Below the pieces are notes generated by a model that was not told the DNA's origin, did not search any database, and saw nothing but the letters and a program-made list of their open reading frames with translations. From an uncultured Pelagibacteraceae bacterium (GTDB lineage: Bacteria; Pseudomonadota; Alphaproteobacteria; Pelagibacterales; Pelagibacteraceae), in assembly GCA_902633335.1 (NCBI GenBank), contig CACPFY010000001.1, positions 62,001 through 126,000 on the forward strand: a stretch of DNA of 64,000 bases, given 5' to 3'. Every line of letters begins with the position of its first letter. The first letter of the stretch is position 1. Shown here one piece after another: positions 1 to 64,000 of this stretch. The position numbers and the translations under genes were made by a program.

Positions 1-1
1 T

Positions 2-973
2 TATCTTGATTTAAGAAATCTAGTAACTAACAAACTAGAAAAGGTTGAGGAATTAATTAATCTCAAGCTTGAGAGTAAGGTTGATCTTATTCAGAAAATG
101 ACAAAACATCATTTAAATTCAGGTGGCAAAAGACTAAGGGCTCTTTTAACTTTAGGCTCAGCTAAATTGGCTGGTTATGATTTGGGGGACAGAGATATTA
201 ATCTGGCTAGTTGTGTTGAATTAATTCATTCTGCAACTTTATTACACGACGACGTAATTGACGAGAGCGATTTGAGAAGAGGAAATAAAACCACAAACAA
301 TATTTGGGGTAATCAATCTTCAATTTTGACTGGGGATTATCTATTAAGTAGATGTTTTGAAATTATGGTAGATGATGGAGATTTAGAAATATTAAAATTA
401 TTATCTTCTACTTCTTCCAAAATTGCACAGGGAGAGGTGCTGCAATTACAACACAAAGGTGAAGCAGATCTTTTGGAAGAGACATATACAAAAATTATCA
501 ATTTAAAAACAGCAGCTTTATTTTCTGCAGCAACTAAAACAGGTGCTTGTTTAGGTAAACTTGACATTAAGGAAAAGGAGGCATTAGCTTCTTATGGAAA
601 AAATCTCGGTCTGGCTTTTCAAATTGCTGACGATGCTTTGGATTACTTTGCCAAAGAAATTTTATTTGGAAAAGAAGTTGGAAAAGATTTTTACGAAGGT
701 AAAACTACCTTGCCATTGATAATAATTTTTCAAAGAGCAAATGATGAGGAAAAAGATTTTCTAAAAGAAATATTTAAGAAAGAAAAAAGAAATGAAGATG
801 ATTTTAGCGAAGTATTATCACTTATTAATAAATATAAAGCAGTAGAAGAAAGTTTAAAAAGAGCCGAATATTTTGTAAACGTTTCAAGAGACGCTTTAGC
901 AATTTTTCCAAATAGTAGAGAAAAAAATATTTTACAAAACTTATCAAGTTTTAGTTTAAATAGATCATTCTAA
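2..973 (+). CDS. ispB: Polyprenyl diphosphate synthase (octaprenyl/decaprenyl type), 5' end outside window
   Basis: Trans-prenyltransferase that extends farnesyl diphosphate with IPP units to make the ubiquinone side chain. The reading frame is open from base 2, so an internal ATG at 98 is probably not the start and the gene begins left of the window. About 323 residues are visible, close to the usual family length. Counted from the ATG at 98, the first aspartate-rich motif DDVID is at residues 51-55 and the second, DDALD, at 179-183; GGKR lies near the N-terminus. The first motif plus overall length fits a long-chain synthase better than an FPP synthase; a second homologue at 4632-5507 is the short-chain one. 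It converges on pdxH with a 4-base overlap. Confidence 0.9.
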   Translation, partial: YLDLRNLVTNKLEKVEELINLKLESKVDLIQKMTKHHLNSGGKRLRALLTLGSAKLAGYDLGDRDINLASCVELIHSATLLHDDVIDESDLRRGNKTTNNIWGNQSSILTGDYLLSRCFEIMVDDGDLEILKLLSSTSSKIAQGEVLQLQHKGEADLLEETYTKIINLKTAALFSAATKTGACLGKLDIKEKEALASYGKNLGLAFQIADDALDYFAKEILFGKEVGKDFYEGKTTLPLIIIFQRANDEEKDFLKEIFKKEKRNEDDFSEVLSLINKYKAVEESLKRAEYFVNVSRDALAIFPNSREKNILQNLSSFSLNRSF

Positions 974-1599
974 GGATACAAAAGTTCTTTTTTCCAACTT
1001 CCGTTTTCTTTTTTATAATTTAATCTCTCATGTATTCGGCCCTCTCCATCTAACCAGAATTCAATTTGAGACGGCATTAATCTCCACCCAGACCAATGCG
1101 AAGGTCTAGGCACGTTATTAGATGGATATTTTTTTTCATAAGTTTTTATTTTTTTTATAAAATCATCCCTTTTATCTAAAATTTCAGATTGGGAAGAAGC
1201 CCATGCACCAATTTTATTTTTATATGGTCTTGAATTATAATAATCATCCGCCTCTTTATCTGTAACTTTTTCAACTTCTCCGACTATTCTTATTTGTCTT
1301 CTAATACTTTTCCAATGAAAACACATAGATGATTTTTTGTTAATCTTTAAATCACTTCCTTTTTTACTATTAAAATTTGTATAAAAGACAAATCCTTTAT
1401 CACTCAACCCTTTAAGAAGGACCATTCTTACACTTGGTTGATTGTGGTCATCCACTGTAGCAACCGCTACAGCATTTGGGTCATTAATTTCAGTCTCCTC
1501 GGCTTTAGCGAACCATTTTTTGAATAATTCTATTGGATTATTGGCTTCTTCAAAGCATTTATCCAAGCCTAGAGAGTTTTTGCCATTATTTTGATTCAT
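970..1599 (-). CDS. pdxH: Pyridoxamine 5'-phosphate oxidase
   Basis: FMN-dependent oxidase making pyridoxal 5'-phosphate from PNP or PMP. At 209 residues it has normal family length. The FMN-binding stretch RMVLLKGL followed by FVFYTNFNSKKG is in the first half, and the C-terminal RIHERLNYKK segment matches the conserved PdxH dimerisation/PLP-site end. The ATG at 1599 is followed by a short Asn-rich leader, which is common in this family. It converges with the preceding polyprenyl synthase gene and is divergent from aroC across 34 bases, so that gap must hold both promoters. PLP produced here would serve the DegT-family sugar aminotransferases further along, but no direct link is implied. Confidence 0.95.
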   Translation of the reverse strand: MNQNNGKNSLGLDKCFEEANNPIELFKKWFAKAEETEINDPNAVAVATVDDHNQPSVRMVLLKGLSDKGFVFYTNFNSKKGSDLKINKKSSMCFHWKSIRRQIRIVGEVEKVTDKEADDYYNSRPYKNKIGAWASSQSEILDKRDDFIKKIKTYEKKYPSNNVPRPSHWSGWRLMPSQIEFWLDGEGRIHERLNYKKENGSWKKELLYP

Positions 1600-1633
1600 A
1601 ATTTATTTAAAATAATTTATACATTAAATAACT

Positions 1634-2716
1634 ATGTCTTTTAATACTTTTGGAAAAATTTTTAGGTTTACAACTTGGGGGGAATCGCATGGGCCTGCTA
1701 TTGGCTGTATAGTTGATGGTTGTCCACCAAATATTCCTATTTCTGAGAAAGAAATTCAAAAAGATATGGATAAGAGAAGGCCTGGGCAGTCAAAATTTAC
1801 TACGCAAAGGAAAGAAAGTGATAAAGTTTCGATTTTATCTGGCGTCTTCCAAGGTAAAACTACGGGAACTCCTATTTCAATGATTATTTATAATGAGGAC
1901 AAAAGATCTAGAGATTATGAGTCAATCAAAGATAAATTTAGGCCGGGACATGCTGACTTCACGTATTTTAAAAAGTACGGTGTAAGGGATTATAGAGGCG
2001 GCGGTCGTCAATCTGCTAGAGAAACTGCAAGCAGAGTTGCAGCAGGAGCTATAGCTAAAATTGTTCTTAAAAAAATCATTGGAAAAAAATTTAATATAGT
2101 TGGAGCTGTAACTCAATTAGGTATTTTGGGATGCAATATTTTAAATTGGAATGATAAAGAAATAAGAAGAAATCCATTCTTCTGTCCAGATAAATCATCG
2201 GTAAAATTATGGGAAAAATATTTATTAGGAATTAGAAAGTCAGGTTCATCTTGTGGTGCCGTAATAGAACTGAGGGCGAGAGGTGTTCCGGTTGGATTAG
2301 GATCTCCAATTTACTCAAAACTAGACGCAGACATAGCTTCAGCACTTATGAGTATTAACGCAGTTAAAGGAGTTAATATTGGTGCTGGGATGGGATCAGC
2401 ACACTTAACTGGGGAGGAAAATTCTGATGAAATTCGAGGTGGTGCAGGAAAAATTAGTTTTAAAAGTAATAAAGCTGGAGGAATATTAGGCGGTATTTCA
2501 TCGGGCCAAGAAATCATTGCATCATTTGCAGTTAAACCAACCTCTTCTATTTTAAATAGTAGGGAAACTATAAATAAAAAAGGAAAAAATACCAAAATTT
2601 CTGTTAAAGGCAGACATGACCCATGCGTAGGAATTAGAGCTGTGCCCATAGGTGAAGCTATGCTCGCATGCGTGATATTAGATCAATATATGATGAATAA
2701 AGCTCAGTGTAGCTAA
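1634..2716 (+). CDS. aroC: Chorismate synthase
   Basis: Last enzyme of the shikimate pathway: converts EPSP to chorismate using reduced FMN. The 360-residue length is standard. Visible signatures are the N-terminal [10 protein letters not shown], the central [14 protein letters not shown] and the [14 protein letters not shown] run that binds FMN and substrate, and near the C-terminus GRHDPC and RAVPIGEAM. The start ATG lies shortly after an AT-rich leader shared with the divergent pdxH. The 3' end overlaps the 3' end of dxs by 4 bases, so the two genes converge without room for a conventional hairpin terminator. Confidence 0.97.
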
Positions 2717-4632
2717 TTTGAAAATTTATTTTTATTTTTTGCAAATATAATGTTGGATTTTAAAGCTTCTTCGATTTTTTCAACGATGGAATTAAAGTTT
2801 AGACCAGCTTTCTCATACATTTTTTCAGGAGTATCTTGGTCTATAAAAATATCCGGTAAAAACATTGATCTAAATTTCAGCCCTTTGTCGAAAACACCTC
2901 TGTCAGAAAGAAGTTTCATAACATGAGAACCAAATCCTCCTATAGAGCCCTCTTCTATTGTTAGGATTAATTCATGGTTTGAGGCTACCTCAAGAATTAA
3001 TTTTTCATCTAATGGTTTAGCAAATCTAGCATCTATTATTGAAATCTTAATTCCTTTTTTTTCTAAAATCTCTCTAGCTTTTTTACACTCATCTAACCTA
3101 GCTCCAAAATTTAATATTGCAGCTTGTTTTCCCTCACAAATTATCTTTCCTTTACCTATTTCCAAAATCTTATCTATTCCTGGCAACTCGATACCAACAC
3201 CATTCCCTCTTGGATATCTAAAGGCAGATGGCCTATCGTTAATTTGAACAGAAGTATTTATCATTTTGACTAATTCTGACTCGTCACTTGCAGCCATTAC
3301 AACAAAATTTGGTAAAGTAGATAAGTAAGTTATATCGAAAGAGCCAGCGTGTGTTGGTCCATCCGCTCCCACTAATCCTGCCCTATCTATAGCAAATCTT
3401 ACCGGTAGAGATTGCAAAGCAACATCATGTACAACCTGATCATAAGCTCTTTGTAAAAATGTTGAATAAATAGCTGCATAAGGCTTATATCCTTCTGTAG
3501 CTAAACCAGCTGCAAACGTTACAGCATGTTGTTCAGCTATACCTACATCAAACATTCTATCAGGAAATCTTTTCTCAAACAAATTAAGACCGGTGCCAGA
3601 AGGCATAGCTCCAGTAATACCAATAATTTTAGTATCTTTCTCAGCATGTTTTATTAAAGTTTCTGAGAATACTTTTGTATAAGAAGGCACATTAGATTTT
3701 GATTTACTTTGTTGACCAGTAGAAATATTAAATTTTGAAACTCCATGATATTTATCTCCAGAGTCCTCTGCAGGTTTATAGCCTTTTCCCTTTTGAGTTA
3801 TCGCATGTATTAAAATTGGGCCTTCATGTTTAGACTTTTTCACATTTTCTAAAATTTGAACTAAATAATCAACATCGTGTCCATCAATTGGTCCTATATA
3901 GTAAAACCCTAGTTCGCTGAATAACGTGCCTCCTGTCACAATCCCTCTTAAAATGTCCTCTGCTTTCCCGGCTTTTTGGCTAAACCTTTTTGAAAATGCT
4001 GAGGTAATTAATTTAATTGTTTCCCTTAAACTAAAATATAGCTTTCCGGATAGTAATTTTGCTAAATATTTACTCATCGCTCCAACAGGTTTAGCGATGG
4101 ACATTTCGTTATCATTTAAAATCACAACTAACTTAGATTTCAACGCTCCAGCGTTATTCATTGCTTCATAGGCCATTCCAGCACTCATAGCACCGTCTCC
4201 TATTACCGCTATAACATTGTTATTGTCGTTCGACAGTTTCTTTGCAACTGACATTCCTAGAGTTGAAGAAATTGAAGTTGAGCTGTGGGCTGCGCCGAAC
4301 GGATCGTACTCACTTTCTTCTCTTTTAGTGAAGCCTGATAATCCTCCACCTTTTCTTAAAGTTCTAATTTCTTTTTTCCTACCTGTTATTATTTTATGAG
4401 GATAGCATTGGTGACTTACATCCCAAACTAATTTGTCTTTAGGAGTATTAAAAACATAGTGTAATGCAACGGTTAATTCTACTACACCTAGGCCAGCACC
4501 TAAATGACCACCCGTTTCTGAAACCACATCTATTAACTCTGTTCTCAGCTCTTCAGAAATTTGTTTTAAATCCTTTTTCTCAAATTTTCTAAGATCTGAA
4601 GGATAATTTATTTTATCTAGTAATTTGGCCAT
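2713..4632 (-). CDS. dxs: 1-deoxy-D-xylulose-5-phosphate synthase
   Basis: Thiamine-diphosphate enzyme that condenses pyruvate and glyceraldehyde 3-phosphate, the first step of the MEP isoprenoid pathway. At 639 residues it is full length. It shows [10 protein letters not shown], the TPP/Mg motif starting GDGAMSAG with the following N, the catalytic-glutamate segment [12 protein letters not shown], and [10 protein letters not shown] in the Pyr domain. The start abuts the stop of ispA (shared base 4632), giving the operon xseB-ispA-dxs, an arrangement widely conserved in proteobacteria. Products DXP, FPP (next gene) and long-chain prenyl-PP (first gene) belong to one supply chain. Confidence 0.97.
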
Positions 4633-5507
4633 TAATATTTTCTTTCTAAAATAAAATTTACAATATTTCTCAAATCGTTAGCTTTATTTCCATGTTTTTC
4701 AAGTTTTCTCAATATATTTTTTTTTAAGTTAATAGCATAATCATAAGCGTAATTATATCCTACTAAATTTACAATTGTAGATTTTCCTTTTTTTTTATCT
4801 TTGTTAACTGTTTTACCAGTATATTTAGATTTTCCTGTTACGTCCAAAAAATCATCTGCCAATTGAAACAATAGACCAATATCCTCTCCTAATCTGATTA
4901 AACCTTTGTTCACTTCATCACTTTTACCTGCGATTTGACCAGCAGCAAAGCAACAAAAACTGAATAATTTTCCAGTTTTTTTTCTTTGCATATTTATTAT
5001 GTCTTTAAAATTCTTTCTTTTTTTTTCATATTTTAAATCTAGTTCTTGACCTCCCGCTATTCCTGTATGGCCAGAGCACTCTGCTAGTTTTTTAATAAGT
5101 AAAATTTTATTTTTATCTTTAATTTTAAATCTGTAGTCAGAAATCATTTCAAATGCTAAAGTTAACAAAGAATTTCCGGCTAGCACTGCTGTAGACTCGC
5201 CATACTTAATATGAGCTGTGGCTTTTCCTCTTCTAAGTTTATCATTATCCATACAAGGTAAATCGTCATGAATTAATGAGTATGAATGAATACATTCAAC
5301 GGCACCGCAAATATTTAATAATTTATATGACTCAAGGTTGTATAATTTTCCAGTGGCTAAAATAATACTTGATCTAATTTTTTTTCCTCCAGATAGGACG
5401 CCATAACTCATTGGGTTAATTAGTAAACTTCTTTTCTGACCTTTTAAGTATTTTTTTAAAAACAAATCAATTTTTTTTGCATTTAATTTTAATCTATTTT
5501 TTAGCAT
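4632..5507 (-). CDS. ispA: Farnesyl diphosphate synthase (geranyltranstransferase)
   Basis: Short-chain trans-prenyltransferase making farnesyl diphosphate. 291 residues. The first aspartate motif DDLPCMD (residues 81-87) has the two-residue insertion typical of bacterial FPP synthases, and the second, DDFLD, is at 218-222; GGKKIR lies at 40-45. It overlaps xseB by 14 bases upstream and touches dxs downstream, implying translational coupling in one transcript. Very lysine-rich compared with family members from GC-rich genomes, as expected from the AT-biased base composition. Confidence 0.95.
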
Positions 5508-5718
5508 TTTTTTTACCTAATGAATTAATTTCTTTTAATTTTTTTTTAAAAAGATCATCCATGTGTTTGTTCAATTTAAGAAGCATATCATAGTCGTCGG
5601 TATGGTTTTCAAGATTTGTCTCACCTTTCTCAATTTTATCTAAAATTTTATTGATTTCTTCTTTAGTCTCTTTTATTGATTTGTTTTTAATATCTGCTGG
5701 AATATTTTTACTAGTCAT
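5494..5718 (-). CDS. xseB: Exodeoxyribonuclease VII small subunit
   Basis: Small helical subunit of exonuclease VII, which degrades single-stranded DNA together with XseA (not in this window). At 74 residues with an acidic helical core (EEINKILDKIEKGETNLENH) followed by DYDMLLKLNKHMDDLFKKKL, it fits the XseB pattern, although the usual segment is divergent. Position directly upstream of ispA-dxs is the classical location for xseB and strengthens the call. Start ATG at 5718 is 21 bases from the divergent tsaC start. Confidence 0.85.
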   Translation of the reverse strand: MTSKNIPADIKNKSIKETKEEINKILDKIEKGETNLENHTDDYDMLLKLNKHMDDLFKKKLKEINSLGKKNAKK

Positions 5719-5739
5719 TTATTGTATATTAAATAAATT

Positions 5740-6690
5740 ATGAAGAATATCTATTCAAATATAATCAAATTTAATTCAAAGAATTTAATTAAAATTATTA
5801 ATATTCTTAAAAAAAATGGCATAATTGGTTTGCCAACAGAAACTGTATATGGTTTGGCTGGAAATGCATATTCTAATAGTGCAGTTAAGAAAATTTTTAA
5901 AATTAAAAAGAGATTAAAAAAAAATCCACTTATTATTCACTATTATAATTTAGATCACGCCAAAAAGGACGTATCGTTAGACAGAAAATTTTATAAAATT
6001 TACAAAAAATTTAGTCCAGGACCAATTACTTATATTGTTAAGAAAAAAAATAATTCCAAAATTAAACCTCTAGCTTCTGGAAATTTAAAAACTGTAGGTA
6101 TTAGATTTCCGAAAAATAAAATAATAAGAAAATTATTAAAAAAACTTGAATTTCCATTAGCAATGCCAAGTGCAAATAAGTCATCTGGTGTAAGCCCAGT
6201 AAAGCCTTTAGATGTTTTTGAAGAATTTAATAATAAAATTAAAGTGGTTGATGGCGGTATCTCAAAAATTGGAATAGAGTCAACTGTTTTAAATTTAGTC
6301 AACAAAGTATGTATTTTAAGACCAGGAATAATTACTCCCAAACAAATTGAGAGTGTTTTAAAAACAAAATTAAAAATTTTAACAAAACAAACAATACTTA
6401 AATCTCCGGGATTGTTAAAAAAACATTATTCACCAGGCATACCTATGTATATGAATAAAAATAAATGTCCTGATAAATATGCATTTATAACTTTTGGAAA
6501 CAAATACCCTGTGACAAGAAACTCTTTTAATTTAAGTAGAAAATCTAATTTAAATGAGGCTGCTAAAAACTTATATAAGTTTTTTAGAATTGTTAAAAAA
6601 AGAGGATATAAAAAGATTTATGTTGCAAAAATTCCTAATATAGGAGTTGGAATTGCAATCAACGATAGACTTAAAAGAGCTTCAAAATAA
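5740..6690 (+). CDS. tsaC: L-threonylcarbamoyladenylate synthase (Sua5/YrdC family, long form)
   Basis: Makes threonylcarbamoyl-AMP for the t6A modification at position 37 of ANN-decoding tRNAs. The N-terminal YrdC domain covers roughly residues 10-200, with the characteristic GLPTETVYGLAGNA stretch and MPSANKSSGVSP. The remaining ~110 residues, after a linker containing SPGLLKKHYSPG, form the C-terminal Sua5 domain, so this is the longer Sua5 type rather than short TsaC. The stop codon overlaps the next gene's ATG (TAATG), suggesting read-through into the ABC transporter genes, although those look functionally unrelated. Confidence 0.92.
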   Translation: MKNIYSNIIKFNSKNLIKIINILKKNGIIGLPTETVYGLAGNAYSNSAVKKIFKIKKRLKKNPLIIHYYNLDHAKKDVSLDRKFYKIYKKFSPGPITYIVKKKNNSKIKPLASGNLKTVGIRFPKNKIIRKLLKKLEFPLAMPSANKSSGVSPVKPLDVFEEFNNKIKVVDGGISKIGIESTVLNLVNKVCILRPGIITPKQIESVLKTKLKILTKQTILKSPGLLKKHYSPGIPMYMNKNKCPDKYAFITFGNKYPVTRNSFNLSRKSNLNEAAKNLYKFFRIVKKRGYKKIYVAKIPNIGVGIAINDRLKRASK

Positions 6691-7424
6691 TGAAATTAGA
6701 AGTAAAAAATTTAGAAAAAAAGTTTAAAAATTTCACTGCAGTTAAAAATATAAATTTTCAAATTGATAATGGGCATACATTAGGTGTTCTAGGGCCGAAT
6801 GGATGTGGAAAAACAACCACAATCGGAATGTTACTTGGATTAATTAAACCTTCAAATGGTAAAATTCTTATAGACGATGAAAATTTTGAAAATTTAAATA
6901 GAGAAAAAATATTAAGCCAATTTAATTTTGCATCACCATATGTTGAGTTGCCCAAAAAGTTAACTGTAAAAGAAAATTTAGAAATATACGGTAGACTATA
7001 TGGCGTAAAAGATTTGGCTAGAAGGATACAAGAAGTTTCTGATGACTTGAATTTAAGTATATTTTTAAACAAGAAAACTGGAGAGTTATCATCTGGACAA
7101 AAAAACAGGGTTTCTTTAGCGAAATCACTTATAAATAATCCTAAAATTTTATTTTTAGACGAACCAACTGCTAGTTTAGATCCCGATATTGGAGATTTTG
7201 TGAGAAACTACATAGAGGATTATAAGTCAAAAAATAAAGTTTCAATACTATTAGCATCTCATAATATGAAAGAGGTAGAAAGACTCTGTGACCAGGTCAT
7301 AATGATGAAAGAGGGTGAAATAGTTGATAGAGGAACATGTCAATCATTAATTGATAAACACGGTAGAAACAATTTAGAGGATACTTTTTTAAAATTAGCG
7401 AGAAACAAAAATGAATTGGAATAA
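6690..7424 (+). CDS. ABC transporter ATP-binding protein (ABC-2 type exporter)
   Basis: Cytoplasmic ATPase of a two-gene ABC-2 exporter; it overlaps the permease gene by 14 bases. 244 residues. Walker A is GPNGCGKTT (35-43), the signature LSSGQ is at 133-137, Walker B ILFLDEPT at 153-160, and the H-loop sits in SHNMKEVE. The family covers exporters of drugs, lipids, polysaccharides and Nod factors, so the substrate cannot be read from sequence. The genes downstream (oxygenase-like protein and GT17 glycosyltransferase) hint at a glycoconjugate, which is inference from context only. Confidence 0.9.
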   Translation: MKLEVKNLEKKFKNFTAVKNINFQIDNGHTLGVLGPNGCGKTTTIGMLLGLIKPSNGKILIDDENFENLNREKILSQFNFASPYVELPKKLTVKENLEIYGRLYGVKDLARRIQEVSDDLNLSIFLNKKTGELSSGQKNRVSLAKSLINNPKILFLDEPTASLDPDIGDFVRNYIEDYKSKNKVSILLASHNMKEVERLCDQVIMMKEGEIVDRGTCQSLIDKHGRNNLEDTFLKLARNKNELE

Positions 7425-8202
7425 AGTTTACGGTCTAAGTTTAAGGCATTTTTATTTAATTAAAAGTTCTTTTCCAAGAATTTTAGATTTAATTTATTGG
7501 CCAAGTATTCAAATATTTCTGTGGGGTTTCATATCAAAGTTTTTTACTTTGAGTTCATCTTATTACAATAATACAGTTGGTGTAATTTTATCCGCAGCTA
7601 TACTTTACGATTTTCTTTTTAGATCAAGTATAAGCTATAACATGATGTTTTTGGAGGAGATATGGAGTAGAAATTTCACAAATTTATTTATTTCACCAAT
7701 TAAAATTAAAGAAATAATTGCTGCCTTGACATTAACAGCAATTGTAAGAACGCTTATAGGTATGGTGCCAGCTGCACTACTTGCCATACCATTGTTTGGA
7801 GTTTCTATATTTAAAATTGGTTTGCCACTAATATCTTTATTACTAAGTCTTTATATTTTTGGAATTACTTTAGGTTTATTGGTAACATCTGGGTTAATAA
7901 GATTTGGTCCATCATTTGAAAATATAGCCTGGGCTAGTCTATTTTTTTTAGCTCCACTGGGATGTATATACTATCCTATAGAAATTTTACCCCAATGGTT
8001 ACAGATAATAGCAAAAATACTCCCTTTAGTTCATATTTTCGAAGAGATGAGAAATATTTTAATTAATGATATTATAAGCTATACTCAAATACTTTTAGCA
8101 ATAGCTATTTCTATTTTTTATTTCATGCTTGGGGTTGTTGTTTTTTATATATCTTACGCTGGAGCAAAAATACGAGGGACTTTGATTAACGTTGGAGAAT
8201 AA
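7411..8202 (+). CDS. ABC-2 type transporter permease
   Basis: Integral membrane partner of the preceding ATPase. 263 residues with about six hydrophobic spans, including segments near IFLWGFISKFF, the long LTLTAIVRTLIGMVPAALLA region, LPLISLLLSLYIFGITLGLL and the C-terminal ILLAIAISIFYFMLGVVVF. This layout matches ABC-2 membrane proteins of the NodJ/YadH kind. The start ATG lies inside the end of the ATPase gene and the stop TAA is followed directly by the ATG of the next gene (8203), so all four genes to 9720 read as one transcription unit. Confidence 0.88.
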   Translation: MNWNKVYGLSLRHFYLIKSSFPRILDLIYWPSIQIFLWGFISKFFTLSSSYYNNTVGVILSAAILYDFLFRSSISYNMMFLEEIWSRNFTNLFISPIKIKEIIAALTLTAIVRTLIGMVPAALLAIPLFGVSIFKIGLPLISLLLSLYIFGITLGLLVTSGLIRFGPSFENIAWASLFFLAPLGCIYYPIEILPQWLQIIAKILPLVHIFEEMRNILINDIISYTQILLAIAISIFYFMLGVVVFYISYAGAKIRGTLINVGE

Positions 8203-8910
8203 ATGCATAATAAAATTGATGAAATTAAAAAAAATGAGAGTTCACCGAAAGTTATTAAAAATCTTTTTACTAAAAATGAAATTAACAAATTTATAGCTCT
8301 TTACGAAGAATTGCCAACTACAGTCCATAATAAAAAACAAAATGTTATTAAAAAAAGGTGGCTTAAAGAATATGGAAGAGAGATGGAAGAACTATTTTAT
8401 AGTAAATTAAAAAATGAGATAGGTGAGTTTAAATATGATAATTTAAAAACTGATAATGGTGACGACATTTATGGACTTTTTCAAGAAAGCTATAATCCTA
8501 TAGGATTGCATATAGATGGTGGTTTTAATTTCGAGGATTTAATTTACAAACAAAGTTTAATACCTTTGACTCCAGTTGGAAGTACTGTAATTTTTAAAAA
8601 TAGATATTATGGAAAATCTACAAGTTTTACTATTGATAAAAAAGAATTAGGAATTACTAAATTAAATTATGGACAAAATTTAAGATCAGATAAACATATA
8701 GGAATGTATGGTAACAAGCCTTTTAATCCTGAAGATCACAAAAATTATTTGAAGCATGAGAAAATAGACAACCTTGTTGGACTTGAGATTGATCTTGTTT
8801 ATGAGTGGGAATTAGGCTCTATGTTAATTTTTGATAGAACAAACTTACATTGTTCATCCTCTAAAATTGAAGGTAAAAAAATAGGGTTAACTACTTTTAC
8901 AAAAAAATAA
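8203..8910 (+). CDS. Protein with 2OG-Fe(II) oxygenase-like motif, function unknown
   Basis: I do not recognise a named family with certainty. The 235-residue protein carries the ligand pattern of a double-stranded beta-helix oxygenase: H103-x-D105 in GLHIDGGFN, a distal H216 in DRTNLHCSSS and a basic residue ten positions later, with hydrophobic strands between (SLIPLTPVGSTVIF, GSMLIFDR). These are consistent with Fe(II)/2-oxoglutarate binding, but the C-terminal arginine of the family appears as lysine. It sits between an ABC-2 exporter and a GT17 glycosyltransferase with spacings of 0 and 3 bases, so a role in modifying an exported glycan or lipid is plausible but unproven. Confidence 0.6.
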   Translation: MHNKIDEIKKNESSPKVIKNLFTKNEINKFIALYEELPTTVHNKKQNVIKKRWLKEYGREMEELFYSKLKNEIGEFKYDNLKTDNGDDIYGLFQESYNPIGLHIDGGFNFEDLIYKQSLIPLTPVGSTVIFKNRYYGKSTSFTIDKKELGITKLNYGQNLRSDKHIGMYGNKPFNPEDHKNYLKHEKIDNLVGLEIDLVYEWELGSMLIFDRTNLHCSSSKIEGKKIGLTTFTKK

Positions 8911-8913
8911 ATT

Positions 8914-9720
8914 ATGGCAATATATGATTGCTTTCAGTACTTTAACGAAGAGCATATAGCTGATTTAAGATTTAATATTTTAGATAAATTTGTAGATTAT
9001 TTTGTAATAGTTGAGTCTACAGTAAATCATCAGGGTAAAGAAAAAAAATTACAATTTGACATTAATAAATATTCAAAATTCAAAAAAAAAATAAAATATA
9101 TTATTGTAGATGATACTCCAGAAAATATAAAAAAACCTCATGAAGGTGGAGAGTCATTGGTTGAGCAACATCAAAGAAACTCATTAATGAAAGTTCTTAA
9201 TAAAGCTGATGATGAAGATATAATAATATTATCTGACGTAGACGAAATACCCGATTTAAACAAACTAAATTTATTTAATAAAAAAAATTATGCCGTTTTT
9301 TCACAAAAAATGTTTATGTACAAGATTAATTTTTTAAATTTAAATGAAAATAATTGGCATGGCTCTAAAATTTGTTTAAAAAAAAATTTGAAGTCCCCAC
9401 AATGGTTAAGGAATTTAAAATTTAAAAAGTATCCATTTTGGAGAATTGATAAACCAAAAAATATTCAAATAATAGAGAATGGAGGATGGCACTTTGCTTA
9501 TTTACAAAGTGCAGAAAATATCTCTCAAAAAATTAAATCCTTTGCTCACGGAGAATTTAATAAAGGACATCTTTCCGATGAAGAAAAAATAAAAGAAAGA
9601 ATTCAAAAAGGAGAGGACGTGTTTGAAAGAGGTTATAAAATAAAAAAAATTAAAATTGATGAGACTTTTCCAGATTATATTCAACAAAATCAAAATATGC
9701 TGAAAAGTTGGATTGCCTGA
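8914..9720 (+). CDS. Glycosyltransferase family 17 protein
   Basis: 268 residues starting MAIYDCFQYFNEE, the typical opening of GT17 enzymes (the family of the beta-1,4-N-acetylglucosaminyltransferase MGAT3 and many bacterial and viral homologues). The block FVIVESTVNHQGKEK (residues 31-45) and the acidic motif LSDVDEIPD with DVDE at 108-111, expected to bind the metal/nucleotide sugar, are both present, followed by the W-rich segment around GGWHFAY. Donor and acceptor are unknown. Last gene of the 6690-9720 run, ending six bases before an oppositely oriented tRNA-Arg. Confidence 0.85.
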   Translation: MAIYDCFQYFNEEHIADLRFNILDKFVDYFVIVESTVNHQGKEKKLQFDINKYSKFKKKIKYIIVDDTPENIKKPHEGGESLVEQHQRNSLMKVLNKADDEDIIILSDVDEIPDLNKLNLFNKKNYAVFSQKMFMYKINFLNLNENNWHGSKICLKKNLKSPQWLRNLKFKKYPFWRIDKPKNIQIIENGGWHFAYLQSAENISQKIKSFAHGEFNKGHLSDEEKIKERIQKGEDVFERGYKIKKIKIDETFPDYIQQNQNMLKSWIA

Positions 9721-9725
9721 TATTA

Positions 9726-9799
9726 TGCGCCCGGAAGGATTTGAACCCTCAACCTTCTGATCCGAAGTCAGACGCTCTATCCAGTTGAGCTACGAACGC
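9726..9799 (-). tRNA. tRNA-Arg (anticodon TCG)
   Basis: Folds as a complete cloverleaf on the minus strand: acceptor GCGTTCG pairs with CGGGCGC, the anticodon stem TCTGA/TCAGA encloses loop CTTCGGA giving anticodon TCG (reads CGA), and the T arm GAGGG-TTCAAAT-CCTTC is standard apart from wobble pairing. CCA is not encoded. It sits between the GT17 gene and rluD, opposite in strand to both, at the end of the small accessory run. tRNA genes are frequent landing sites for foreign DNA, though no flanking repeat was seen. Confidence 0.95.
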
Positions 9800-9820
9800 A
9801 CAAGTAGTAATTTAAAACAT

Positions 9821-10804
9821 ATGGAAAATAAAACAATTAAAATTTTGTCTACCACAAAAGATATTGGAAAAAGAATAGATGTTTTTATTTCAGAAAATAT
9901 AAAAGAACAAACAAGATCGAACATCAAAAGATTAATTAACCTTAAAAATGTAACCGTTAATGGTATTTTAATAGAATCACAATCAAGAAAGATTAAAGAG
10001 AGAGATATAATTGAAATAAATTTCAAAGAGAATGAAAATAATATAATACAACCATCTAAAATGTCTGTAGAAATTGTTTATGAGGATAAAGACTTAATAA
10101 TTATTAATAAACCTCAAGGTCTCGTAGTTCACCCGGGTGCTGGGAATCTCAACGATACATTGGTAAATATTTTAGTAGGGAATTATAAAAAAAAATTGTC
10201 TAATTTAAGTGGTTCAACAAGACCTGGAATTGTTCATAGAATTGATAAAGATACAAGCGGATTAATAGTGGTGGCAAAAAACAATTACTCACACGCAGGT
10301 TTGGGTAAACAATTTAGCGACCACTCAATAAAAAGAAAATATATAGCATTAGTTTGGGGAGTGTTGAGGCCTCTTAAAGGAACTATAGAAACATTTTTAA
10401 CAAGAAGTAAAAGAAATAGACAATTAATGATTGCCGATGAGTTTAAGGGCAAGAAAGCAATTACAAGATATTCAATTGTAAAAGTTTTTATAAAAAAAAA
10501 TATACCTAAAATAAGCTTAATAGAATTTGAATTGAAAACCGGAAGAACGCACCAAATTAGAGCACATATGATGTATAAAGGCACAAGTTTGCTCGGAGAT
10601 CAAAAATACCGAAAAAAGAATTTAAAATTTAAAAAAATAGATAAAAATTTTGAAAAAATTTTGTTCTCCTTAAAGGGCCAAGTTTTGCATGCTCATACAT
10701 TGGGATTCGTTCATCCTAGAAGTAGTAAAAAAGTAGAATTTAAAACAAAATTACCATCAAATTTTAAAAAATTGGTTGATTACCTTGAAAATTTAAAAAA
10801 TTAA
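9821..10804 (+). CDS. rluD: RluA-family ribosomal large subunit pseudouridine synthase (RluD-like)
   Basis: Isomerises specific uridines of 23S rRNA to pseudouridine. I chose the ATG at 9821 (327 residues) because the longer frame opening at 9785 would run through the antisense tRNA-Arg. An S4-like RNA-binding domain occupies about residues 10-75; the catalytic motif HRIDKDTSGL is at 139-148 with catalytic Asp142; GRTHQIRAHM follows in the C-terminal half. Genomic position just upstream of rpoH is the usual alphaproteobacterial placement of rluD, supporting RluD over RluC. rpoH follows after 20 bases. Confidence 0.92.
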   Translation: MENKTIKILSTTKDIGKRIDVFISENIKEQTRSNIKRLINLKNVTVNGILIESQSRKIKERDIIEINFKENENNIIQPSKMSVEIVYEDKDLIIINKPQGLVVHPGAGNLNDTLVNILVGNYKKKLSNLSGSTRPGIVHRIDKDTSGLIVVAKNNYSHAGLGKQFSDHSIKRKYIALVWGVLRPLKGTIETFLTRSKRNRQLMIADEFKGKKAITRYSIVKVFIKKNIPKISLIEFELKTGRTHQIRAHMMYKGTSLLGDQKYRKKNLKFKKIDKNFEKILFSLKGQVLHAHTLGFVHPRSSKKVEFKTKLPSNFKKLVDYLENLKN

Positions 10805-10824
10805 AATTATATATCATCTTAATT

Positions 10825-11721
10825 ATGTCGAAAAAAAAAGAAATAACTAATTTACCGACTCCTGCATCAGGAAGCTTATCATTATACTTGTCACAAATAA
10901 AAAAATTTCCAATGTTAGATGCAGAGGAAGAATATTTACTTGCAAAAAATTGGAAGGACAGAGGAAATTTAAAAGCTGCTCATAAATTAGTTACAAGTCA
11001 CCTACGACTTGTTGCTAAAATTGCAATGGGATATAGAGGATATGGCTTACCAGTAAATGAGCTAATTTCAGAAGGAAATATTGGTTTAATGCAAGCAGTT
11101 AAAAAATTTGATCCAGATAAAGGATTTCGACTAGCAACGTATGCTATGTGGTGGATTAAAGCTGCTATTCAGGAATATGTTTTAAGATCTTGGAGCTTAG
11201 TTAAAATGGGAACAACAACCGCTCAAAAAAAACTTTTCTTCAATTTAAAAAAAATTAAAAAACAAATTGCTCCAGAACAAGAGGGAGATTTAAAAGATAG
11301 TCAGGTGAAAGAAATTTCAAAAAGATTAGATGTTGACTCCGAAGAAGTGATTAACATGAATAGAAGAATGATGGGGCAAGAAAAATCACTTAATAGCCCA
11401 ATCAAATCAGGTGAAACTGATGAATGGCAAGATTGGCTTGTAGATGAAAATTTAGATCAAGAGTTGCTTTTATCTCAACAGCAAGAATATGAGGATAGAA
11501 AAGAATTATTAAATAGTGCAATGAGCATTCTAAATGAGAGAGAAGCAGAAATTATAAAAGCTAGAAGACTTAGTGAAAATCCAAAAACTTTAGAGGATTT
11601 AAGTGCAAAATTTAAAATAAGTAGAGAAAGAGTAAGACAAATTGAAACTAAGGCTTTTGAAAAATTACAAAAATCAATGATTAATGCTAATAAGTCAAAA
11701 AATTTATTGCCAAAAAATTAG
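10825..11721 (+). CDS. rpoH: RNA polymerase sigma-32 (heat-shock) factor
   Basis: Alternative sigma factor directing heat-shock and protein-quality genes such as ftsH. 298 residues with region 2 (LRLVAKIAMGYRGYGLPVNEL through FDPDKGFRLATYAMWWIKA, about residues 60-112), the RpoH box QKKLFFNLKK at 134-143 that distinguishes sigma-32 from sigma-70, and a C-terminal region 4 helix-turn-helix (LEDLSAKFKISRERVRQIE). SAR11 genomes are known to carry very few sigma factors, so this is probably one of only two. Converges on purA with one base between the stops. Confidence 0.95.
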   Translation: MSKKKEITNLPTPASGSLSLYLSQIKKFPMLDAEEEYLLAKNWKDRGNLKAAHKLVTSHLRLVAKIAMGYRGYGLPVNELISEGNIGLMQAVKKFDPDKGFRLATYAMWWIKAAIQEYVLRSWSLVKMGTTTAQKKLFFNLKKIKKQIAPEQEGDLKDSQVKEISKRLDVDSEEVINMNRRMMGQEKSLNSPIKSGETDEWQDWLVDENLDQELLLSQQQEYEDRKELLNSAMSILNEREAEIIKARRLSENPKTLEDLSAKFKISRERVRQIETKAFEKLQKSMINANKSKNLLPKN

Positions 11722-11722
11722 T

Positions 11723-13827
<2,105 letters not shown>

Positions 13828-15159
13828 TTATTTTATTGAATTTTTAATTATTTTTATGCATTTTAGAATTAAATTCTTGTCATAAGACTCGGCCATAATC
13901 CTAATCTTTGGTTCAGTGCCAGATTTTCTAACCAAAATTCTTCCTTTTTGCCTCATAAGCCTGTTGGCTACTTTAATTGCATTCTTACACTTTAAACTAG
14001 TTATCACACTCTTATCTTTTACAATAACATTCTCTAAAACTTGAGGTAATGGTTTAAAAACATTTAGTAAACTGCTGGCCTTTTTTCCTTTTCTAAGAGA
14101 AAATAAGACTTCTAGCGCGACTAACAAACCATCTCCCGTCGTTGCAAATTTTCCTAATATTATATGGCCAGATTGTTCTCCGCCTAAATTAAAATTTAAT
14201 TTTTTCATTTTTTCTTTTACATATCTATCGCCCACTTTTGATCTCGAAAATTTTATTTTTTGGTTTTTCAAAAACTCTTCTAAACCGTAATTTGACATCA
14301 AAGTTCCAACTACTCCTCCTTTTAATATTTTCTTTAATTTCCACCGTCTAGCTAACATTGCAATTATTTGATCTCCATCTATAATTTTTCCCTTCTCATC
14401 ACACATGATTATTCTGTCGGCATCACCATCAAAAGAGATGCCAACATGTGCTTTAAATTTTTTTACAGCTGCTTTGATTTTAGATGGAAATGTAGAACCA
14501 CAATTTTTATTTATATTTAACCCATCTGGTTTAATACCAATAGAAACTACCTTTGCTCCAAGTTCTCGTAATAGCTTAGGAGCTGCTTTGTAGCAGGCCC
14601 CATTTGCGCAATCTAAAACTATTTTAGTTCCTTTTAAATGATAATTTTTTGGGAAATTATTTTTTAGTATCTTAATGTATTTATCATTTCCATCTTCCAA
14701 TCTTTTTACTCTTCCCAAAAATTTTGGATTTGAAAGTTGTTTTGTACTTTTTGTATCTATTAATTTTTCTATTTTTTTTTCGATTTTATCAGATAGCTTC
14801 ATACCGTCTGGACCAAATAATTTTAAACCATTGTCATAAAAAGGATTATGCGAGGCAGTAATCATTATACCCATATTTGCTTTCATTGATTTAGTAAGCA
14901 TAGCAAGACCGTTAGTAGGTAAGGGTCCTAAAGTAAACACATGCATACCTCCAGAAACTAATCCAGATACTAAAGCAGGCTCTAAAGTGTATCCTGATAA
15001 CCTTGTATCTTTTGCTATAATTGCAACTTGTTTAGTTTTTTTTTGATTTTTAAAATAAGTGCCTGAAGCCAAACCAAATTTAAAAAATTTTTCACCTGTT
15101 ATATTACCGCTGTTAACAGTCCCTCTTATCCCGTCAGTACCAAAATATTTATTATTCAT
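13828..15159 (-). CDS. glmM: Phosphoglucosamine mutase
   Basis: Interconverts glucosamine 6-phosphate and glucosamine 1-phosphate for UDP-GlcNAc, the precursor of peptidoglycan and lipid A and probably of the NeuC substrate further along. 443 residues. Phosphoserine motif TASHNP with Ser103, the metal-binding loop DGDADRI in the middle, the sugar-binding GGEQSGH and the C-terminal phosphate-binding RKSGTEPKIR are all intact. In many proteobacteria glmM follows folP and ftsH, as here (ftsH-folP-glmM). Confidence 0.96.
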   Translation of the reverse strand: MNNKYFGTDGIRGTVNSGNITGEKFFKFGLASGTYFKNQKKTKQVAIIAKDTRLSGYTLEPALVSGLVSGGMHVFTLGPLPTNGLAMLTKSMKANMGIMITASHNPFYDNGLKLFGPDGMKLSDKIEKKIEKLIDTKSTKQLSNPKFLGRVKRLEDGNDKYIKILKNNFPKNYHLKGTKIVLDCANGACYKAAPKLLRELGAKVVSIGIKPDGLNINKNCGSTFPSKIKAAVKKFKAHVGISFDGDADRIIMCDEKGKIIDGDQIIAMLARRWKLKKILKGGVVGTLMSNYGLEEFLKNQKIKFSRSKVGDRYVKEKMKKLNFNLGGEQSGHIILGKFATTGDGLLVALEVLFSLRKGKKASSLLNVFKPLPQVLENVIVKDKSVITSLKCKNAIKVANRLMRQKGRILVRKSGTEPKIRIMAESYDKNLILKCIKIIKNSIK

Positions 15160-16220
15160 TACTTCGATAAAATTTTTTTAAAAACTAACACACCTTGTTT
15201 AACTTCTTTAACATTATGCACCCTAAAAATTTGTACCCCTTGAGACATTAAAAAAAGCACAGATGCTATTGTTCCTCCGGTTCTATCATTACTATCATAA
15301 TTTCCTGATATTTGATTTATAAACCTTTTTCTTGAGGTTCCAACCAATAAAGGAAAGCCTAGACTATGAAACAAAGATATTTTAGAAATTAAAGTCAAAT
15401 TATGTTTCAAATTTTTACCAAAACCTATACCAGGGTCTAAAATAATTTTTTTGTTATCGAGATTTCCATTAATATTTTTTTCAAAAAAATCGTATATATC
15501 CAATAATACATTTTTATACTTTGGATTTTTTTGCATAGTGTTTGGTGTTCCTTGCATATGATGAAGTACTTTTGCGATGTTGTATTTCTTCAATTTGGTT
15601 AACGAGTCTTGATTATATTTAAAACCTGAAACATCATTAATCAAGTCAGCACCATACTTGATGCTTTTAATCATTAAATCAGATTTTCTTGTGTCAATTG
15701 AAAGACAAGTATTTTTATATTTTTTTTTAAATTTTTTAATTACGAATTTCACTCTCTCCCACTCTACTTCTGGATGTATAGTTTTTGAGCCTGGTCTTGT
15801 AGACTCTCCTCCCACGTCAATTATGTTTGCACCTGACAATATCATTTCAGATATATGTTTTATAGATTTGTTATTTTTATTAAATTTACCTCCATCAGAG
15901 AAGCTGTCCGGGGTTAAGTTCAATATTCCCATAATAGAGGGTTCGACAAAATTAACATGTTTTAGAAAGTTTTTTCTTTTCGAAATTATGTTCTTCAAAT
16001 CTTTTTTAACTTTATTTTTTAGCAGGGTATTTAAAGTATTGATTTTTTTATAATGAATTGTTCTATAGTGAGTTTTTTTGTTCTTTCTAATAATTATTTC
16101 TATCTCATCAAAAGATATATTTTTATTCCCACACAAAGGAAGGGCTTTTTTTGTTTTTATTAATTTTTTAGCTATTGAACCGTATTTAAAATTACACGCT
16201 CTTGTGTAATATTTGATCAT
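15159..16220 (-). CDS. folP: Dihydropteroate synthase with N-terminal extension
   Basis: Condenses p-aminobenzoate with dihydropterin pyrophosphate in folate synthesis. The 353-residue protein is longer than the roughly 280-residue catalytic unit: the TIM-barrel starts near residue 93 at SIMGILNLTPDSFSDGG, followed by DVGGESTRPGS, SIDTRK, NDVSG and KIILDPGIGFGK. The preceding ~90 residues (starting MIKYYTRACNFKYG) resemble an N-terminal domain seen in some alphaproteobacterial FolP proteins; its role is not known to me. Four bases separate it from ftsH. Confidence 0.93.
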   Translation of the reverse strand: MIKYYTRACNFKYGSIAKKLIKTKKALPLCGNKNISFDEIEIIIRKNKKTHYRTIHYKKINTLNTLLKNKVKKDLKNIISKRKNFLKHVNFVEPSIMGILNLTPDSFSDGGKFNKNNKSIKHISEMILSGANIIDVGGESTRPGSKTIHPEVEWERVKFVIKKFKKKYKNTCLSIDTRKSDLMIKSIKYGADLINDVSGFKYNQDSLTKLKKYNIAKVLHHMQGTPNTMQKNPKYKNVLLDIYDFFEKNINGNLDNKKIILDPGIGFGKNLKHNLTLISKISLFHSLGFPLLVGTSRKRFINQISGNYDSNDRTGGTIASVLFLMSQGVQIFRVHNVKEVKQGVLVFKKILSK

Positions 16221-16224
16221 TAGT

Positions 16225-18120
16225 TTAAACTACAGGCTTGGGTTTTAAACCTATAGTTCCTAAAGCTGAAGTTTCCTTTGCATCTTCTTTTTGATCGCTC
16301 TCAAAGGATCTGGTCGGTTTCTTATCTTTAAGAATTAAATCTCTTATTTCGTCACCAGATAAAGTCTCATAAACCAATAAAGCTTTTGCAATTTTATGTA
16401 AATCATCAATTTTTTCTGTAAGAACTGCTCTTGCTCTTTCATAACCTTTATCAACAATTTTTTTGACTTCTGAGTCTACTTTTCTTGCCGTTTCTTCCGA
16501 CATATTTTGCTGTTTCGTAACTGACCTACCTAAAAACACTTCTTCCTCATTTTCTCCATATGCTATCGTTCCCAATTCTGAACTCATTCCATATTTCGTT
16601 ACCATATTTTTTGCCATTTTAGTTACCATGTCAATATCTGATGATGCTCCAGACGTAACTTTATCATGGCCAAAAATAATTTCTTCAGCTATTCTTCCAC
16701 CCATTGCAACAGCTATATCTGAATGCATTTTTTCTCTAGTGACAGATAATTGATCTCTTTCGGGTAATCTCATTACCATTCCTAAAGCTCTTCCTCGAGG
16801 AATTATAGTTGCTTTATGAATAGGATCCGAGGCTTTCTCATTTAAAGCAACTATAGCATGGCCACCTTCGTGGTATGCCGTTAGTTTTTTTTCATCTTCA
16901 CTCATGACCATGGATCTTCTCTCAGCTCCCATCATTACCTTGTCTTTAGCTTCCTCTACATCTGACATTGTTACTACTCTTTTATTTTTTCTAGCAGCTA
17001 AAAGCGCAGACTCATTTACAAGATTTGCTAAATCAGCGCCTGAAAATCCTGGAGTTCCTCTAGCTATAGTTCTTAATTTTACATCTGGTCCGGTATTTAT
17101 TTTCTTTATATGAACTTTAAGAATTGCCTCTCTTCCAATTATATCTGGATTGCCTACAACAACTTGTCTATCAAATCTTCCCGGTCTTAATAAAGCTGGA
17201 TCAAGAACATCTGGTCTGTTAGTAGCCGCAATTAATATTATTCCTTCGTTAGTATCAAACCCATCCATTTCTACTAATAATTGGTTCAAGGTCTGTTCTC
17301 TCTCATCATTTCCACCGCCAAGACCAGCGCCTCTACTTCTGCCTACAGCGTCAATTTCATCTATAAAAATTATACAAGGCGAATTTTTTTTACCTTGCTC
17401 AAACATATCTCTAACTCTAGAAGCACCTACACCCACAAACATTTCAACAAAGTCTGAGCCAGATATTGAAAAAAATGGAACATTTGCCTCACCTGCGATT
17501 GCTTTGGCTAATAAAGTTTTTCCTGTTCCAGGGGGTCCGATTAGTAAAGCTCCTTTAGGAATTTTTCCACCTAATCTACTAAATTTTTTCGGATCTTTTA
17601 AGAATTCAACTATTTCTTCAACTTCTTCTTTTGCCTCCTCAACCCCAGCTACGTCATTAAAAGTAACTTTACCAGTCGCCTCGTTCAATAACTTAGCCTT
17701 AGATCGTCCAAAACCCATTGCTCCACCTTTGCCACCTTGCATTTGACGCATGAAAAAAATCCATACTCCAATTAAAAGTAACATTGGAAACCATGAAAGA
17801 AGTATGCCTAACAAAGAAGGCATCTTATCTTCTTTTGGAGAAGCAGTTATACTTACTCCCTTTTCAGATAATTTTTCAACAAGGTTAGGATAATTAGGAG
17901 AGAAAGTAGTAAAATTATCTCCATTCGCTAACAAACCAGAAATATTATTGCCTTGAATTTGAACCTCAACAACTCTCCCTGAATCAACTTCTGTTAAAAA
18001 TGTTGAGAAAGCCATTTTATCTTTATTTGCATTAATTTTCTTAGGATCCTGAAACATATTAAATAATCCTACGGATAAGAAAATTATTATGGCCCACATT
18101 AAAAGATTTTTAAAATTCAT
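16225..18120 (-). CDS. ftsH: ATP-dependent zinc metalloprotease FtsH
   Basis: Membrane-anchored AAA+ protease that degrades misfolded membrane proteins and, in other bacteria, LpxC and sigma-32. 631 residues: two transmembrane helices (about 7-22 and 102-124) around a short periplasmic domain, Walker A GPPGTGKT at 195-202, Walker [10 protein letters not shown], second region of homology around [19 protein letters not shown] (305-319), and zinc motif HEGGH at 417-421. Upstream lies a 91-base gap to tilS, the likely promoter zone. Neighbouring rpoH makes heat-shock control plausible but I could not identify a convincing sigma-32 site. Confidence 0.97.
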
Positions 18121-18211
18121 AAGTGTTAAATATGTATTTTTTTGTAATAAACAAGTATTATTTGAAAAGAATAAAGTTGTAAATATGGCAAAATATCTTG
18201 ATTAAAAGCAA

Positions 18212-19237
18212 TTATTGCAATGATTTTTCAATATATACGTAATTATTACTACTTCTTAACATGCAGCCTCCTAGGAAATGTTTAATTTCTCTTTTTGAAT
18301 TCAAGCATTTAAGTGCGGTTAGTATCTTTTTTGATCTAGGAGGATAATCAAATTTATTTAAAGACCTTATTACAAAGCCTAATATTCTAATTTGAAACTC
18401 TTCATTTAAAGAAAATAATTGATCTTTTTTTATTAATATTTTTTTGTCTTTTTTTTTGACTACTTTTTTTAAAACATCTTGAAAGTAAATATTAATAGTT
18501 TTGCTTGAGGATTTAAGATTATTAATTGATTTAATAATTTGATTTTCACCAATACCATATTTTTTTAATAAAGGTAAAAGTTTTCTTATATTTGATCTTA
18601 AAAATTTTTTATTATTGTTGCTGGGATCTTTTATATATGTTTTAAATATTTTTTTTGTAATAAAAATAAGATTTTCTTTACTTTCAGTCAAAAATGGTCT
18701 TAAAATTTTTGTATTGCCCTCTACATATGATGTAGTATCCATGGCGGATAGGCCTTGTACTCCGCTACCTCTAGATAACCTAATCAAAAAAGTCTCTATT
18801 TGATCATTTTTATGATGACCAGTTAAAATTAATTTGATTTTCTTTTTTTTACACTCTTTATTAAAAAGTGAATATCTTATTTTTCTAGCATTATGCTGGA
18901 TATTATTAGTTATTTTTTTTTTGTTATTTATGATTTTTAATTGAATATGTTGTTTCTTTAAAATTTTTTTAACATATTTTGACTCACTAAGTGAATTTTT
19001 TCTTATTCCATGATTTACATGAATAAAGTAAAATTTTTTTTTTTTATTATTTAGTTCTAGCACTTTACACATAGCTGCGAGTGCCAGACTATCTGGTCCA
19101 CCAGAAACTGCTACTAAGTATTTATTAGTCTTAAATCTTAAAATTTTTTTTTTAAAACTTAAATATATATTTGATATTCGCTCTGAGCTTGAGAGACAAT
19201 CTTTATGATTTAGAACAATTGAATTTTTTTTGCTCAT
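18212..19237 (-). CDS. tilS: tRNA(Ile)-lysidine synthase
   Basis: Adds lysine to C34 of the CAU-anticodon tRNA-Ile so that it reads AUA, a codon heavily used in AT-rich genomes. 341 residues, shorter than E. coli TilS. PP-loop AVSGGPDSLALAAM with SGGPDS at 45-50, then HVNHGIRKNS and GHHKNDQIETFLIRLSRGSG, are diagnostic. A run of 12 T (19034-19045, A on the sense strand) lies in the coding region and encodes lysines. The start overlaps the end of cpoB by 35 bases; a later start is possible since the first ~18 residues are not conserved. Confidence 0.93.
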   Translation of the reverse strand: MSKKNSIVLNHKDCLSSSERISNIYLSFKKKILRFKTNKYLVAVSGGPDSLALAAMCKVLELNNKKKKFYFIHVNHGIRKNSLSESKYVKKILKKQHIQLKIINNKKKITNNIQHNARKIRYSLFNKECKKKKIKLILTGHHKNDQIETFLIRLSRGSGVQGLSAMDTTSYVEGNTKILRPFLTESKENLIFITKKIFKTYIKDPSNNNKKFLRSNIRKLLPLLKKYGIGENQIIKSINNLKSSSKTINIYFQDVLKKVVKKKDKKILIKKDQLFSLNEEFQIRILGFVIRSLNKFDYPPRSKKILTALKCLNSKREIKHFLGGCMLRSSNNYVYIEKSLQ

Positions 19238-20156
19238 ACTGAGCTTTTTGTAACACAGACTTGCTTGCTTTTGGATATTGTTTTTTTATTCCAGTAATCA
19301 TAGTGCATCCTTGTTCTTTTTCACCAAGTTGAACCATCGTGATACCTAATTTTAAGAGATTGTCTGGTGCTTTGTCGCTTTTAGGATAATTTTGATATCC
19401 ATCTAAATAAGCCGTTGCTGCATCCGAATATAATTGTCTTATTCTAAATGTTTCACCATACCAATATTGAGCGTTACCCGCTAAGTCATGACTTTTATTT
19501 TTTTCTATAAATTCTTTTAAAGCGAACTCCGCAGTTTCATAATCTCCAATTTTCATAAAACTAATTGCAAAATCATATTGTTCTTTGGGAGCTTTGTTTG
19601 GAAGTAAAGATTCCGATCTTTCTGCCTCTGAGGTAGTGACGGCAGCAGTTGTGCCTACAGAAACAGTTTCCTGTTCCTCGGGAAGATTTTGCGTTGAATA
19701 ACCCGGAGTTGCTCCAAAGTCTTTCGGTTCACTTGTTCCAGGTAATTTAGCTTTTTTCTTATCTATATTTTTATTTGGTTCATTATTTTCTAGATCTGAA
19801 AATCTCATTTGATTATCTGATTGCATCTTAGTTATTCTTGAAGATAATTTATCCATTTTAAAATTTACTTCTTCAAATTTATTTGTGAGTTGTCTGAATT
19901 GTTCTTCTATTTCATTAAGACGTAAAAGATGTTTAGTAAGAACATCTTCGTTTAAATTATCAATGTTCGAAGATTTATTTTTTTCAATTATGTTGGACTT
20001 TTTATAAAATGCTTTTTCAAGAGTTTTTAAATCTTGCGAAATAATTTGTATTTGGTCAACTATTGCATCAACCTTTTCATCAGAGTGTAAAATATTAAAG
20101 TTTAACAATGATATTGTTATAATTAGAATTGAATATTTATTTTTAACAAAGCTCAT
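19203..20156 (-). CDS. cpoB: Tol-Pal system protein CpoB/YbgF
   Basis: Periplasmic TPR protein coordinating cell-wall synthesis with Tol-Pal constriction. 317 residues: an N-terminal hydrophobic signal (YSILIITISLLNFNIL), a coiled-coil region around residues 30-120, a low-complexity linker rich in Glu/Thr, and a C-terminal TPR domain with EQYDFAISFMKIGDYETAEFAL and AQYWYGETFRIRQLYSDAA. These TPR sequences are the YbgF signature. Located after pal, separated by an intrinsic terminator at 20187-20218, so it may rely partly on read-through. Confidence 0.92.
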   Translation of the reverse strand: MSFVKNKYSILIITISLLNFNILHSDEKVDAIVDQIQIISQDLKTLEKAFYKKSNIIEKNKSSNIDNLNEDVLTKHLLRLNEIEEQFRQLTNKFEEVNFKMDKLSSRITKMQSDNQMRFSDLENNEPNKNIDKKKAKLPGTSEPKDFGATPGYSTQNLPEEQETVSVGTTAAVTTSEAERSESLLPNKAPKEQYDFAISFMKIGDYETAEFALKEFIEKNKSHDLAGNAQYWYGETFRIRQLYSDAATAYLDGYQNYPKSDKAPDNLLKLGITMVQLGEKEQGCTMITGIKKQYPKASKSVLQKAQYEQKKFNCSKS

Positions 20157-20186
20157 ATTGTTTTTTAATTAGACATAATGGCAAAA

Positions 20187-20218
20187 AAAAGACCCTTTGT
20201 TTTACCAAAGGGTCTTTT
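20187..20218 (-). terminator. Rho-independent terminator downstream of pal
   Basis: A perfect 13-base inverted repeat (AAAAGACCCTTTG / CAAAGGGTCTTTT) around a six-base loop, with runs of T on both outer flanks, so it could work in either orientation. It lies between the pal stop (20242) and the cpoB start (20156) and would end pal mRNA. It is the only strong hairpin of this kind noticed in the window, which fits a streamlined genome with very few such structures. Confidence 0.85.
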
Positions 20219-20241
20219 TATAAAATGTTTATTATTGTAAA

Positions 20242-20715
20242 TTATTTGACTTTTACAGTAACCGATCTTCTGTTTTGAGACCAAGCTAGTGGAGTAGACT
20301 CTGAATTTACAGGTCTCTCTTTACCATAACTTATTACAGAAATTCTCTTTCCAGAAATTCCGTAAGTCATTAAATAATCTTTAACTGCATTAGCTCTTCT
20401 CTCTCCTAAAGCCAAGTTGAATTCTCTTGTACCTCTTTCGTCTGCATGGCCTTCAACAGTAACATTAAGTTTTTTGTTCTTTCTTAAGTATGTTGCTTGC
20501 TTTCTTAAAGTTTCTCTTGAAGCAGAAGTTAATGAAGATTTGTTAGTAGCAAAAAACACTCTGTCTTTAACACCGCTAGCTAAATATTCAACTGTGTCGG
20601 ATCCTGTGTATACGTCACCTGAAGTTTGTGACTTTTTTGCAGTTGAACAAGCACTTAGTGCAAGTGTTGCAAAAAGAATTAAAAATATGTTTCTTAAATT
20701 TTTGTTAAATTTCAT
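20242..20715 (-). CDS. pal: Peptidoglycan-associated lipoprotein Pal
   Basis: Outer-membrane lipoprotein that binds peptidoglycan and interacts with TolB. 157 residues: an N-terminal signal with lipobox LSAC, lipidated Cys23, then a short linker and an OmpA-like domain with VEGHADERGTREFNLALGER and the C-terminal NRRSVTV. Lies between tolB (76 bases upstream, with a good promoter candidate) and a strong terminator, suggesting a separate high-level transcript for this abundant protein. Confidence 0.97.
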   Translation of the reverse strand: MKFNKNLRNIFLILFATLALSACSTAKKSQTSGDVYTGSDTVEYLASGVKDRVFFATNKSSLTSASRETLRKQATYLRKNKKLNVTVEGHADERGTREFNLALGERRANAVKDYLMTYGISGKRISVISYGKERPVNSESTPLAWSQNRRSVTVKVK

Positions 20716-20739
20716 AGTATCCCCTAAGTTATTGCCGAC

Positions 20740-20768
20740 AATATTTCAAATTATCCTACATTATTCAA
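20740..20768 (-). promoter_or_regulatory. Candidate sigma-70 promoter of pal
   Basis: On the minus strand TTGAAT (20768-20763) and AATATT (20745-20740) are separated by 17 bases, upstream of the pal ATG at 20715. The 76-base tolB-pal gap is one of the larger gaps in the tol cluster. AT-rich DNA yields chance matches, so this is suggestive only. Confidence 0.35.
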
Positions 20769-20791
20769 GCCTAAATTACACAATAAATACC

Positions 20792-22129
20792 TCACTTTGA
20801 TAGCAATGAAGACCAAGATGGGTCCGAAGCATCAGTTTCTGTCTTAATTTTTCTCTCATTATAACCTGTTATATCTATAGACCACAATTTAGCACTAAAA
20901 CCTTTTCCTTGTGCTCCTGATTTTGTTTCTCTGTAAAAAACTAATACTCTACCATTTGGTGACCAAGATGGAGCTTCTTGATAAAAATTTTCTGTTAATA
21001 ATCTTTCACCAGATCCGTCTGATCTCATGACTCCAATATAAAATCTCCCTTTCCTTACTTTTGTGAAAGCGATTAAATCACCTCTAGGAGACCAAACTGG
21101 TGTTCCATAAATTCCATTACCAAAAGTTATCCTTTTTACATTTGTGCCATCACTTTTCATAACATAAATTTGTTGTAGACCGCTTCTGTCAGAATTAAAA
21201 CAAATATATTTTCCATCTGGTGAGTAAGATGGGGAGGTATCGATAGACGAATGCTCAGTTATTCTCTCTACAACCCTTGTTTCAAGATCCATAGTAAAAA
21301 TATCTGAATTGCCATCCTTTGCAAAACTCATAATTATCTTTTTTCCATCTGGTGAAAATCTAGGTGCAAATGTCATTCCAGGGAAATTACCGACCACCTC
21401 TTGTTTTCCTGTTTCAATGTCTAATAGATAAACTCTGGGTAAATTCCTAAAATATGATAGGTATGTTACCATTTGATTGCTTGGATTAAATCTTGGCGTT
21501 AAGACCAATTCATTCCCTAATGTTAAATACTTTGTTTTAGCTCCATCTTGATCCATAATTGCTAATTTTTTTACTCTTTGGTTTTTTGGACCACTTTCAG
21601 CAACGTAAATTATTCTTGTATCAAAATACCCTGCTTCACCTGTCAATCTCTCATATATTTTATCAGAAATTATATGAGCAACTCTTCTCCAATTTGATGG
21701 AGTGGTAGTAAAAGATAAGGCTATCATTTCTTTTGAAGCTGTTAAATCCCACAATCTAAACTCAACTTTTAATTTATTGTTTTTTACAGATAGTTTTCCA
21801 GTCACTAAAGCTTGAGCTTTAATTAACCTCCAGTCTTCAAATCTAGGTTTTAAGTGTGCTATGTCAGGTTTTTGAACAAAAGCCTCTTTTTTTAGAGGAT
21901 TAAAAAGACCAGTTGATTTAAAATTTTTTTCAATGATTGCTGAAATATTTACCCCAAGTTTTTTTGTATCTAACTTTTCTAAATTTTCCGATGATTTTTC
22001 TACGTGCAGTGGCGAAACAGCTATAGGCAATGGATCCAAATTTCCCCTAGTTATATCTACCTTTATTAATGCATTTGAGAGGGAGAATGAATTTAAATAA
22101 ATAAAAAGTAAAAAAATTAATTTCTTCAT
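20792..22129 (-). CDS. tolB: Tol-Pal system protein TolB
   Basis: Periplasmic beta-propeller protein linking Pal with the TolQRA inner-membrane motor. 445 residues: cleavable signal at residues 1-20 ([17 protein letters not shown]), an N-terminal alpha/beta domain to about residue 150, then repeated propeller blades recognisable as [45 protein letters not shown] and [15 protein letters not shown]. All blade repeats look intact. Four bases separate it from tolA. Confidence 0.97.
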
Positions 22130-22133
22130 AAAG

Positions 22134-22940
22134 TCATCCTTTTAACATTTCAGTGGGGTCAAAATTTAGTTGAATGTTTTTCCATTTCTCGTATCCTGTT
22201 GGTGGTACTTTTAATGGTTGGCAAAGTCTTACCGCTCTTAATGCACTTTCAGCAAGTATTTTATAAAATTTTTGACCTGGCATATTCATTCTTTGATGAT
22301 CAACTATCTCAGATTTAAGTATTGTACCATCCTTTTTAAGTTCTAATTTTAATCTTACTAACAAATCTTTATCATATGGTAATCCAAGAGGAACACTCCA
22401 GCAACCGAATATTTGTGCTCTAAGCGCATCTTCTTCGGAAAGAGATAGTCCTGTAGCAAAATTATTTTTAACATTACTTTGTGTTAACTTTTTGTTTTCT
22501 AATTCTTTTAATGCTCTCTCTTCCTTTGCTTTATCTATCAAGGCAGCAATTTCATTTGTGTTTATTAATTCCTCTTTTTCAAACTCAGACGATTGTCTTA
22601 TTTGAGGTTTAATCTCTTCTGGGTTTTGTTTTTTTTTAATAATTTCCTTTTTTTCTTTTTTGTCGTTTGGAAGAGGTATTCTGTCAGGTTTCTCTTTTGC
22701 TTTAGCGGATGGAGGGGCCTGCTCGGAAACTACTCTTTTTTCCTCCTCTTTAACCTTGTCAATAATCTTTCTGGCTTTAGGAGCAAAAGGTATATTTGTT
22801 TTATCTGTTATTTGTATTAATTCTACCGAAACTATTGGTGGTAAAGATATTGGTTCTCTAGTCATAAAAGGTAATGATAAAGCCGTCAGAAAAATCATCA
22901 TCGTATGAAATATTATTGAATAAAATAAGCTTTTTGTCAT
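22134..22940 (-). CDS. tolA: TolA-like energy-transducing protein
   Basis: Links the TolQR proton channel to TolB/Pal. 268 residues: one N-terminal membrane helix (about residues 5-22), a charged Lys/Glu/Pro stretch (55-160, including [19 protein letters not shown]), and a C-terminal domain with [22 protein letters not shown] and [11 protein letters not shown], typical of alphaproteobacterial TolA/TonB C-termini. The central helical domain is much shorter than in enterobacterial TolA. Identity rests on topology and position between tolR and tolB. Confidence 0.88.
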
Positions 22941-22947
22941 TTAACAT

Positions 22948-23361
22948 TTAATTTTTATAAGGCTCAGATATCAATGCAACTTTTGAAAATCCTGCGCCAG
23001 AAAGAGTTCCCATTACTTCTAGTACTCGACCGTAATTGATATTTTTATCTCCTCTCACATAAATTCTTGTATCAGTTCTGTTTTTTGCAATAGCAAGTAG
23101 TTTTGGAATAATCTTATTATAATTGACTTTGTGTTCTTGTATAAATACTTCACCTTTAGAGTTTATTGATAGTGTAAGAGGCTCCTGATCGTCAGGCAAT
23201 GAGTCCGCTGCTGACTCTGGTAAATCTACTTGCACACCAACTGTGAGCAAAGGCGCAGTAACCATAAATATTATTAGCAAAACTAACATCACGTCTACAA
23301 AAGGTGTAACGTTTATTTCACTCATCGGAGAATTTTTTGAGCGTTTAAAATTAAAAGCCAT
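22948..23361 (-). CDS. tolR: Tol-Pal system protein TolR
   Basis: ExbD/TolR family stator protein. 137 residues with the N-terminal SEINVTPFVDVMLVLLIIFMV helix; Asp23, the proton-carrying residue, is in the expected place, followed by a periplasmic domain ending with the VYVRGDKNINYGRV-like motif (IYVRGDKNINYG). Lies 5 bases after tolQ and 7 before tolA, so the three motor components are co-transcribed. Confidence 0.96.
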   Translation of the reverse strand: MAFNFKRSKNSPMSEINVTPFVDVMLVLLIIFMVTAPLLTVGVQVDLPESAADSLPDDQEPLTLSINSKGEVFIQEHKVNYNKIIPKLLAIAKNRTDTRIYVRGDKNINYGRVLEVMGTLSGAGFSKVALISEPYKN

Positions 23362-23366
23362 AATGA

Positions 23367-24047
23367 TTAAATTATAGATAAAAATCTTTTTGAAAAATTA
23401 TCTAATCGTGCAACATAGTTTTTTGTATCACTATTAAATTTATTGTACGCTATTACTGCAGGTATAGCAGCCAAAAGGCCAAGTGCGGTTGCAAACAAAG
23501 CCTCGGCAATACCAGGAGCGACAATAGCTAGACTAGTATTTCTTGATATTGCAATTGATTGAAAAGAATTCATTATTCCCCAAACTGTACCAAACAAACC
23601 AATGAACGGAGCTGTGGCACCTACGGTTGCTAAAAAAGTAAAGTTTTTTTCAATAATTTTAATTTGATTATCTGTATTAATTTCAAGTACCCGCTCAACT
23701 CTTGCAAGCTGAACAGCTGATGATTTAGAACGTGTTTTTCTTAATTCACTCATAGCCGATCTAAAGATTAGAACTGCTGGATCATTAGATTTTACTGGTA
23801 AGTTATTGTCAAAACTTTCAGCAGATTTTGCTTTCCAAAATTTATTTTCGAAATCTAATATTGAAACATTAATTTTTTTAAACAACCTATATTTGTCGAA
23901 AATTAATGCCCAAGAATAAATTGATGCTGCGATGAGAATTATAATAACTGATTTTACAACAAAATCGGCCCTTAGGAATAAACTTAAAAGAGAAAAATCT
24001 GTACTCCCACCTAAGCCAACAACTTGAGAAGCAATATCTTGTTCCAT
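23367..24047 (-). CDS. tolQ: Tol-Pal system protein TolQ
   Basis: Inner-membrane proton-channel protein of the Tol motor (MotA/TolQ/ExbB family). 226 residues, three membrane helices: about 30-52 (VVKSVIIILIAASIYSWAL), and a pair in the second half (FLATVGATAPFIGLFGTVWGIM and APGIAEALFATALGLLAAIPAV). The family motif GATAPFIGLFGTVWGIM is intact. The usual upstream ybgC is absent; instead a RuvC-like gene lies 58 bases away. Confidence 0.97.
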   Translation of the reverse strand: MEQDIASQVVGLGGSTDFSLLSLFLRADFVVKSVIIILIAASIYSWALIFDKYRLFKKINVSILDFENKFWKAKSAESFDNNLPVKSNDPAVLIFRSAMSELRKTRSKSSAVQLARVERVLEINTDNQIKIIEKNFTFLATVGATAPFIGLFGTVWGIMNSFQSIAISRNTSLAIVAPGIAEALFATALGLLAAIPAVIAYNKFNSDTKNYVARLDNFSKRFLSII

Positions 24048-24105
24048 TGTATTTCAATACTTTTAGATTGTGTCATGAATTTGTCTTATAAAATTAAACT
24101 TAGCC

Positions 24106-24600
24106 TCATTTTAACTCATCTTTAAAGCCAGTTTCGCTAAAAAATCTAGCAATTAAAATGGCATCTGACTTATTTACATCCTTTTTTTTTGATAATTTTT
24201 CAGCAAATGAGGGATACATTTCTATTACTTTAGTACGGCTAGCATCTTTAGAAGAGTTTATTAATTCAAAATGCTTTTTCCATTTTGAGGGCCTTACAAA
24301 AAAGATTGGTAATTTAAGAGTTGCACTTATTCCTTTAATTGCCCCAAATGTTTGACCAAAATTGAACATACTAGTGACCCCTTGGCCTGGCATTGCGTTA
24401 ACTTGCTCTACAACAACTACAGATTTATTAATATCTTTTACATTGCTTGAAATATATTGAGATAAATGAGCGCTATTTAGTTGTTTTTTATTCTTTTTCC
24501 CTTCGGACATAGTAGGAAGATCTATTACATCAATAATTTCATTTCTATCTAATATAGCTATGGCTCCTGCTATCCCTGGGTCAATTCCAAATATTCTCAT
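24106..24600 (-). CDS. ruvC: RuvC-like Holliday junction resolvase, phage-type
   Basis: RNase H-fold nuclease expected to cut four-way DNA junctions. 164 residues: Asp7 in GIDPG, Glu65 in VVVVEQ and Asp146 in KSDAILIAR supply three acidic residues; the fourth position of canonical RuvC (three before the last Asp) is Asn143. The segments AMPGQGVTSMFNFGQ and KDASRTKVIEMYP match RuvC-like proteins common in phages and mobile elements rather than cellular RuvC. It nonetheless sits where ruvC belongs, between yebC and tolQ, with no ruvA or ruvB alongside. Calling it the functional RuvC is inference from position. Confidence 0.78.
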   Translation of the reverse strand: MRIFGIDPGIAGAIAILDRNEIIDVIDLPTMSEGKKNKKQLNSAHLSQYISSNVKDINKSVVVVEQVNAMPGQGVTSMFNFGQTFGAIKGISATLKLPIFFVRPSKWKKHFELINSSKDASRTKVIEMYPSFAEKLSKKKDVNKSDAILIARFFSETGFKDELK

Positions 24601-24615
24601 TTGCAGTTTGTTTTT

Positions 24616-25332
24616 TTAAAATTCACAATTTGTAAATATATTTTGAATATCATCAATTTCATCTAATACCTCTAACATATTTATAACTTTTTCCTTTTGC
24701 TCCTTTGATAATTTTAAAGAATTATAGGCTCTCCACTCTATACCAGAGTAAATTAAATTACTTATTTTTTTTTCTATACTACTTTTTACTTTATAAAAAT
24801 CTTTCATTTGACACGTAATTTCATGATAATCTTTCATACTGTTACATTCATTTGCTCCACTATTTATAGCTAATTCTAAAGCTTCATCATTATTCAGAAT
24901 TTTGTTATCAATTTTTATTACACCGCAATTGTAGAATAGATGAGATGTAGATCCATTTTCACCCAGTCTGCCTCCATTTTTTTGTAAAATTGTTCTAATA
25001 GTTGAGGCTGTTCTATTCTTATTATCTGAAAGAGTTTCAATTATTAAAGCTGTATTAAAAGCTCCATATCCTTCGTATCTTAAAAATTCATAATTTTCAC
25101 CTGTGTTTAATTCTGATTTGCTAATAGCTCTATTAATATTTTCTTTTGGCATATTAGATTGTTTTGCAGCTTGAATTGCAGATCTCAGCCTTGGATTCAT
25201 ATCGGGATCTTTATCTCCAAGTTTAGCAGCAACTGTAATTTCTCTTGATAATTTTGAAAATAGTTTTGATCTTACTTTGTCTTGTCTGCCTTTTTTATGC
25301 TTGATACCTGCCCAATGAGAATGTCCAGCCAT
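24616..25332 (-). CDS. yebC: YebC/PmpR family protein (transcription/translation regulator)
   Basis: 238 residues beginning MAGHSHWAGIKHKKGRQD, the family signature (normally AGHSKW.NIKHRK). The central GENGSTSHLF after GGRLG and the tail are also conserved. YebC-family proteins have been described as DNA-binding regulators and more recently as factors that relieve ribosome stalling at proline-rich sequences. The yebC-ruvC linkage seen here is widely conserved. Spacing to ruvC is 15 bases. Confidence 0.95.
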   Translation of the reverse strand: MAGHSHWAGIKHKKGRQDKVRSKLFSKLSREITVAAKLGDKDPDMNPRLRSAIQAAKQSNMPKENINRAISKSELNTGENYEFLRYEGYGAFNTALIIETLSDNKNRTASTIRTILQKNGGRLGENGSTSHLFYNCGVIKIDNKILNNDEALELAINSGANECNSMKDYHEITCQMKDFYKVKSSIEKKISNLIYSGIEWRAYNSLKLSKEQKEKVINMLEVLDEIDDIQNIFTNCEF

Positions 25333-25333
25333 T

Positions 25334-26140
25334 TTAAATTTTTTGTTTTAAATTACCGCCTAGAATAATCTGATTAATATTTTCTGCTAGTCCTGTTTGA
25401 TCGTTAGCATCAACAATCACCCCACTCATAGAGGCTTGGCCGTTTGCCGGAAAATGACTTTCAGCGGAAGAGTCTTTTTGAAATTTTTTAATTGAATTTT
25501 CTTTATTCATTCCAATTACAGAGTCATAATCACCACACATTCCTAGATCAGTCTGGTAAGCAGTTCCATTTTTTAAAATTCGAGTGTCAGAAGTTGGAAC
25601 ATGAGTATGCGTACCAACTACCGATGTGACTTTACCATCTAAAAAATGTCCTAAGGCCATTTTTTCACTAGTGGTTTCTCCGTGTATATCTATTACTATA
25701 AAATCTGCATCCTTTTTTAATTTAATTTTTTTTATTATTTTTTCAGCAAAAGAAAATAAATCTTGGCTTTTTTTCATAAATACATTGCCAATTAAATTTA
25801 TAACTGCTATTTTTTTATTTTTAACTTCATATATGCCATAACCTCTACCTGGTTGACCCTCTAGCAAATTTGCTGGTCTTATTAATTTTTTTTCTTCATC
25901 TATTATTTCTAATATTTCCTTTTGGTCCCATATGTGATTTCCAGAAGTAATTACGTCAACTCCTGCATTTATTAATTCTTTAAAATCATTTTTTGTAATA
26001 CCTTTACCATTTTCAGCAGAGTTTTCTCCATTAACAATTGTAAAATCAATTTTTTTTTCCTTGATTACATTTTTTAATTTTTGTTTAACTATTTTCATTC
26101 CTGTGGGGCCGCACACATCACCTAATAAAAGTATTCTCAT
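25334..26140 (-). CDS. YmdB-family metallophosphoesterase
   Basis: 268 residues of the calcineurin-like phosphoesterase family typified by Bacillus YmdB, a 2',3'-cyclic-nucleotide phosphodiesterase. The metal ligands are recognisable: Asp8 in LLGDVCG, NGENSAENGKGI, SGNHIWD, DIHGETTSEK and GTHTHVPTSD. The start overlaps the 5-FCL stop by 4 bases (ATGA-type). In many alphaproteobacteria this gene lies next to the 5-FCL gene and yebC, as here. In vivo substrate in this lineage is unknown. Confidence 0.9.
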   Translation of the reverse strand: MRILLLGDVCGPTGMKIVKQKLKNVIKEKKIDFTIVNGENSAENGKGITKNDFKELINAGVDVITSGNHIWDQKEILEIIDEEKKLIRPANLLEGQPGRGYGIYEVKNKKIAVINLIGNVFMKKSQDLFSFAEKIIKKIKLKKDADFIVIDIHGETTSEKMALGHFLDGKVTSVVGTHTHVPTSDTRILKNGTAYQTDLGMCGDYDSVIGMNKENSIKKFQKDSSAESHFPANGQASMSGVIVDANDQTGLAENINQIILGGNLKQKI

Positions 26141-26697
26141 TTTAAAAAGCCTTTTTCTGTAAAAATATTTTTTAATGGAAAGTCAAGTTTAGAAATTGGT
26201 ATATTTTTATATTTTTGAAATGAAAATGCTATCCCTATAGCCTCAATTTTTTTGTTTAATCTTTTCAAATTATTCAAATATTTATCATAAAAACCTTTGC
26301 CGTAGCCAAGTCTATTTTTATTTCTATCAAAAGCTAATAAAGGCACAAGCACAATATCAGGTAAATAACTTTTTTGTTTTTTAAATGGCTCAGGAATTCC
26401 GTATTTATTTACTATTAGTAAATCTCTCTCATCCCACTCTAAAAATTTTAAAAAATTTTTTTTTTGTATTTTAGGTAAAAGAAATTTTATATTTGATTTA
26501 TTTAAATTTTTTAAAACTTTGAAAATATTAATTTCATAGTTAGACGGATAATATAAACCGATAAAAATTTTTTTTTTTACTTTGTATCTTCTTTTTATAT
26601 AATTGATGAGTTGATTAAACTTTTCACTAGGAACATCAAAATACTTTTTTTTTCTTAAAATTAAAAATTTTTTTCTTAATTGTTTTTTTGTTTTCAT
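26137..26697 (-). CDS. fau: 5-formyltetrahydrofolate cyclo-ligase
   Basis: Recycles 5-formyl-THF to 5,10-methenyl-THF. 186 residues with the conserved C-terminal block VLVPLLAFDRNKNRLGYGKG followed by FYD, and an N-terminal RKKF basic motif. SAR11 relies heavily on C1-folate metabolism, so the enzyme fits the lifestyle. It overlaps zapA by 4 bases; in many proteobacteria 6S RNA lies between these two genes, and here there is no room for it. Confidence 0.92.
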   Translation of the reverse strand: MKTKKQLRKKFLILRKKKYFDVPSEKFNQLINYIKRRYKVKKKIFIGLYYPSNYEINIFKVLKNLNKSNIKFLLPKIQKKNFLKFLEWDERDLLIVNKYGIPEPFKKQKSYLPDIVLVPLLAFDRNKNRLGYGKGFYDKYLNNLKRLNKKIEAIGIAFSFQKYKNIPISKLDFPLKNIFTEKGFLK

Positions 26698-27143
26698 TGC
26701 TGAGTGCTTGTAGATGCTTCAGCATTTTTGATAATTTTTTCAAGAGACTCGGTAGTTTTATCCAACATATTTTCGTACATGGTATTGGCCTCATCTATGT
26801 TTTTTTTAATATTGTCTATTTCTATATTTAGATTTTTTATTTCTACCTCTTTTACATCTTTATATTTAATTGCTAATGATTTAAGTTCTTTGAATTTATT
26901 TGATAAATCGTCTAACTTATTTTTTTGCTCACTTATTCTTCTTCTTAAGTCAAAATGCTCGTCAATTAGTTTAATGGAAGTGATAAGTAAAAGTTTATTT
27001 TCACCAATATTTCCTAATTTCTTTTTTAATTCGAAATATTTATTGTCTAAAAAAGAAGTTAACTTTTTTAATGACTCTTCTTGCCCGTCATCACAGGAAA
27101 GTAGATAGTCTTTTCCATTAAATTTTATATTTACATTTGCCAT
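26694..27143 (-). CDS. zapA: Cell division protein ZapA
   Basis: Small FtsZ-ring stabiliser. 149 residues: N-terminal beta segment NVNIKFNGKDYLLSCDDGQEE followed by LLITSIKLIDEHFDLRRR, the ZapA core, then a long coiled coil up to about residue 140. Slightly longer coiled coil than in E. coli ZapA. It overlaps the upstream coiled-coil gene by 13 bases and the 5-FCL gene by 4, so the group is translationally linked. Confidence 0.87.
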   Translation of the reverse strand: MANVNIKFNGKDYLLSCDDGQEESLKKLTSFLDNKYFELKKKLGNIGENKLLLITSIKLIDEHFDLRRRISEQKNKLDDLSNKFKELKSLAIKYKDVKEVEIKNLNIEIDNIKKNIDEANTMYENMLDKTTESLEKIIKNAEASTSTQQ

Positions 27144-27457
27144 TTTTCAATTTCATCAACTAAATATTGAGTTTCTTGATTTAAATCATTAATATCTTTG
27201 TTAAATTTTTTCTCAAGTTCTTTTTTTGATTTTAGTTCATGTTCAAGTTTTTTCACTCTTTCCACCAAATACTTATGTTCCCTTAAAATTTCTTGGTTTT
27301 TCTTTTTGAGTTCTTCCCTTTCGATTTTGATTGAGCTGTTCTCTCTTTCAATAAATTTGTTATCAAAGTTGTGCTGTGAATAACTTGTATTTAATTTTCC
27401 TAATTTTTCAATTAACTGATTTAAATTAGTTTCTTTTTTTTCAAAGTTTTTCATCAT
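27131..27457 (-). CDS. Small coiled-coil protein upstream of zapA (DUF4164-like)
   Basis: 108 residues, almost entirely heptad-like charged helix (for example RENSSIKIEREELKKKNQE), no membrane segment. Alphaproteobacteria often carry a short coiled-coil DUF4164 protein directly upstream of zapA; position and character match that, but similarity in such simple sequence is weak. A division-related role is inferred from the overlap with zapA. Two adjacent ATGs at 27457 and 27454 could serve as start. Confidence 0.65.
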   Translation of the reverse strand: MMKNFEKKETNLNQLIEKLGKLNTSYSQHNFDNKFIERENSSIKIEREELKKKNQEILREHKYLVERVKKLEHELKSKKELEKKFNKDINDLNQETQYLVDEIEKWQM

Positions 27458-27474
27458 GTTAATATATCATAATA

Positions 27475-27503
27475 TTGATATACTTACTCTAAGTCTATAT
27501 AGG
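27475..27503 (+). promoter_or_regulatory. Candidate promoter of tkt-pgk-fba
   Basis: TTGATA (27475-27480) and TATAGG (27498-27503) are separated by 17 bases, eleven bases before the tkt GTG at 27514. If used, transcription would begin only a few bases ahead of the start codon, giving an almost leaderless mRNA. Located in the 56-base divergent gap with the zapA-side operon. Confidence 0.35.
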
Positions 27504-27513
27504 TAAATAAATA

Positions 27514-29496
27514 GTGAAAACAAAAGTTGATCAATTAGCAAACGCAATTAGATTTTTATCTATCGATGCTGTTCAAAAAGCCAATTCGGGACATCCTGGG
27601 ATGCCTATGGGTATGGCGGATGTAGCTACAGTATTATTTAAATTCCACCTGAGGTTTAATCCAAAAAATCCGTCTTGGATAAACAGAGATAGATTTATAT
27701 TGTCCGCTGGTCACGGTTCCATGCTCCTTTATTCTTTACTCTACTTAACCGGTTACGAAAAAGTAAAATTAGAAGATATTAAAAATTTTCGACAATTAAA
27801 CTCTATTTGCGCTGGTCATCCAGAATATGTTTTTAATTCAGGTATCGAGACTACTACTGGTCCTCTAGGTCAAGGGTTAGCTAATTCTGTTGGTTTAGCT
27901 ATTGCATCTGAAATTTATAAAAAAAAATTTGGCTCAAAAATAATTAATAATAAAACTTATGTTATAGCTAGTGATGGAGATTTGATGGAAGGAATAAGCC
28001 ATGAGTCAATGAGTTTGGCAGGTCACCTTAAGTTAAAAGATTTAATAGTTTTTTTTGATAATAACAAAATTTCAATTGATGGATCGACTTCTTTAAGTGT
28101 TTCTGACAACTATAAAAAAAGGTTTCAGTCTTATGGGTGGAATTTTATAGAAATTAATGGACATAACGAAAAGCAAATTGATAATGCTATTAAGAAAGCT
28201 CATAAGTCAAAAAAACCAACCTTAATATCATGTAAAACTATAATTGGATATGGTTCACCAAACAAATCAGGAAAGTCGTCCTCTCACGGAGCGCCTTTGG
28301 GTGAAGATGAAATTAAATTAGTTAGAAAGAAATTAAAATGGCCACATCGACCATTTGAAATACCTAATGAAATTATTCAAGAATGGAGACAGATTGGAGC
28401 AAAAGGTGAAATACTTGAAAAAAAATGGTTAGATGAACTTAATAAATCCAAAAGTGAAATTAAAGAAAAATTTAATTATTTTAATAATACTCTCATTAAA
28501 GATAAATTAAATGATTTAATAAATTCAGAAAAGGAAAAATATTTTAAAGATAAACCTGAAATGGCTACTAGACAATGTTCAATGAAAGTTATTGAGGCAT
28601 TAAATAATTTAATGCCAAATTTAATTGGTGGATCTGCAGACTTAAGCGGTTCAAATAACACTAAAACCTCTAATTCAATAATTTTAAATTCTAAAAATTA
28701 CGGAGGTAATTACATACATTACGGAGTAAGGGAACACGGTATGGCAGCTGCTATGAATGGGATTGCACTTTATCATAATTTAATACCATATGGTGGTACA
28801 TTTTTAATTTTTTCTGATTATTGTAAACCCTCTATAAGGCTTTCTGCGTTAATGGGATTAAGAGTTATATATATTTTTTCCCATGACTCTATTGGATTAG
28901 GGGAGGATGGACCAACTCATCAACCTATAGAACATTTATCTAGTTTGAGAGCAATACCGAATTTAAACGTTTTTAGACCTGCGGATATTAATGAAACTTT
29001 AGAATGTTGGGAGGCTTCTTTAAATAATGACAAAGGACCTAGCGCAATTATACTTTCTAGACAAAAATTAAACTATTTGAGCAAAATTCCAGATAAAAAA
29101 AATAAATGTATGATGGGAGCTTATGAGGTAAATATTACTTCTCATGATAATAAAGTTACAATTTTAGCATCTGGTTCTGAGGTTGATTTAGCTTTATCAA
29201 CCCAAGAAGTATTAAAAGATAGTGGTATTGAATCAAAAGTTGTTTCAGTGCCATGCCATGAATTATTTGATCAGCAAAGTGAAGATTACAAAAATAAAAT
29301 TTTAGAAAAAAATAATCTACTAGTTGCTTTGGAGGCCGGCTCTATGAGCAGTTGGTTCAAATATTTGAAAAAAGATGATTTAGCGATTGGAATAGATGAG
29401 TTTGGTAAAAGTGCGCCTTACAAAGAAATTTATGAAGAAATGAATTTAACTTCCAGTAAGATAGCTTCAAAAATTCAAAATAAATTAAGAAAATAA
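27514..29496 (+). CDS. tkt: Transketolase
   Basis: TPP enzyme of the non-oxidative pentose phosphate pathway. 660 residues, full length. Motifs: NSGHPGMPMGMAD near the N-terminus, AGHGSMLLYSLLYLTGY, the TPP/Mg loop ASDGDLMEGISHE, the catalytic-Glu segment YGVREHGMAA and the phosphate-binding DGPTHQPIEHL. Starts with GTG at 27514. First gene of a carbon-metabolism run tkt-pgk-fba; no gap gene lies between tkt and pgk, where one is common in proteobacteria. Confidence 0.97.
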   Translation: MKTKVDQLANAIRFLSIDAVQKANSGHPGMPMGMADVATVLFKFHLRFNPKNPSWINRDRFILSAGHGSMLLYSLLYLTGYEKVKLEDIKNFRQLNSICAGHPEYVFNSGIETTTGPLGQGLANSVGLAIASEIYKKKFGSKIINNKTYVIASDGDLMEGISHESMSLAGHLKLKDLIVFFDNNKISIDGSTSLSVSDNYKKRFQSYGWNFIEINGHNEKQIDNAIKKAHKSKKPTLISCKTIIGYGSPNKSGKSSSHGAPLGEDEIKLVRKKLKWPHRPFEIPNEIIQEWRQIGAKGEILEKKWLDELNKSKSEIKEKFNYFNNTLIKDKLNDLINSEKEKYFKDKPEMATRQCSMKVIEALNNLMPNLIGGSADLSGSNNTKTSNSIILNSKNYGGNYIHYGVREHGMAAAMNGIALYHNLIPYGGTFLIFSDYCKPSIRLSALMGLRVIYIFSHDSIGLGEDGPTHQPIEHLSSLRAIPNLNVFRPADINETLECWEASLNNDKGPSAIILSRQKLNYLSKIPDKKNKCMMGAYEVNITSHDNKVTILASGSEVDLALSTQEVLKDSGIESKVVSVPCHELFDQQSEDYKNKILEKNNLLVALEAGSMSSWFKYLKKDDLAIGIDEFGKSAPYKEIYEEMNLTSSKIASKIQNKLRK

Positions 29497-29510
29497 TACA
29501 TTTAAAGTAT

Positions 29511-30701
29511 ATGAAAAACATAAGAAGCTTCAATGAGAACTTGGATATAGAAAATAAAAAAGTTATTGTTAGATCAGACTTTAATGTACCAATAAAAAAT
29601 AAAATAATTCAAGATAAAACTAGAATTAATTTAAGCATTCCATTTATCCAAAATTTATTAGATAGAAAAGCAAAAGTATTATTAATTTCTCATCTTGGTA
29701 GACCAAAAAATATAAAAGATACAAGTTTATCTTTAAAGCCTGTTTTTAACTATTTACAGGAAAAAATAAAAAACAAAATTCATTTTTACTCTGATAAAAT
29801 TACTCAAGAAACAAAAGAAAAAATATCCTTTTTAGGTAATAGTGAAATAATTTTTTTTGAAAATATCAGATTTAATGAGGGTGAAATTACTGATGATGAA
29901 AACTTTGCTAAAAATTTATCGTCTTTTGGAGATATTTATATTAATGATGCTTTTTCCTGTTCTCACAGAAAACAAACCTCTATTCACAAAATTACGAAAT
30001 ATATAAAAAATTCTTATGCAGGGCCACTTTTTATGAAGGAAATTCACTCGATAAGTATGGTGTTAAATAATAAAAAAAATCCAACTACATGTATAATTGG
30101 CGGATCAAAAATAACGACTAAGCTTGGTGTTATTACTTCTTTAATAAAAAAAGTTGATAACTTGATTATAGTAGGTGCTATGGCTAATAACTTTGTAAAA
30201 TTTATGGGAAATAATGTTGGAAAATCTTTAATAGAAAAAGGAACAGAAAAAGTAATTAAAGAAATTTACAATTTAGCAAAACAGAATAACTGTCAAATTA
30301 TAACTCCAATAGATCTTGCTGTCTCAGAAACATCAGATGGCAACGCAAATTATAAAGATTTAAAAAACGTTTTAGATAATGAAATGATTTTAGACATTGG
30401 TCCAAAAACCATTGAAAAAATAATTAAGATTATAGACTCTTCAAAGACTGTTTTATGGAATGGACCTGCTGGGTATTTTGAAAATCAAAACTTTTCTAGA
30501 GGGACTGTTTCAATAGCAAAAAAAATTTCTGATAACACAAACAAAGCTATTTTGGTGTCAATTGTGGGTGGAGGAGATACTATTTCTGCAATTAAAAACA
30601 ATGCTATGGACCTTAATTTTACTCACTTATCAACAGCCGGGGGCGCATTTTTAGAATATATTGAGGGAAAAAACTTGCCTGGTATAGAAGTTTTAAAATA
30701 A
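29511..30701 (+). CDS. pgk: Phosphoglycerate kinase
   Basis: Interconverts 1,3-bisphosphoglycerate and 3-phosphoglycerate with ADP/ATP. 396 residues, normal length. Substrate-binding RSDFNVPI and SHLGRP in the N-terminal domain, the hinge region around NAMADNFVKFMG-like AMANNFVKFMG, and the C-terminal nucleotide-binding GGGDTISAI are intact. Fourteen bases after tkt and nine before fba. In SAR11, lower glycolysis enzymes are generally considered to work mainly in the gluconeogenic direction. Confidence 0.97.
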   Translation: MKNIRSFNENLDIENKKVIVRSDFNVPIKNKIIQDKTRINLSIPFIQNLLDRKAKVLLISHLGRPKNIKDTSLSLKPVFNYLQEKIKNKIHFYSDKITQETKEKISFLGNSEIIFFENIRFNEGEITDDENFAKNLSSFGDIYINDAFSCSHRKQTSIHKITKYIKNSYAGPLFMKEIHSISMVLNNKKNPTTCIIGGSKITTKLGVITSLIKKVDNLIIVGAMANNFVKFMGNNVGKSLIEKGTEKVIKEIYNLAKQNNCQIITPIDLAVSETSDGNANYKDLKNVLDNEMILDIGPKTIEKIIKIIDSSKTVLWNGPAGYFENQNFSRGTVSIAKKISDNTNKAILVSIVGGGDTISAIKNNAMDLNFTHLSTAGGAFLEYIEGKNLPGIEVLK

Positions 30702-30710
30702 ATAACAATT

Positions 30711-31727
30711 ATGAATATTGAAGATATAGCAAAAAAAATGTGTGCAAAAGGAAAGGGAATTTTAGCGGCCGACGAAAGCACTGGCACAATTGCAAAAAGA
30801 TTTAAAAGTATAAGTGTTGAAAATTTAGAAAAAAATAGATTAACTTTTAGACAAACTTTGTTTAATTCAAGCGGAATGAAAAATTACATAGGTGGTGTTA
30901 TTCTTTTTGATGAAACAATAAAGCAAAAAAGTACCCTAGGCCCAACCATACCTGAATTAATTTCAAAACATGGCGCAATACCTGGGATCAAGGTAGATAA
31001 GGGAGCTAAGCCTCTTGCGGGGTCAAATGACGAAACTATCACAGAAGGATTAGACGGTTTAAGAGAAAGATTAAAAGAATATTATAGATTAGGGGCAAGG
31101 TTTACTAAATGGAGAGCTGTGTATAAAATTAGCGACAAGTATCCAACTTCTCAATCTATTAAATCAAATGCACATGCATTAGCAAGATATGCAGCTTTAG
31201 TTCAAGAAGCTAATATGGTTCCCATAATAGAGCCAGAAGTTTTAATGGATGGGCCGCATAATATTGAAAAATGTTATCAAGTAACTACAAATGTTCTCAA
31301 TGAATGTTATGATGAACTAGAAATTCACAAAATTGATCTAAAGGGTACCGTTCTTAAACCTAATATGATTTTACCTGGGTCTGAGTGCAAAAATAAGTCA
31401 AATTCAGAGGAGATAGCTAAAAAAACTTTAGACTGTCTTAAGAAAAATGTTCCTAGCGATGTTCCTGGTATAGCTTTTTTATCTGGCGGTCAATCCGAAA
31501 TTGAGGCTAGCAAAAATTTAAATGAAATTAATAAAATTAATGATACAAATTTTTTAATAACCTTCTCTTACGGTAGAGGTTTACAGGCTAGCGCATTAAA
31601 AGAATTTGGAAAAAATCAAGGAAATATTAAAAATATCCAAAAGGCATTTGATCACAGGGCTAAGATGAATAGTCTTTCCTCAAAAGGAGAGTGGTCTGAA
31701 AACTTAGAAAAAGAATCAGCGGCTTAA
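30711..31727 (+). CDS. fba: Class I fructose-bisphosphate aldolase
   Basis: Schiff-base aldolase cleaving or forming fructose 1,6-bisphosphate. 338 residues of the eukaryote-like class I family: GILAADESTGTIAKRF near the N-terminus, KVDKGAKPL, RFTKWRAVY, PIIEPEVLMDG, the Schiff-base lysine in KGTVLKPNMILPG, and SGGQSEIEAS. The C-terminus ends in KESAA, lacking the terminal tyrosine of animal aldolases. Nine bases after pgk. Confidence 0.95.
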   Translation: MNIEDIAKKMCAKGKGILAADESTGTIAKRFKSISVENLEKNRLTFRQTLFNSSGMKNYIGGVILFDETIKQKSTLGPTIPELISKHGAIPGIKVDKGAKPLAGSNDETITEGLDGLRERLKEYYRLGARFTKWRAVYKISDKYPTSQSIKSNAHALARYAALVQEANMVPIIEPEVLMDGPHNIEKCYQVTTNVLNECYDELEIHKIDLKGTVLKPNMILPGSECKNKSNSEEIAKKTLDCLKKNVPSDVPGIAFLSGGQSEIEASKNLNEINKINDTNFLITFSYGRGLQASALKEFGKNQGNIKNIQKAFDHRAKMNSLSSKGEWSENLEKESAA

Positions 31728-31732
31728 TTACT

Positions 31733-32332
31733 TTGAAAAGATTTATATATTTAATTTCTCCTAATGAAATTAAAAAAAATTTTTACAGAAATCTGGAAAA
31801 TGTTTTGTCTTACGGAAACGTGATGTTTTTTCAATTAAGAATTAAAAAAATAAGTAAAAAAAAACTTACTGAAGTTGCAAAAAAAATTAAAAAAATTACC
31901 CAAAAATATAAAGTTAAATTTATCATTAATGATGATTATAGATTAGTTGCAAAAATTGGAGCAGATGGCTGCCATATGGGTCAGGAAGACGGTTCATTTA
32001 AAATTGCAAGAAAAAAACTCAAAAAAAAAATTATGGGAATTACATGTCATGACTCGATATTACTCGCAGAAAAAGCGGTAAAATTTGAAGCAAATTATTT
32101 AGCTTTTGGCTCATTCTTCAAATCAAAACTTAAACCTAACGCCAAAAAAGCCAATTTAAGAATTTTGAAGCAAATTAGAAAGATTAAAATACCTATCGTA
32201 GTAATTGGTGGAATTAATAATTTAAACTATAAAAGATTATTAAGATTGGGTGCAAAATATATTGCATTATCAAGTTTTATTTGGGATAACCCAAAATTAA
32301 AACCTGAAATAGCTATAAAAAAATTTAAATGA
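31733..32332 (+). CDS. thiE: Thiamine-phosphate synthase (ThiE-like)
   Basis: Couples HMP-PP with thiazole phosphate to give thiamine phosphate. 199 residues, TIM barrel. QLRIKK near residue 36, FIINDDYRLVAKIGADGCHMGQ, TCHD, YLAFGSFFKSK and VVIGGINN follow the ThiE order, with slight departures (Cys for Val or Ile before HMGQ). TTG start at 31733. Together with thiD at 13015-13827 it provides the salvage end of thiamine synthesis. It is separated from fba by 5 bases and overlaps efp by 4. Confidence 0.85.
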   Translation: MKRFIYLISPNEIKKNFYRNLENVLSYGNVMFFQLRIKKISKKKLTEVAKKIKKITQKYKVKFIINDDYRLVAKIGADGCHMGQEDGSFKIARKKLKKKIMGITCHDSILLAEKAVKFEANYLAFGSFFKSKLKPNAKKANLRILKQIRKIKIPIVVIGGINNLNYKRLLRLGAKYIALSSFIWDNPKLKPEIAIKKFK

Positions 32333-32892
32333 AAATTACTGCAAACGAAATAAAACCTGGAATGATTATTGAACACAAAAATGATTTGTGGAATGTTTTA
32401 AAAACCCAGCATGTCAAACCCGGAAAAGGTGGAGCATTTAATCAAATTGAATTAAAAAGTGTTATTAAAGGAACAAAATTAAATGAGAGATTTAGATCCA
32501 GTGAAAATGTAGAAAAAGCTGAAGTAGATGAAAAAAAATTTAATTTTTTATATTCTGACGACAAAAGTTCCTACTTTATGGACAATGTTTCTTATGAACA
32601 AATATCGATGTCTAAGGATCTTATAGGCGATAAAGTAAGACTGCTCAAAGAAAATGTAGAAGTTATAATTTCACTTTTAGATGAAAAACCATTATCTATA
32701 GAGCTTCCTAAGAATATTGGTTGTATAGTAGAGTCCACTGATGCGGTTGTAAAAGGACAAACCGCGGCGTCATCTTATAAACCTGCTAAGCTCGACAATG
32801 GTTTAACAATTTCTGTCCCTCCATTTATAGAAAGTGGAGATAAAATTATAATTGACTCTAGAAATTTAGAATACGTAAAAAAAAATAATTAA
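32329..32892 (+). CDS. efp: Elongation factor P
   Basis: Promotes peptide bond formation at polyproline stretches. 187 residues in three beta-barrel domains. The KOW-like N-terminal domain carries the modified-lysine loop KPGKGGAFNQ, with lysine (not arginine) at the tip, the type modified by EpmA/EpmB in other bacteria; the modification genes are not in the window. The C-terminal VVKGQTAASSYKPAKLDNG is typical. Overlaps thiE stop. Confidence 0.96.
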   Translation: MKITANEIKPGMIIEHKNDLWNVLKTQHVKPGKGGAFNQIELKSVIKGTKLNERFRSSENVEKAEVDEKKFNFLYSDDKSSYFMDNVSYEQISMSKDLIGDKVRLLKENVEVIISLLDEKPLSIELPKNIGCIVESTDAVVKGQTAASSYKPAKLDNGLTISVPPFIESGDKIIIDSRNLEYVKKNN

Positions 32893-32893
32893 A

Positions 32894-33703
32894 ATGAGAA
32901 TAAATTCACCTAAATTGAATATAATGCATAAAGCTTGTATGAAAGCTTCAAGATCTTTAATCAGAGATTTTGGAGAAATTGAAAATTTACAAGTCTCATC
33001 TAAAGGACCAGGAGACTTTGTGTCTTCTGCAGATAAAAGAACAGAAAAAATTATTATAGAGGAGTTACTAAAAGCTCAACCAGATTATTGTATTTTAAGT
33101 GAAGAAGCAGGAACAATTAATGAAAAAAATAAAAGTAATAAATGGATAATTGATCCAATAGACGGAACTAGTAATTTTTTAAATGGAATACCTCAATTTG
33201 CAATTTCAATCGGATATGAGGAAAATAATCAAATCAAAAGTGGGTTAATTTATGATCCAATAAAAAATGAGCTTTTTTTTGCTGAAATTGGTAGTGGCGC
33301 ATTTTTAAATAACTCTAGAATTAGAGTTTCAAAAAGAAAAAATTTAAAACACTCATTACTTGGAACAGGGGGACCAAAAAGCAATAGTAAATTGAAAAAT
33401 GAAATATTTCAGGAATTCATAGAAGTATCCAAGAATATCGAAACTCCAATTAGAAAATATGGAAGCGCTTCATTAGATCTCGCGAGCGTGGCATGCGGAA
33501 GATTTGATGGTTTTTGGCAAAGAGAATTAAGTTATTGGGATATAGCAGCCGGCATTCTGATCATTAAAGAAGCAGGTGGTTTTGTTGATTTTCTAGAAAA
33601 CAATGATATTAAAAGTAAAAAAATGAATTTGGTGGCTTCAAACTCCTTTATTCATAAAGAATTAATGGACTTGATTAATAAAAAAAATATTGAGAAAAAT
33701 TAA
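32894..33703 (+). CDS. suhB: Inositol monophosphatase family protein
   Basis: Mg-dependent phosphatase of the IMPase/SuhB family; SuhB also assists rRNA transcription in E. coli. 269 residues. Metal-binding residues occur in LSEEAGTI, WIIDPIDGTSNFLNGIPQ and, near the C-terminus, YWDIAAGILI; all catalytic acids are present. Placement immediately after efp (one base gap) is a common alphaproteobacterial arrangement. Substrate (inositol phosphate or another sugar phosphate) not determinable here. Confidence 0.9.
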   Translation: MRINSPKLNIMHKACMKASRSLIRDFGEIENLQVSSKGPGDFVSSADKRTEKIIIEELLKAQPDYCILSEEAGTINEKNKSNKWIIDPIDGTSNFLNGIPQFAISIGYEENNQIKSGLIYDPIKNELFFAEIGSGAFLNNSRIRVSKRKNLKHSLLGTGGPKSNSKLKNEIFQEFIEVSKNIETPIRKYGSASLDLASVACGRFDGFWQRELSYWDIAAGILIIKEAGGFVDFLENNDIKSKKMNLVASNSFIHKELMDLINKKNIEKN

Positions 33704-33724
33704 TTTTTACTATATTAGTCGTTC

Positions 33725-33946
33725 ATGAAAAAAAACATACATCCTGACTATCATAAAATAAAAGTAGTAATGACAGATGGAACAGAATTTGAAACAATGT
33801 CAACATGGGGCAAAGAAAACGATACTCTTAAACTTGATATAGATCCAAAATCTCATTTCGCATGGACTGGAGGATCTCAGAAAATATTAGATAAAGGCAG
33901 GGTCAGCCGTTATAATAAAAAATTCAGTAACTTGAGAAAAAAGTAA
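33725..33946 (+). CDS. rpmE: 50S ribosomal protein L31 (cysteine-free form)
   Basis: 73 residues. It has [19 protein letters not shown], then [19 protein letters not shown] and a closing AWTGG, the longer alphaproteobacterial L31. No cysteine is present, so the zinc-binding CxxC pair of the C+ form is missing. It precedes trcR by four bases. Confidence 0.96.
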
Positions 33947-33950
33947 AGCT

Positions 33951-34556
33951 ATGCAAGAATATCCATTTATGCCGAAAGCTACAGCTGTATGGCTTGTAGA
34001 AAATACGAACTTGACTTTTAGACAAATAGCAAAATTCTGTAACTTGCATGAATTAGAAGTTAAAGGGATAGCAGATGGAGATGTCGCTAAGGGTATTAAG
34101 GCTTATAATCCAATTTTAGCAGGACAGCTTTCAAGAGATGAGATAGACGAATGTTCAAAAAACCCAGACAGAAATCTTAACCTAATTAAAAAAGACACCA
34201 CTATTCAAATTAAAGAAAGAAAAAAACCAAAGTACACACCTTTGTCAAAAAGACAGGATAGACCTGATGCAATACTATGGTTGTGTAAAAATGCATCTGA
34301 GTTAACCGATGGTCAAATTTCAAAGTTAGTTGGGAGTACAAAAGGTACAGTATCTCTCATTAGAAAAAGAAGCTATTGGAATTTCTCTAATTTAAAACCT
34401 AGGGATCCTGTTATCTTAGCTTTATGTTCTCAAGAGTCTTTTCAAAAAGCATTAGATAAAGCAAAAAGAAGGGTTGAAAGGGAGAAGAAAAGAATACTAA
34501 GAGAGGAAAAAAAGCTCAAAAAAGAAAATTCTGAACAACAATTAGATCAGAATTAA
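33951..34556 (+). CDS. trcR: DUF1013 cell-cycle transcriptional regulator (TrcR family)
   Basis: 201 residues starting MQEYPFMPKATAVWLVEN, the DUF1013 opening; an N-terminal helix-turn-helix-like region (LTFRQIAKFCNLHELEV) and a second one (DGQISKLVGSTKGTVSLI) flank a variable linker, ending in a charged helical tail. The family is restricted to Alphaproteobacteria and is annotated as TrcR, reported to associate with RNA polymerase. Presence supports the taxonomic assignment. Confidence 0.9.
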   Translation: MQEYPFMPKATAVWLVENTNLTFRQIAKFCNLHELEVKGIADGDVAKGIKAYNPILAGQLSRDEIDECSKNPDRNLNLIKKDTTIQIKERKKPKYTPLSKRQDRPDAILWLCKNASELTDGQISKLVGSTKGTVSLIRKRSYWNFSNLKPRDPVILALCSQESFQKALDKAKRRVEREKKRILREEKKLKKENSEQQLDQN

Positions 34557-34640
34557 TTATCCTAAGAGAAATTATAAGTAATAATATAGACAATCCTTTG
34601 CGTAAATGTTAACTACCATTCAAAAAACAGGAGGTATTTT

Positions 34641-34835
34641 ATTAAAATAGAAGTTAAAGATAATAATGTTGAGCAGGCAATAAGAGTTTTAAAAAGGAAA
34701 TTGCAAAAAGAGGGCTTTTTCAAAGTAATGAAAATGAAAAGCACCTATGAAAAACCGTCTGAAAAAAAAAAGAGAATTAAAACTGAAAATTTAAAGAGAT
34801 TAAAAAAACAACAAAAACTTAGAAATAGGTATTAA
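34641..34835 (+). CDS. rpsU: 30S ribosomal protein S21 with apparent AUU start codon
   Basis: 64 codons encoding a small basic protein with the S21 pattern: KIEVKDNNVEQAIRVLKRKL, then the EGFFKVMKMKSTYEKPSEKKKR-like centre and a basic tail ending LRNRY. No ATG, GTG or TTG lies in frame between the upstream stop at 34587 and the conserved region. ATT at 34641 sits six bases after a perfect AGGAGG (34629-34634) and gives the expected N-terminus (fM-KIEVKD). The gene is therefore missed by ORF searches restricted to standard starts. A base-calling error (ATG read as ATT) cannot be excluded. Confidence 0.88.
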   Translation: MKIEVKDNNVEQAIRVLKRKLQKEGFFKVMKMKSTYEKPSEKKKRIKTENLKRLKKQQKLRNRY

Positions 34836-34854
34836 TTTGTTAAATAGGAGATTT

Positions 34855-35058
34855 ATGCCACAAGGAAAAGTGAAATGGTTCAGCGCTAAGAAGGGATATG
34901 GATTTATCAGGGAAGAGGAAAAAGACAGGGATATTTTTTTACATGTTTCAGCTTTAGAAGACTCTAAATTGAGAGTTTTAAAAGAAGACCAAATTCTAAA
35001 ATTTGATATTAAAGAGGACAAAAATAAGCTTCAAGCTATTAACCTCAAAAAAATATAA
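34855..35058 (+). CDS. Cold-shock domain protein
   Basis: 67-residue single-stranded nucleic-acid-binding protein. MPQGKVKWFSAKKGYGFIRE contains RNP1 (KGYGFI) and DIFLHVSAL contains RNP2 (IFLHV). I use the ATG at 34855, preceded by TAGGAG, rather than the TTG at 34837, which would add six non-conserved residues. Follows rpsU by 19 bases and precedes the initiator tRNA by 5. Confidence 0.94.
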   Translation: MPQGKVKWFSAKKGYGFIREEEKDRDIFLHVSALEDSKLRVLKEDQILKFDIKEDKNKLQAINLKKI

Positions 35059-35063
35059 ATTGT

Positions 35064-35140
<77 letters not shown>

Positions 35141-35148
35141 AATTTCAA

Positions 35149-36201
35149 TTAATATTTAAAGAAAATATAAATACGAATTAAAAGATAAGCAAAAAATCCT
35201 TTAAAGCTTTTAAAATTTAGGTATCTTGATAAATTTACAGTATCGTTACACCAGTATTTTTTATAATTTTCATCACCGAGACCAAAATCAAATATCTCTA
35301 ATTTATTATTTATCGACCACTCAATAAGACATGATAATAAAATCTTACCAGGTGAAAATTTACTGAATTTTTCTGAAAATATTACAGGCATGTAATAGTA
35401 AAATGATTGGTTAAATACAAAACCAATATTTGCAGCAATTATCTCATTGTTAATTCTAAGAATACCAATTTTTAAAGAATTTGGATCATTTGTTTTTACT
35501 TTAGAAAAAAATTCTAGCAAGTTACGATTAAGTTGATGTTTAATTTTTCTATTTTCAAGAAAATTAATTTTTTGCCTAATAATATCCTCCACTTCTAAAA
35601 TTCCGTTATTTATATCTAAATTTTGAAATTGAACACTATTTTCTTTAGTAAGTTTATTTTTTGTTCTATTAAATTCATTTAAAAATTTTTTATTGCTTAT
35701 TTCATTAATATATTTTTCGTAACTTGAAAAAAGATTAATTAAGTATACCTTAGAAAAAATTTTATTTTTTAGATAAAATACGAAAGGATTTCGATCGTAT
35801 CTTATTTTTTCTAATTGATTGTTTAAAAAAATTAAATCTAATCTGTTAAAATGACTTAATATCTTTTCCCATAATTTTTTAAAAACTTTTTCATTTGGAA
35901 TATATTCATAAAAATCATTAGTTATAGCTCCACAATAATCAAACTCTTTGTTTCCTATCCATTGTAAAATTCTAAATCCATATTTTTCATCAATATGAAG
36001 TGGCAAAATACAGAATACTTTTTTATCTAATGACATGGTTACAAAAACAAAGTTTCCTTTTTTATTTTCTATAAAATTTTTAATAAAATTGTATTTTTGG
36101 AAAACATGTAATTCACCTTTTTTTTCAAGGTTCAACCATTCATTTTTTAACTCATTATCTATATTGTTATAGACTTTTATAAATATATCTTTTGACTCCA
36201 T
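35149..36201 (-). CDS. FemAB/CelD-like GNAT acetyltransferase
   Basis: 350 residues. The C-terminal half matches the Acetyltransf_6 (BioF2/CelD-like) GNAT domain: LKIGILRINNEIIAANIGF, then a tyrosine-rich strand, GKILLSCLIEWSINN, and the hallmark FDFGLGDENYKKYW. Such enzymes occur in exopolysaccharide and lipid-modification clusters. Acceptor unknown. It is the 3'-most gene of a small island between the initiator tRNA and the transaldolase gene; 8 bases separate its stop from the tRNA CCA end. Confidence 0.8.
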   Translation of the reverse strand: MESKDIFIKVYNNIDNELKNEWLNLEKKGELHVFQKYNFIKNFIENKKGNFVFVTMSLDKKVFCILPLHIDEKYGFRILQWIGNKEFDYCGAITNDFYEYIPNEKVFKKLWEKILSHFNRLDLIFLNNQLEKIRYDRNPFVFYLKNKIFSKVYLINLFSSYEKYINEISNKKFLNEFNRTKNKLTKENSVQFQNLDINNGILEVEDIIRQKINFLENRKIKHQLNRNLLEFFSKVKTNDPNSLKIGILRINNEIIAANIGFVFNQSFYYYMPVIFSEKFSKFSPGKILLSCLIEWSINNKLEIFDFGLGDENYKKYWCNDTVNLSRYLNFKSFKGFFAYLLIRIYIFFKY

Positions 36202-36241
36202 AAACTTAAAATTTTAAAAAACTCTCGTTTGCTTTCTTGTT

Positions 36242-37138
36242 TTAGACATACCACATTATTTTTTTTAACAGTATAATAGGTAAAATCAATAATACTAAAT
36301 TTTTAAATTTATACTTTATATATTTGCTCTTTAAAAAAAATCTCACCGTACTCAAAAAATGTCCTTCTAATCTAATATCAATAAAACATTTTTGTTCAAT
36401 TTTTTGTTCAATTATTTTTTTTTCAAAATCTTTCAAGTATTTAGAATTTTTATTCAGCCAATGTTTAAATTCTTTAATTTCGTTTTTTCTGTTTTTAAAA
36501 GATAAGTTGTTTCCATGAACTCTATAAGTTGCAACAGGACTCTGTACAACACCAAATTTCCATTTTTTTGACAACATTGTAAATAGATCAAAATCACCAA
36601 TATGATTATATTTTTCATTAAAGATTTTTTTTTTAAAATTTAAAATCTTTTTTCTTATCATTGTTGAAATAATTCCAATACAATAGTTTTTTATGAGATC
36701 ATTATAAATAAACCCGTCAGGAAGATTTGTTTTCCAATATATTTTTGATTTATTATTATTTTCATTTCTGATCCACATATTACCGTAAACAACCCCAATT
36801 TTTTTGTTAGAGAATAATTTAATTTGTTTTTTTAATTTATCTTTATCCCAAGTATCATCTGAGTCGATAAAAGTTATATAATCACCTTTGCACTTTTTAA
36901 TTGCCAAATTCTTTGCTTTATAAAGAGGAACATGTTTTTTTGATTTAAAGTATTTAAATTTTTTTGATTTAAATTTATCGAAAATTATTTTACTTCTATC
37001 GGTTGACTTATTATCCCAAAATATAAGTTCCCAGTTTTCATATGTTTGGTTAATAATGCTAGATAAGGCAGCCTTAAGGAACTCCTCTCCATTAAAACAA
37101 TTAAGCACGATTGAAACTAATTTATTTTTATTTTGCAT
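36242..37138 (-). CDS. Glycosyltransferase family 2 protein
   Basis: 298 residues with a GT-A fold: SIVLNCFNGEEFLKAALSSI, QTYENWELIFWDNKSTDRS, then the DxD-like FIDSDDTWDKDKL and FDLFTMLSKKW in the acceptor half. A short hydrophobic C-terminus (LVLLILPIILLKKI) suggests membrane association. The nucleotide-sugar donor cannot be told. Shares orientation with the acetyltransferase gene, 40 bases upstream of it. Confidence 0.88.
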   Translation of the reverse strand: MQNKNKLVSIVLNCFNGEEFLKAALSSIINQTYENWELIFWDNKSTDRSKIIFDKFKSKKFKYFKSKKHVPLYKAKNLAIKKCKGDYITFIDSDDTWDKDKLKKQIKLFSNKKIGVVYGNMWIRNENNNKSKIYWKTNLPDGFIYNDLIKNYCIGIISTMIRKKILNFKKKIFNEKYNHIGDFDLFTMLSKKWKFGVVQSPVATYRVHGNNLSFKNRKNEIKEFKHWLNKNSKYLKDFEKKIIEQKIEQKCFIDIRLEGHFLSTVRFFLKSKYIKYKFKNLVLLILPIILLKKIMWYV

Positions 37139-37202
37139 TAGTGTAGTTTTGTAATAAATTTATTTTATATTAAACTTATTTTAAATAATTAAAATTCTGA
37201 TT

Positions 37203-37943
37203 ATGAAAAACAAAGGTATTCTTATTAGGTTTGACGATATAGCTGAAAATATGAATTGGCATTTAATGGATAAATGTGAATATTTATTTGAGAAATATAA
37301 TATAAAACCTGTAGTCGGTATTATTCCTTGTAATAGAGATAGCGAGCTCTTGTCATATCCAAAGAGGAAAAATTTTTGGGAAATTGTTAGAAAATGGAAA
37401 TCTAAAAATTGGGAGATTGCCATGCATGGTTACACACACATTTATGACAGCACAACGAATAAAAAAGATTATTTTAATTACGGGGGTAAGTCTGAGTTTT
37501 TTGGTCATAGTATAAATGATCAAGTAAATAAAATAAAAGAGGGATTAAAAATTTTTAATGACAACCAAATTAAAGTAAGAGTGTTTTTCGCTCCAAACCA
37601 TACTTATGATCAGAATACATTTGAGGCTTTAAAAATTTGCGGTATAAATCAAGTGATTGATGGATATGGACTAATACCATATGAAGAAAATAATATAAAA
37701 TTTATCCCGCAGCTATTTTATAAGCTTATTGCTTTACCATATGGTATACAAACTACTCAAATTCATCTTAATTATTGGAGAGAAAAACATTTTAGTAAGT
37801 TTGAGAATTTTATAGAAAAAAATTTAAGTAGAATAATAAACTACGATCAGGCTTTATCAAAAATCAATAACAGTTTTTATAGTAAAATTTTAAATACTTC
37901 GGTTAAAAATATTCTTAAAACTAAAAGAGTTTTATTTAATTAA
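37203..37943 (+). CDS. NodB-like polysaccharide deacetylase (DUF2334-type)
   Basis: 246 residues. The N-terminal GILIRFDDIAENMNW supplies the Asp-Asp metal pair, and MHGYTHIYDS the His motif of carbohydrate esterase 4/DUF2334 proteins; FFAPNHTYDQNTFEAL follows. Substrate is probably an acetylated surface sugar, inferred from its neighbour GT2, from which it diverges across 64 bases. Its stop overlaps the opposing transaldolase gene stop by 4 bases. Confidence 0.8.
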   Translation: MKNKGILIRFDDIAENMNWHLMDKCEYLFEKYNIKPVVGIIPCNRDSELLSYPKRKNFWEIVRKWKSKNWEIAMHGYTHIYDSTTNKKDYFNYGGKSEFFGHSINDQVNKIKEGLKIFNDNQIKVRVFFAPNHTYDQNTFEALKICGINQVIDGYGLIPYEENNIKFIPQLFYKLIALPYGIQTTQIHLNYWREKHFSKFENFIEKNLSRIINYDQALSKINNSFYSKILNTSVKNILKTKRVLFN

Positions 37944-38641
37944 ATTTTAAATTTGGATTTTTTGCTGTCTTTTAAAAAACCTTTTACAGTATCAAGCGTG
38001 AGAGAATTAAAACTTTTTCCGAATTCATTAATTTGGTTTATTATCTTGGGAGGCATAGTGATGATATTGCATCTTATTTGTTTGGCTTGAATATAATTAT
38101 ATGCCTCGCGTGTACTTGCCCATAGAATTTCTACATTGGCATTTCTTTTTGTTAATGAGATACTTTTTTTAAATATTGGAACAGGATCTTTACCTTTATC
38201 ACTCATTCTACCAGCAAATATTGATATTATTGATTTTGTTTTTTTATTTAAACACTGAAAAATTTTTTTTACTTGTTCGAAAGTATAGACTGCAGTTATA
38301 TTTAATTTTATACCTTTGTTGCTCAATTCTTTAATTACTGATCCCATGAATAATCCTTTTGAGTTTACAACTGGAATTTTAACATAAACATTTTTTCCCC
38401 ATTTATTAATTTTATATGCTTGGTTAAGAATTTCTCTTTTGTTATCAGCAAATACCTCAAATGAAATTGGTTTCTTTTTGCATACCATAAGTAACTTTAG
38501 ACAATATTTTTTGTAGTTTTTGGCACCTGCTAGCCTCATTAAACTTGGATTAGTAGTAAATCCGTTTACCAAAGATTTTTTGTTATAAATCTTTATCGTT
38601 TTATAATCAGCAATATCACAAAAAATTTTTGTCTTCATCAT
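37940..38641 (-). CDS. Transaldolase family protein
   Basis: 233 residues of the TalB/FSA-like TIM barrel. [30 protein letters not shown] (probable Schiff-base lysine), [12 protein letters not shown] and [11 protein letters not shown] are in family order. Length resembles the short TalC/fructose-6-phosphate aldolase group more than classical transaldolase. It overlaps pntB by 4 bases, so it is the last gene of the pnt transcript. Physiological reaction uncertain. Confidence 0.85.
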
Positions 38642-40038
38642 TCTAAATTTTTTACTATATCTTCAGTCATTTTTTTAGCATCTGCAAATAACATAAGAGT
38701 ATTTTCTTTATAGAAGAGTTCATTATCTATACCTGCATACCCAGGAGATAAGCTCCTTTTTACAAATAATACTGACTTACACTTTTCAACATCAAGTACT
38801 GGCATTCCAAATATTGGGCTTTGTGGGTCGGTTTTTGCTACAGGATTGGTAACGTCATTAGCTCCTATTACAAATGCTACATCAGCATTGGCAAAGTCAT
38901 TATTTATATCTTCAAGTTCAAAAACTTCATCGTATGGCACATTAGCTTCAGCTAAAAGAACGTTCATGTGACCTGGCATTCTTCCAGCTACTGGGTGAAT
39001 AGCGTAAGAAACTTTTATTTCATTTTTTTTAAGTTTGTCAACCATCTCTCTTAGTGCATGTTGTGCTTGAGCGACAGCCATTCCATACCCAGGTACTATA
39101 ATTACTGACGAGGCATTTTTCATTAAAAAAGCTGCGTCTTCAGCATTCCCACTCTTAACTGGTTTTTCTTTTTTGTCTTCTGTTTTCTGTTTTGAACTAT
39201 CGGCACCAAAGCCACCTAAAATTACACTAAAAAAAGATCTGTTCATAGCTTTACACATAATGTAAGAAAGAATTGCTCCTGATGAACCAACTAAAGCTCC
39301 TGTAATAATTAATGCTGAGTTTTCAAGTGTAAAACCAATACCTGCTGCTGCCCAACCCGAATATGAATTAAGCATTGATATTACTACAGGCATGTCTGCA
39401 CCACCTATTGGAATTATTAAGAGGACTCCTATTAAGAAAGAAATTGCAATTAATATCCAAAAAATTGAACCAAGTTGAGAAATACACAAATAAAATATTA
39501 AGGCAAAAACTCCTAATCCTAAAAGTAAATTTAAATAATGCTGACCAAAAAAAGTTATGGGTGCGCCTGACATAATTCCTCTTAACTTAAGAAAAGCTAT
39601 TATGGATCCTGAAAAAGTGATAGCACCAACTGCAGCTCCAATTGACATTTCAATTAGACTAGCAAGTTTAATATCTCCAGTGACTCCTAAATTAAAAATT
39701 TCAGGACTTAAAAAAGCAGAAATTGCGACAAATACTGCTGCTAATCCAACTAAACTATGAAAACCTGCTACCAGTTCAGGCATAGCAGTCATGGGGATTT
39801 TAAAAGCGATAAATGCGCCAATAGCTCCACCAATTAGCAAAAAAATTAAGACGTAGATTAAAGATGTAGAGAAGTTTCCAACAGATAAAAATGTTACAAT
39901 TATTGCAATTACCATTCCTGTTATTCCAAAGTAATTACCTTGTCTAGAAGTATCTGGCGATGAAAGGCCTCTTAATGCAAGAATGAATAATATTCCTGAA
40001 ATTAAATAAAAAATTGCTGAGAGATTAGCAGACAACAT
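38638..40038 (-). CDS. pntB: NAD(P) transhydrogenase subunit beta
   Basis: Membrane and NADP(H)-binding subunit of the proton-translocating transhydrogenase, which makes NADPH from NADH using proton motive force. 466 residues: about nine membrane helices in the first 270, then a charged linker and the dIII NADP domain with [36 protein letters not shown] and [11 protein letters not shown]. Downstream of pntAA and pntAB with one-to-few base spacing. Confidence 0.97.
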
Positions 40039-40346
40039 TATTTTTTATCTTTCTTTTTCTTATACATTTGAAGCATTCTTTGTGTCACCAAAAATCCACC
40101 AAAGATATTTACCGCAGCTAAAATAATTGCCAAAAAACCAAAAATACTTGATGAATTAAATATTGCTTCAGTCTTACCTGCTAAAGCTGCAATTATTGCA
40201 CCAACAATTATTACTGAAGAAATAGCATTTGTTACTGACATTAATGGTGTGTGTAAAGATGGAGTAACACTCCAAACTACATAATAGCCAATGAAAATGG
40301 ATAAAATAAAAATACTTAATCTAAATATAAAAGGATCTATTTCCAT
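40038..40346 (-). CDS. pntAB: NAD(P) transhydrogenase subunit alpha, membrane part
   Basis: 102 residues with three to four hydrophobic spans ([15 protein letters not shown], the [20 protein letters not shown] stretch, and [17 protein letters not shown]), corresponding to the C-terminal membrane domain that is fused to PntA in E. coli. A separate gene, as in Rhodospirillum rubrum and many alphaproteobacteria. Two bases after pntAA and touching pntB. Confidence 0.94.
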
Positions 40347-40348
40347 GC

Positions 40349-41443
40349 TTAATTTTCCTTTATCATTGTCTTATTTATGATTTCATCTTCTAAATTTAAA
40401 TTAAAATCTTTTTTTTCTCTACTATATAAATTACGTATAAAACTAAATAAATTTTTTGAATATAAACTCGAAGCTGTTAAAGGTAGTCTATTCATTAAAT
40501 TTTTGACACCTATAATTTTTACTCCCTCTACAAAATTAATTTTTCCTGCTTCTGAAAATGCAGAATTTCCGCCTTGTTCAGCAGCTAAATCATAAATAAT
40601 AGATCCGGGTTTCATTAATTTTACAAGTTCCTCTGTTAATATTCTTGGTGCGGGTTTGCCAGGTATCAAAGCAGTACAAATTACAATATCATTTTTTATT
40701 AATGCTTGTTTCATTAGTTCTGCTTGTTTTTTTTTATAATCTTTACTAACTTCTTTAGCGTAACCACCAGAAGTTTCCATATCTTCAGCTTGTTCAACGG
40801 AAAGAAACTTACCACCAAGACTTTCTACTTGTTCTTTTGATGCAGATCTTACGTCAGTAGCAGATACTATAGCACCCAATCTTTTAGCAGTTGCAATTGC
40901 TTGTAATCCCGCAACACCAGCCCCTATTACTAAAACTTTCGCAGCAGGTACAGTACCTGCAGCGGTCATCATCATTGGGATAGCTTTCTCATACTCAAAT
41001 ATAGAGTCAATTACCGCCCTATATCCCGCTAGATTAGATTGTGAGGATAAAACATCCATTGATTGAGCTCTGGTAATACGTGGAAGAAGTTCTAATGAAA
41101 AAATTTTAATATCTTTTTTTAAAATTTCATTTAATTTTTTTTTATTAAGTGAGGGGTTCAACATTCCTATTATTATAGTTTTATCTTTTAAGTTTGTAAT
41201 TTCATTTTCTAAAGGACAATTAACTTTGATTAATAAATTGCATGAACTTAAGATCTCTTTTGAAGAACTTTTTATGTCTACTCCGACTTTTTGAAATTCC
41301 TCATCTTTTATCCCAATGTGCGTAGCATAATCTTTTTCAATACAAATTTTTAAACCTAGGCCGATAATATTTTTTGCAGAATCTGGAGTTAAGGCTACTC
41401 TTTTTTCTAAAGATACATCTTCTTTTGTAGATCCAACAATCAT
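40349..41443 (-). CDS. pntAA: NAD(P) transhydrogenase subunit alpha, NAD-binding part
   Basis: 364 residues forming the soluble dI domain. MIVGSTKEDVSLEKRVALTPD and RAQSMDVLSSQSNLAGYRAV are family blocks, and KVLVIGAGVAGLQAIATAK with ATDVRSASKEQVESLGG gives the NAD fold. The pnt set follows the cytochrome oxidase small subunit gene by only 8 bases, implying shared transcription and an energetic/redox grouping. Confidence 0.96.
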   Translation of the reverse strand: MIVGSTKEDVSLEKRVALTPDSAKNIIGLGLKICIEKDYATHIGIKDEEFQKVGVDIKSSSKEILSSCNLLIKVNCPLENEITNLKDKTIIIGMLNPSLNKKKLNEILKKDIKIFSLELLPRITRAQSMDVLSSQSNLAGYRAVIDSIFEYEKAIPMMMTAAGTVPAAKVLVIGAGVAGLQAIATAKRLGAIVSATDVRSASKEQVESLGGKFLSVEQAEDMETSGGYAKEVSKDYKKKQAELMKQALIKNDIVICTALIPGKPAPRILTEELVKLMKPGSIIYDLAAEQGGNSAFSEAGKINFVEGVKIIGVKNLMNRLPLTASSLYSKNLFSFIRNLYSREKKDFNLNLEDEIINKTMIKEN

Positions 41444-41451
41444 AAAAAATT

Positions 41452-41562
41452 TTATAATAAAGTTAAAGCAAGAATAACAAGTATTAATATTACAACTACT
41501 GTGCCCCAGAGAACAAACTTTGTAAAACCTTCCCAGGTATCTTTATGATCATTATTACTCAT
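41452..41562 (-). CDS. aa3-type cytochrome c oxidase subunit IV (36 residues)
   Basis: Small single-span protein: MSNNDHKDTWEGFTKFVLWG followed by a hydrophobic helix (TVVVILILVILALTLL) to the end. The DTWEGFxKF motif just before one membrane helix is the mark of the alphaproteobacterial aa3-oxidase subunit IV family (PF07835). Start ATG at 41562, stop TAA at 41452-41454. Lies between rpmJ and pntAA on the same strand; the main oxidase subunits are not in the window. Confidence 0.88.
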   Translation of the reverse strand: MSNNDHKDTWEGFTKFVLWGTVVVILILVILALTLL

Positions 41563-41570
41563 ATGCAATA

Positions 41571-41696
41571 TCAGCCTTGTCGCGCTTTAAATTTTGGATT
41601 TTTTTTATTAATTATATAGACTTTTCCTCTTCTCTTAACCAATTTAGAGTTAAGGTCTCTTTTTTTTAAAGATTTTAATGAGCTAGCAACTTTCAT
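41571..41696 (-). CDS. rpmJ: 50S ribosomal protein L36 (cysteine-free form)
   Basis: 41 residues: [20 protein letters not shown], then [21 protein letters not shown]-type ending. The Cys3-His zinc site of the short L36 is missing, as usual for the 41-residue alphaproteobacterial type. A longer frame reaching 41816 would run across the 5S gene and is not credible; the ATG at 41696 gives the family N-terminus. Begins 15 bases after the 3' end of 5S rRNA. Confidence 0.95.
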
Positions 41697-41711
41697 AATT
41701 TTTATTTTTAA

Positions 41712-41829
41712 AGCCTGGCAACGTCCTACTCTCCCGTGCCTTAAGACAAAGTACCATCGGCGCTGAAGGACTTGACTTCCGAGTTCGGAATGGAATCGGG
41801 TATAACCCCTTCGCAATAATTACCAGGCA
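41712..41829 (-). rRNA. rrf: 5S ribosomal RNA, separated from 16S/23S
   Basis: Recognised by the terminal helix (5' TGCCTGG... with CCAGGC near the 3' end), the loop sequence ATTCCATTCCGAACTCGGAAG and the CGCCGATGGTAC and GGGAGAGTAGG segments, all standard 5S features. No 23S or 16S sequence exists in the 22 kb on its upstream side; instead polysaccharide genes occupy it. A near-consensus promoter lies directly upstream (41834-41862). Ends are accurate to a few bases. Confidence 0.96.
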
Positions 41830-41833
41830 GAGT

Positions 41834-41862
41834 TTTATATTATTTTATTATTACTTTGTAAA
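41834..41862 (-). promoter_or_regulatory. Candidate dedicated promoter of 5S rRNA
   Basis: On the minus strand TTTACA (41862-41857) and TATAAA (41839-41834) are 17 bases apart. The expected start point, 5-7 bases downstream, falls at 41829-41827, which is the mature 5' end of 5S. The position relative to the gene is what makes it convincing; hexamers of this type arise by chance in AT-rich DNA. Confidence 0.55.
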
Positions 41863-41872
41863 TATTAAAAAA

Positions 41873-41887
41873 TAAGCTTGATGCTTA
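41873..41887 (-). terminator. Weak hairpin with T-run between the polysaccharide locus and 5S
   Basis: Minus-strand TAAGC-ATCAA-GCTTA (five-base stem) is followed by a run of T at 41866-41872 interrupted by an A. It lies 8 bases after the stop of the Wzy/WaaL-like gene and just before the 5S promoter, so it could end the upstream transcript. The short stem makes this tentative. Confidence 0.35.
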
Positions 41888-41894
41888 AAATACT

Positions 41895-43277
41895 CTATTT
41901 AAGGCTTGTTTTATTCTTGAGATCAACAAGTCCCGCAGAAAATCCCAAAATTAAAAAATTAAAACCAGAATTAAAAGTTGAGAAAAAACTACCACTACTT
42001 TTAAAAGGGAAAAATATTACAAAAAGACTCAAAACCATAGCTAGATAAACCCAATCTGATATGTGAGAAGAATATTTATTCCTATCAATATAATCTAAAT
42101 AACTATAATAAATAATATAAAGTAAAAAATATATAATTAAAAAAAATCCGATTATTCCGGTATCATTAAGAATTTCTAAAATATAGTTATGCGGGTGATT
42201 TTCACAAATTCTATTTGGTAAATGTATTTTTGTTGAACAAAAATTTCTAAATGATTTTATTCCTCCTCCAATCAGCGGCCTATCCATAAAAAGATTTATT
42301 GATGTTATATAGAGTGGTAAATGACCTGTGTAATTTGGAAGAGATCTATAGTTTGTGGTAGTTTTAAATTCCTCGAGATTGTGAAACTGTATTCCAGTGC
42401 CCTCGTATTTTTTTAAATTAGGATAGTCTTTATTAATTTCTTCAAAAATTGTAATTGGATTTGGAATTCCAACATAAAAATTACCTGCGCGTTTAACTAT
42501 CGCATCAGATTTAAGAATTAGAACACCTAATGAAAAAATGACTGCGAATGATAAAAACAAGAAATAAATCTTTTCTTTTTTTTTATAAATTAATCCTAAC
42601 CCTACCAAAAACAATATAAACATTACCAGTGGCATTCTATTTCCGGCTAGTAATATTGAAGTAAAGAAAAAAATTATCAAAAAGGCAAAAATTATTAAAT
42701 AAATATACTTTTTCTTTTCTATTTTAAAAATATTAAACAAAGCAAAAACACCAATTGTCGAAAACATTAATATAAAACCACCAGCAACCAACCTATCTCC
42801 AAATACTCCTGAATAATATTTCACTTCTGAAGATAATGGATAAGCTTCGTAACCAAGTAAGTTTACGCCAAAAATGAATTGAAAAATTATATCCAATGAA
42901 ACGATGAATGATACAATGAAACTAGACTTTAAAAAAGTATTAAGATTTATTTCTAAATTTACAATTAAGGCTCTCAAAATTAAAAAAAATAAAAAAAATC
43001 TTAAATATAAAATTGACTTAAAAGCATCTTTTGTTTCTTGTACAAAAAAGAAATTAAAATAGCTTGAAAACAAAAGAGTAAGAAAAAATAACAAAATAAT
43101 AAAAAAAAGTTTTTTGTTATACCATTTTAATAAATTATTTTTATAATAAAATGTACCTAGCAAAGCAATTAAGAATATAAACGAATTTATTATTAAATTT
43201 CCAAAAATAAAACTAATTGGAAAAAGGTAAATTAAAAATTGTATAACCTTTAATATATTTTTTTGTATAGAAATCAT
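41895..43277 (-). CDS. O-antigen ligase/polymerase (Wzy/WaaL-like) membrane protein
   Basis: 460 residues with about eleven hydrophobic spans and a large loop near residues 270-370. The loop ends in the HPHNYILEILNDTGIIGF motif typical of Wzy_C/WaaL proteins; GNRMPLVMFILFLVG, with its conserved Arg after a small residue, also fits. Polymerase and ligase cannot be separated by sequence inspection. Only gene of the locus between tRNA-Val and 5S rRNA, thus at the extreme edge. Confidence 0.85.
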   Translation of the reverse strand: MISIQKNILKVIQFLIYLFPISFIFGNLIINSFIFLIALLGTFYYKNNLLKWYNKKLFFIILLFFLTLLFSSYFNFFFVQETKDAFKSILYLRFFLFFLILRALIVNLEINLNTFLKSSFIVSFIVSLDIIFQFIFGVNLLGYEAYPLSSEVKYYSGVFGDRLVAGGFILMFSTIGVFALFNIFKIEKKKYIYLIIFAFLIIFFFTSILLAGNRMPLVMFILFLVGLGLIYKKKEKIYFLFLSFAVIFSLGVLILKSDAIVKRAGNFYVGIPNPITIFEEINKDYPNLKKYEGTGIQFHNLEEFKTTTNYRSLPNYTGHLPLYITSINLFMDRPLIGGGIKSFRNFCSTKIHLPNRICENHPHNYILEILNDTGIIGFFLIIYFLLYIIYYSYLDYIDRNKYSSHISDWVYLAMVLSLFVIFFPFKSSGSFFSTFNSGFNFLILGFSAGLVDLKNKTSLK

Positions 43278-43330
43278 TTGATCTAATTTTTATCTATTAT
43301 CAAATTGGTGATAAAAATGTAACAAATTTT

Positions 43331-43405
43331 TGGTGGGTGTGATAAGAATTGAACTTATGACCTCTACGATGTCAACGTAGCGTTCTACCACTGAACTACA
43401 CACCC
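43331..43405 (-). tRNA. tRNA-Val (anticodon GAC)
   Basis: 75 bases with encoded CCA. Acceptor GGGTGTG pairs with CACACCC; D arm GTTC/GAAC; anticodon stem CTACG/CGTAG around TTGACAT gives anticodon GAC; T arm TAAG-TTCAATT-CTTA is slightly weak but complete. It lies inside the polysaccharide locus, 21 bases after the stop of the epimerase gene and upstream of the Wzy/WaaL-like gene, same strand as both. Confidence 0.93.
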
Positions 43406-43426
43406 AAAAATTTACCAGTTTTAAAC

Positions 43427-44287
43427 TCATTTTATCTTAATCTGCCTCTTATAAAAATTAATTGTTTTGATAATTCCTTTTTTTAAATTAGTTTTTGGTT
43501 TCCATTTAAATACTTTTTTAGTCTTTTTTAAATTGGGGTATAAAACTTTTATTTCATCTTTTCTCATTTTTATTTTTCCATACATGGGCGTACCTTTACC
43601 AATTTTATTTCTTATCAAAGCTACAATATTCTTAACTAGAATAGGTTTTCCAGAACCTACGTTATATATTCCAGGTTTAAGTCTTTTTGCTTTTAAAATT
43701 CGTGATATTAACTCGATAAAATCCTCAATAAATAAAAAATCTCTTTTTTGACTACCTTCAGTGCATGAAAATTTTTTATTCTTTAAACAAGAGTCAATAG
43801 TAAGTGGAATTAATCTATCTTTTTTCTGAAAAGGTCCATAAACTTGATAAGGTCTAATAATGATATATTTTTTTAAATTTTTTATTATGTACTTTGTTGA
43901 TAAATACTTTGCTTTACCGTAATGCGAATTTGGAATACATTTGTCATTCTCCCCTTGTGGACTTGCTCTTCTTCCATATTCTAAACTACTTCCACTTTGA
44001 ATCAAATATCCTGAGTTAGTTTTTTTAATATAATTCACAATATTTTTAACTAAATTATAATGTGCTTTATATGTCTCAAATTTATTGGCATGATTAATAT
44101 TTCCAGCAAAATTAATTACAAAATCAAATTTTTTAGATTTTAACTTTTTTTCTAACAATGATGCATTAAAATTATTTTTATTTTTTTTAATGCATGTTAT
44201 TTTAAAAATATTCTTTTTTAAAATATCATTTTTTAAATTCCTTCCTAGGAAACCTGTGGCACCAAAAATAAGAATTTTTTTTTTCAA
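43427..44287 (-). CDS. NAD-dependent epimerase/dehydratase family protein (CDP-sugar reductase/epimerase candidate)
   Basis: 286 residues, extended SDR fold. N-terminal FGATGFLGRNL nucleotide loop, SGSSLEYG for the catalytic serine region, and SHYGKAKYLSTKYI for the Tyr-x3-Lys pair; RPYQVYGPFQ follows. Directly downstream of rfbF and rfbG (4-base overlap with rfbF), so the natural guess is a 4-ketoreductase or epimerase acting on CDP-4-keto-6-deoxyglucose products, like RfbJ. That function is inferred from position. Confidence 0.8.
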   Translation of the reverse strand: MKKKILIFGATGFLGRNLKNDILKKNIFKITCIKKNKNNFNASLLEKKLKSKKFDFVINFAGNINHANKFETYKAHYNLVKNIVNYIKKTNSGYLIQSGSSLEYGRRASPQGENDKCIPNSHYGKAKYLSTKYIIKNLKKYIIIRPYQVYGPFQKKDRLIPLTIDSCLKNKKFSCTEGSQKRDFLFIEDFIELISRILKAKRLKPGIYNVGSGKPILVKNIVALIRNKIGKGTPMYGKIKMRKDEIKVLYPNLKKTKKVFKWKPKTNLKKGIIKTINFYKRQIKIK

Positions 44288-44970
44288 ATTAGTTTTTTTA
44301 GGATATTTTTTTCTAAAAGTTGTTTATCTCTCAAAGTATCCATGCACTGCCAAAATTTATTATGTTTATACGCACCAAGTTTCTTGATTTTGCAGATATT
44401 TTCTAAAGGGGACCTTTCCAGAACAGTGCTGTCATTTTTTATATAATTAAATATTTTAGGCTCCATCACGAAAAAGCCTCCATTAATCCAACCTTCATCC
44501 AACCTTGATTTTTCTTTAAAATATTTTACTTTTTTGCCGCTTAATCTTATACCCCCAAATCTTGCTGGTGGCCTTACTGCTGTTAGAGTAACAAAATTTT
44601 TATTTTTTATATGAAATTTTAAGAGACCTTTTAAATTAATGTTAGATAAAGCATCGCCATATGTAAGCATAAATTTATGATTTCCAATTATTTTAGCTAA
44701 TCTTAACACCCTCCCACCTGTCATAGAATTAATGCCAGTGTTAACTACTTTAATATTTAATCCTAATAAATTTTTTTTAAAGTAATTTTCAATAATTTTA
44801 CTTTTATAACCAGCGGCAATAATAAAATCTTTAAATCCGAATTTTTTGTAGTGTTTTATAATTCTTACAATTATCGGCACATTCAAGATTTTTACCATAG
44901 GTTTAGGAATTTTCTTGGTATACTCTGATAATCTTGAACCTTTCCCGCCAGCTAAAATTACTACTTTCAT
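44284..44970 (-). CDS. rfbF: Glucose-1-phosphate cytidylyltransferase-like nucleotidyltransferase
   Basis: Makes CDP-glucose from CTP and glucose 1-phosphate. 228 residues, about 30 shorter than RfbF of Salmonella, with a shortened middle. LAGGKGSRLSEYTKKIPKPMV at the N-terminus, TYGDALSNI, FKEKSRLDEGWINGGFF, LERSPLENI and the C-terminal WQCMDTLRDKQLLE are all RfbF hallmarks. It is 3 bases downstream of rfbG, confirming a CDP-hexose module. Confidence 0.88.
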   Translation of the reverse strand: MKVVILAGGKGSRLSEYTKKIPKPMVKILNVPIIVRIIKHYKKFGFKDFIIAAGYKSKIIENYFKKNLLGLNIKVVNTGINSMTGGRVLRLAKIIGNHKFMLTYGDALSNINLKGLLKFHIKNKNFVTLTAVRPPARFGGIRLSGKKVKYFKEKSRLDEGWINGGFFVMEPKIFNYIKNDSTVLERSPLENICKIKKLGAYKHNKFWQCMDTLRDKQLLEKNILKKLI

Positions 44971-44973
44971 AAA

Positions 44974-46047
44974 TTATAGTTTTCTCTCAAAATTTTTAAT
45001 ATGTTTTGAAGAAAGATTAAACACAGTGCTTTCTTTAGAATAATATTTTTTATACCAATCAATTGTTAGTTTTATAGTATTTTTAAATGATAAAATAGAT
45101 TTCCATCCTAAAATTGATTTTGATTTGGTGCAATTAAGTTGTAAAAGAGTATTTTCACTATAACTCTTCTTGTCTTTTTTAACTTTCCATTTAATTTTTG
45201 GCCATAATTCTTTAGAAATATTTAAAACTTCGTTAACATTAATATTTTTTTTAATAGATGGTCCAAAGTTAAAAGCTTGACCGTGAAGTTTTTTATTTTT
45301 CTTTAGTTTATATGCTGCTAATAAATAACCATTTAAAACATCTAATACATGTTGCCATGGTCTAGTTGCTTTTAGATTTCTAATAATCACAGGTTTTTTT
45401 TGATTATTAGATCTTACAATGTCAGGTAACAATCTATCTTCCATCCAATCTCCGCCTCCAATTACATTTCCTGCTCGAGCAGTAATTATAAAAACTTTAT
45501 TTTTTTTGGTTGAAAAAAAAGATTTTACATATGAGCTAATACATATGTCTGCAGAAGATTTTGAAGCTCCATATGGGTCTGTTCCGCTTAAAATATCATT
45601 TTCTATGTAACCTTTTTTTGTTTCTATGTTCTTATATGCTTTATCACTGGTTATCATAACTGCTATTGTTTCTTTCTTTTGAAGCTTTAGACACTCAAGA
45701 ACGTTTAAAGTTCCAATTACATTTGTTTGCCATGTTTTCGATGTATCAAAATATGATCTTTTTACAATAGATTGAGCGGCTAAATGAAAAACGTAGTCCG
45801 GTTTAAACTTTTTAAATGTGCTTCTAAGTTTATTCAAATTTCTGATGTCAATTATTTTTGAGATAATTTTTTTGTTTAATCTTAATAATTTAAAATGGCT
45901 CGGTGTAGTTGGTATTTTGTCAGATAAACCCAATATTTTAGCACCATTTAAATGAAGCCACAGAGTTAACCAAGATCCTTTAAATCCAGTATGACCCGTA
46001 ATTAACACTCTTTTATTTTTAAATATTTTTAAAAATGATTTTTGCAT
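44974..46047 (-). CDS. rfbG: CDP-glucose 4,6-dehydratase
   Basis: NAD-dependent SDR converting CDP-glucose to CDP-4-keto-6-deoxyglucose, the branch point for 3,6-dideoxy and related sugars. 357 residues: ITGHTGFKGSWLTLWL (GHTGFKG at 18-24), FHLAAQSIVKRSY, MITSDKAYKN, DPYGASKSSADI (catalytic Tyr and Lys), RAGNVIGGGDW and TRPWQHVLD. Very close to RfbG in motif spelling. First of the CDP module, 32 bases downstream of the dioxygenase gene. Confidence 0.94.
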   Translation of the reverse strand: MQKSFLKIFKNKRVLITGHTGFKGSWLTLWLHLNGAKILGLSDKIPTTPSHFKLLRLNKKIISKIIDIRNLNKLRSTFKKFKPDYVFHLAAQSIVKRSYFDTSKTWQTNVIGTLNVLECLKLQKKETIAVMITSDKAYKNIETKKGYIENDILSGTDPYGASKSSADICISSYVKSFFSTKKNKVFIITARAGNVIGGGDWMEDRLLPDIVRSNNQKKPVIIRNLKATRPWQHVLDVLNGYLLAAYKLKKNKKLHGQAFNFGPSIKKNINVNEVLNISKELWPKIKWKVKKDKKSYSENTLLQLNCTKSKSILGWKSILSFKNTIKLTIDWYKKYYSKESTVFNLSSKHIKNFERKL

Positions 46048-46078
46048 TCTAGTTTGATTAATTAAACAACGATTAGCT

Positions 46079-46924
46079 TTATAATCTCCAAAATCGTAAT
46101 TCTATACTCACTCTTGTAATGTTTTTGTTATCATTTAATCCGCCGCCATGTATTATATTTGAGGAAAATAACAATAACTGATTATTTTTTGGATCAGGTC
46201 TTATTAATTTTATCTTTGGCTTTGTCTTAACAATTACAGGCACTGAAAATTTAATTCCATTGAAAAGTGTATTTAATTTTGTTCTTAAAACATCTGACTC
46301 TTTTATTTGGTGACTTTTTGGAAAAACAGGCAGAGAGGATTTTTTGTTAGATCCAGCTATTGGTATATAAATATTTACTCCATTTGCATGATTATCAAAA
46401 TAAGCATCGCGATGCGGAGGATTAAAATCATTTTTTAAAGGGCGAATTATCCTTAAATTAAATCTTTTTGGATCCAAATAATACTTGTGATTTTTGTTAG
46501 TAAATTTTTTATTTAAAGTAGACACATTAATTTTGAGAATTTTGGACATGAAATTTTCAAGTTTTATTCTTGATATCGCGCTTGAAAATTTAATACCTTG
46601 AGATATATCTTTAATTATTTTGTAATGCAATTCGAGATCAACAAATAAATGGTATTTCTCTAATCTAAAGTTGTTAATTTTTTTTTTTGAATGTTTTTTT
46701 ATAAGGCGTTTAATTAATTTTTCGATAAATTTTTTCATTTTTAAGTGAGAAATGGTTTTATCAAAATTTACAACACCGTAACCTTTTTTATCAAATTTTA
46801 CATTTTCTAGAAGGTTGTCCTGATCTTCAATTAATGTTTTTTTGGGACCTCTAAAAGTTTTTCCTTTGTAAAAGAATGAATAGTTTTTCTTCTCAATTTT
46901 ATAGGATGTTTTTAATGTCTTCAT
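46079..46924 (-). CDS. Phytanoyl-CoA dioxygenase-like 2OG-Fe(II) oxygenase
   Basis: 281 residues. Complete ligand set: H171-x-D173 in NPPHRDAYFDNHANG, H259 in SSNIIHGGGLN, and R271 in ITRVSIELRF for 2-oxoglutarate. Between them lie IYIPIAGSNKKSSLPVFPKSH, the PhyH-type strand and turn. Expected reaction is hydroxylation or another oxidation of a small or sugar-linked substrate. Its start overlaps the aldo-keto reductase stop by 26 bases, tying it to the sugar locus. Confidence 0.78.
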   Translation of the reverse strand: MKTLKTSYKIEKKNYSFFYKGKTFRGPKKTLIEDQDNLLENVKFDKKGYGVVNFDKTISHLKMKKFIEKLIKRLIKKHSKKKINNFRLEKYHLFVDLELHYKIIKDISQGIKFSSAISRIKLENFMSKILKINVSTLNKKFTNKNHKYYLDPKRFNLRIIRPLKNDFNPPHRDAYFDNHANGVNIYIPIAGSNKKSSLPVFPKSHQIKESDVLRTKLNTLFNGIKFSVPVIVKTKPKIKLIRPDPKNNQLLLFSSNIIHGGGLNDNKNITRVSIELRFWRL

Positions 46925-47825
46925 ATTTTTTCATTTCATTAAGATGTTTGTTAAATAAATTATTATTAAATATTTTTTTAAATTCAAGTTTGTTTAAGTG
47001 TTCTGTTGAGCTTATACCACATAATGTAATATCGACATATTTTTTACTATGTGCTAAAGCGAACATAAACTCCTCAAAAGAATATCCGTATTTTTTACAT
47101 ATTTTGTCAATTTTTTTAATTTTTGATATATTTTTAGTTTTATAATTAATGTTTTTTTTAAACTTTAAAAGTCCAGTATTTGTCAAAAATTTGTTTGACA
47201 AAATACCTTTGGAGAGAATTCCATAGACCAAATTTACGAAGCCTTTATTTTTTGTAGTATTAAGATTTTCTAATCTATCTTTAAAAAAGATATTTAAAGG
47301 TTGTTGATTAAATATAAATTTTTTTTTCATATTACAAATTTTATGCACTTTAATGATAATGTTTAATGGCCAGTTTGTACTTCCCCAAAATCTTATATCG
47401 CCTCTTTTAATTAAATTTTCAAAAATATTTACAAGTTCATATAAATTGATATTTGGATCATATCTATGACATTGTAAACAGTCTATAAAATCAGTTTTAT
47501 AATTTTTTTTTATCTGCTCAAGAGAATAATAAATATTTTCTTTACTTAATCCATCTTCAATTTTTTTATTTACAGAGAAAAAAACTTTAGACGCTATAAA
47601 AAAATCTTTTCTTAAGTGATTTTTTTTTAAAATTTTCCCTATTATTTTTTCACAATTTCCGCCTGCATAATTAATTGAGCTATCGATAAAATTTACACCT
47701 TTTTGGTATAGCTTAACGAGAACTTTTTGACTTTCTCTATAATCTAATTTTTCTCCGAAATTTTTATATGTACCGACTCCAATTTTACTTAGAGATGTTT
47801 TTTTATCTAAACTTATATATTGCAA
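46899..47825 (-). CDS. Aldo/keto reductase
   Basis: 308-residue NADPH-dependent TIM-barrel reductase. Catalytic tetrad visible: Asp48 and Tyr53 in FIDSSINYAGG, Lys80 in FFIASK, His120 in CLQCHRYDP. Some deoxysugar pathways use an aldo/keto reductase for a ketone at C3 or C4, and the location between a methyltransferase gene and the dioxygenase points to the same kind of work. Exact substrate unknown. Confidence 0.88.
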   Translation of the reverse strand: MQYISLDKKTSLSKIGVGTYKNFGEKLDYRESQKVLVKLYQKGVNFIDSSINYAGGNCEKIIGKILKKNHLRKDFFIASKVFFSVNKKIEDGLSKENIYYSLEQIKKNYKTDFIDCLQCHRYDPNINLYELVNIFENLIKRGDIRFWGSTNWPLNIIIKVHKICNMKKKFIFNQQPLNIFFKDRLENLNTTKNKGFVNLVYGILSKGILSNKFLTNTGLLKFKKNINYKTKNISKIKKIDKICKKYGYSFEEFMFALAHSKKYVDITLCGISSTEHLNKLEFKKIFNNNLFNKHLNEMKKYEDIKNIL

Positions 47826-47844
47826 AATGAAAAACCAAATGTAA

Positions 47845-48639
47845 TTAAAAACTCAGTTTATAATATCTTGTATAATTTGTTGTGTATAATTTTTCTAAGT
47901 TAAATTTTAATATTGGTTGGTTCTCATTAACCCATTTATAAAAGCCATCTGGAATTTCATTTTGATGTACACCCCAATCATCAAATAAAATAAACATGCT
48001 TTTTTTTGAGTTTAAGTAATCTTTAACTAAGTCTAAAGCATCGTAGGCTGAGTCTCTTAAATCACAGTCAATATGCACTATAGAAATATGACTGGAAAGT
48101 TTTTTTAATTGTTCGTGAATTTTCCTATCCGCAAATACACCTTTGAGAAGAGAAACTTTTCTACATTTAAATTTTTTCAGGTTGCTCTCTACTTTAAGTG
48201 TAGAGGTGCTTCCAAATTCACCTTTTACCCACTTTGGTACACTTTTTTGTCCAAGCGAGACATTAACAGAATCATGGGGTAAGCCTTCAAATGTATCTAT
48301 GCCGATCATTTTTTTTTTTTTATCTAAAAATTTATCAAAAAACACCAAGCTCCATCCCTCAAATACTCCTAGCTCTAAGAAGTCACCAGTAATTTCATTT
48401 CTGTGCTTATCGACCAAATTTCTCATATTAACTATTCTTCCAATTTGATGTTCGGCAACTATATTATTACAATACTTGGAGTAAGTTTTTTCATCAAAAC
48501 TAAATAGATTTTGTATTAAATAATTAAGATCATAAAATTTACTATTCAAATATTTATTTTTTATAAAATTAATATTATTTGAAGTAAATTCAGTAAAAAA
48601 TCTTAGTAATTTATATGGATTTAATATTTTTAATAGCAT
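47845..48639 (-). CDS. TylF/MycF-type sugar methyltransferase
   Basis: 264 residues. The SAM fold shows FLELGVFEGWSLVFFDKFL, MIGIDTFEGLPHDSV, and the metal-binding IVHIDCDLRDSAYDALD, the macrocin-O-methyltransferase (TylF) layout. Family members O-methylate sugar hydroxyls in antibiotics and surface glycans. A run of 13 T at 48309-48321 (A on the sense strand) encodes part of DKKKKM just before the SAM motif and could be a slippage site. Confidence 0.85.
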   Translation of the reverse strand: MLLKILNPYKLLRFFTEFTSNNINFIKNKYLNSKFYDLNYLIQNLFSFDEKTYSKYCNNIVAEHQIGRIVNMRNLVDKHRNEITGDFLELGVFEGWSLVFFDKFLDKKKKMIGIDTFEGLPHDSVNVSLGQKSVPKWVKGEFGSTSTLKVESNLKKFKCRKVSLLKGVFADRKIHEQLKKLSSHISIVHIDCDLRDSAYDALDLVKDYLNSKKSMFILFDDWGVHQNEIPDGFYKWVNENQPILKFNLEKLYTTNYTRYYKLSF

Positions 48640-48689
48640 AATTTGTTTCTTATAGATATTTTTAATAAACGTAAACTAAAAACAGAACA

Positions 48690-49961
48690 TTATTTTTTCA
48701 TTTTTTCTAAATCTTCTTGAGCCAATTTAACTATTTTTTTTGCTTCACTCATTGGGTCGTATCTTAACTTAATAGTTTGATTTAAGTCTTTTTCAATGTC
48801 TAATTTGTTAGAATATAAAGATTTATAAATAGACTCAGCAAAATATTTTTTATTAAAACAGGGCACCACGTAGCCATTAACGCCGTCAATTAAAGACTCC
48901 TCAGCTTCTCCCTTATTAAATGCAACTACTGGCAGATTGTTAACAATTGCTTCTCTTATAGTTGCTGGTCCATTGCATCCAGTTGAAGGTGAAAGGAATA
49001 CGTCTGCCGCACGATAAAGTAAATTTAATTTATTATCATCAAATATTTCACCTAGGTGTATCCACTCAATTCCTGAAATATTAAAATAGAAGTTATGTTT
49101 TCTTCCAAACGTTATCAACTTGACGGGGCTCTGATTTTCTTTTTTAGTTTTTAAGTCTAATATTTTTTTAAATTCTCTAAGAATTTCATTCAAAATTCGT
49201 CCCCCCTTATGAGGTGCATCAAGATTAAAAGTTCCAAAAAGTAAAATTTTATCATTTATATTTAAGTTAAGCATTTTTCTTGCAATATTTTTTTCATAAA
49301 ATTTTTTTCTTTCATCTCTAACTGTTAAATAAACATAATTATTAAATGTATTTTGTGTCACTGGAGAACTATCGTATAATTTTTTAGTAAAATTATTTTC
49401 AAGTAGTATTTTTGGTTGAAATTTATCAAATATATTTTTTTTCTTTTTAAAAATTTTATTTGAAATATTAAAAATATTGAAAAAATTTAATTGTGGGCAT
49501 TTATTACATCCAGATTTAAACTTTTCACACTCCTCTCCATTCTCATATAAAAAATTTACATGACAACCTCCTACTGCAAGTTCCATATCTAAAGGTCTTA
49601 AATAAATATTTTTATTTGTTTCAAATATAGTTTTAAGCATATTGAATGACAAAAATTTATGAAGAGTATAAATTATAATTGTGTCAGCCTCTTCTACATA
49701 TTTTTTTATTGAATTATAATTTATTGTACTATTTCCGAAACTAAATAGAACTCTTTTTTTTTTGAAAAATTCTAAAAAAAAGAAAAAAATTCGTTTAAAT
49801 AACGACCTTTTAATTTTAATTATATTATCATTTTTTTTTGTAGATTTATGAAGTAAAATGGTTTTGCTTTCATGCCCTAATTTTATAATATTTGAGTTTA
49901 GATTAACAACGGTTTGGCCTACACCATCAATGTCATTATATGTAATGAGCAGAAATTTCAC
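48690..49961 (-). CDS. Glycosyltransferase family 4 protein
   Basis: 423-residue GT-B enzyme. N-terminal LITYNDIDGVGQTVVNLN acceptor half; a cysteine-rich patch GGCHVNFLYENGEECEKF...GCNKCPQL in the first half is unusual and could bind metal; C-terminal donor half has LFGTFNLDAPHKGGRIL, DVFLSPSTGCNGPATIREAI and VVAFNKGEAEESL, the E-x7-E region. Donor sugar unknown; probably adds one residue of the repeat unit. Confidence 0.87.
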   Translation of the reverse strand: MKFLLITYNDIDGVGQTVVNLNSNIIKLGHESKTILLHKSTKKNDNIIKIKRSLFKRIFFFFLEFFKKKRVLFSFGNSTINYNSIKKYVEEADTIIIYTLHKFLSFNMLKTIFETNKNIYLRPLDMELAVGGCHVNFLYENGEECEKFKSGCNKCPQLNFFNIFNISNKIFKKKKNIFDKFQPKILLENNFTKKLYDSSPVTQNTFNNYVYLTVRDERKKFYEKNIARKMLNLNINDKILLFGTFNLDAPHKGGRILNEILREFKKILDLKTKKENQSPVKLITFGRKHNFYFNISGIEWIHLGEIFDDNKLNLLYRAADVFLSPSTGCNGPATIREAIVNNLPVVAFNKGEAEESLIDGVNGYVVPCFNKKYFAESIYKSLYSNKLDIEKDLNQTIKLRYDPMSEAKKIVKLAQEDLEKMKK

Positions 49962-49984
49962 TTAAATTATAATTTTTAAAAATT

Positions 49985-51133
49985 TTATTTATGGAAATAG
50001 TCTTTAACTTTTTGAGAAATATAATCGACTTCACTTAATTTGAGCTTGTTGTGCATGGGAAGTCTTACAATTTTTTTGATTATTTCATCTGTATTTTTTA
50101 AATTATCACTTTTATTTAAAAAATTTTTTCCAACTTTTGATAGGTGTAGAGCTTCGAAACTTATAAATGCTGTAATACTATTTTTTTTCAAATATTTTAA
50201 AAACTTTTCTCGTTCTTTTTTTTTTAAAATTATTGTAAAGGCATGATAATTATATTTGTATTTATGCTTTAATTTATTACATATAGTAAATTCATCATTT
50301 AACCAAATTTTAAAATTTTTAATGTATCTTTTGTATAAATTTGATCTGTATTTAATAACTTTATTTATATCTCTAATTTGTGGTTGCAAAAAACTTGCAT
50401 TAAGTTCTGGTAACCTAAAACATGATCCAAGTTCAACCCAAGAATAATATTTTTTATGGTAATTTGGATCAGAAACAACATAAGTTCTGTCAGTTCCTTT
50501 ATCAAAAACTAAATCAGACTTTCTTTTAAATTTTTTGTTGTTTACTACAAGTAATCCACCAATTCCGCTTTGATAGTTTTTTGTTTCATGAAAAGAAAAA
50601 GTTGCAAAATCCCCAAATGTACCAACGGGTTTATTTTTGACATAAGAGCCTAAAGCAGGGGCAGCATCTTCTATTAAAATTATTTTTTTTCTTTTACAAA
50701 AATTTTTTAAATCTCCTAGATAATCGACTGGAAGTCCTTGCATATGAATTACCACGATAACTTTGGTTTTTTTATTTACATTTTTTTTAAAATCTTCAAA
50801 AGTTGGCATCAAATTACTTTTATCGATATCACAATACCTTACTCTACATCCTGTTCTTACAAAACTAGATGCAGTGGTATTATAATTGTACGATGGCATC
50901 AGTACTTCTTCATCTTTTTTTAAATTCATCATTAAGGCACAAATTTCCATAGCTGCTGTACAACTATTTGTTAAGTGAACATGTTCAAAGCCAAATTGTT
51001 TTTTAAGATCTTTTTTAATTTGTATAATATTTTTACCAGGACCGTGCAAAGAGGCTTTTGAATTTAATAATTTTTTTACATTATCAAAATATTTCTTATC
51101 TTGTAACGGTGTGTTAAATAAAATTTGTTGCAT
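49985..51133 (-). CDS. DegT/DnrJ/EryC1 aminotransferase, WecE-like (C4 transamination candidate)
   Basis: 382-residue PLP enzyme. TNSCTAAMEICALMM, MPSYNYNTTASSFV, LIEDAAPALGS (Asp156) and FSFHETKNYQSGIGG with the PLP lysine Lys185. The SFHETKN spelling is that of WecE/RffA, which aminates dTDP-4-keto-6-deoxyglucose at C4. Three bases after the E1-like gene, so it may act on that enzyme's 4-keto product. A substrate with CDP rather than dTDP is inferred from rfbF/rfbG. Confidence 0.88.
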   Translation of the reverse strand: MQQILFNTPLQDKKYFDNVKKLLNSKASLHGPGKNIIQIKKDLKKQFGFEHVHLTNSCTAAMEICALMMNLKKDEEVLMPSYNYNTTASSFVRTGCRVRYCDIDKSNLMPTFEDFKKNVNKKTKVIVVIHMQGLPVDYLGDLKNFCKRKKIILIEDAAPALGSYVKNKPVGTFGDFATFSFHETKNYQSGIGGLLVVNNKKFKRKSDLVFDKGTDRTYVVSDPNYHKKYYSWVELGSCFRLPELNASFLQPQIRDINKVIKYRSNLYKRYIKNFKIWLNDEFTICNKLKHKYKYNYHAFTIILKKKEREKFLKYLKKNSITAFISFEALHLSKVGKNFLNKSDNLKNTDEIIKKIVRLPMHNKLKLSEVDYISQKVKDYFHK

Positions 51134-51136
51134 AAT

Positions 51137-52333
51137 TTAAATAAACTTTTCTATGAATTTTTTCATAACTGATAACATGTAATTTATTTCCTGCTTTGTA
51201 AGGCCATGATGACATCCAATAAGAATTCCGTTAGCCATTACATCGTCACTAACCTTATTCGCTTGTTTGTGTTTCTTATAATACCTATTTTTCATCAAAG
51301 GTTGTCGCATAATATTACCGCTAAATATTGGTCGAGTTTGTATACCATTTTTTTCTAAATTTATTTGGAACTGGCCTCTTGAAAATGGTGTGTGTTTTTT
51401 TAAGAGGATAGGATATGCCAGCCAACCTGTTTTTGTTTTATTTTGTTGAATGGGAGTTCTAAAAAAATTTGGGTAATTACTAAAAAATCTATTAAGTAAA
51501 TTAAAAATTTTTATCCTTTTATTAATAATATGTTTTAATTTTTTTAATTGTTCTAAACCAAATGCAGCAGAAATTTCAGAAGGGATAAAATTATATCCCA
51601 TATCAGCGAATATGTATTTTACATCATATTGTATTCCATCAATTTTCTTTTTAAATCTAGGTTTGACACCAACGTTTTGATCAAATATAGCTGATGACCT
51701 TCCGTACTCTCTAAGCATTTTAGCGTTTTCATAAAGTTTTTTATCATTAAAACAAACAATTCCACCAAATCCTGCTCCGGTAATTAAGTGAGCGCCATAA
51801 AAACTTGTAGAAACAGCGTCTGAAAGTTTTCCTGTATTATTGTTATTATATTTGTAACCTAAAGTATCAGCAGAGTCTTCGATAACTTTAAGATTATATT
51901 TTTTTGCCAATTTAAATATAATATTCCAATTAGCAATGTTGCCTAATAAATTTGGTATCATTATAGCTACAGTTTTTTTGGTAATGCACTTTTCTATTTG
52001 GTCAACATTAGCAATAAACTGCCTATCTAAAACATCTATAAAGTACGGCACACAATTAGCTTGATAAATTGGAGCAACAGTAGTAGCAAACGTTAAAGAG
52101 GGAGTAATTATTTCAGAACCTTTTTTAAAATTAAATGCACTTATAGCAAGTAAATTTGCAGAAGATCCAGAATTAACCATTAACCCATATTTTTTTCCAA
52201 ATAACTTGCTGGCTTTTTTTTCAAATTCTTTTACTGACGGGCCATTCATTAAGGCTGTTGGATTTTTCAATACTTTAGATACTGCATTAATTTCTTTTTT
52301 ATCGTAAACGGCTTTTGCGTAATAGACTCTCAT
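51137..52333 (-). CDS. E1/RfbH-like DegT-fold sugar 3-dehydrase homologue without cluster cysteines
   Basis: 398-residue DegT fold. The PLP lysine is replaced by His182 in SFYGAHLITGAGFGG, as in PMP-dependent E1 (RfbH/SpnQ) and ColD. The C-terminal half reads like RfbH (QYDVKYIFADMGYN, TRPIFSGNIMRQP). However, where RfbH has its cysteine cluster for [2Fe-2S], this protein has GRSSAIFDQNVG (211-222) and no cysteine. It should therefore not be assumed to need the E3 reductase; a ColD-like mechanism is possible. Two bases after the oxidoreductase gene. Confidence 0.82.
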   Translation of the reverse strand: MRVYYAKAVYDKKEINAVSKVLKNPTALMNGPSVKEFEKKASKLFGKKYGLMVNSGSSANLLAISAFNFKKGSEIITPSLTFATTVAPIYQANCVPYFIDVLDRQFIANVDQIEKCITKKTVAIMIPNLLGNIANWNIIFKLAKKYNLKVIEDSADTLGYKYNNNNTGKLSDAVSTSFYGAHLITGAGFGGIVCFNDKKLYENAKMLREYGRSSAIFDQNVGVKPRFKKKIDGIQYDVKYIFADMGYNFIPSEISAAFGLEQLKKLKHIINKRIKIFNLLNRFFSNYPNFFRTPIQQNKTKTGWLAYPILLKKHTPFSRGQFQINLEKNGIQTRPIFSGNIMRQPLMKNRYYKKHKQANKVSDDVMANGILIGCHHGLTKQEINYMLSVMKKFIEKFI

Positions 52334-52335
52334 AA

Positions 52336-53259
52336 TTATTTATTTTTAAGTTTAGTGAATAAGTTTGTGTGATTTTTGATTAATTCAATATTTAATTTTT
52401 TAAATTTTTTTCTATTATAATTTTTAGATATATGATTTATCATTTCAACAAATTGATTAGTCTTTTTAAACACTTTTTCATTTAATTTTTTACTGAAAAT
52501 TTTTAATATAATTTGCTCATTAGTAGCTTTGCTAAAAAATTTGTCAATGTGAATAGTGGCCCTATCGAAAAATATTTCGATATTATTTGTGTAATTTTGT
52601 CCCTCCCCCCAAAAATAATGTCTTGTGCTATTAGAATATTTTATAAAAATGTTACCTCTTAAATCTACTTTGTTAGCTATCTTTTGAGAAAAGTACTTTG
52701 AAATCGGTTGTTTATTTTCAAATAAATAAGTTTCTAAAGAGGTAACATATGAAGCTGCATCATTATAAAAACCGTTTCCCTCTTTTAGTATATATCTATT
52801 ATTATCTTTATTAAGTGAGGGATACCTAAAATTAGATATTACGTACCTAACTTTCCCAAATTTGTTTGATTTAATTAATTTTTTTAAATAATTGAATACT
52901 GGATGATAACAGTACATAAAAGTTTCAAATATTAATTTATCGTTTTTTTTCGCTAAATTTATTATTCTATTTAAATTTTTTTTTCTTGTTATAAATGGTT
53001 TTTCACAAATAACATGAGACCCAGACATTAAAGATTTTAAAATATATTTTTCGTGTAGATTATTTGGGCAACAAATATAAACAAAATCAAATTTTTTTTT
53101 AAAAAATTCCACATCTTTATAATTTCTAATATTATTAAACTTTATTGATTTCCTTCTTAACATTCCAGAAATCTTAAAAAAATTAGATTTTCTAAAAATG
53201 GGATACATTCTTTTTTTAAAATGATTTCCTGAACCAATTATGCCAAGTGTTTTTCTCAT
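52336..53259 (-). CDS. Gfo/Idh/MocA family oxidoreductase (sugar ketoreductase candidate)
   Basis: 307 residues: LGIIGSGNHFKKRM nucleotide loop, VYICCPNNLHEKYI, HVICEKPFI (EKP at 86-88), and a C-terminal beta domain. Family members such as KijD10 and SpnN reduce the C3 ketone created by NDP-hexose 2,3-dehydratases; the gene lies 8 bases after exactly such a dehydratase homologue. Function is inferred from that pairing. Confidence 0.85.
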   Translation of the reverse strand: MRKTLGIIGSGNHFKKRMYPIFRKSNFFKISGMLRRKSIKFNNIRNYKDVEFFKKKFDFVYICCPNNLHEKYILKSLMSGSHVICEKPFITRKKNLNRIINLAKKNDKLIFETFMYCYHPVFNYLKKLIKSNKFGKVRYVISNFRYPSLNKDNNRYILKEGNGFYNDAASYVTSLETYLFENKQPISKYFSQKIANKVDLRGNIFIKYSNSTRHYFWGEGQNYTNNIEIFFDRATIHIDKFFSKATNEQIILKIFSKKLNEKVFKKTNQFVEMINHISKNYNRKKFKKLNIELIKNHTNLFTKLKNK

Positions 53260-53267
53260 AATTATTG

Positions 53268-54026
53268 CTAAATTAGTGAAAGAATTGATCTTAAATGTGG
53301 GCCTACATAATATCCCATTTTTATAAATTTATCTAATTCCCATAATGTTAACCATCTATATGATTTACCAGGTAAATTTATTTTCCCATTGTATTGAATA
53401 ATCCAATGAAGATTTCTTTTTTTAAAGAGTCTTCCCCCATCTTCGGTAACCCAAAATTTACGTATAGTCTTAAAATTTTTTTTAAAGTATTTTTTTGCCA
53501 CTTTAGGTTTAGATCCCAAATGAACACGATTCAAATTTGAGTAAGTAGCCTGCAAAGAAGGGCTTAGTTGTATTTCATTATAATTTCCTGGTTCAAACTT
53601 TGCTTCAATTAGATAGTGAGGAACTCCATTTATTATTGTTCTGACTAGACCAATTATGCCCCCTTTATAACCAATTTGTTTGATAAATGGTTGGTCCCAA
53701 CTTTTAACCTCTCTTTTGGAATTAATTGTTCTTTTTCCCTCAATAGAAAAAAATTCCCCACTGTCATGAGATATTACACCTTTTGATTTATCATATGTCC
53801 ATTTTCTCATTTTTTCTAAATGCACGTTAATAATTTTTGCCTTATTATTTTTTCTAATATTGTTATACCAAGCTAAAGTTTTGTTAAAATTCACATTTGT
53901 CCAATTTTCCATTTTTTCAATATTATTTTCGTAAAAAAATTTTTTTCTTTTTTCGTATAAATTATTTTTTTTTAAGAAATTTAGGTAGATTTTTACAATC
54001 AAAATAAAATTTAATTTTTTTTTCAT
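53268..54026 (-). CDS. NDP-hexose 2,3-dehydratase family protein, single-repeat form
   Basis: 252 residues. Family motifs: FFSIEGKRT, REVKSWDQPFIKQ, GIIGLVRTIINGVPHYL, AKFEPGNYNEIQLSPSLQAT, SNLNRVHLGSKP, and WVTEDGGRLFKKRN. The characterised enzymes (TylX3, EvaA, SpnO) are about 470 residues built from two similar Nudix-like halves; here only one half is present, with intact start and stop and a following gene in phase. It removes the C2 hydroxyl of 4-keto-6-deoxyhexoses in other systems. The N-terminal 60 residues are unique and helical. Confidence 0.82.
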   Translation of the reverse strand: MKKKLNFILIVKIYLNFLKKNNLYEKRKKFFYENNIEKMENWTNVNFNKTLAWYNNIRKNNKAKIINVHLEKMRKWTYDKSKGVISHDSGEFFSIEGKRTINSKREVKSWDQPFIKQIGYKGGIIGLVRTIINGVPHYLIEAKFEPGNYNEIQLSPSLQATYSNLNRVHLGSKPKVAKKYFKKNFKTIRKFWVTEDGGRLFKKRNLHWIIQYNGKINLPGKSYRWLTLWELDKFIKMGYYVGPHLRSILSLI

Positions 54027-54032
54027 AAGTAG

Positions 54033-55202
54033 TTATTTATTAATTATATCTTTAAAAATCTGATAATTCATTTTATTTGTAATACTTTTTGAAGTTAAAA
54101 ATTTATATTTATAGTTTTCATATGCTCTCTTATTAACTGATTTTAAAATATTCTTATTTCTTATTTCCTCACTTATATTAATCAAAGAAGAACTCAAATT
54201 TTTTGCCAAAAGGCGAAGCTCCATCAATCTTTTTTTGTCATTTTTAATTACTTGATTATTTACCACAAGAAGAATTTTTCGGTAATTTGATACTGCATGG
54301 GTAATAGCAGTGGTAGCAGAATTTACAATTACAAATTTTGAATTTGAAACATAATTTAGTGCTGCATCTTGATCATGTATGACTTTGAATTTTTTATTGT
54401 ATAGAGGATTTGTAAACCCTTTATTTTTAGGGTGAGGAATAATGCATACCTTGTAGTTAAAAATTCTCTCAATATCATTGAAGAGTTTGTTTAATTCATT
54501 GTACCATTTTTTTTTATCGATCTTAATATTATATCCAAATAGTTTATAATCATCGACAAAATATGGCCCAGCGGAGTCTAAGAAGATTACTTTATTACTA
54601 GCTTTTTGTTTTTTATTTTTGTTTGTTAAATACTTTGAATATTCAAATGAATGAAATTTTACGTAAATATCATTTTTTAGGTGAAAAGGATTAACTTTTT
54701 TCTTACCCGAGTATAAGATATAATTTTTTTTAAATCTCATACATTTAAAAAGAAAGTGAAAAAATTTTTTTTTAATGAAGAAAAATAATTTTTTAGGTTG
54801 AAAGAAAATATTTTTAATTTTGCTTTTTGATATTTTCCATTTTAAATAAGTTTCTGTATGGCTAACACCTGGAGTGTAACTTTTTAAAGTTTTTACATCA
54901 GATTTCATAATAGTATAATGAATAATTAAAGATTTTAATGTATCTACGTCTAACAAATTGAATATGACAAAATTTTTATTTTTTCTTAAATTTTTATAGT
55001 AACTTATCCATTCATTTAAAGAGGTAAATATTTTTATTCCTTTCTGTCGCTTTTGAAGAAAAGCTGAGTTCCATTCTTTATTTACTATTTCAGAAAGATC
55101 ATGTATTTCAACTTTACTTCCCAGTTTTTTTTTTAAAAGGTCTACATCATAAAGTGCTTGGTTAAATTCCGTAAATTTGTAGGGATGTAAAATTAGAAAC
55201 AT
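54033..55202 (-). CDS. Unrecognised protein of the polysaccharide locus, GT-B-like C-terminus
   Basis: 389 residues; I do not recognise the family. The N-terminal half is basic and variable without membrane spans. The C-terminal half has KVCIIPHPKNKG, VIHDQDAALNYVSNSKFVIV and NSATTAITHAV, a spacing like that of the donor half of polysialyl- or CDP-glycerol-type transferases. A cytoplasmic glycosyl/glycerol-phosphate transferase is a guess. It lies between the 2,3-dehydratase and the ABC exporter genes, 6 and 11 bases from them. Confidence 0.6.
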   Translation of the reverse strand: MFLILHPYKFTEFNQALYDVDLLKKKLGSKVEIHDLSEIVNKEWNSAFLQKRQKGIKIFTSLNEWISYYKNLRKNKNFVIFNLLDVDTLKSLIIHYTIMKSDVKTLKSYTPGVSHTETYLKWKISKSKIKNIFFQPKKLFFFIKKKFFHFLFKCMRFKKNYILYSGKKKVNPFHLKNDIYVKFHSFEYSKYLTNKNKKQKASNKVIFLDSAGPYFVDDYKLFGYNIKIDKKKWYNELNKLFNDIERIFNYKVCIIPHPKNKGFTNPLYNKKFKVIHDQDAALNYVSNSKFVIVNSATTAITHAVSNYRKILLVVNNQVIKNDKKRLMELRLLAKNLSSSLINISEEIRNKNILKSVNKRAYENYKYKFLTSKSITNKMNYQIFKDIINK

Positions 55203-55213
55203 GATTGCTCTTT

Positions 55214-56944
55214 TTATTTTTCTTTTATTAAGTTACCCTTATCTAGTTTCCAGACAGTATTGCATTTATCAATAACATTTTTTCTGTGAGCAATTATTAT
55301 TAACGTTTTTTCTTGTAATAGATTGTTTAGATTTGAAATAATTTTGTTTTCAGTTTCAACATCGAGTGAACTTGTAAATTCATCTAAAAATATGATCTTT
55401 TTATTTTTATAAATAGCTCTTGCAAGTGCGATTCTCTGTTTCTCACCGCCTGAAAGTTTTACACCATCTGTGCCTATATTTTCATTTAGGCCTTTTTCTA
55501 GAGATAAAATTTTATTATTTAGTTCAGAAATTTTTATAGCTAAGTTTAATTTCTCTTCATCAATATTTTTTTCATCATTATCAAAGGTAATATTATTTTT
55601 TAAATTATCATCCAACAAAAAGGTAGATTGTGATACGTAACTAATTTCTTCTTGCCATTTTTTTAAATCTAGACCTATATTTTTATTCTTAAAATATATA
55701 TTGCCTTGATCAGGTTGTAGTAGACCAATTAAAATTTGCATTAAAGTACTCTTTCCTGATCCTGTTTCACCAGTTATACCAACTGTTTGTCCTTCTGGAA
55801 TTTGCATACTTATTTTATCTAATACTTTTTTATTTTTAAAAGAATATTGAAAAGATAAATCTTTTACATAAATAAATTTATTTTCAGGTTCGCTATTTTT
55901 TAAAATTAATTTTTTTGTATCTATATTTGATTTATTTTTTTCTAGTTTTTTTATTTTTTCGATCTCCTGATTTAATAATTTTACGCTAGGTTCAAATATT
56001 CGCATAAAATGTAAGCTGGTATTTATTCCTGTAAATGCAGGTATAGATCTAAGAACCGCTATGAGAATAACTGATAAAAAAGCAAGCACTTCAGGTGTAT
56101 TTTCGTATGATAAAGATAATATTGTTGTTAAGACTACTATAAAAAGTATAGATACGACTTCTAAAATTAATTTTGGAAATCTATCGAAAACCGAAAAAAA
56201 CAGTAGATTATTCTCATATAAAGTCATTTTTTCTTCAAATTTTCTTGATGTCTGACTTTCTTTGTTCAAAAGTTTAATATCTTTTATAGCTCCAAAAAGT
56301 TCAAAAACCATTTGATTAAATTTTTGAGACAAGGATCGATTTTCAATTGCTCTGGCTTTTAAACTTGGTTTTAAAGTTTTAATATAAACAAAACTTATTA
56401 AAGTAAAAGTAAAGGCTATTCCTAAAGCTAATTGATAATTAGTTAAAAAAATTATTATGAATACTATTATGAAGGCCATTACCTCCCTAAATAAGTTATT
56501 TAAATGAAAAAGGTAGCCCCTTAAAGCTTGTAAAGTTTCTGTTACATTTCTCGCTAAAAAACTTGGTCCAACTTCAAAGTAATATTGATAACTTTCTTTT
56601 AAATAAAAATTGAACATTTTAGTAGAAATAGATATTTTTAAATTCTTGTAAAATTTTTCTTGCGAATACATTAAAAGAATTAAAAATAAATTTTTTATAA
56701 TGAATGCTATGCTTACAAATATTCCAAATTGAACCATTAAGTTATCAGTGGAAAAGTAATTAAATATAATAGGTGCTTTTTCTAAAATTATTTGCTTTTC
56801 AATTAATAAAGTTGCAAAAATTGGAATAGAGACTAGAGCGATAAACTCAAGAAAAAAATGTATAATGTTGAGTAGTATTAAAAGCTTAAATTTGTACCTA
56901 TTTTTTTTTTCAATAAGTAATAAAATATTATTATAAAATTTCAT
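55214..56944 (-). CDS. ABC exporter, fused membrane and ATPase domains (PglK/MsbA type)
   Basis: 576-residue half-transporter. Five or six membrane helices in residues 1-310, then a C-terminal ATPase: Walker A GETGSGKST, Q-loop in ISYVSQSTF, signature LSGGEKQRIALARA, Walker B IIFLDEFTSSLD and H-loop IIIAHRK. Family members flip lipid-linked oligosaccharides (PglK) or lipids. Located centrally in the locus, it is the only obvious export function, so it may flip the finished glycan-lipid. No Wzx flippase is seen. Confidence 0.9.
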   Translation of the reverse strand: MKFYNNILLLIEKKNRYKFKLLILLNIIHFFLEFIALVSIPIFATLLIEKQIILEKAPIIFNYFSTDNLMVQFGIFVSIAFIIKNLFLILLMYSQEKFYKNLKISISTKMFNFYLKESYQYYFEVGPSFLARNVTETLQALRGYLFHLNNLFREVMAFIIVFIIIFLTNYQLALGIAFTFTLISFVYIKTLKPSLKARAIENRSLSQKFNQMVFELFGAIKDIKLLNKESQTSRKFEEKMTLYENNLLFFSVFDRFPKLILEVVSILFIVVLTTILSLSYENTPEVLAFLSVILIAVLRSIPAFTGINTSLHFMRIFEPSVKLLNQEIEKIKKLEKNKSNIDTKKLILKNSEPENKFIYVKDLSFQYSFKNKKVLDKISMQIPEGQTVGITGETGSGKSTLMQILIGLLQPDQGNIYFKNKNIGLDLKKWQEEISYVSQSTFLLDDNLKNNITFDNDEKNIDEEKLNLAIKISELNNKILSLEKGLNENIGTDGVKLSGGEKQRIALARAIYKNKKIIFLDEFTSSLDVETENKIISNLNNLLQEKTLIIIAHRKNVIDKCNTVWKLDKGNLIKEK

Positions 56945-56967
56945 AATTAAATTTTTAACTTCTCAGG

Positions 56968-58332
56968 CTAAATATAGTTTAGGTGTCTTGGATTTTTTTT
57001 AAGTATTTTGTGAATTTTTTTATCGTTATAATAATTTATATTTTTTTCGTTAATTTTCATTTTTTTATATTTTCTTATTAGTTTAAATATCGTTTTTTTT
57101 AAATTATCTTTTAAATTAAAATTAAGTTTTTTATTAATTTTTCTAAATGATACTTTATAATTTCTCTTATCTTGATCTATTTTGCTTTTTTCATAATCAA
57201 TTTTCATATATTTTTTAATAATCTTAACGATATCAATTATTCTGTAATTTTCTTTATCAGATCCAGCATTAAAAATTTGTTTACTCACTTTTTTTTTTTC
57301 AGTCTCTAATACTTTTATCAAAAGACGTGAAACGTCATTTGTTGAAATAAAAGGTCGCCATGAATTTTCACCATATAATTGGATCTTAATCTTTTTTAAT
57401 GCCATCAAAACAAATCTATTAACTACTAAATCAAATCTCTTTCTTGGTGAGTCACCGTAAACAGTTGAGAGCCTTAAAATTACTGGGCAAAAACCATCAG
57501 ATTTAAATGAGAGTATAGATTTCTCACATTCAATTTTACATTTTGCATAGAGTGAAACAGGATTTAATTTTGAATTTTCACTACATTTTAGCTTGGAGTC
57601 TCCGTATACACTGCAACTTGATGCAAATATAAATTTATTAATTTTATTTTTAATGCATTCTGAAATTACAAATACTGTATTTTCATAATTGTTTTTTATT
57701 GAGAAATTTTCATTTATGTTGACTGCAGGATCACCAACTATCTCTCCTAAATGAATAACATCAGTACAATTCTTTAAAGATTTTTTCAGCTTAACTTTAT
57801 TTTCACAATTTCCATAAAAAACTTTAAGATTTTTATTTTTCAATATTTTTTTGTCTAAATAACAGCCATAATAATTTGTATCTAATATATTTACTTGATA
57901 TTTTTTCTTAATCAAATCCTGAACTAAAACTGATCCGATATAGCCGAGACCACCAATCACTAAAATTTTTCTTCCTCTTTCTCTTTTATTTTCAATTAAA
58001 TCACTTGTGTGAATAAAATTTGTTAATTTATTTCTTTTTAATATTGGAATTAAAATTTTATTAGACTCTAAAAGTATTTTTTTTTTTAATTTTTCTTTTG
58101 TGTGAGGGATGCTATAATAATTCTTTTGATAGATATCTTTCGCCTTTTTTTTAAAAGATAACTCACCTCTTAATAAACTTTTTCTTATGTCCGAGTCAGT
58201 TATTACTCCTAAAAGGGATTTAGATTTTGAAATTACAAAGACACCGTTTTTTCCATTTTTATTTATTTTAAGTAAAATCTCTTTAATTCCTGTATTTTTC
58301 GTAACAATCATATCTTTTAACTTGGAAATCAT
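56968..58332 (-). CDS. CBS-domain pair fused to an extended SDR sugar epimerase/dehydratase
   Basis: 454 residues. The first ~115 form two CBS motifs (FVISKSKSLLGVITDSDIRKS around 32-52 and ILIPILKRNKLTNFIHTSDL around 93-112). From residue 122 an extended SDR starts: VIGGLGYIGS (Gly127-Gly133), SSCSVYG (238-244), and Tyr262-x3-Lys266 in LYAKCKIECE. In PtmE and related proteins of legionaminate pathways a CBS pair is joined to a nucleotidyltransferase; here it is joined to an epimerase. It overlaps neuB by 4 bases. Ligand of the CBS domains is unknown. Confidence 0.85.
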   Translation of the reverse strand: MISKLKDMIVTKNTGIKEILLKINKNGKNGVFVISKSKSLLGVITDSDIRKSLLRGELSFKKKAKDIYQKNYYSIPHTKEKLKKKILLESNKILIPILKRNKLTNFIHTSDLIENKRERGRKILVIGGLGYIGSVLVQDLIKKKYQVNILDTNYYGCYLDKKILKNKNLKVFYGNCENKVKLKKSLKNCTDVIHLGEIVGDPAVNINENFSIKNNYENTVFVISECIKNKINKFIFASSCSVYGDSKLKCSENSKLNPVSLYAKCKIECEKSILSFKSDGFCPVILRLSTVYGDSPRKRFDLVVNRFVLMALKKIKIQLYGENSWRPFISTNDVSRLLIKVLETEKKKVSKQIFNAGSDKENYRIIDIVKIIKKYMKIDYEKSKIDQDKRNYKVSFRKINKKLNFNLKDNLKKTIFKLIRKYKKMKINEKNINYYNDKKIHKILKKNPRHLNYI

Positions 58333-59309
58333 CTGAAAAATTTAGGTTTAATTGACTGATGTTTCTTTAAGTCTTTTAAGAGAATTTTATTTTTAATCAA
58401 ATGCATTTTGTCTACTGGGTAATTTCCCTCCGGTCTTAAAATATCTAAATCAGTCATAAAAATTTTTTGTCCCTTTTTTTTATTTTTATTTAGGTAAATA
58501 CCTTTTCTTGCAAAAAATTTTAGATTGCTCTCTTTTTTTGTAACTTTCCTATTTGATGAACCAATACTTTTTTCTGCAAATCTTATATTATTCACCATTT
58601 GTTTTAATTCTTTTGGTGATAATGAAAATTTGTGATCTCCAACTTTTTGTTTTTTGTTATAGGTGAAATGCTTTTCTATTATTTGGGCACCAGTAATTAC
58701 TGCTAATGCTGGCGTGAGAATATCGTTTGTATGATCTGAATAACCTACTTTTAGTTTATATTTTTTTTTTAGAGATATAATATTTCTTAAATTTGGGTTC
58801 ATTGTTGGATATTCTGATACACAATGTAATAAGCTTAAATTACATTTATTTAAAGATTTTACTGCTTTAGTTATTTCATCATAAGTGCTCATGCCGGTAG
58901 ATAAAATTACTTTATAATTTTTTTTATTAATTTTTTTAAGTAATGGGATATTGTTTATCTCTCCGGACGGAATTTTAATAATTTTTACTCCTAACATACT
59001 CAATGTTTTTAAGCTTTCAGAGTCAAATACTGAGAAAAAAACTTTTACATTTAGTTTATTTCCATAATTAATAATTTTTTTCCATTCTTTAATTGAAAAT
59101 TCTAAAGAGGAAAACCTCTTAAATATTTTTAAATAATTAATTTTTTTGTGAGAAAATTTTTTATTAATAAAATTTTCAGTCTTGAAAAGTTGAAATTTCA
59201 CAAAATCAACTTCCGCTTCACTAGCAATTTTTACCAGTTTCATGGCTTTTTTGAAGTCACCATTATGATTGATGCCTGCCTCTGCTATAATATTTATTTT
59301 ACTTTTCAA
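58329..59309 (-). CDS. neuB: N-acetylneuraminate synthase family protein (NeuB/LegI/PseI)
   Basis: Condenses phosphoenolpyruvate with a hexose amine to form a nonulosonic acid. 326 residues: TIM barrel with IIAEAGINHNGDFKKA, FVKFQLFKTENF, IIKIPSGEINNIPLL, ILSTGMST, LLHCVSEYPT and VGYSDHT, then a C-terminal SAF/antifreeze-like domain (FARKGIYLNKNKKKGQ). Whether the product is sialic, legionaminic, pseudaminic or another acid is not decidable. Overlaps the aminotransferase gene by 11 bases. Confidence 0.92.
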   Translation of the reverse strand: MKSKINIIAEAGINHNGDFKKAMKLVKIASEAEVDFVKFQLFKTENFINKKFSHKKINYLKIFKRFSSLEFSIKEWKKIINYGNKLNVKVFFSVFDSESLKTLSMLGVKIIKIPSGEINNIPLLKKINKKNYKVILSTGMSTYDEITKAVKSLNKCNLSLLHCVSEYPTMNPNLRNIISLKKKYKLKVGYSDHTNDILTPALAVITGAQIIEKHFTYNKKQKVGDHKFSLSPKELKQMVNNIRFAEKSIGSSNRKVTKKESNLKFFARKGIYLNKNKKKGQKIFMTDLDILRPEGNYPVDKMHLIKNKILLKDLKKHQSIKPKFFR

Positions 59310-60426
59310 ATAAATTACCCAATGTTTTAATTATAAAATCTAAATTAGTTTTTGTTAGTTTATAATGATTTGGTAAACCAAAAATTCTCCCTGATAATTC
59401 TTCAGCATTATTAAGGTTTAGTTTTTTGTAATTTTGCGATCCATTAAGCTTAAGATCTTGAAAAACTTTCTGTCTATATAGAGGATATTTATATCTCGAC
59501 CTAATTTCTATGCCCTTTTGTTTTAGTTTCTTTTTAACTAAAGATAAATTAATTTTTTGTGAAATGATCCTTATTGGACACCAAAAATAAGTGTGAAAAA
59601 TATTATTTTTTGGCTCTTGAATCTTAAACCATTTTTTTTCGTTATGTAATTTTTTTAATTTTTTTAATATATATAAAGAGTTTTTAATTCTTTTATTGTT
59701 GATCCTTTTAAGTTTTTTCAATTGAATTCTTCCGATAGCAGCGTTTATTTCTCCCATTCTAAAATTATAACCTAACAATTTATGTGTATCCCTATCAACC
59801 ATTCCATGATTTCTAAATGATTTGCAAAAATTTGAAATCTTTTTATCGTTTGTACATAATATACCGCCTTCTCCAGTGGTCATGTGTTTAGTTGCATAAA
59901 ATGAGAAACAAGAAACATCTCCAAATGTACCCACTAATTTACCATTAAATTTTGTTCCATGAGCTTGGGAGCAATCCTCAATTACTTTAATTTTATATCT
60001 CTTTGCAATTTTCATTATCTTAAACATATTGCACGATGATCCAGCAAAGTGCACCGGAATTACAGCTTTTGTTTTTTTTGAAATTTTTTCTTCAAAGCTT
60101 TTTGGATCCATGCAATAATTTTCAATATCAACATCGCAAAATATTGGTGTGCACCCATGATGCAAAATGGCAGTAGCGCTACTTATAAATGACATAGCTG
60201 GTACAATTACTTCGTCTCCAGGTTTTAAACCAAGCGAAGATAATGAAGCATGCAAAGCTGCTGTGCCGCTATTAAGGGCGACAGCGTATTTTGTCCCAAC
60301 AAATTTAGCATATTCTTTTTCAAAATTTTCAACGATTTTACCACTTACAAATTTACCGCTATAAACAACTTTTTTAATTGCTGCATATTCTTCTTTACCT
60401 GTAATTGGGATTGCAACTTTTATCAT
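59299..60426 (-). CDS. DegT/DnrJ/EryC1 sugar aminotransferase (nonulosonate module)
   Basis: 375-residue PLP enzyme with Lys180 in FSFYATKHMTTGEGG, IEDCSQAHG (Asp151), NSGTAALHASL and VPAMSFISSA. The GYNFRMGEINAAIG block completes the fold. In legionaminate and pseudaminate pathways such an enzyme (LegC, PseC) aminates a UDP-4-keto sugar before the NeuC/PseG and NeuB steps. Adjacent to the SQD1-like gene with no spacing, so the two may act consecutively. Confidence 0.9.
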   Translation of the reverse strand: MIKVAIPITGKEEYAAIKKVVYSGKFVSGKIVENFEKEYAKFVGTKYAVALNSGTAALHASLSSLGLKPGDEVIVPAMSFISSATAILHHGCTPIFCDVDIENYCMDPKSFEEKISKKTKAVIPVHFAGSSCNMFKIMKIAKRYKIKVIEDCSQAHGTKFNGKLVGTFGDVSCFSFYATKHMTTGEGGILCTNDKKISNFCKSFRNHGMVDRDTHKLLGYNFRMGEINAAIGRIQLKKLKRINNKRIKNSLYILKKLKKLHNEKKWFKIQEPKNNIFHTYFWCPIRIISQKINLSLVKKKLKQKGIEIRSRYKYPLYRQKVFQDLKLNGSQNYKKLNLNNAEELSGRIFGLPNHYKLTKTNLDFIIKTLGNLFEK

Positions 60427-61569
60427 CTAAATTAAAGATTTTTTAAATTTTTTTATTGTTTTTGTGTTGGAAATTAATGATTTTAAAATAATTTTTGACT
60501 CACTGAAAAAAGAAATTGGTTTAGATTTTAAAAGCTTAATAAATCTATTGTTTTCCATTTTCATATTATGAGACTCTTTTTCCCGCCTTGGATTTTCAAT
60601 CATTTTAATTTTAGACTTAAAACCAATATTATTTGCATTTTTGCTAATAGTTTTACCTATATACTTAATTCCTAACATTTCTGTAGTTTGGTTAAACACC
60701 TCAAAAGGTTTTTTTTGTTTATAACTTACTAAATTTACCATTGAGATCACAAAATCTTTTAGGCTTATAAAAGGTCTTTTAAGTATTCCTTTGCCATAAA
60801 CAGTTATATCGTGATTAATAACACTCATCGCACAAAAACGATTCAATACCACTCCAAAATTAAAATCAAAATCAAATCTTGTATTTAAATCAGGATGTAT
60901 TTTGGTTTCTCTAGTTTCTGTGCCATAAACAATTGATGTCCTCATGTCTATTATTTTTAAGCCCCAAATTCTATTTGCTAAATGCAAATTATTTAAATCA
61001 TTAGATTTTGTAATATGATACCAAGAACCACCTAAATTTGTGAAAGGTATTATATCGCTAATCTTTTTATTAGTTGCTTTAACAAAACCCTCAGGAATTT
61101 CAAAATTAGGTTGGCCATAGACACCAGTGGTTGAAGTATTAATAAATTTTAAATTTTTTTTTCCATACTTTTTTATTGCCCAAAGTATATTTAATAAAGA
61201 AATATTATTATTTAATAATGTAAAATTAGCTTTTGATACATCTGAGTTAGCATAAGGAGCAGAAGGCTGGGCAGCTAAATGAAAAACTATATCGAACTTA
61301 TGTTTTTTAAATAAATTTTCAGTAAATTTTGTATTAGTTAAATCACCTTTAAAAAAAAATAAATTTTTAAATCCAAGTTTTTTTGCACTTTTTATTCTTT
61401 GGCTCATTGATTTTATGGGAATAGCACTAGTCGCTTTACACTCTTTGACCCATTTTCTTCTCGAAAGGTTATCTACACCAATTATTTTAAAGTGTTTAAA
61501 TTTTTTAGAAATCCCTAATGCTAAAGGCCAACCAAGATATCCATCTATTCCGGTAAGTAAAATTTTCAT
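60427..61569 (-). CDS. SQD1-like NAD-dependent nucleotide-sugar enzyme
   Basis: 380 residues, extended SDR. GIDGYLGWPLALGISKK (7-23), VDNLSRRKWV, HLAAQPSAPYANSD, Tyr184-x3-Lys188 in GSWYHITKSN, VYGTETRET, NRFCAM, TVYGKG and C-terminal NPRREKESH align in order with UDP-sulfoquinovose synthase SQD1/SqdB. SQD1 makes UDP-sulfoquinovose from UDP-glucose and sulfite. No sulfolipid synthase is nearby, and the neighbours are NeuC, NeuB and an aminotransferase, so either sulfosugar production or a 4,6-dehydration-type step is possible. Confidence 0.83.
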   Translation of the reverse strand: MKILLTGIDGYLGWPLALGISKKFKHFKIIGVDNLSRRKWVKECKATSAIPIKSMSQRIKSAKKLGFKNLFFFKGDLTNTKFTENLFKKHKFDIVFHLAAQPSAPYANSDVSKANFTLLNNNISLLNILWAIKKYGKKNLKFINTSTTGVYGQPNFEIPEGFVKATNKKISDIIPFTNLGGSWYHITKSNDLNNLHLANRIWGLKIIDMRTSIVYGTETRETKIHPDLNTRFDFDFNFGVVLNRFCAMSVINHDITVYGKGILKRPFISLKDFVISMVNLVSYKQKKPFEVFNQTTEMLGIKYIGKTISKNANNIGFKSKIKMIENPRREKESHNMKMENNRFIKLLKSKPISFFSESKIILKSLISNTKTIKKFKKSLI

Positions 61570-62717
61570 ATATTATTAACTACAAATTTTTTTTCTATCA
61601 AATTTTTTGTTTTACTAAATTTTTTTATAAGTTTTATAATCCTTGCAGCAGAATTGCCGTTTCCATAAATATTTACCTTCTTATTAATTTTTGGCAGTTT
61701 AAAAATTTTATTCATTTTTTGGATAATTTTTTTATGATCATGATCAACATGGAACACATTTTTTCCAGATAATCTGCCCTTTTGTCTTGTTCCAATGTTA
61801 ATAACATATTTTTTTAAAAAACCGCATTCAGTTATTCCGCAACTTGAATTCCCGATTAACAAAGAGCAGAAATTTAATAAACTATAAAAGTCATCATTTT
61901 TAATATTTTTGTAAACTGAAAAAAATTTATTTCTTGAAAATATCTTGTAAGCCTTAACAATATTTTCGTAACCAGGGTCAGAACATGGATATACAGCTAT
62001 TGTAGGTATTTTTAGCTTTTTTAAAGATTTAAGTGTTTCGTTAATTTGTTTTTTTGAATCTTTAATCTGCCAAGTCACAGGATGTTGAATAAGAATAATA
62101 AATTTCTTTTTTAAGTTGATGCCATATTTTTTTTCTAGATATTTTCTTGATTTATAAAGTTTATTTTTAAATAAATCTAATGATGACAAACCAACATTAA
62201 ACACCCTCCAACTCTCTTCTCCCATTTTTTTAACATTATTTTGGCTATTAATATTAGAAGTTAAATGTATGTTAGCCATTTTAGTAATTGAATGTCTAGT
62301 TGGTTCATCAGTGCCTCCTTGAGTAACATCGCCTCCATACATGTGAATTAATGGAATATTAAAGTGCATAGCAGATATAGAGGCACCAAGAACTTCTGCT
62401 CTATCACCCAAAACAATTAAAAAATTAGGTTTTCTTTTTTCGAATATTTTACTCAAACTTTTAATTGTATTTGAAACTACTGATAATCTATTTTCAATCG
62501 AATCTCTTATTTTTGCCTTTGGTAATGTTAAAACTTTATTACTATACTGTTTGATCTCATTTATAGTCTCTCCAAAATAATTTGATAAATGCATATCTGA
62601 AGCTAAAATTTTATAATTGATTTTTTTCTCTTTTTTTAAACGATTTATAATCGGGATATAATGGCTAAACCCACCCCTTTTTCCAGTAAAAAAATAAATA
62701 AGTATTTTTTTTTTCAT
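61566..62717 (-). CDS. neuC: UDP-N-acetylglucosamine 2-epimerase, hydrolysing (NeuC/LegG type)
   Basis: 383-residue GT-B-fold epimerase. VLGDRAEVLGASISAMHFNI, HMYGGDVTQGGTDEPTRHSI (His and Glu/Asp active-site region), LIQHPVTW and SCGITECGFLKKYVINIG are family blocks. It would supply ManNAc or a 2,4-diacetamido analogue to NeuB. Its start is preceded by a run of ten T on the plus strand within the first codons. Overlaps the SQD1-like gene by 4 bases. Confidence 0.9.
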   Translation of the reverse strand: MKKKILIYFFTGKRGGFSHYIPIINRLKKEKKINYKILASDMHLSNYFGETINEIKQYSNKVLTLPKAKIRDSIENRLSVVSNTIKSLSKIFEKRKPNFLIVLGDRAEVLGASISAMHFNIPLIHMYGGDVTQGGTDEPTRHSITKMANIHLTSNINSQNNVKKMGEESWRVFNVGLSSLDLFKNKLYKSRKYLEKKYGINLKKKFIILIQHPVTWQIKDSKKQINETLKSLKKLKIPTIAVYPCSDPGYENIVKAYKIFSRNKFFSVYKNIKNDDFYSLLNFCSLLIGNSSCGITECGFLKKYVINIGTRQKGRLSGKNVFHVDHDHKKIIQKMNKIFKLPKINKKVNIYGNGNSAARIIKLIKKFSKTKNLIEKKFVVNNI

Positions 62718-62746
62718 TTTGATTATTAAAATTAGAAATAAGTATT

Positions 62747-64000
62747 TTACTTTCTTAAAATTAAATAATTTTTAATTATCAAACCATCCATACTAGAGTT
62801 TTTTAAAGTAAATAACGCATCATTAGGACTGCATGCCAAAGGATATCCATGAATATTCAATGAAGTATTTAAAAGACAGTATACCCCAGTGGATTTGCCA
62901 AAATCGTTTATCAAATCATAATAATCTGGATTACTTTTTCTTTCTAAAATTTGAGGTCGTGTTGTTTGATCGCCTGGATGAATTGTTGCAGGTGCGATTT
63001 TTTGAAAATGCTTTGTTGTTCTAAAAGCCATACTCATAAAAGAGCAAGATAATTTTTTTTGGTTTATTAAATACTTATTTTCGTATTTATTTAAAATTGT
63101 TGGTGTAAAAGGCATCCAGAAATCCCGCATTTTAATTTTACTATTTATTAATTTAATGGTTTCCAATTTTCGGGGATCAGCAATTATGGATCTATTACCT
63201 AGTGAGCGCTGGCCCATTTCCATCCTCCCATCAAATCTACCAAGAATTTTTCCGTTTTTTAATAGATTAACAATTTCTTTATTATTTTTCTTTTTAATTA
63301 ATTTAAAATTTTTATTTTTTTTTAAAAATTTTCTTATAGCATTTAGGCAATATTCATTTTCGTATGAAGGACCTAAATAAATATTTTTTAGCTCTTTCAA
63401 ATTTTTTATATTGTTTAAGTATGAAATATAATAACAACCTCCTACAGAAAGAGTTGTGTCGCCAGAAGTAGGATTAATATAGAAATCATTAAGCTCTTTA
63501 ATTTCTGAAATTGGAATGGCCGTCTTGATATTTTGCGCTACTCCACCTGCTAAGACAACTTTTTTTATTTTAGACTTTTTGATACAATTTTTAATCCACT
63601 TAACCAGAGTTTCCTCGACAACTTTTTGTAAGCCTCCAGCTATACCATCAAATCTACAGTGTCTTAATTTTTGTTGGAAATGAAAAAAAAAGTCCTTCGG
63701 TTTATTTTTTAAGTCTATAGCAAAACCTTTTGTTTTAAATAAATTTTTAAAAGCTGCGTTATATGCTCTATTGGTTTCATATTCACTGGCATATGGAGCT
63801 AAACCCATTACTTTAAACTCGTGTTGCGATGGTCTCATTCCTAGCATTAAAGTCATAAACTTATATAAAAGACCAATTTTATTTTTTTTGGAAAAAAATA
63901 CCTCTTTTAATTTTCCGTTTTTAACAGTGCTCACAGATATGTTGGATTTGTCTCCCATACCTTCATTTGTCAATATTAAACAATTTTTTCTAAATTTTTT
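62747..64000 (-). CDS. Carbamoyltransferase (NodU/CmcH/TobZ family), 5' end outside window
   Basis: O-carbamoyltransferase that uses carbamoyl phosphate and ATP to decorate sugars. The reading frame remains open to the right edge (codons before the TTG at 63973 continue in frame), so it is 5'-partial; about 417 residues are visible. RPSQHEFKVMGLAPYAS and VVLAGGVAQNIKT belong to the Kae1-like domain, and GRMEMGQRSLGNRSIIADPR with FTPTIL to the C-terminal YrdC-like region. The substrate may be a sugar of this locus or the finished glycan. Confidence 0.9.
   Translation of the reverse strand, partial: KKFRKNCLILTNEGMGDKSNISVSTVKNGKLKEVFFSKKNKIGLLYKFMTLMLGMRPSQHEFKVMGLAPYASEYETNRAYNAAFKNLFKTKGFAIDLKNKPKDFFFHFQQKLRHCRFDGIAGGLQKVVEETLVKWIKNCIKKSKIKKVVLAGGVAQNIKTAIPISEIKELNDFYINPTSGDTTLSVGGCYYISYLNNIKNLKELKNIYLGPSYENEYCLNAIRKFLKKNKNFKLIKKKNNKEIVNLLKNGKILGRFDGRMEMGQRSLGNRSIIADPRKLETIKLINSKIKMRDFWMPFTPTILNKYENKYLINQKKLSCSFMSMAFRTTKHFQKIAPATIHPGDQTTRPQILERKSNPDYYDLINDFGKSTGVYCLLNTSLNIHGYPLACSPNDALFTLKNSSMDGLIIKNYLILRK

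Follow-up and report, generated by a model that had tools for sequence, protein, structure and literature searches.

Which sugar is made by a compact set of deoxysugar genes in an uncultured Pelagibacteraceae bacterium, and on which nucleotide is it carried? The genes lie in the 64,000-nucleotide stretch of DNA analysed here (the window), where the original prediction had proposed a four-enzyme pathway resembling that of forosamine, the aminosugar of spinosyn. In forosamine synthesis, SpnO, SpnN, SpnQ and SpnR carry out 2-deoxygenation, C3 reduction, 3-deoxygenation and C4 amination, respectively. Our reading of the sequence, which we favour by a modest margin over even odds (probability roughly 0.57), is that these genes together produce a CDP-linked 4-amino-2,3,4,6-tetradeoxyhexose that is used in a surface polysaccharide. 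The product appears to be an amino sugar with extensive deoxygenation, a kind otherwise met in antibiotics, here on CDP and not dTDP.

Layout of the cassette

The four open reading frames were found adjacent and intact on the minus strand with the boundaries originally proposed (Table 1), separated by gaps of 8, 2 and 3 bp, and Pfam and NCBIfam profiles bore out the predicted families and their order: 2,3-dehydratase, Gfo/Idh oxidoreductase, E1-like protein and WecE-like protein, with the E1-like gene between the Gfo and WecE-like genes. The cassette is larger than had been proposed, extending through a glycosyltransferase, likely the transferase of the cassette sugar, to rfbG-rfbF and a reductase (43427-44287) whose PDB matches were generic. 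In agreement with the predicted envelope context, it is located at the edge of the SAR11 hypervariable surface island HVR2, as defined in PMC2217521. The TylF-type methyltransferase noted originally is indeed nearby. However, it probably lies outside the pathway because it is missing from the relatives' cassettes and falls, together with the aldo/keto reductase and the 281-aa ORF, within an insertion (46079..48639) relative to L044 and L046. The insertion as a whole probably falls outside the core pathway, and the methyltransferase was dropped as a pathway member.

Table 1. Features of the cassette and its surroundings, in window coordinates
Feature	Coordinates	Strand	Evidence or remark
Single-module NDP-hexose 2,3-dehydratase, 252 aa	53268..54026	-	PF03559, 1.4e-49
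Gfo/Idh/MocA oxidoreductase, probable C3-ketoreductase	52336..53259	-	Pfam GFO_IDH_MocA, 2e-16
E1-like PMP-type 3-dehydratase	51137..52333	-	Pfam DegT/DnrJ/EryC1, 2.3e-80; top NCBIfam RfbH (E1), below curated cut-off
WecE-like PLP C4-aminotransferase	49985..51133	-	DegT/DnrJ/EryC1, 5.3e-67; top NCBIfam PRK11706 (WecE-type), below curated cut-off
Glycosyltransferase (group 1)	48690..49961	-	Pfam; directly after WecE in five relatives too
TylF-family methyltransferase	47845..48639	-	Profile match
Aldo/keto reductase	46899..47825	-	Profile match
281-aa ORF	46079..46924	-	No Pfam match
RfbG, CDP-glucose 4,6-dehydratase	44974..46047	-	TIGR02622; TSDK fingerprint at 133
RfbF-like glucose-1-phosphate cytidylyltransferase	44284..44970	-	Top family TIGR02623
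SDR reductase/epimerase, cassette end	43427..44287	-	Homologue in 4/5 relatives' cassettes
5S rRNA	41713..41827	-	Edge marker of hypervariable region 2

The four enzymes and their known counterparts

The 2,3-dehydratase scored 168.7 bits against PF03559 (cut-off 25), and its predicted model was closest to EvaA (PDB 4j7g; Z 14.7, against 9.8 for the first non-EvaA row). Glu145 and Glu195 align with E139 and E190 of EvaA, so that both catalytic glutamates of pocket A are kept. Unlike EvaA, a tandem protein whose second pocket is dead (PMC8987622), and unlike the two-modules-per-chain arrangement of EvaA/SpnO-type enzymes in general, the window protein is a single module. In a tree of PF03559 modules that left out L031 and nine locus prefixes as near-duplicates, single modules, N modules and C modules formed three separate groups (support 99/96, 96/90 and 94/82), on which ground a recently truncated tandem gene was rejected; because the tree has no firm root, one module may still have been lost long ago. 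The enzyme probably forms a homodimer in which both pockets are live. Matches in the plasmid collection (83 records) were all below 60% identity and came, by tally, from actinomycete genera, and the five inspected were single chains of 450-479 aa. Viral contigs yielded no relative of this enzyme or of the E1-like protein, and the phage collection yielded none. PMC8987622 places sugar 2,3-dehydratases in antibiotic pathways, as enzymes that act on dTDP-sugars, and gives the tandem EvaA as the only well-characterised one. Among the literature matches listed, no title dealt with SAR11, CDP-linked or single-domain 2,3-dehydratases, a result that falls short of proving that none exists.

In the E1-like protein, His182 occupies the aminotransferase lysine position and aligns with the E1 site. 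A histidine also stands there in every one of the 30 other SAR11 subclade rows of the alignment, on which ground the reading as an aminotransferase was rejected. Its best PDB match was E1/RfbH (3bcx, 1.9e-52), and in a tree that left out eleven E1-like rows its clade was sister to E1 plus a Streptomyces RfbH, the nearest characterised branch, with ColD outside. Unlike E1, the window protein lacks the cluster cysteines, as do the SAR11 kin aligned with it: none of the four that follow the histidine in E1 is kept in the window protein, and the pair in the E1 motif EDCCD is also lost. Which of these six cysteines are the cluster ligands is presumed here. The absence of these cysteines and the reliance on histidine recall ColD, the GDP-4-keto-6-deoxymannose 3-dehydratase, a cluster-free, His-based PMP enzyme (PMC8987622), although ColD is more distant in the tree than E1 and acts in the GDP-mannose series. 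The lysine of the ColD row is visible in the alignment, and its letter in the histidine column is the next residue. We take this row to be a PDB chain in which the catalytic histidine was mutated to lysine.

The third PDB sequence by E-value for the Gfo enzyme was the sugar 3-ketoreductase 3rbv (1.4e-15). The WecE-like protein has its PLP lysine (Lys185) but fell below the cut-offs of TIGR02379 (248 versus 434.85 bits) and NF008687 (305.5 versus 375 bits); judged by its sequence, it is WecE-like, not WecE.

The parallel with forosamine therefore holds in part. The same four enzyme families are adjacent in the window, and PMC8987622 describes the roles of SpnO and SpnQ that two of them would take. 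In contrast, the window 2,3-dehydratase is not a tandem, the 3-dehydratase lacks the cluster cysteines and so falls outside the SpnQ/E1 type, the aminotransferase is WecE-like, the sugar source is CDP instead of dTDP, and the setting is an envelope island of a Gram-negative oligotroph instead of Saccharopolyspora spinosa. The single module and the missing cysteines had not been pointed out in the original prediction. The window also has the RfbF-RfbG-E1-type set of the CDP-3,6-dideoxyhexose pathways (abequose, paratose, tyvelose). To our knowledge, these pathways have neither a 2,3-dehydratase nor a 4-aminotransferase. Their RfbF-RfbG-E1 logic operates on CDP-glucose with an E1/RfbH-type enzyme (PMC8987622).

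Conservation in relatives and the proposed route

The 2,3-dehydratase and aminotransferase genes occur together in five close relatives, with an orthologous Gfo in four and a different one in G189. L044 and L046 share the gene order of the window except for two insertions, and both end in rfbG-rfbF-reductase. The E1-like gene is itself an insertion relative to the five closest cassettes: it is missing from all five, yet each of these relatives carries one at another locus, so the four enzymes co-occur at the genome level. The original expectation that the four genes would recur together thus stood genome-wide and failed for a single cluster. E1-like genes were found in 5/5 relatives with a WecE-type cassette versus 5/22 other PF03559 genomes (Fisher p 0.003, a value that ignores kinship, G191 and G450 being near-copies), and in 41/294 other genomes of the order sample, a background count that may be low because at most six candidates were scored per genome. 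The finding that every one of the five relatives has an E1-like gene outside its cassette raised the odds for a tetradeoxy product from 0.5 to the value given above, and the idea that these relatives make a trideoxy sugar only was dropped on the same ground. G094 was rejected as a further cassette, since its 52% WecE-like match lies on a 3.6-kb contig with none of the other cassette genes.

From the gene identities and order, the aligned catalytic residues, the CDP source, the island location and the genome-level co-occurrence, all established from the sequence, we infer the substrates, order of action, oligomeric state, stereochemistry and final sugar of the following route. RfbF and RfbG would supply CDP-4-keto-6-deoxyglucose, from which the 2,3-dehydratase would take off the C2 hydroxyl to give a 3,4-diketo-2,6-dideoxy sugar. 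The Gfo enzyme would then reduce C3, the E1-like enzyme, using PMP and glutamate, would eliminate the C3 hydroxyl in the cluster-free manner of ColD, and the WecE-like enzyme would aminate C4, the final sugar being used by the adjacent glycosyltransferase. For the close relatives, the C3 deoxygenation would depend on an E1-like enzyme encoded away from the cassette. The four family assignments, their tight spacing, the order shared with L044 and L046, the two EvaA glutamates, the E1-site histidine and the 5/5 co-occurrence all support this route, as do the RfbG and Rml scores given below. A single stretch in G405 (L124) adds further support, as it combines RmlB, RmlA, RmlD-like and RmlC-type genes with a tandem 2,3-dehydratase, a Gfo, an SDR and an E1-like gene, plausibly a dTDP-2,3,6-trideoxyhexose pathway.

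Several results count against the tetradeoxy route. The same four subfamilies were found in one cluster in none of 27 other PF03559 genomes, in fetched stretches of which several were short or ended near a contig edge, and an E1-like gene of the window subclade lay near a 2,3-dehydratase in 1/27. Twenty E1-like loci were examined, taken from the 43 other genomes with a match to this protein; none held a 2,3-dehydratase or rfbG orthologue, and 10/20 held an RmlB-like gene. The E1-like loci of G311, G332 and G450 likewise lacked both genes (0/3), and the stretches of G332 and G450 held RmlB-like genes. The closest plasmid-borne relatives of the E1-like protein (Roseibium, Leisingera and Palleronia, 45-47% identity) are located after rfbF-rfbG, and none of these records has an annotated 2,3-dehydratase within 8 kb, an arrangement that suggests CDP-4-keto-6-deoxyglucose as their substrate. 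Moreover, no excess of window-specific changes was seen in the 2,3-dehydratase or the WecE-like protein. The E1-like branch (0.55) is the longest in its 14-row subclade, but L084, a member of the wider SAR11 clade, exceeds it (0.65). Against a reference set that left out six distant rows, the window protein has three changes at otherwise invariant positions; L084 and Palleronia equal it with three each, so sequence change in this protein gives no support for the tetradeoxy route, and the idea that it marks a change of substrate was dropped after the full control. Gfo identity was also rejected as a clue to an altered pathway, since the window and unlike relatives gave 58-65% in every pairing (the different Gfo of G189 aside).

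The most serious competitor is a branched arrangement, which we consider unlikely. Here the 2,3-dehydratase, Gfo and WecE-like enzymes would make CDP-4-amino-2,4,6-trideoxyhexose, and the E1-like enzyme would separately convert CDP-4-keto-6-deoxyglucose to a 3,6-dideoxyhexose, with either the 43427-44287 SDR or the aldo/keto reductase carrying out the reduction. The five relatives' cassettes devoid of an E1-like gene, the examined E1-like loci devoid of a 2,3-dehydratase and often sharing a stretch with RmlB-like genes, the three plasmid records and the conservation of the WecE-like protein (78-85% identity across the five closest cassettes, 82-85% to four of them) all fit this arrangement. 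However, the E1-like gene sits within the aminosugar unit and away from the reductase, whose homologue is present in four cassettes that lack an E1-like gene, and both the genome-level co-occurrence and the grouping of 2,3-dehydratase, Gfo and E1-like genes in L124 speak for a joint pathway. It is improbable that the E1-like gene arrived by chance and adds nothing to the present sugar, leaving a trideoxy aminosugar as the product. While the two insertions relative to L044 and L046 and the description of HVR2 as rapidly rearranging (PMC2217521) would accommodate such an arrival, the ORF is intact, its catalytic histidine is retained and its junctions are 2-3 bp. Furthermore, no other E1-like copy in this genome reaches E <= 1e-60, while the five relatives each keep one.

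A CDP-linked single-module 2,3-dehydratase in an abundant ocean bacterium would bring antibiotic-type chemistry into envelope biology, offer a natural test of the proposed duplication origin of EvaA, and define a surface-sugar difference usable in phage and grazer experiments. The position of the E1-like gene, inside the cassette here and elsewhere in five relatives, makes substrate specificity directly testable. In the available text of a review on marine LPS (PMC3210612), the term tetradeoxy is used for nonulosonic acids only.

The nucleotide carrier

The proposal that rfbF and rfbG supply a CDP-sugar holds on the sequence evidence because RfbG passes its cut-off, RmlA and RmlB were not recovered, and the cassettes of L044 and L046 end in rfbG-rfbF. 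RfbG scored 427.1 bits against TIGR02622 (cut-off 278.45), which its counterparts in L043, L044 and L046 also passed, and its TSDK matches the [ST]DK fingerprint of CDP-glucose 4,6-dehydratase (PMC8987622). The RfbF-like protein had TIGR02623 as its best family with 245.7 bits, below the cut-off of 300.25, as were three relatives (269.6-293.9). RmlA and RmlB are absent from the recovered genome (80.75% complete), where the best model scores were 118.8 bits for RmlB and 45 bits for RmlA; other SAR11 loci gave 345-448 bits for five RmlB-type and 322-433 bits for five RmlA-type proteins, of which one RmlB and three RmlA were themselves below curated cut-offs. That the set acts instead on dTDP-sugars, supplied by RmlA/RmlB encoded at some other place in the genome, as the reviewed 2,3-dehydratases do (PMC8987622) and as the incomplete recovery and the other SAR11 2,3-dehydratases found with RmlA/RmlB would allow, is the least probable reading given these low scores and an rfbG-rfbF pair within the cassette here and in 4/5 relatives.

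More tentatively, and with somewhat less than even odds, the SAR11 surface may carry CDP-4-amino-2,3,4,6-tetradeoxyhexose made through a single-module 2,3-dehydratase of pre-duplication form and an iron-sulphur-free E1 offshoot. Across SAR11, such dehydratases would be combined with CDP or dTDP gene sets, so that the hypervariable envelope island yields a varied choice of antibiotic-type deoxysugars. A last observation in favour of the tetradeoxy route comes from L042 (G076), in which a His-type 3-dehydratase-like gene, a 2,3-dehydratase, a Gfo and a DegT with lysine lie within 5.2 kb on both strands.

Gene content and setting of the minus-strand cassette

The cassette is best read as encoding one whole pathway that includes the E1-like step and would yield a tetradeoxy sugar, with a probability of about 0.57; the pathway type is known, but both host and nucleotide are unexpected. 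As originally predicted, all four core ORFs were found on the minus strand, separated by 8, 2 and 3 bp, and strong Pfam-type matches to an NDP-hexose 2,3-dehydratase (23DH), a Gfo/Idh/MocA oxidoreductase (Gfo) and two DegT-family proteins agreed with the proposed families. The top NCBIfam models for the third and fourth ORFs were RfbH (E1) and a WecE-type model, respectively, both scoring below cut-off.

The nearest relatives of the window genome, whose assembly is 80.75% complete, are Pelagibacteraceae, i.e. SAR11. According to passages of PMC2217521, the SAR11 surface island HVR2 is bounded in strain HTCC1062 by a 5S and a 23S rRNA gene. The window has a 5S rRNA gene, which puts the cassette at that edge of the island; the window covers the 5S side, the 23S end lying outside it. 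The genes at 58329-63973, beside the cassette, are probably a nonulosonic-acid set.

Coordinates of features in the window and at loci fetched from other genomes
Locus	Coordinates	Feature
Window	53268-54026	23DH (PF03559)
Window	52336-53259	Gfo
Window	51137-52333	E1-like
Window	49985-51133	WecE-like
Window	43331-43405	tRNA-Val, between O-antigen ligase-like ORF and cassette end
Window	41895-43277	O-antigen ligase-like ORF
Window	41713-41827	5S rRNA
Window	38638-40038	Transhydrogenase-like ORF
Window	37940-38641	Transaldolase-like ORF
Window	58329-63973	NeuB, DegT protein, epimerase, NeuC-like (Epimerase_2), carbamoyltransferase
L036 (G189)	9766-16037	23DH-WecE-GT-Gfo cassette between transaldolase-like and transhydrogenase-like genes
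L092 (G191)	9334-12480	E1-like, adjoining mtnA and methylthioadenosine phosphorylase genes
L158 (G450)	9460-12600	E1-like, adjoining mtnA and methylthioadenosine phosphorylase genes
L124 (G405)	4914-14171	RmlB, RmlA, RmlD-like, RmlC-type, tandem 2,3-dehydratase, Gfo, SDR, DUF4422 protein, E1-like; second DUF4422 ORF in between, opposite strand
L042 (G076)	7142-12355	ColD/E1-like protein with His, single-module 2,3-dehydratase, Gfo, DegT aminotransferase-like with Lys
L027 (G066)	8225-14113	2,3-dehydratase, Gfo, C-methyltransferase (PF08484), RmlA/RmlB-like
L029 (G254)	7852-17068	Tandem 2,3-dehydratase, DegT protein, C-methyltransferase, RmlC-type, RmlD-like, RmlA-like, RmlB
L026 (G031)	8320-13184	Gfo, single-module 2,3-dehydratase, WecE-like, RmlA, RmlB
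L031 (G201)	8853-10113	Tandem 2,3-dehydratase split by frame change; second module separate, one TAA

The window order is 23DH-Gfo-(E1-like)-WecE-GT-(TylF, aldo/keto reductase, 281-aa ORF)-rfbG-rfbF-reductase, the genes in parentheses being missing from two of the five closest cassettes, which read 23DH-Gfo-WecE-GT-rfbG-rfbF-reductase (L044 in G311, L046 in G332). Two others have that content in a different order (L043 in G191, L050 in G450), and L045 (G189) carries 23DH-WecE-GT with a different Gfo and no rfbG orthologue found within the fetched stretch. Identities to the window were 75-80% for 23DH, 78-85% for WecE and, in four of the five, 58-60% for Gfo. Four of the 297 order-sample genomes had a WecE-type match at E ≤ 1e-90, with PF03559 present in three (78-100% identity) and absent from the fourth (52% identity). 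The window's transaldolase-like and transhydrogenase-like ORFs (named by eye) adjoin, and the G189 cassette flanks match their sequence starts.

Nucleotide carrier and 2,3-dehydratase

The proposed CDP-linked sugar source was supported. RfbG scored 427.1 bits (family cut-off, 278.45), has a CDP-glucose 4,6-dehydratase as nearest PDB match (2.3e-81) and carries TSDK, the fingerprint rule for this enzyme coming from sections of PMC8987622. The RfbF-like protein matched its own family best, below cut-off, as in three relatives. Top RmlB-model and RmlA-model scores were low (118.8 and 45 bits) across the recovered 80.75% of the genome, about a fifth being missing from the assembly, and at other SAR11 loci five RmlB-type and five RmlA-type proteins reached 345-448 and 322-433 bits. 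On the strength of conserved gene order, 23DH, Gfo and the WecE-like enzyme are likely to act on a CDP-sugar.

EvaA is described in sections of PMC8987622 as two tandem Nudix modules; activity is confined to pocket A, and the residues implicated there are E139 and E190. In contrast, the window 23DH is one module. Both glutamates occurred in all single and all N modules and in no C module (46 module rows, with L031, a broken tandem, entered as single), and a tree of 45 modules set singles, N and C apart (15 each). The predicted 23DH structure (pLDDT 66, moderate) was nearest to EvaA residues 11-246 (Z 14.7, 193 residues, 4.0 Å; first non-EvaA row, Z 9.8), and the enzyme may be a homodimer with two live pockets. 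PF03559 was present in 18/297 genomes of the order sample and 24/397 of the family sample; among the 398 of the phylum sample, only the window's own genome had it.

Proposed participation of the E1-like enzyme

His182 of the E1-like protein aligns with the E1 catalytic His, a residue that distinguishes 3-dehydratases from aminotransferases according to sections of PMC8987622. Unlike E1, the protein keeps this His without the cysteines: in the alignment, none of the four in the stretch after His is kept, and the pair of the E1 'EDCCD' is also missing. Its clade (SAR11, Roseibium, Leisingera, Palleronia, Rhodococcus) was sister to E1 plus a Streptomyces RfbH, with ColD outside this grouping. At E ≤ 1e-60, the cassette copy was the only one among candidates scored in the window genome.

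Three observations favour a part for this enzyme in making the tetradeoxy sugar: its gene lies in the cassette, the genes co-occur at the genome level, and L124 and L042 offer parallels. A branched scheme, in which 23DH, Gfo and the WecE-like enzyme make a trideoxy aminosugar while the E1-like enzyme feeds a separate 3,6-dideoxyhexose, is the main alternative and is less likely. The four genes had been expected to co-occur elsewhere; this held genome-wide, with an E1-like gene at another locus in all five relatives (G189, G191, G311, G332 and G450), but not as one cluster, none of their cassettes containing it. E1-like genes were found in 5 of 22 further PF03559 genomes (G152, G177, G203, G387, G405; Fisher test against the relatives, p 0.003) and in at least 41 of the 294 remaining order-sample genomes, at most six candidates being scored per genome (relatives versus order sample including two of them, p 0.02); both tests ignore kinship and count the near-copies G191 and G450 separately.

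In G191 and G450 the neighbours of the E1-like gene are mtnA and a methylthioadenosine phosphorylase gene, and an RmlB-like gene follows at a greater distance. G332 has RmlB/A/C-like genes some 6-9 kb away; the stretches fetched from G189 and G311 gave no match of this kind. None of 20 fetched E1-like loci had a 2,3-dehydratase, and 10 had an RmlB-like gene (24-31% match; L091 confirmed by profile). Among fetched stretches, only L124 besides the window joins this E1-like subclade to a nearby 2,3-dehydratase and Gfo.

Parallel sets at other loci

The L124 set, from SAR11, is plausibly a dTDP-2,3,6-trideoxyhexose cassette; the mtnA and methylthioadenosine phosphorylase genes that adjoin the E1-like gene in G191 and G450 here lie on its other side. 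L042 holds all four enzyme classes inside 5.2 kb on both strands, its 3-dehydratase-like protein grouping with ColD on a tree that carries a long-branch warning. L027 and L029 resemble mycarose-type and vancosamine-type sets, respectively. L026, from another family of the order, is possibly a dTDP version of the window's core.
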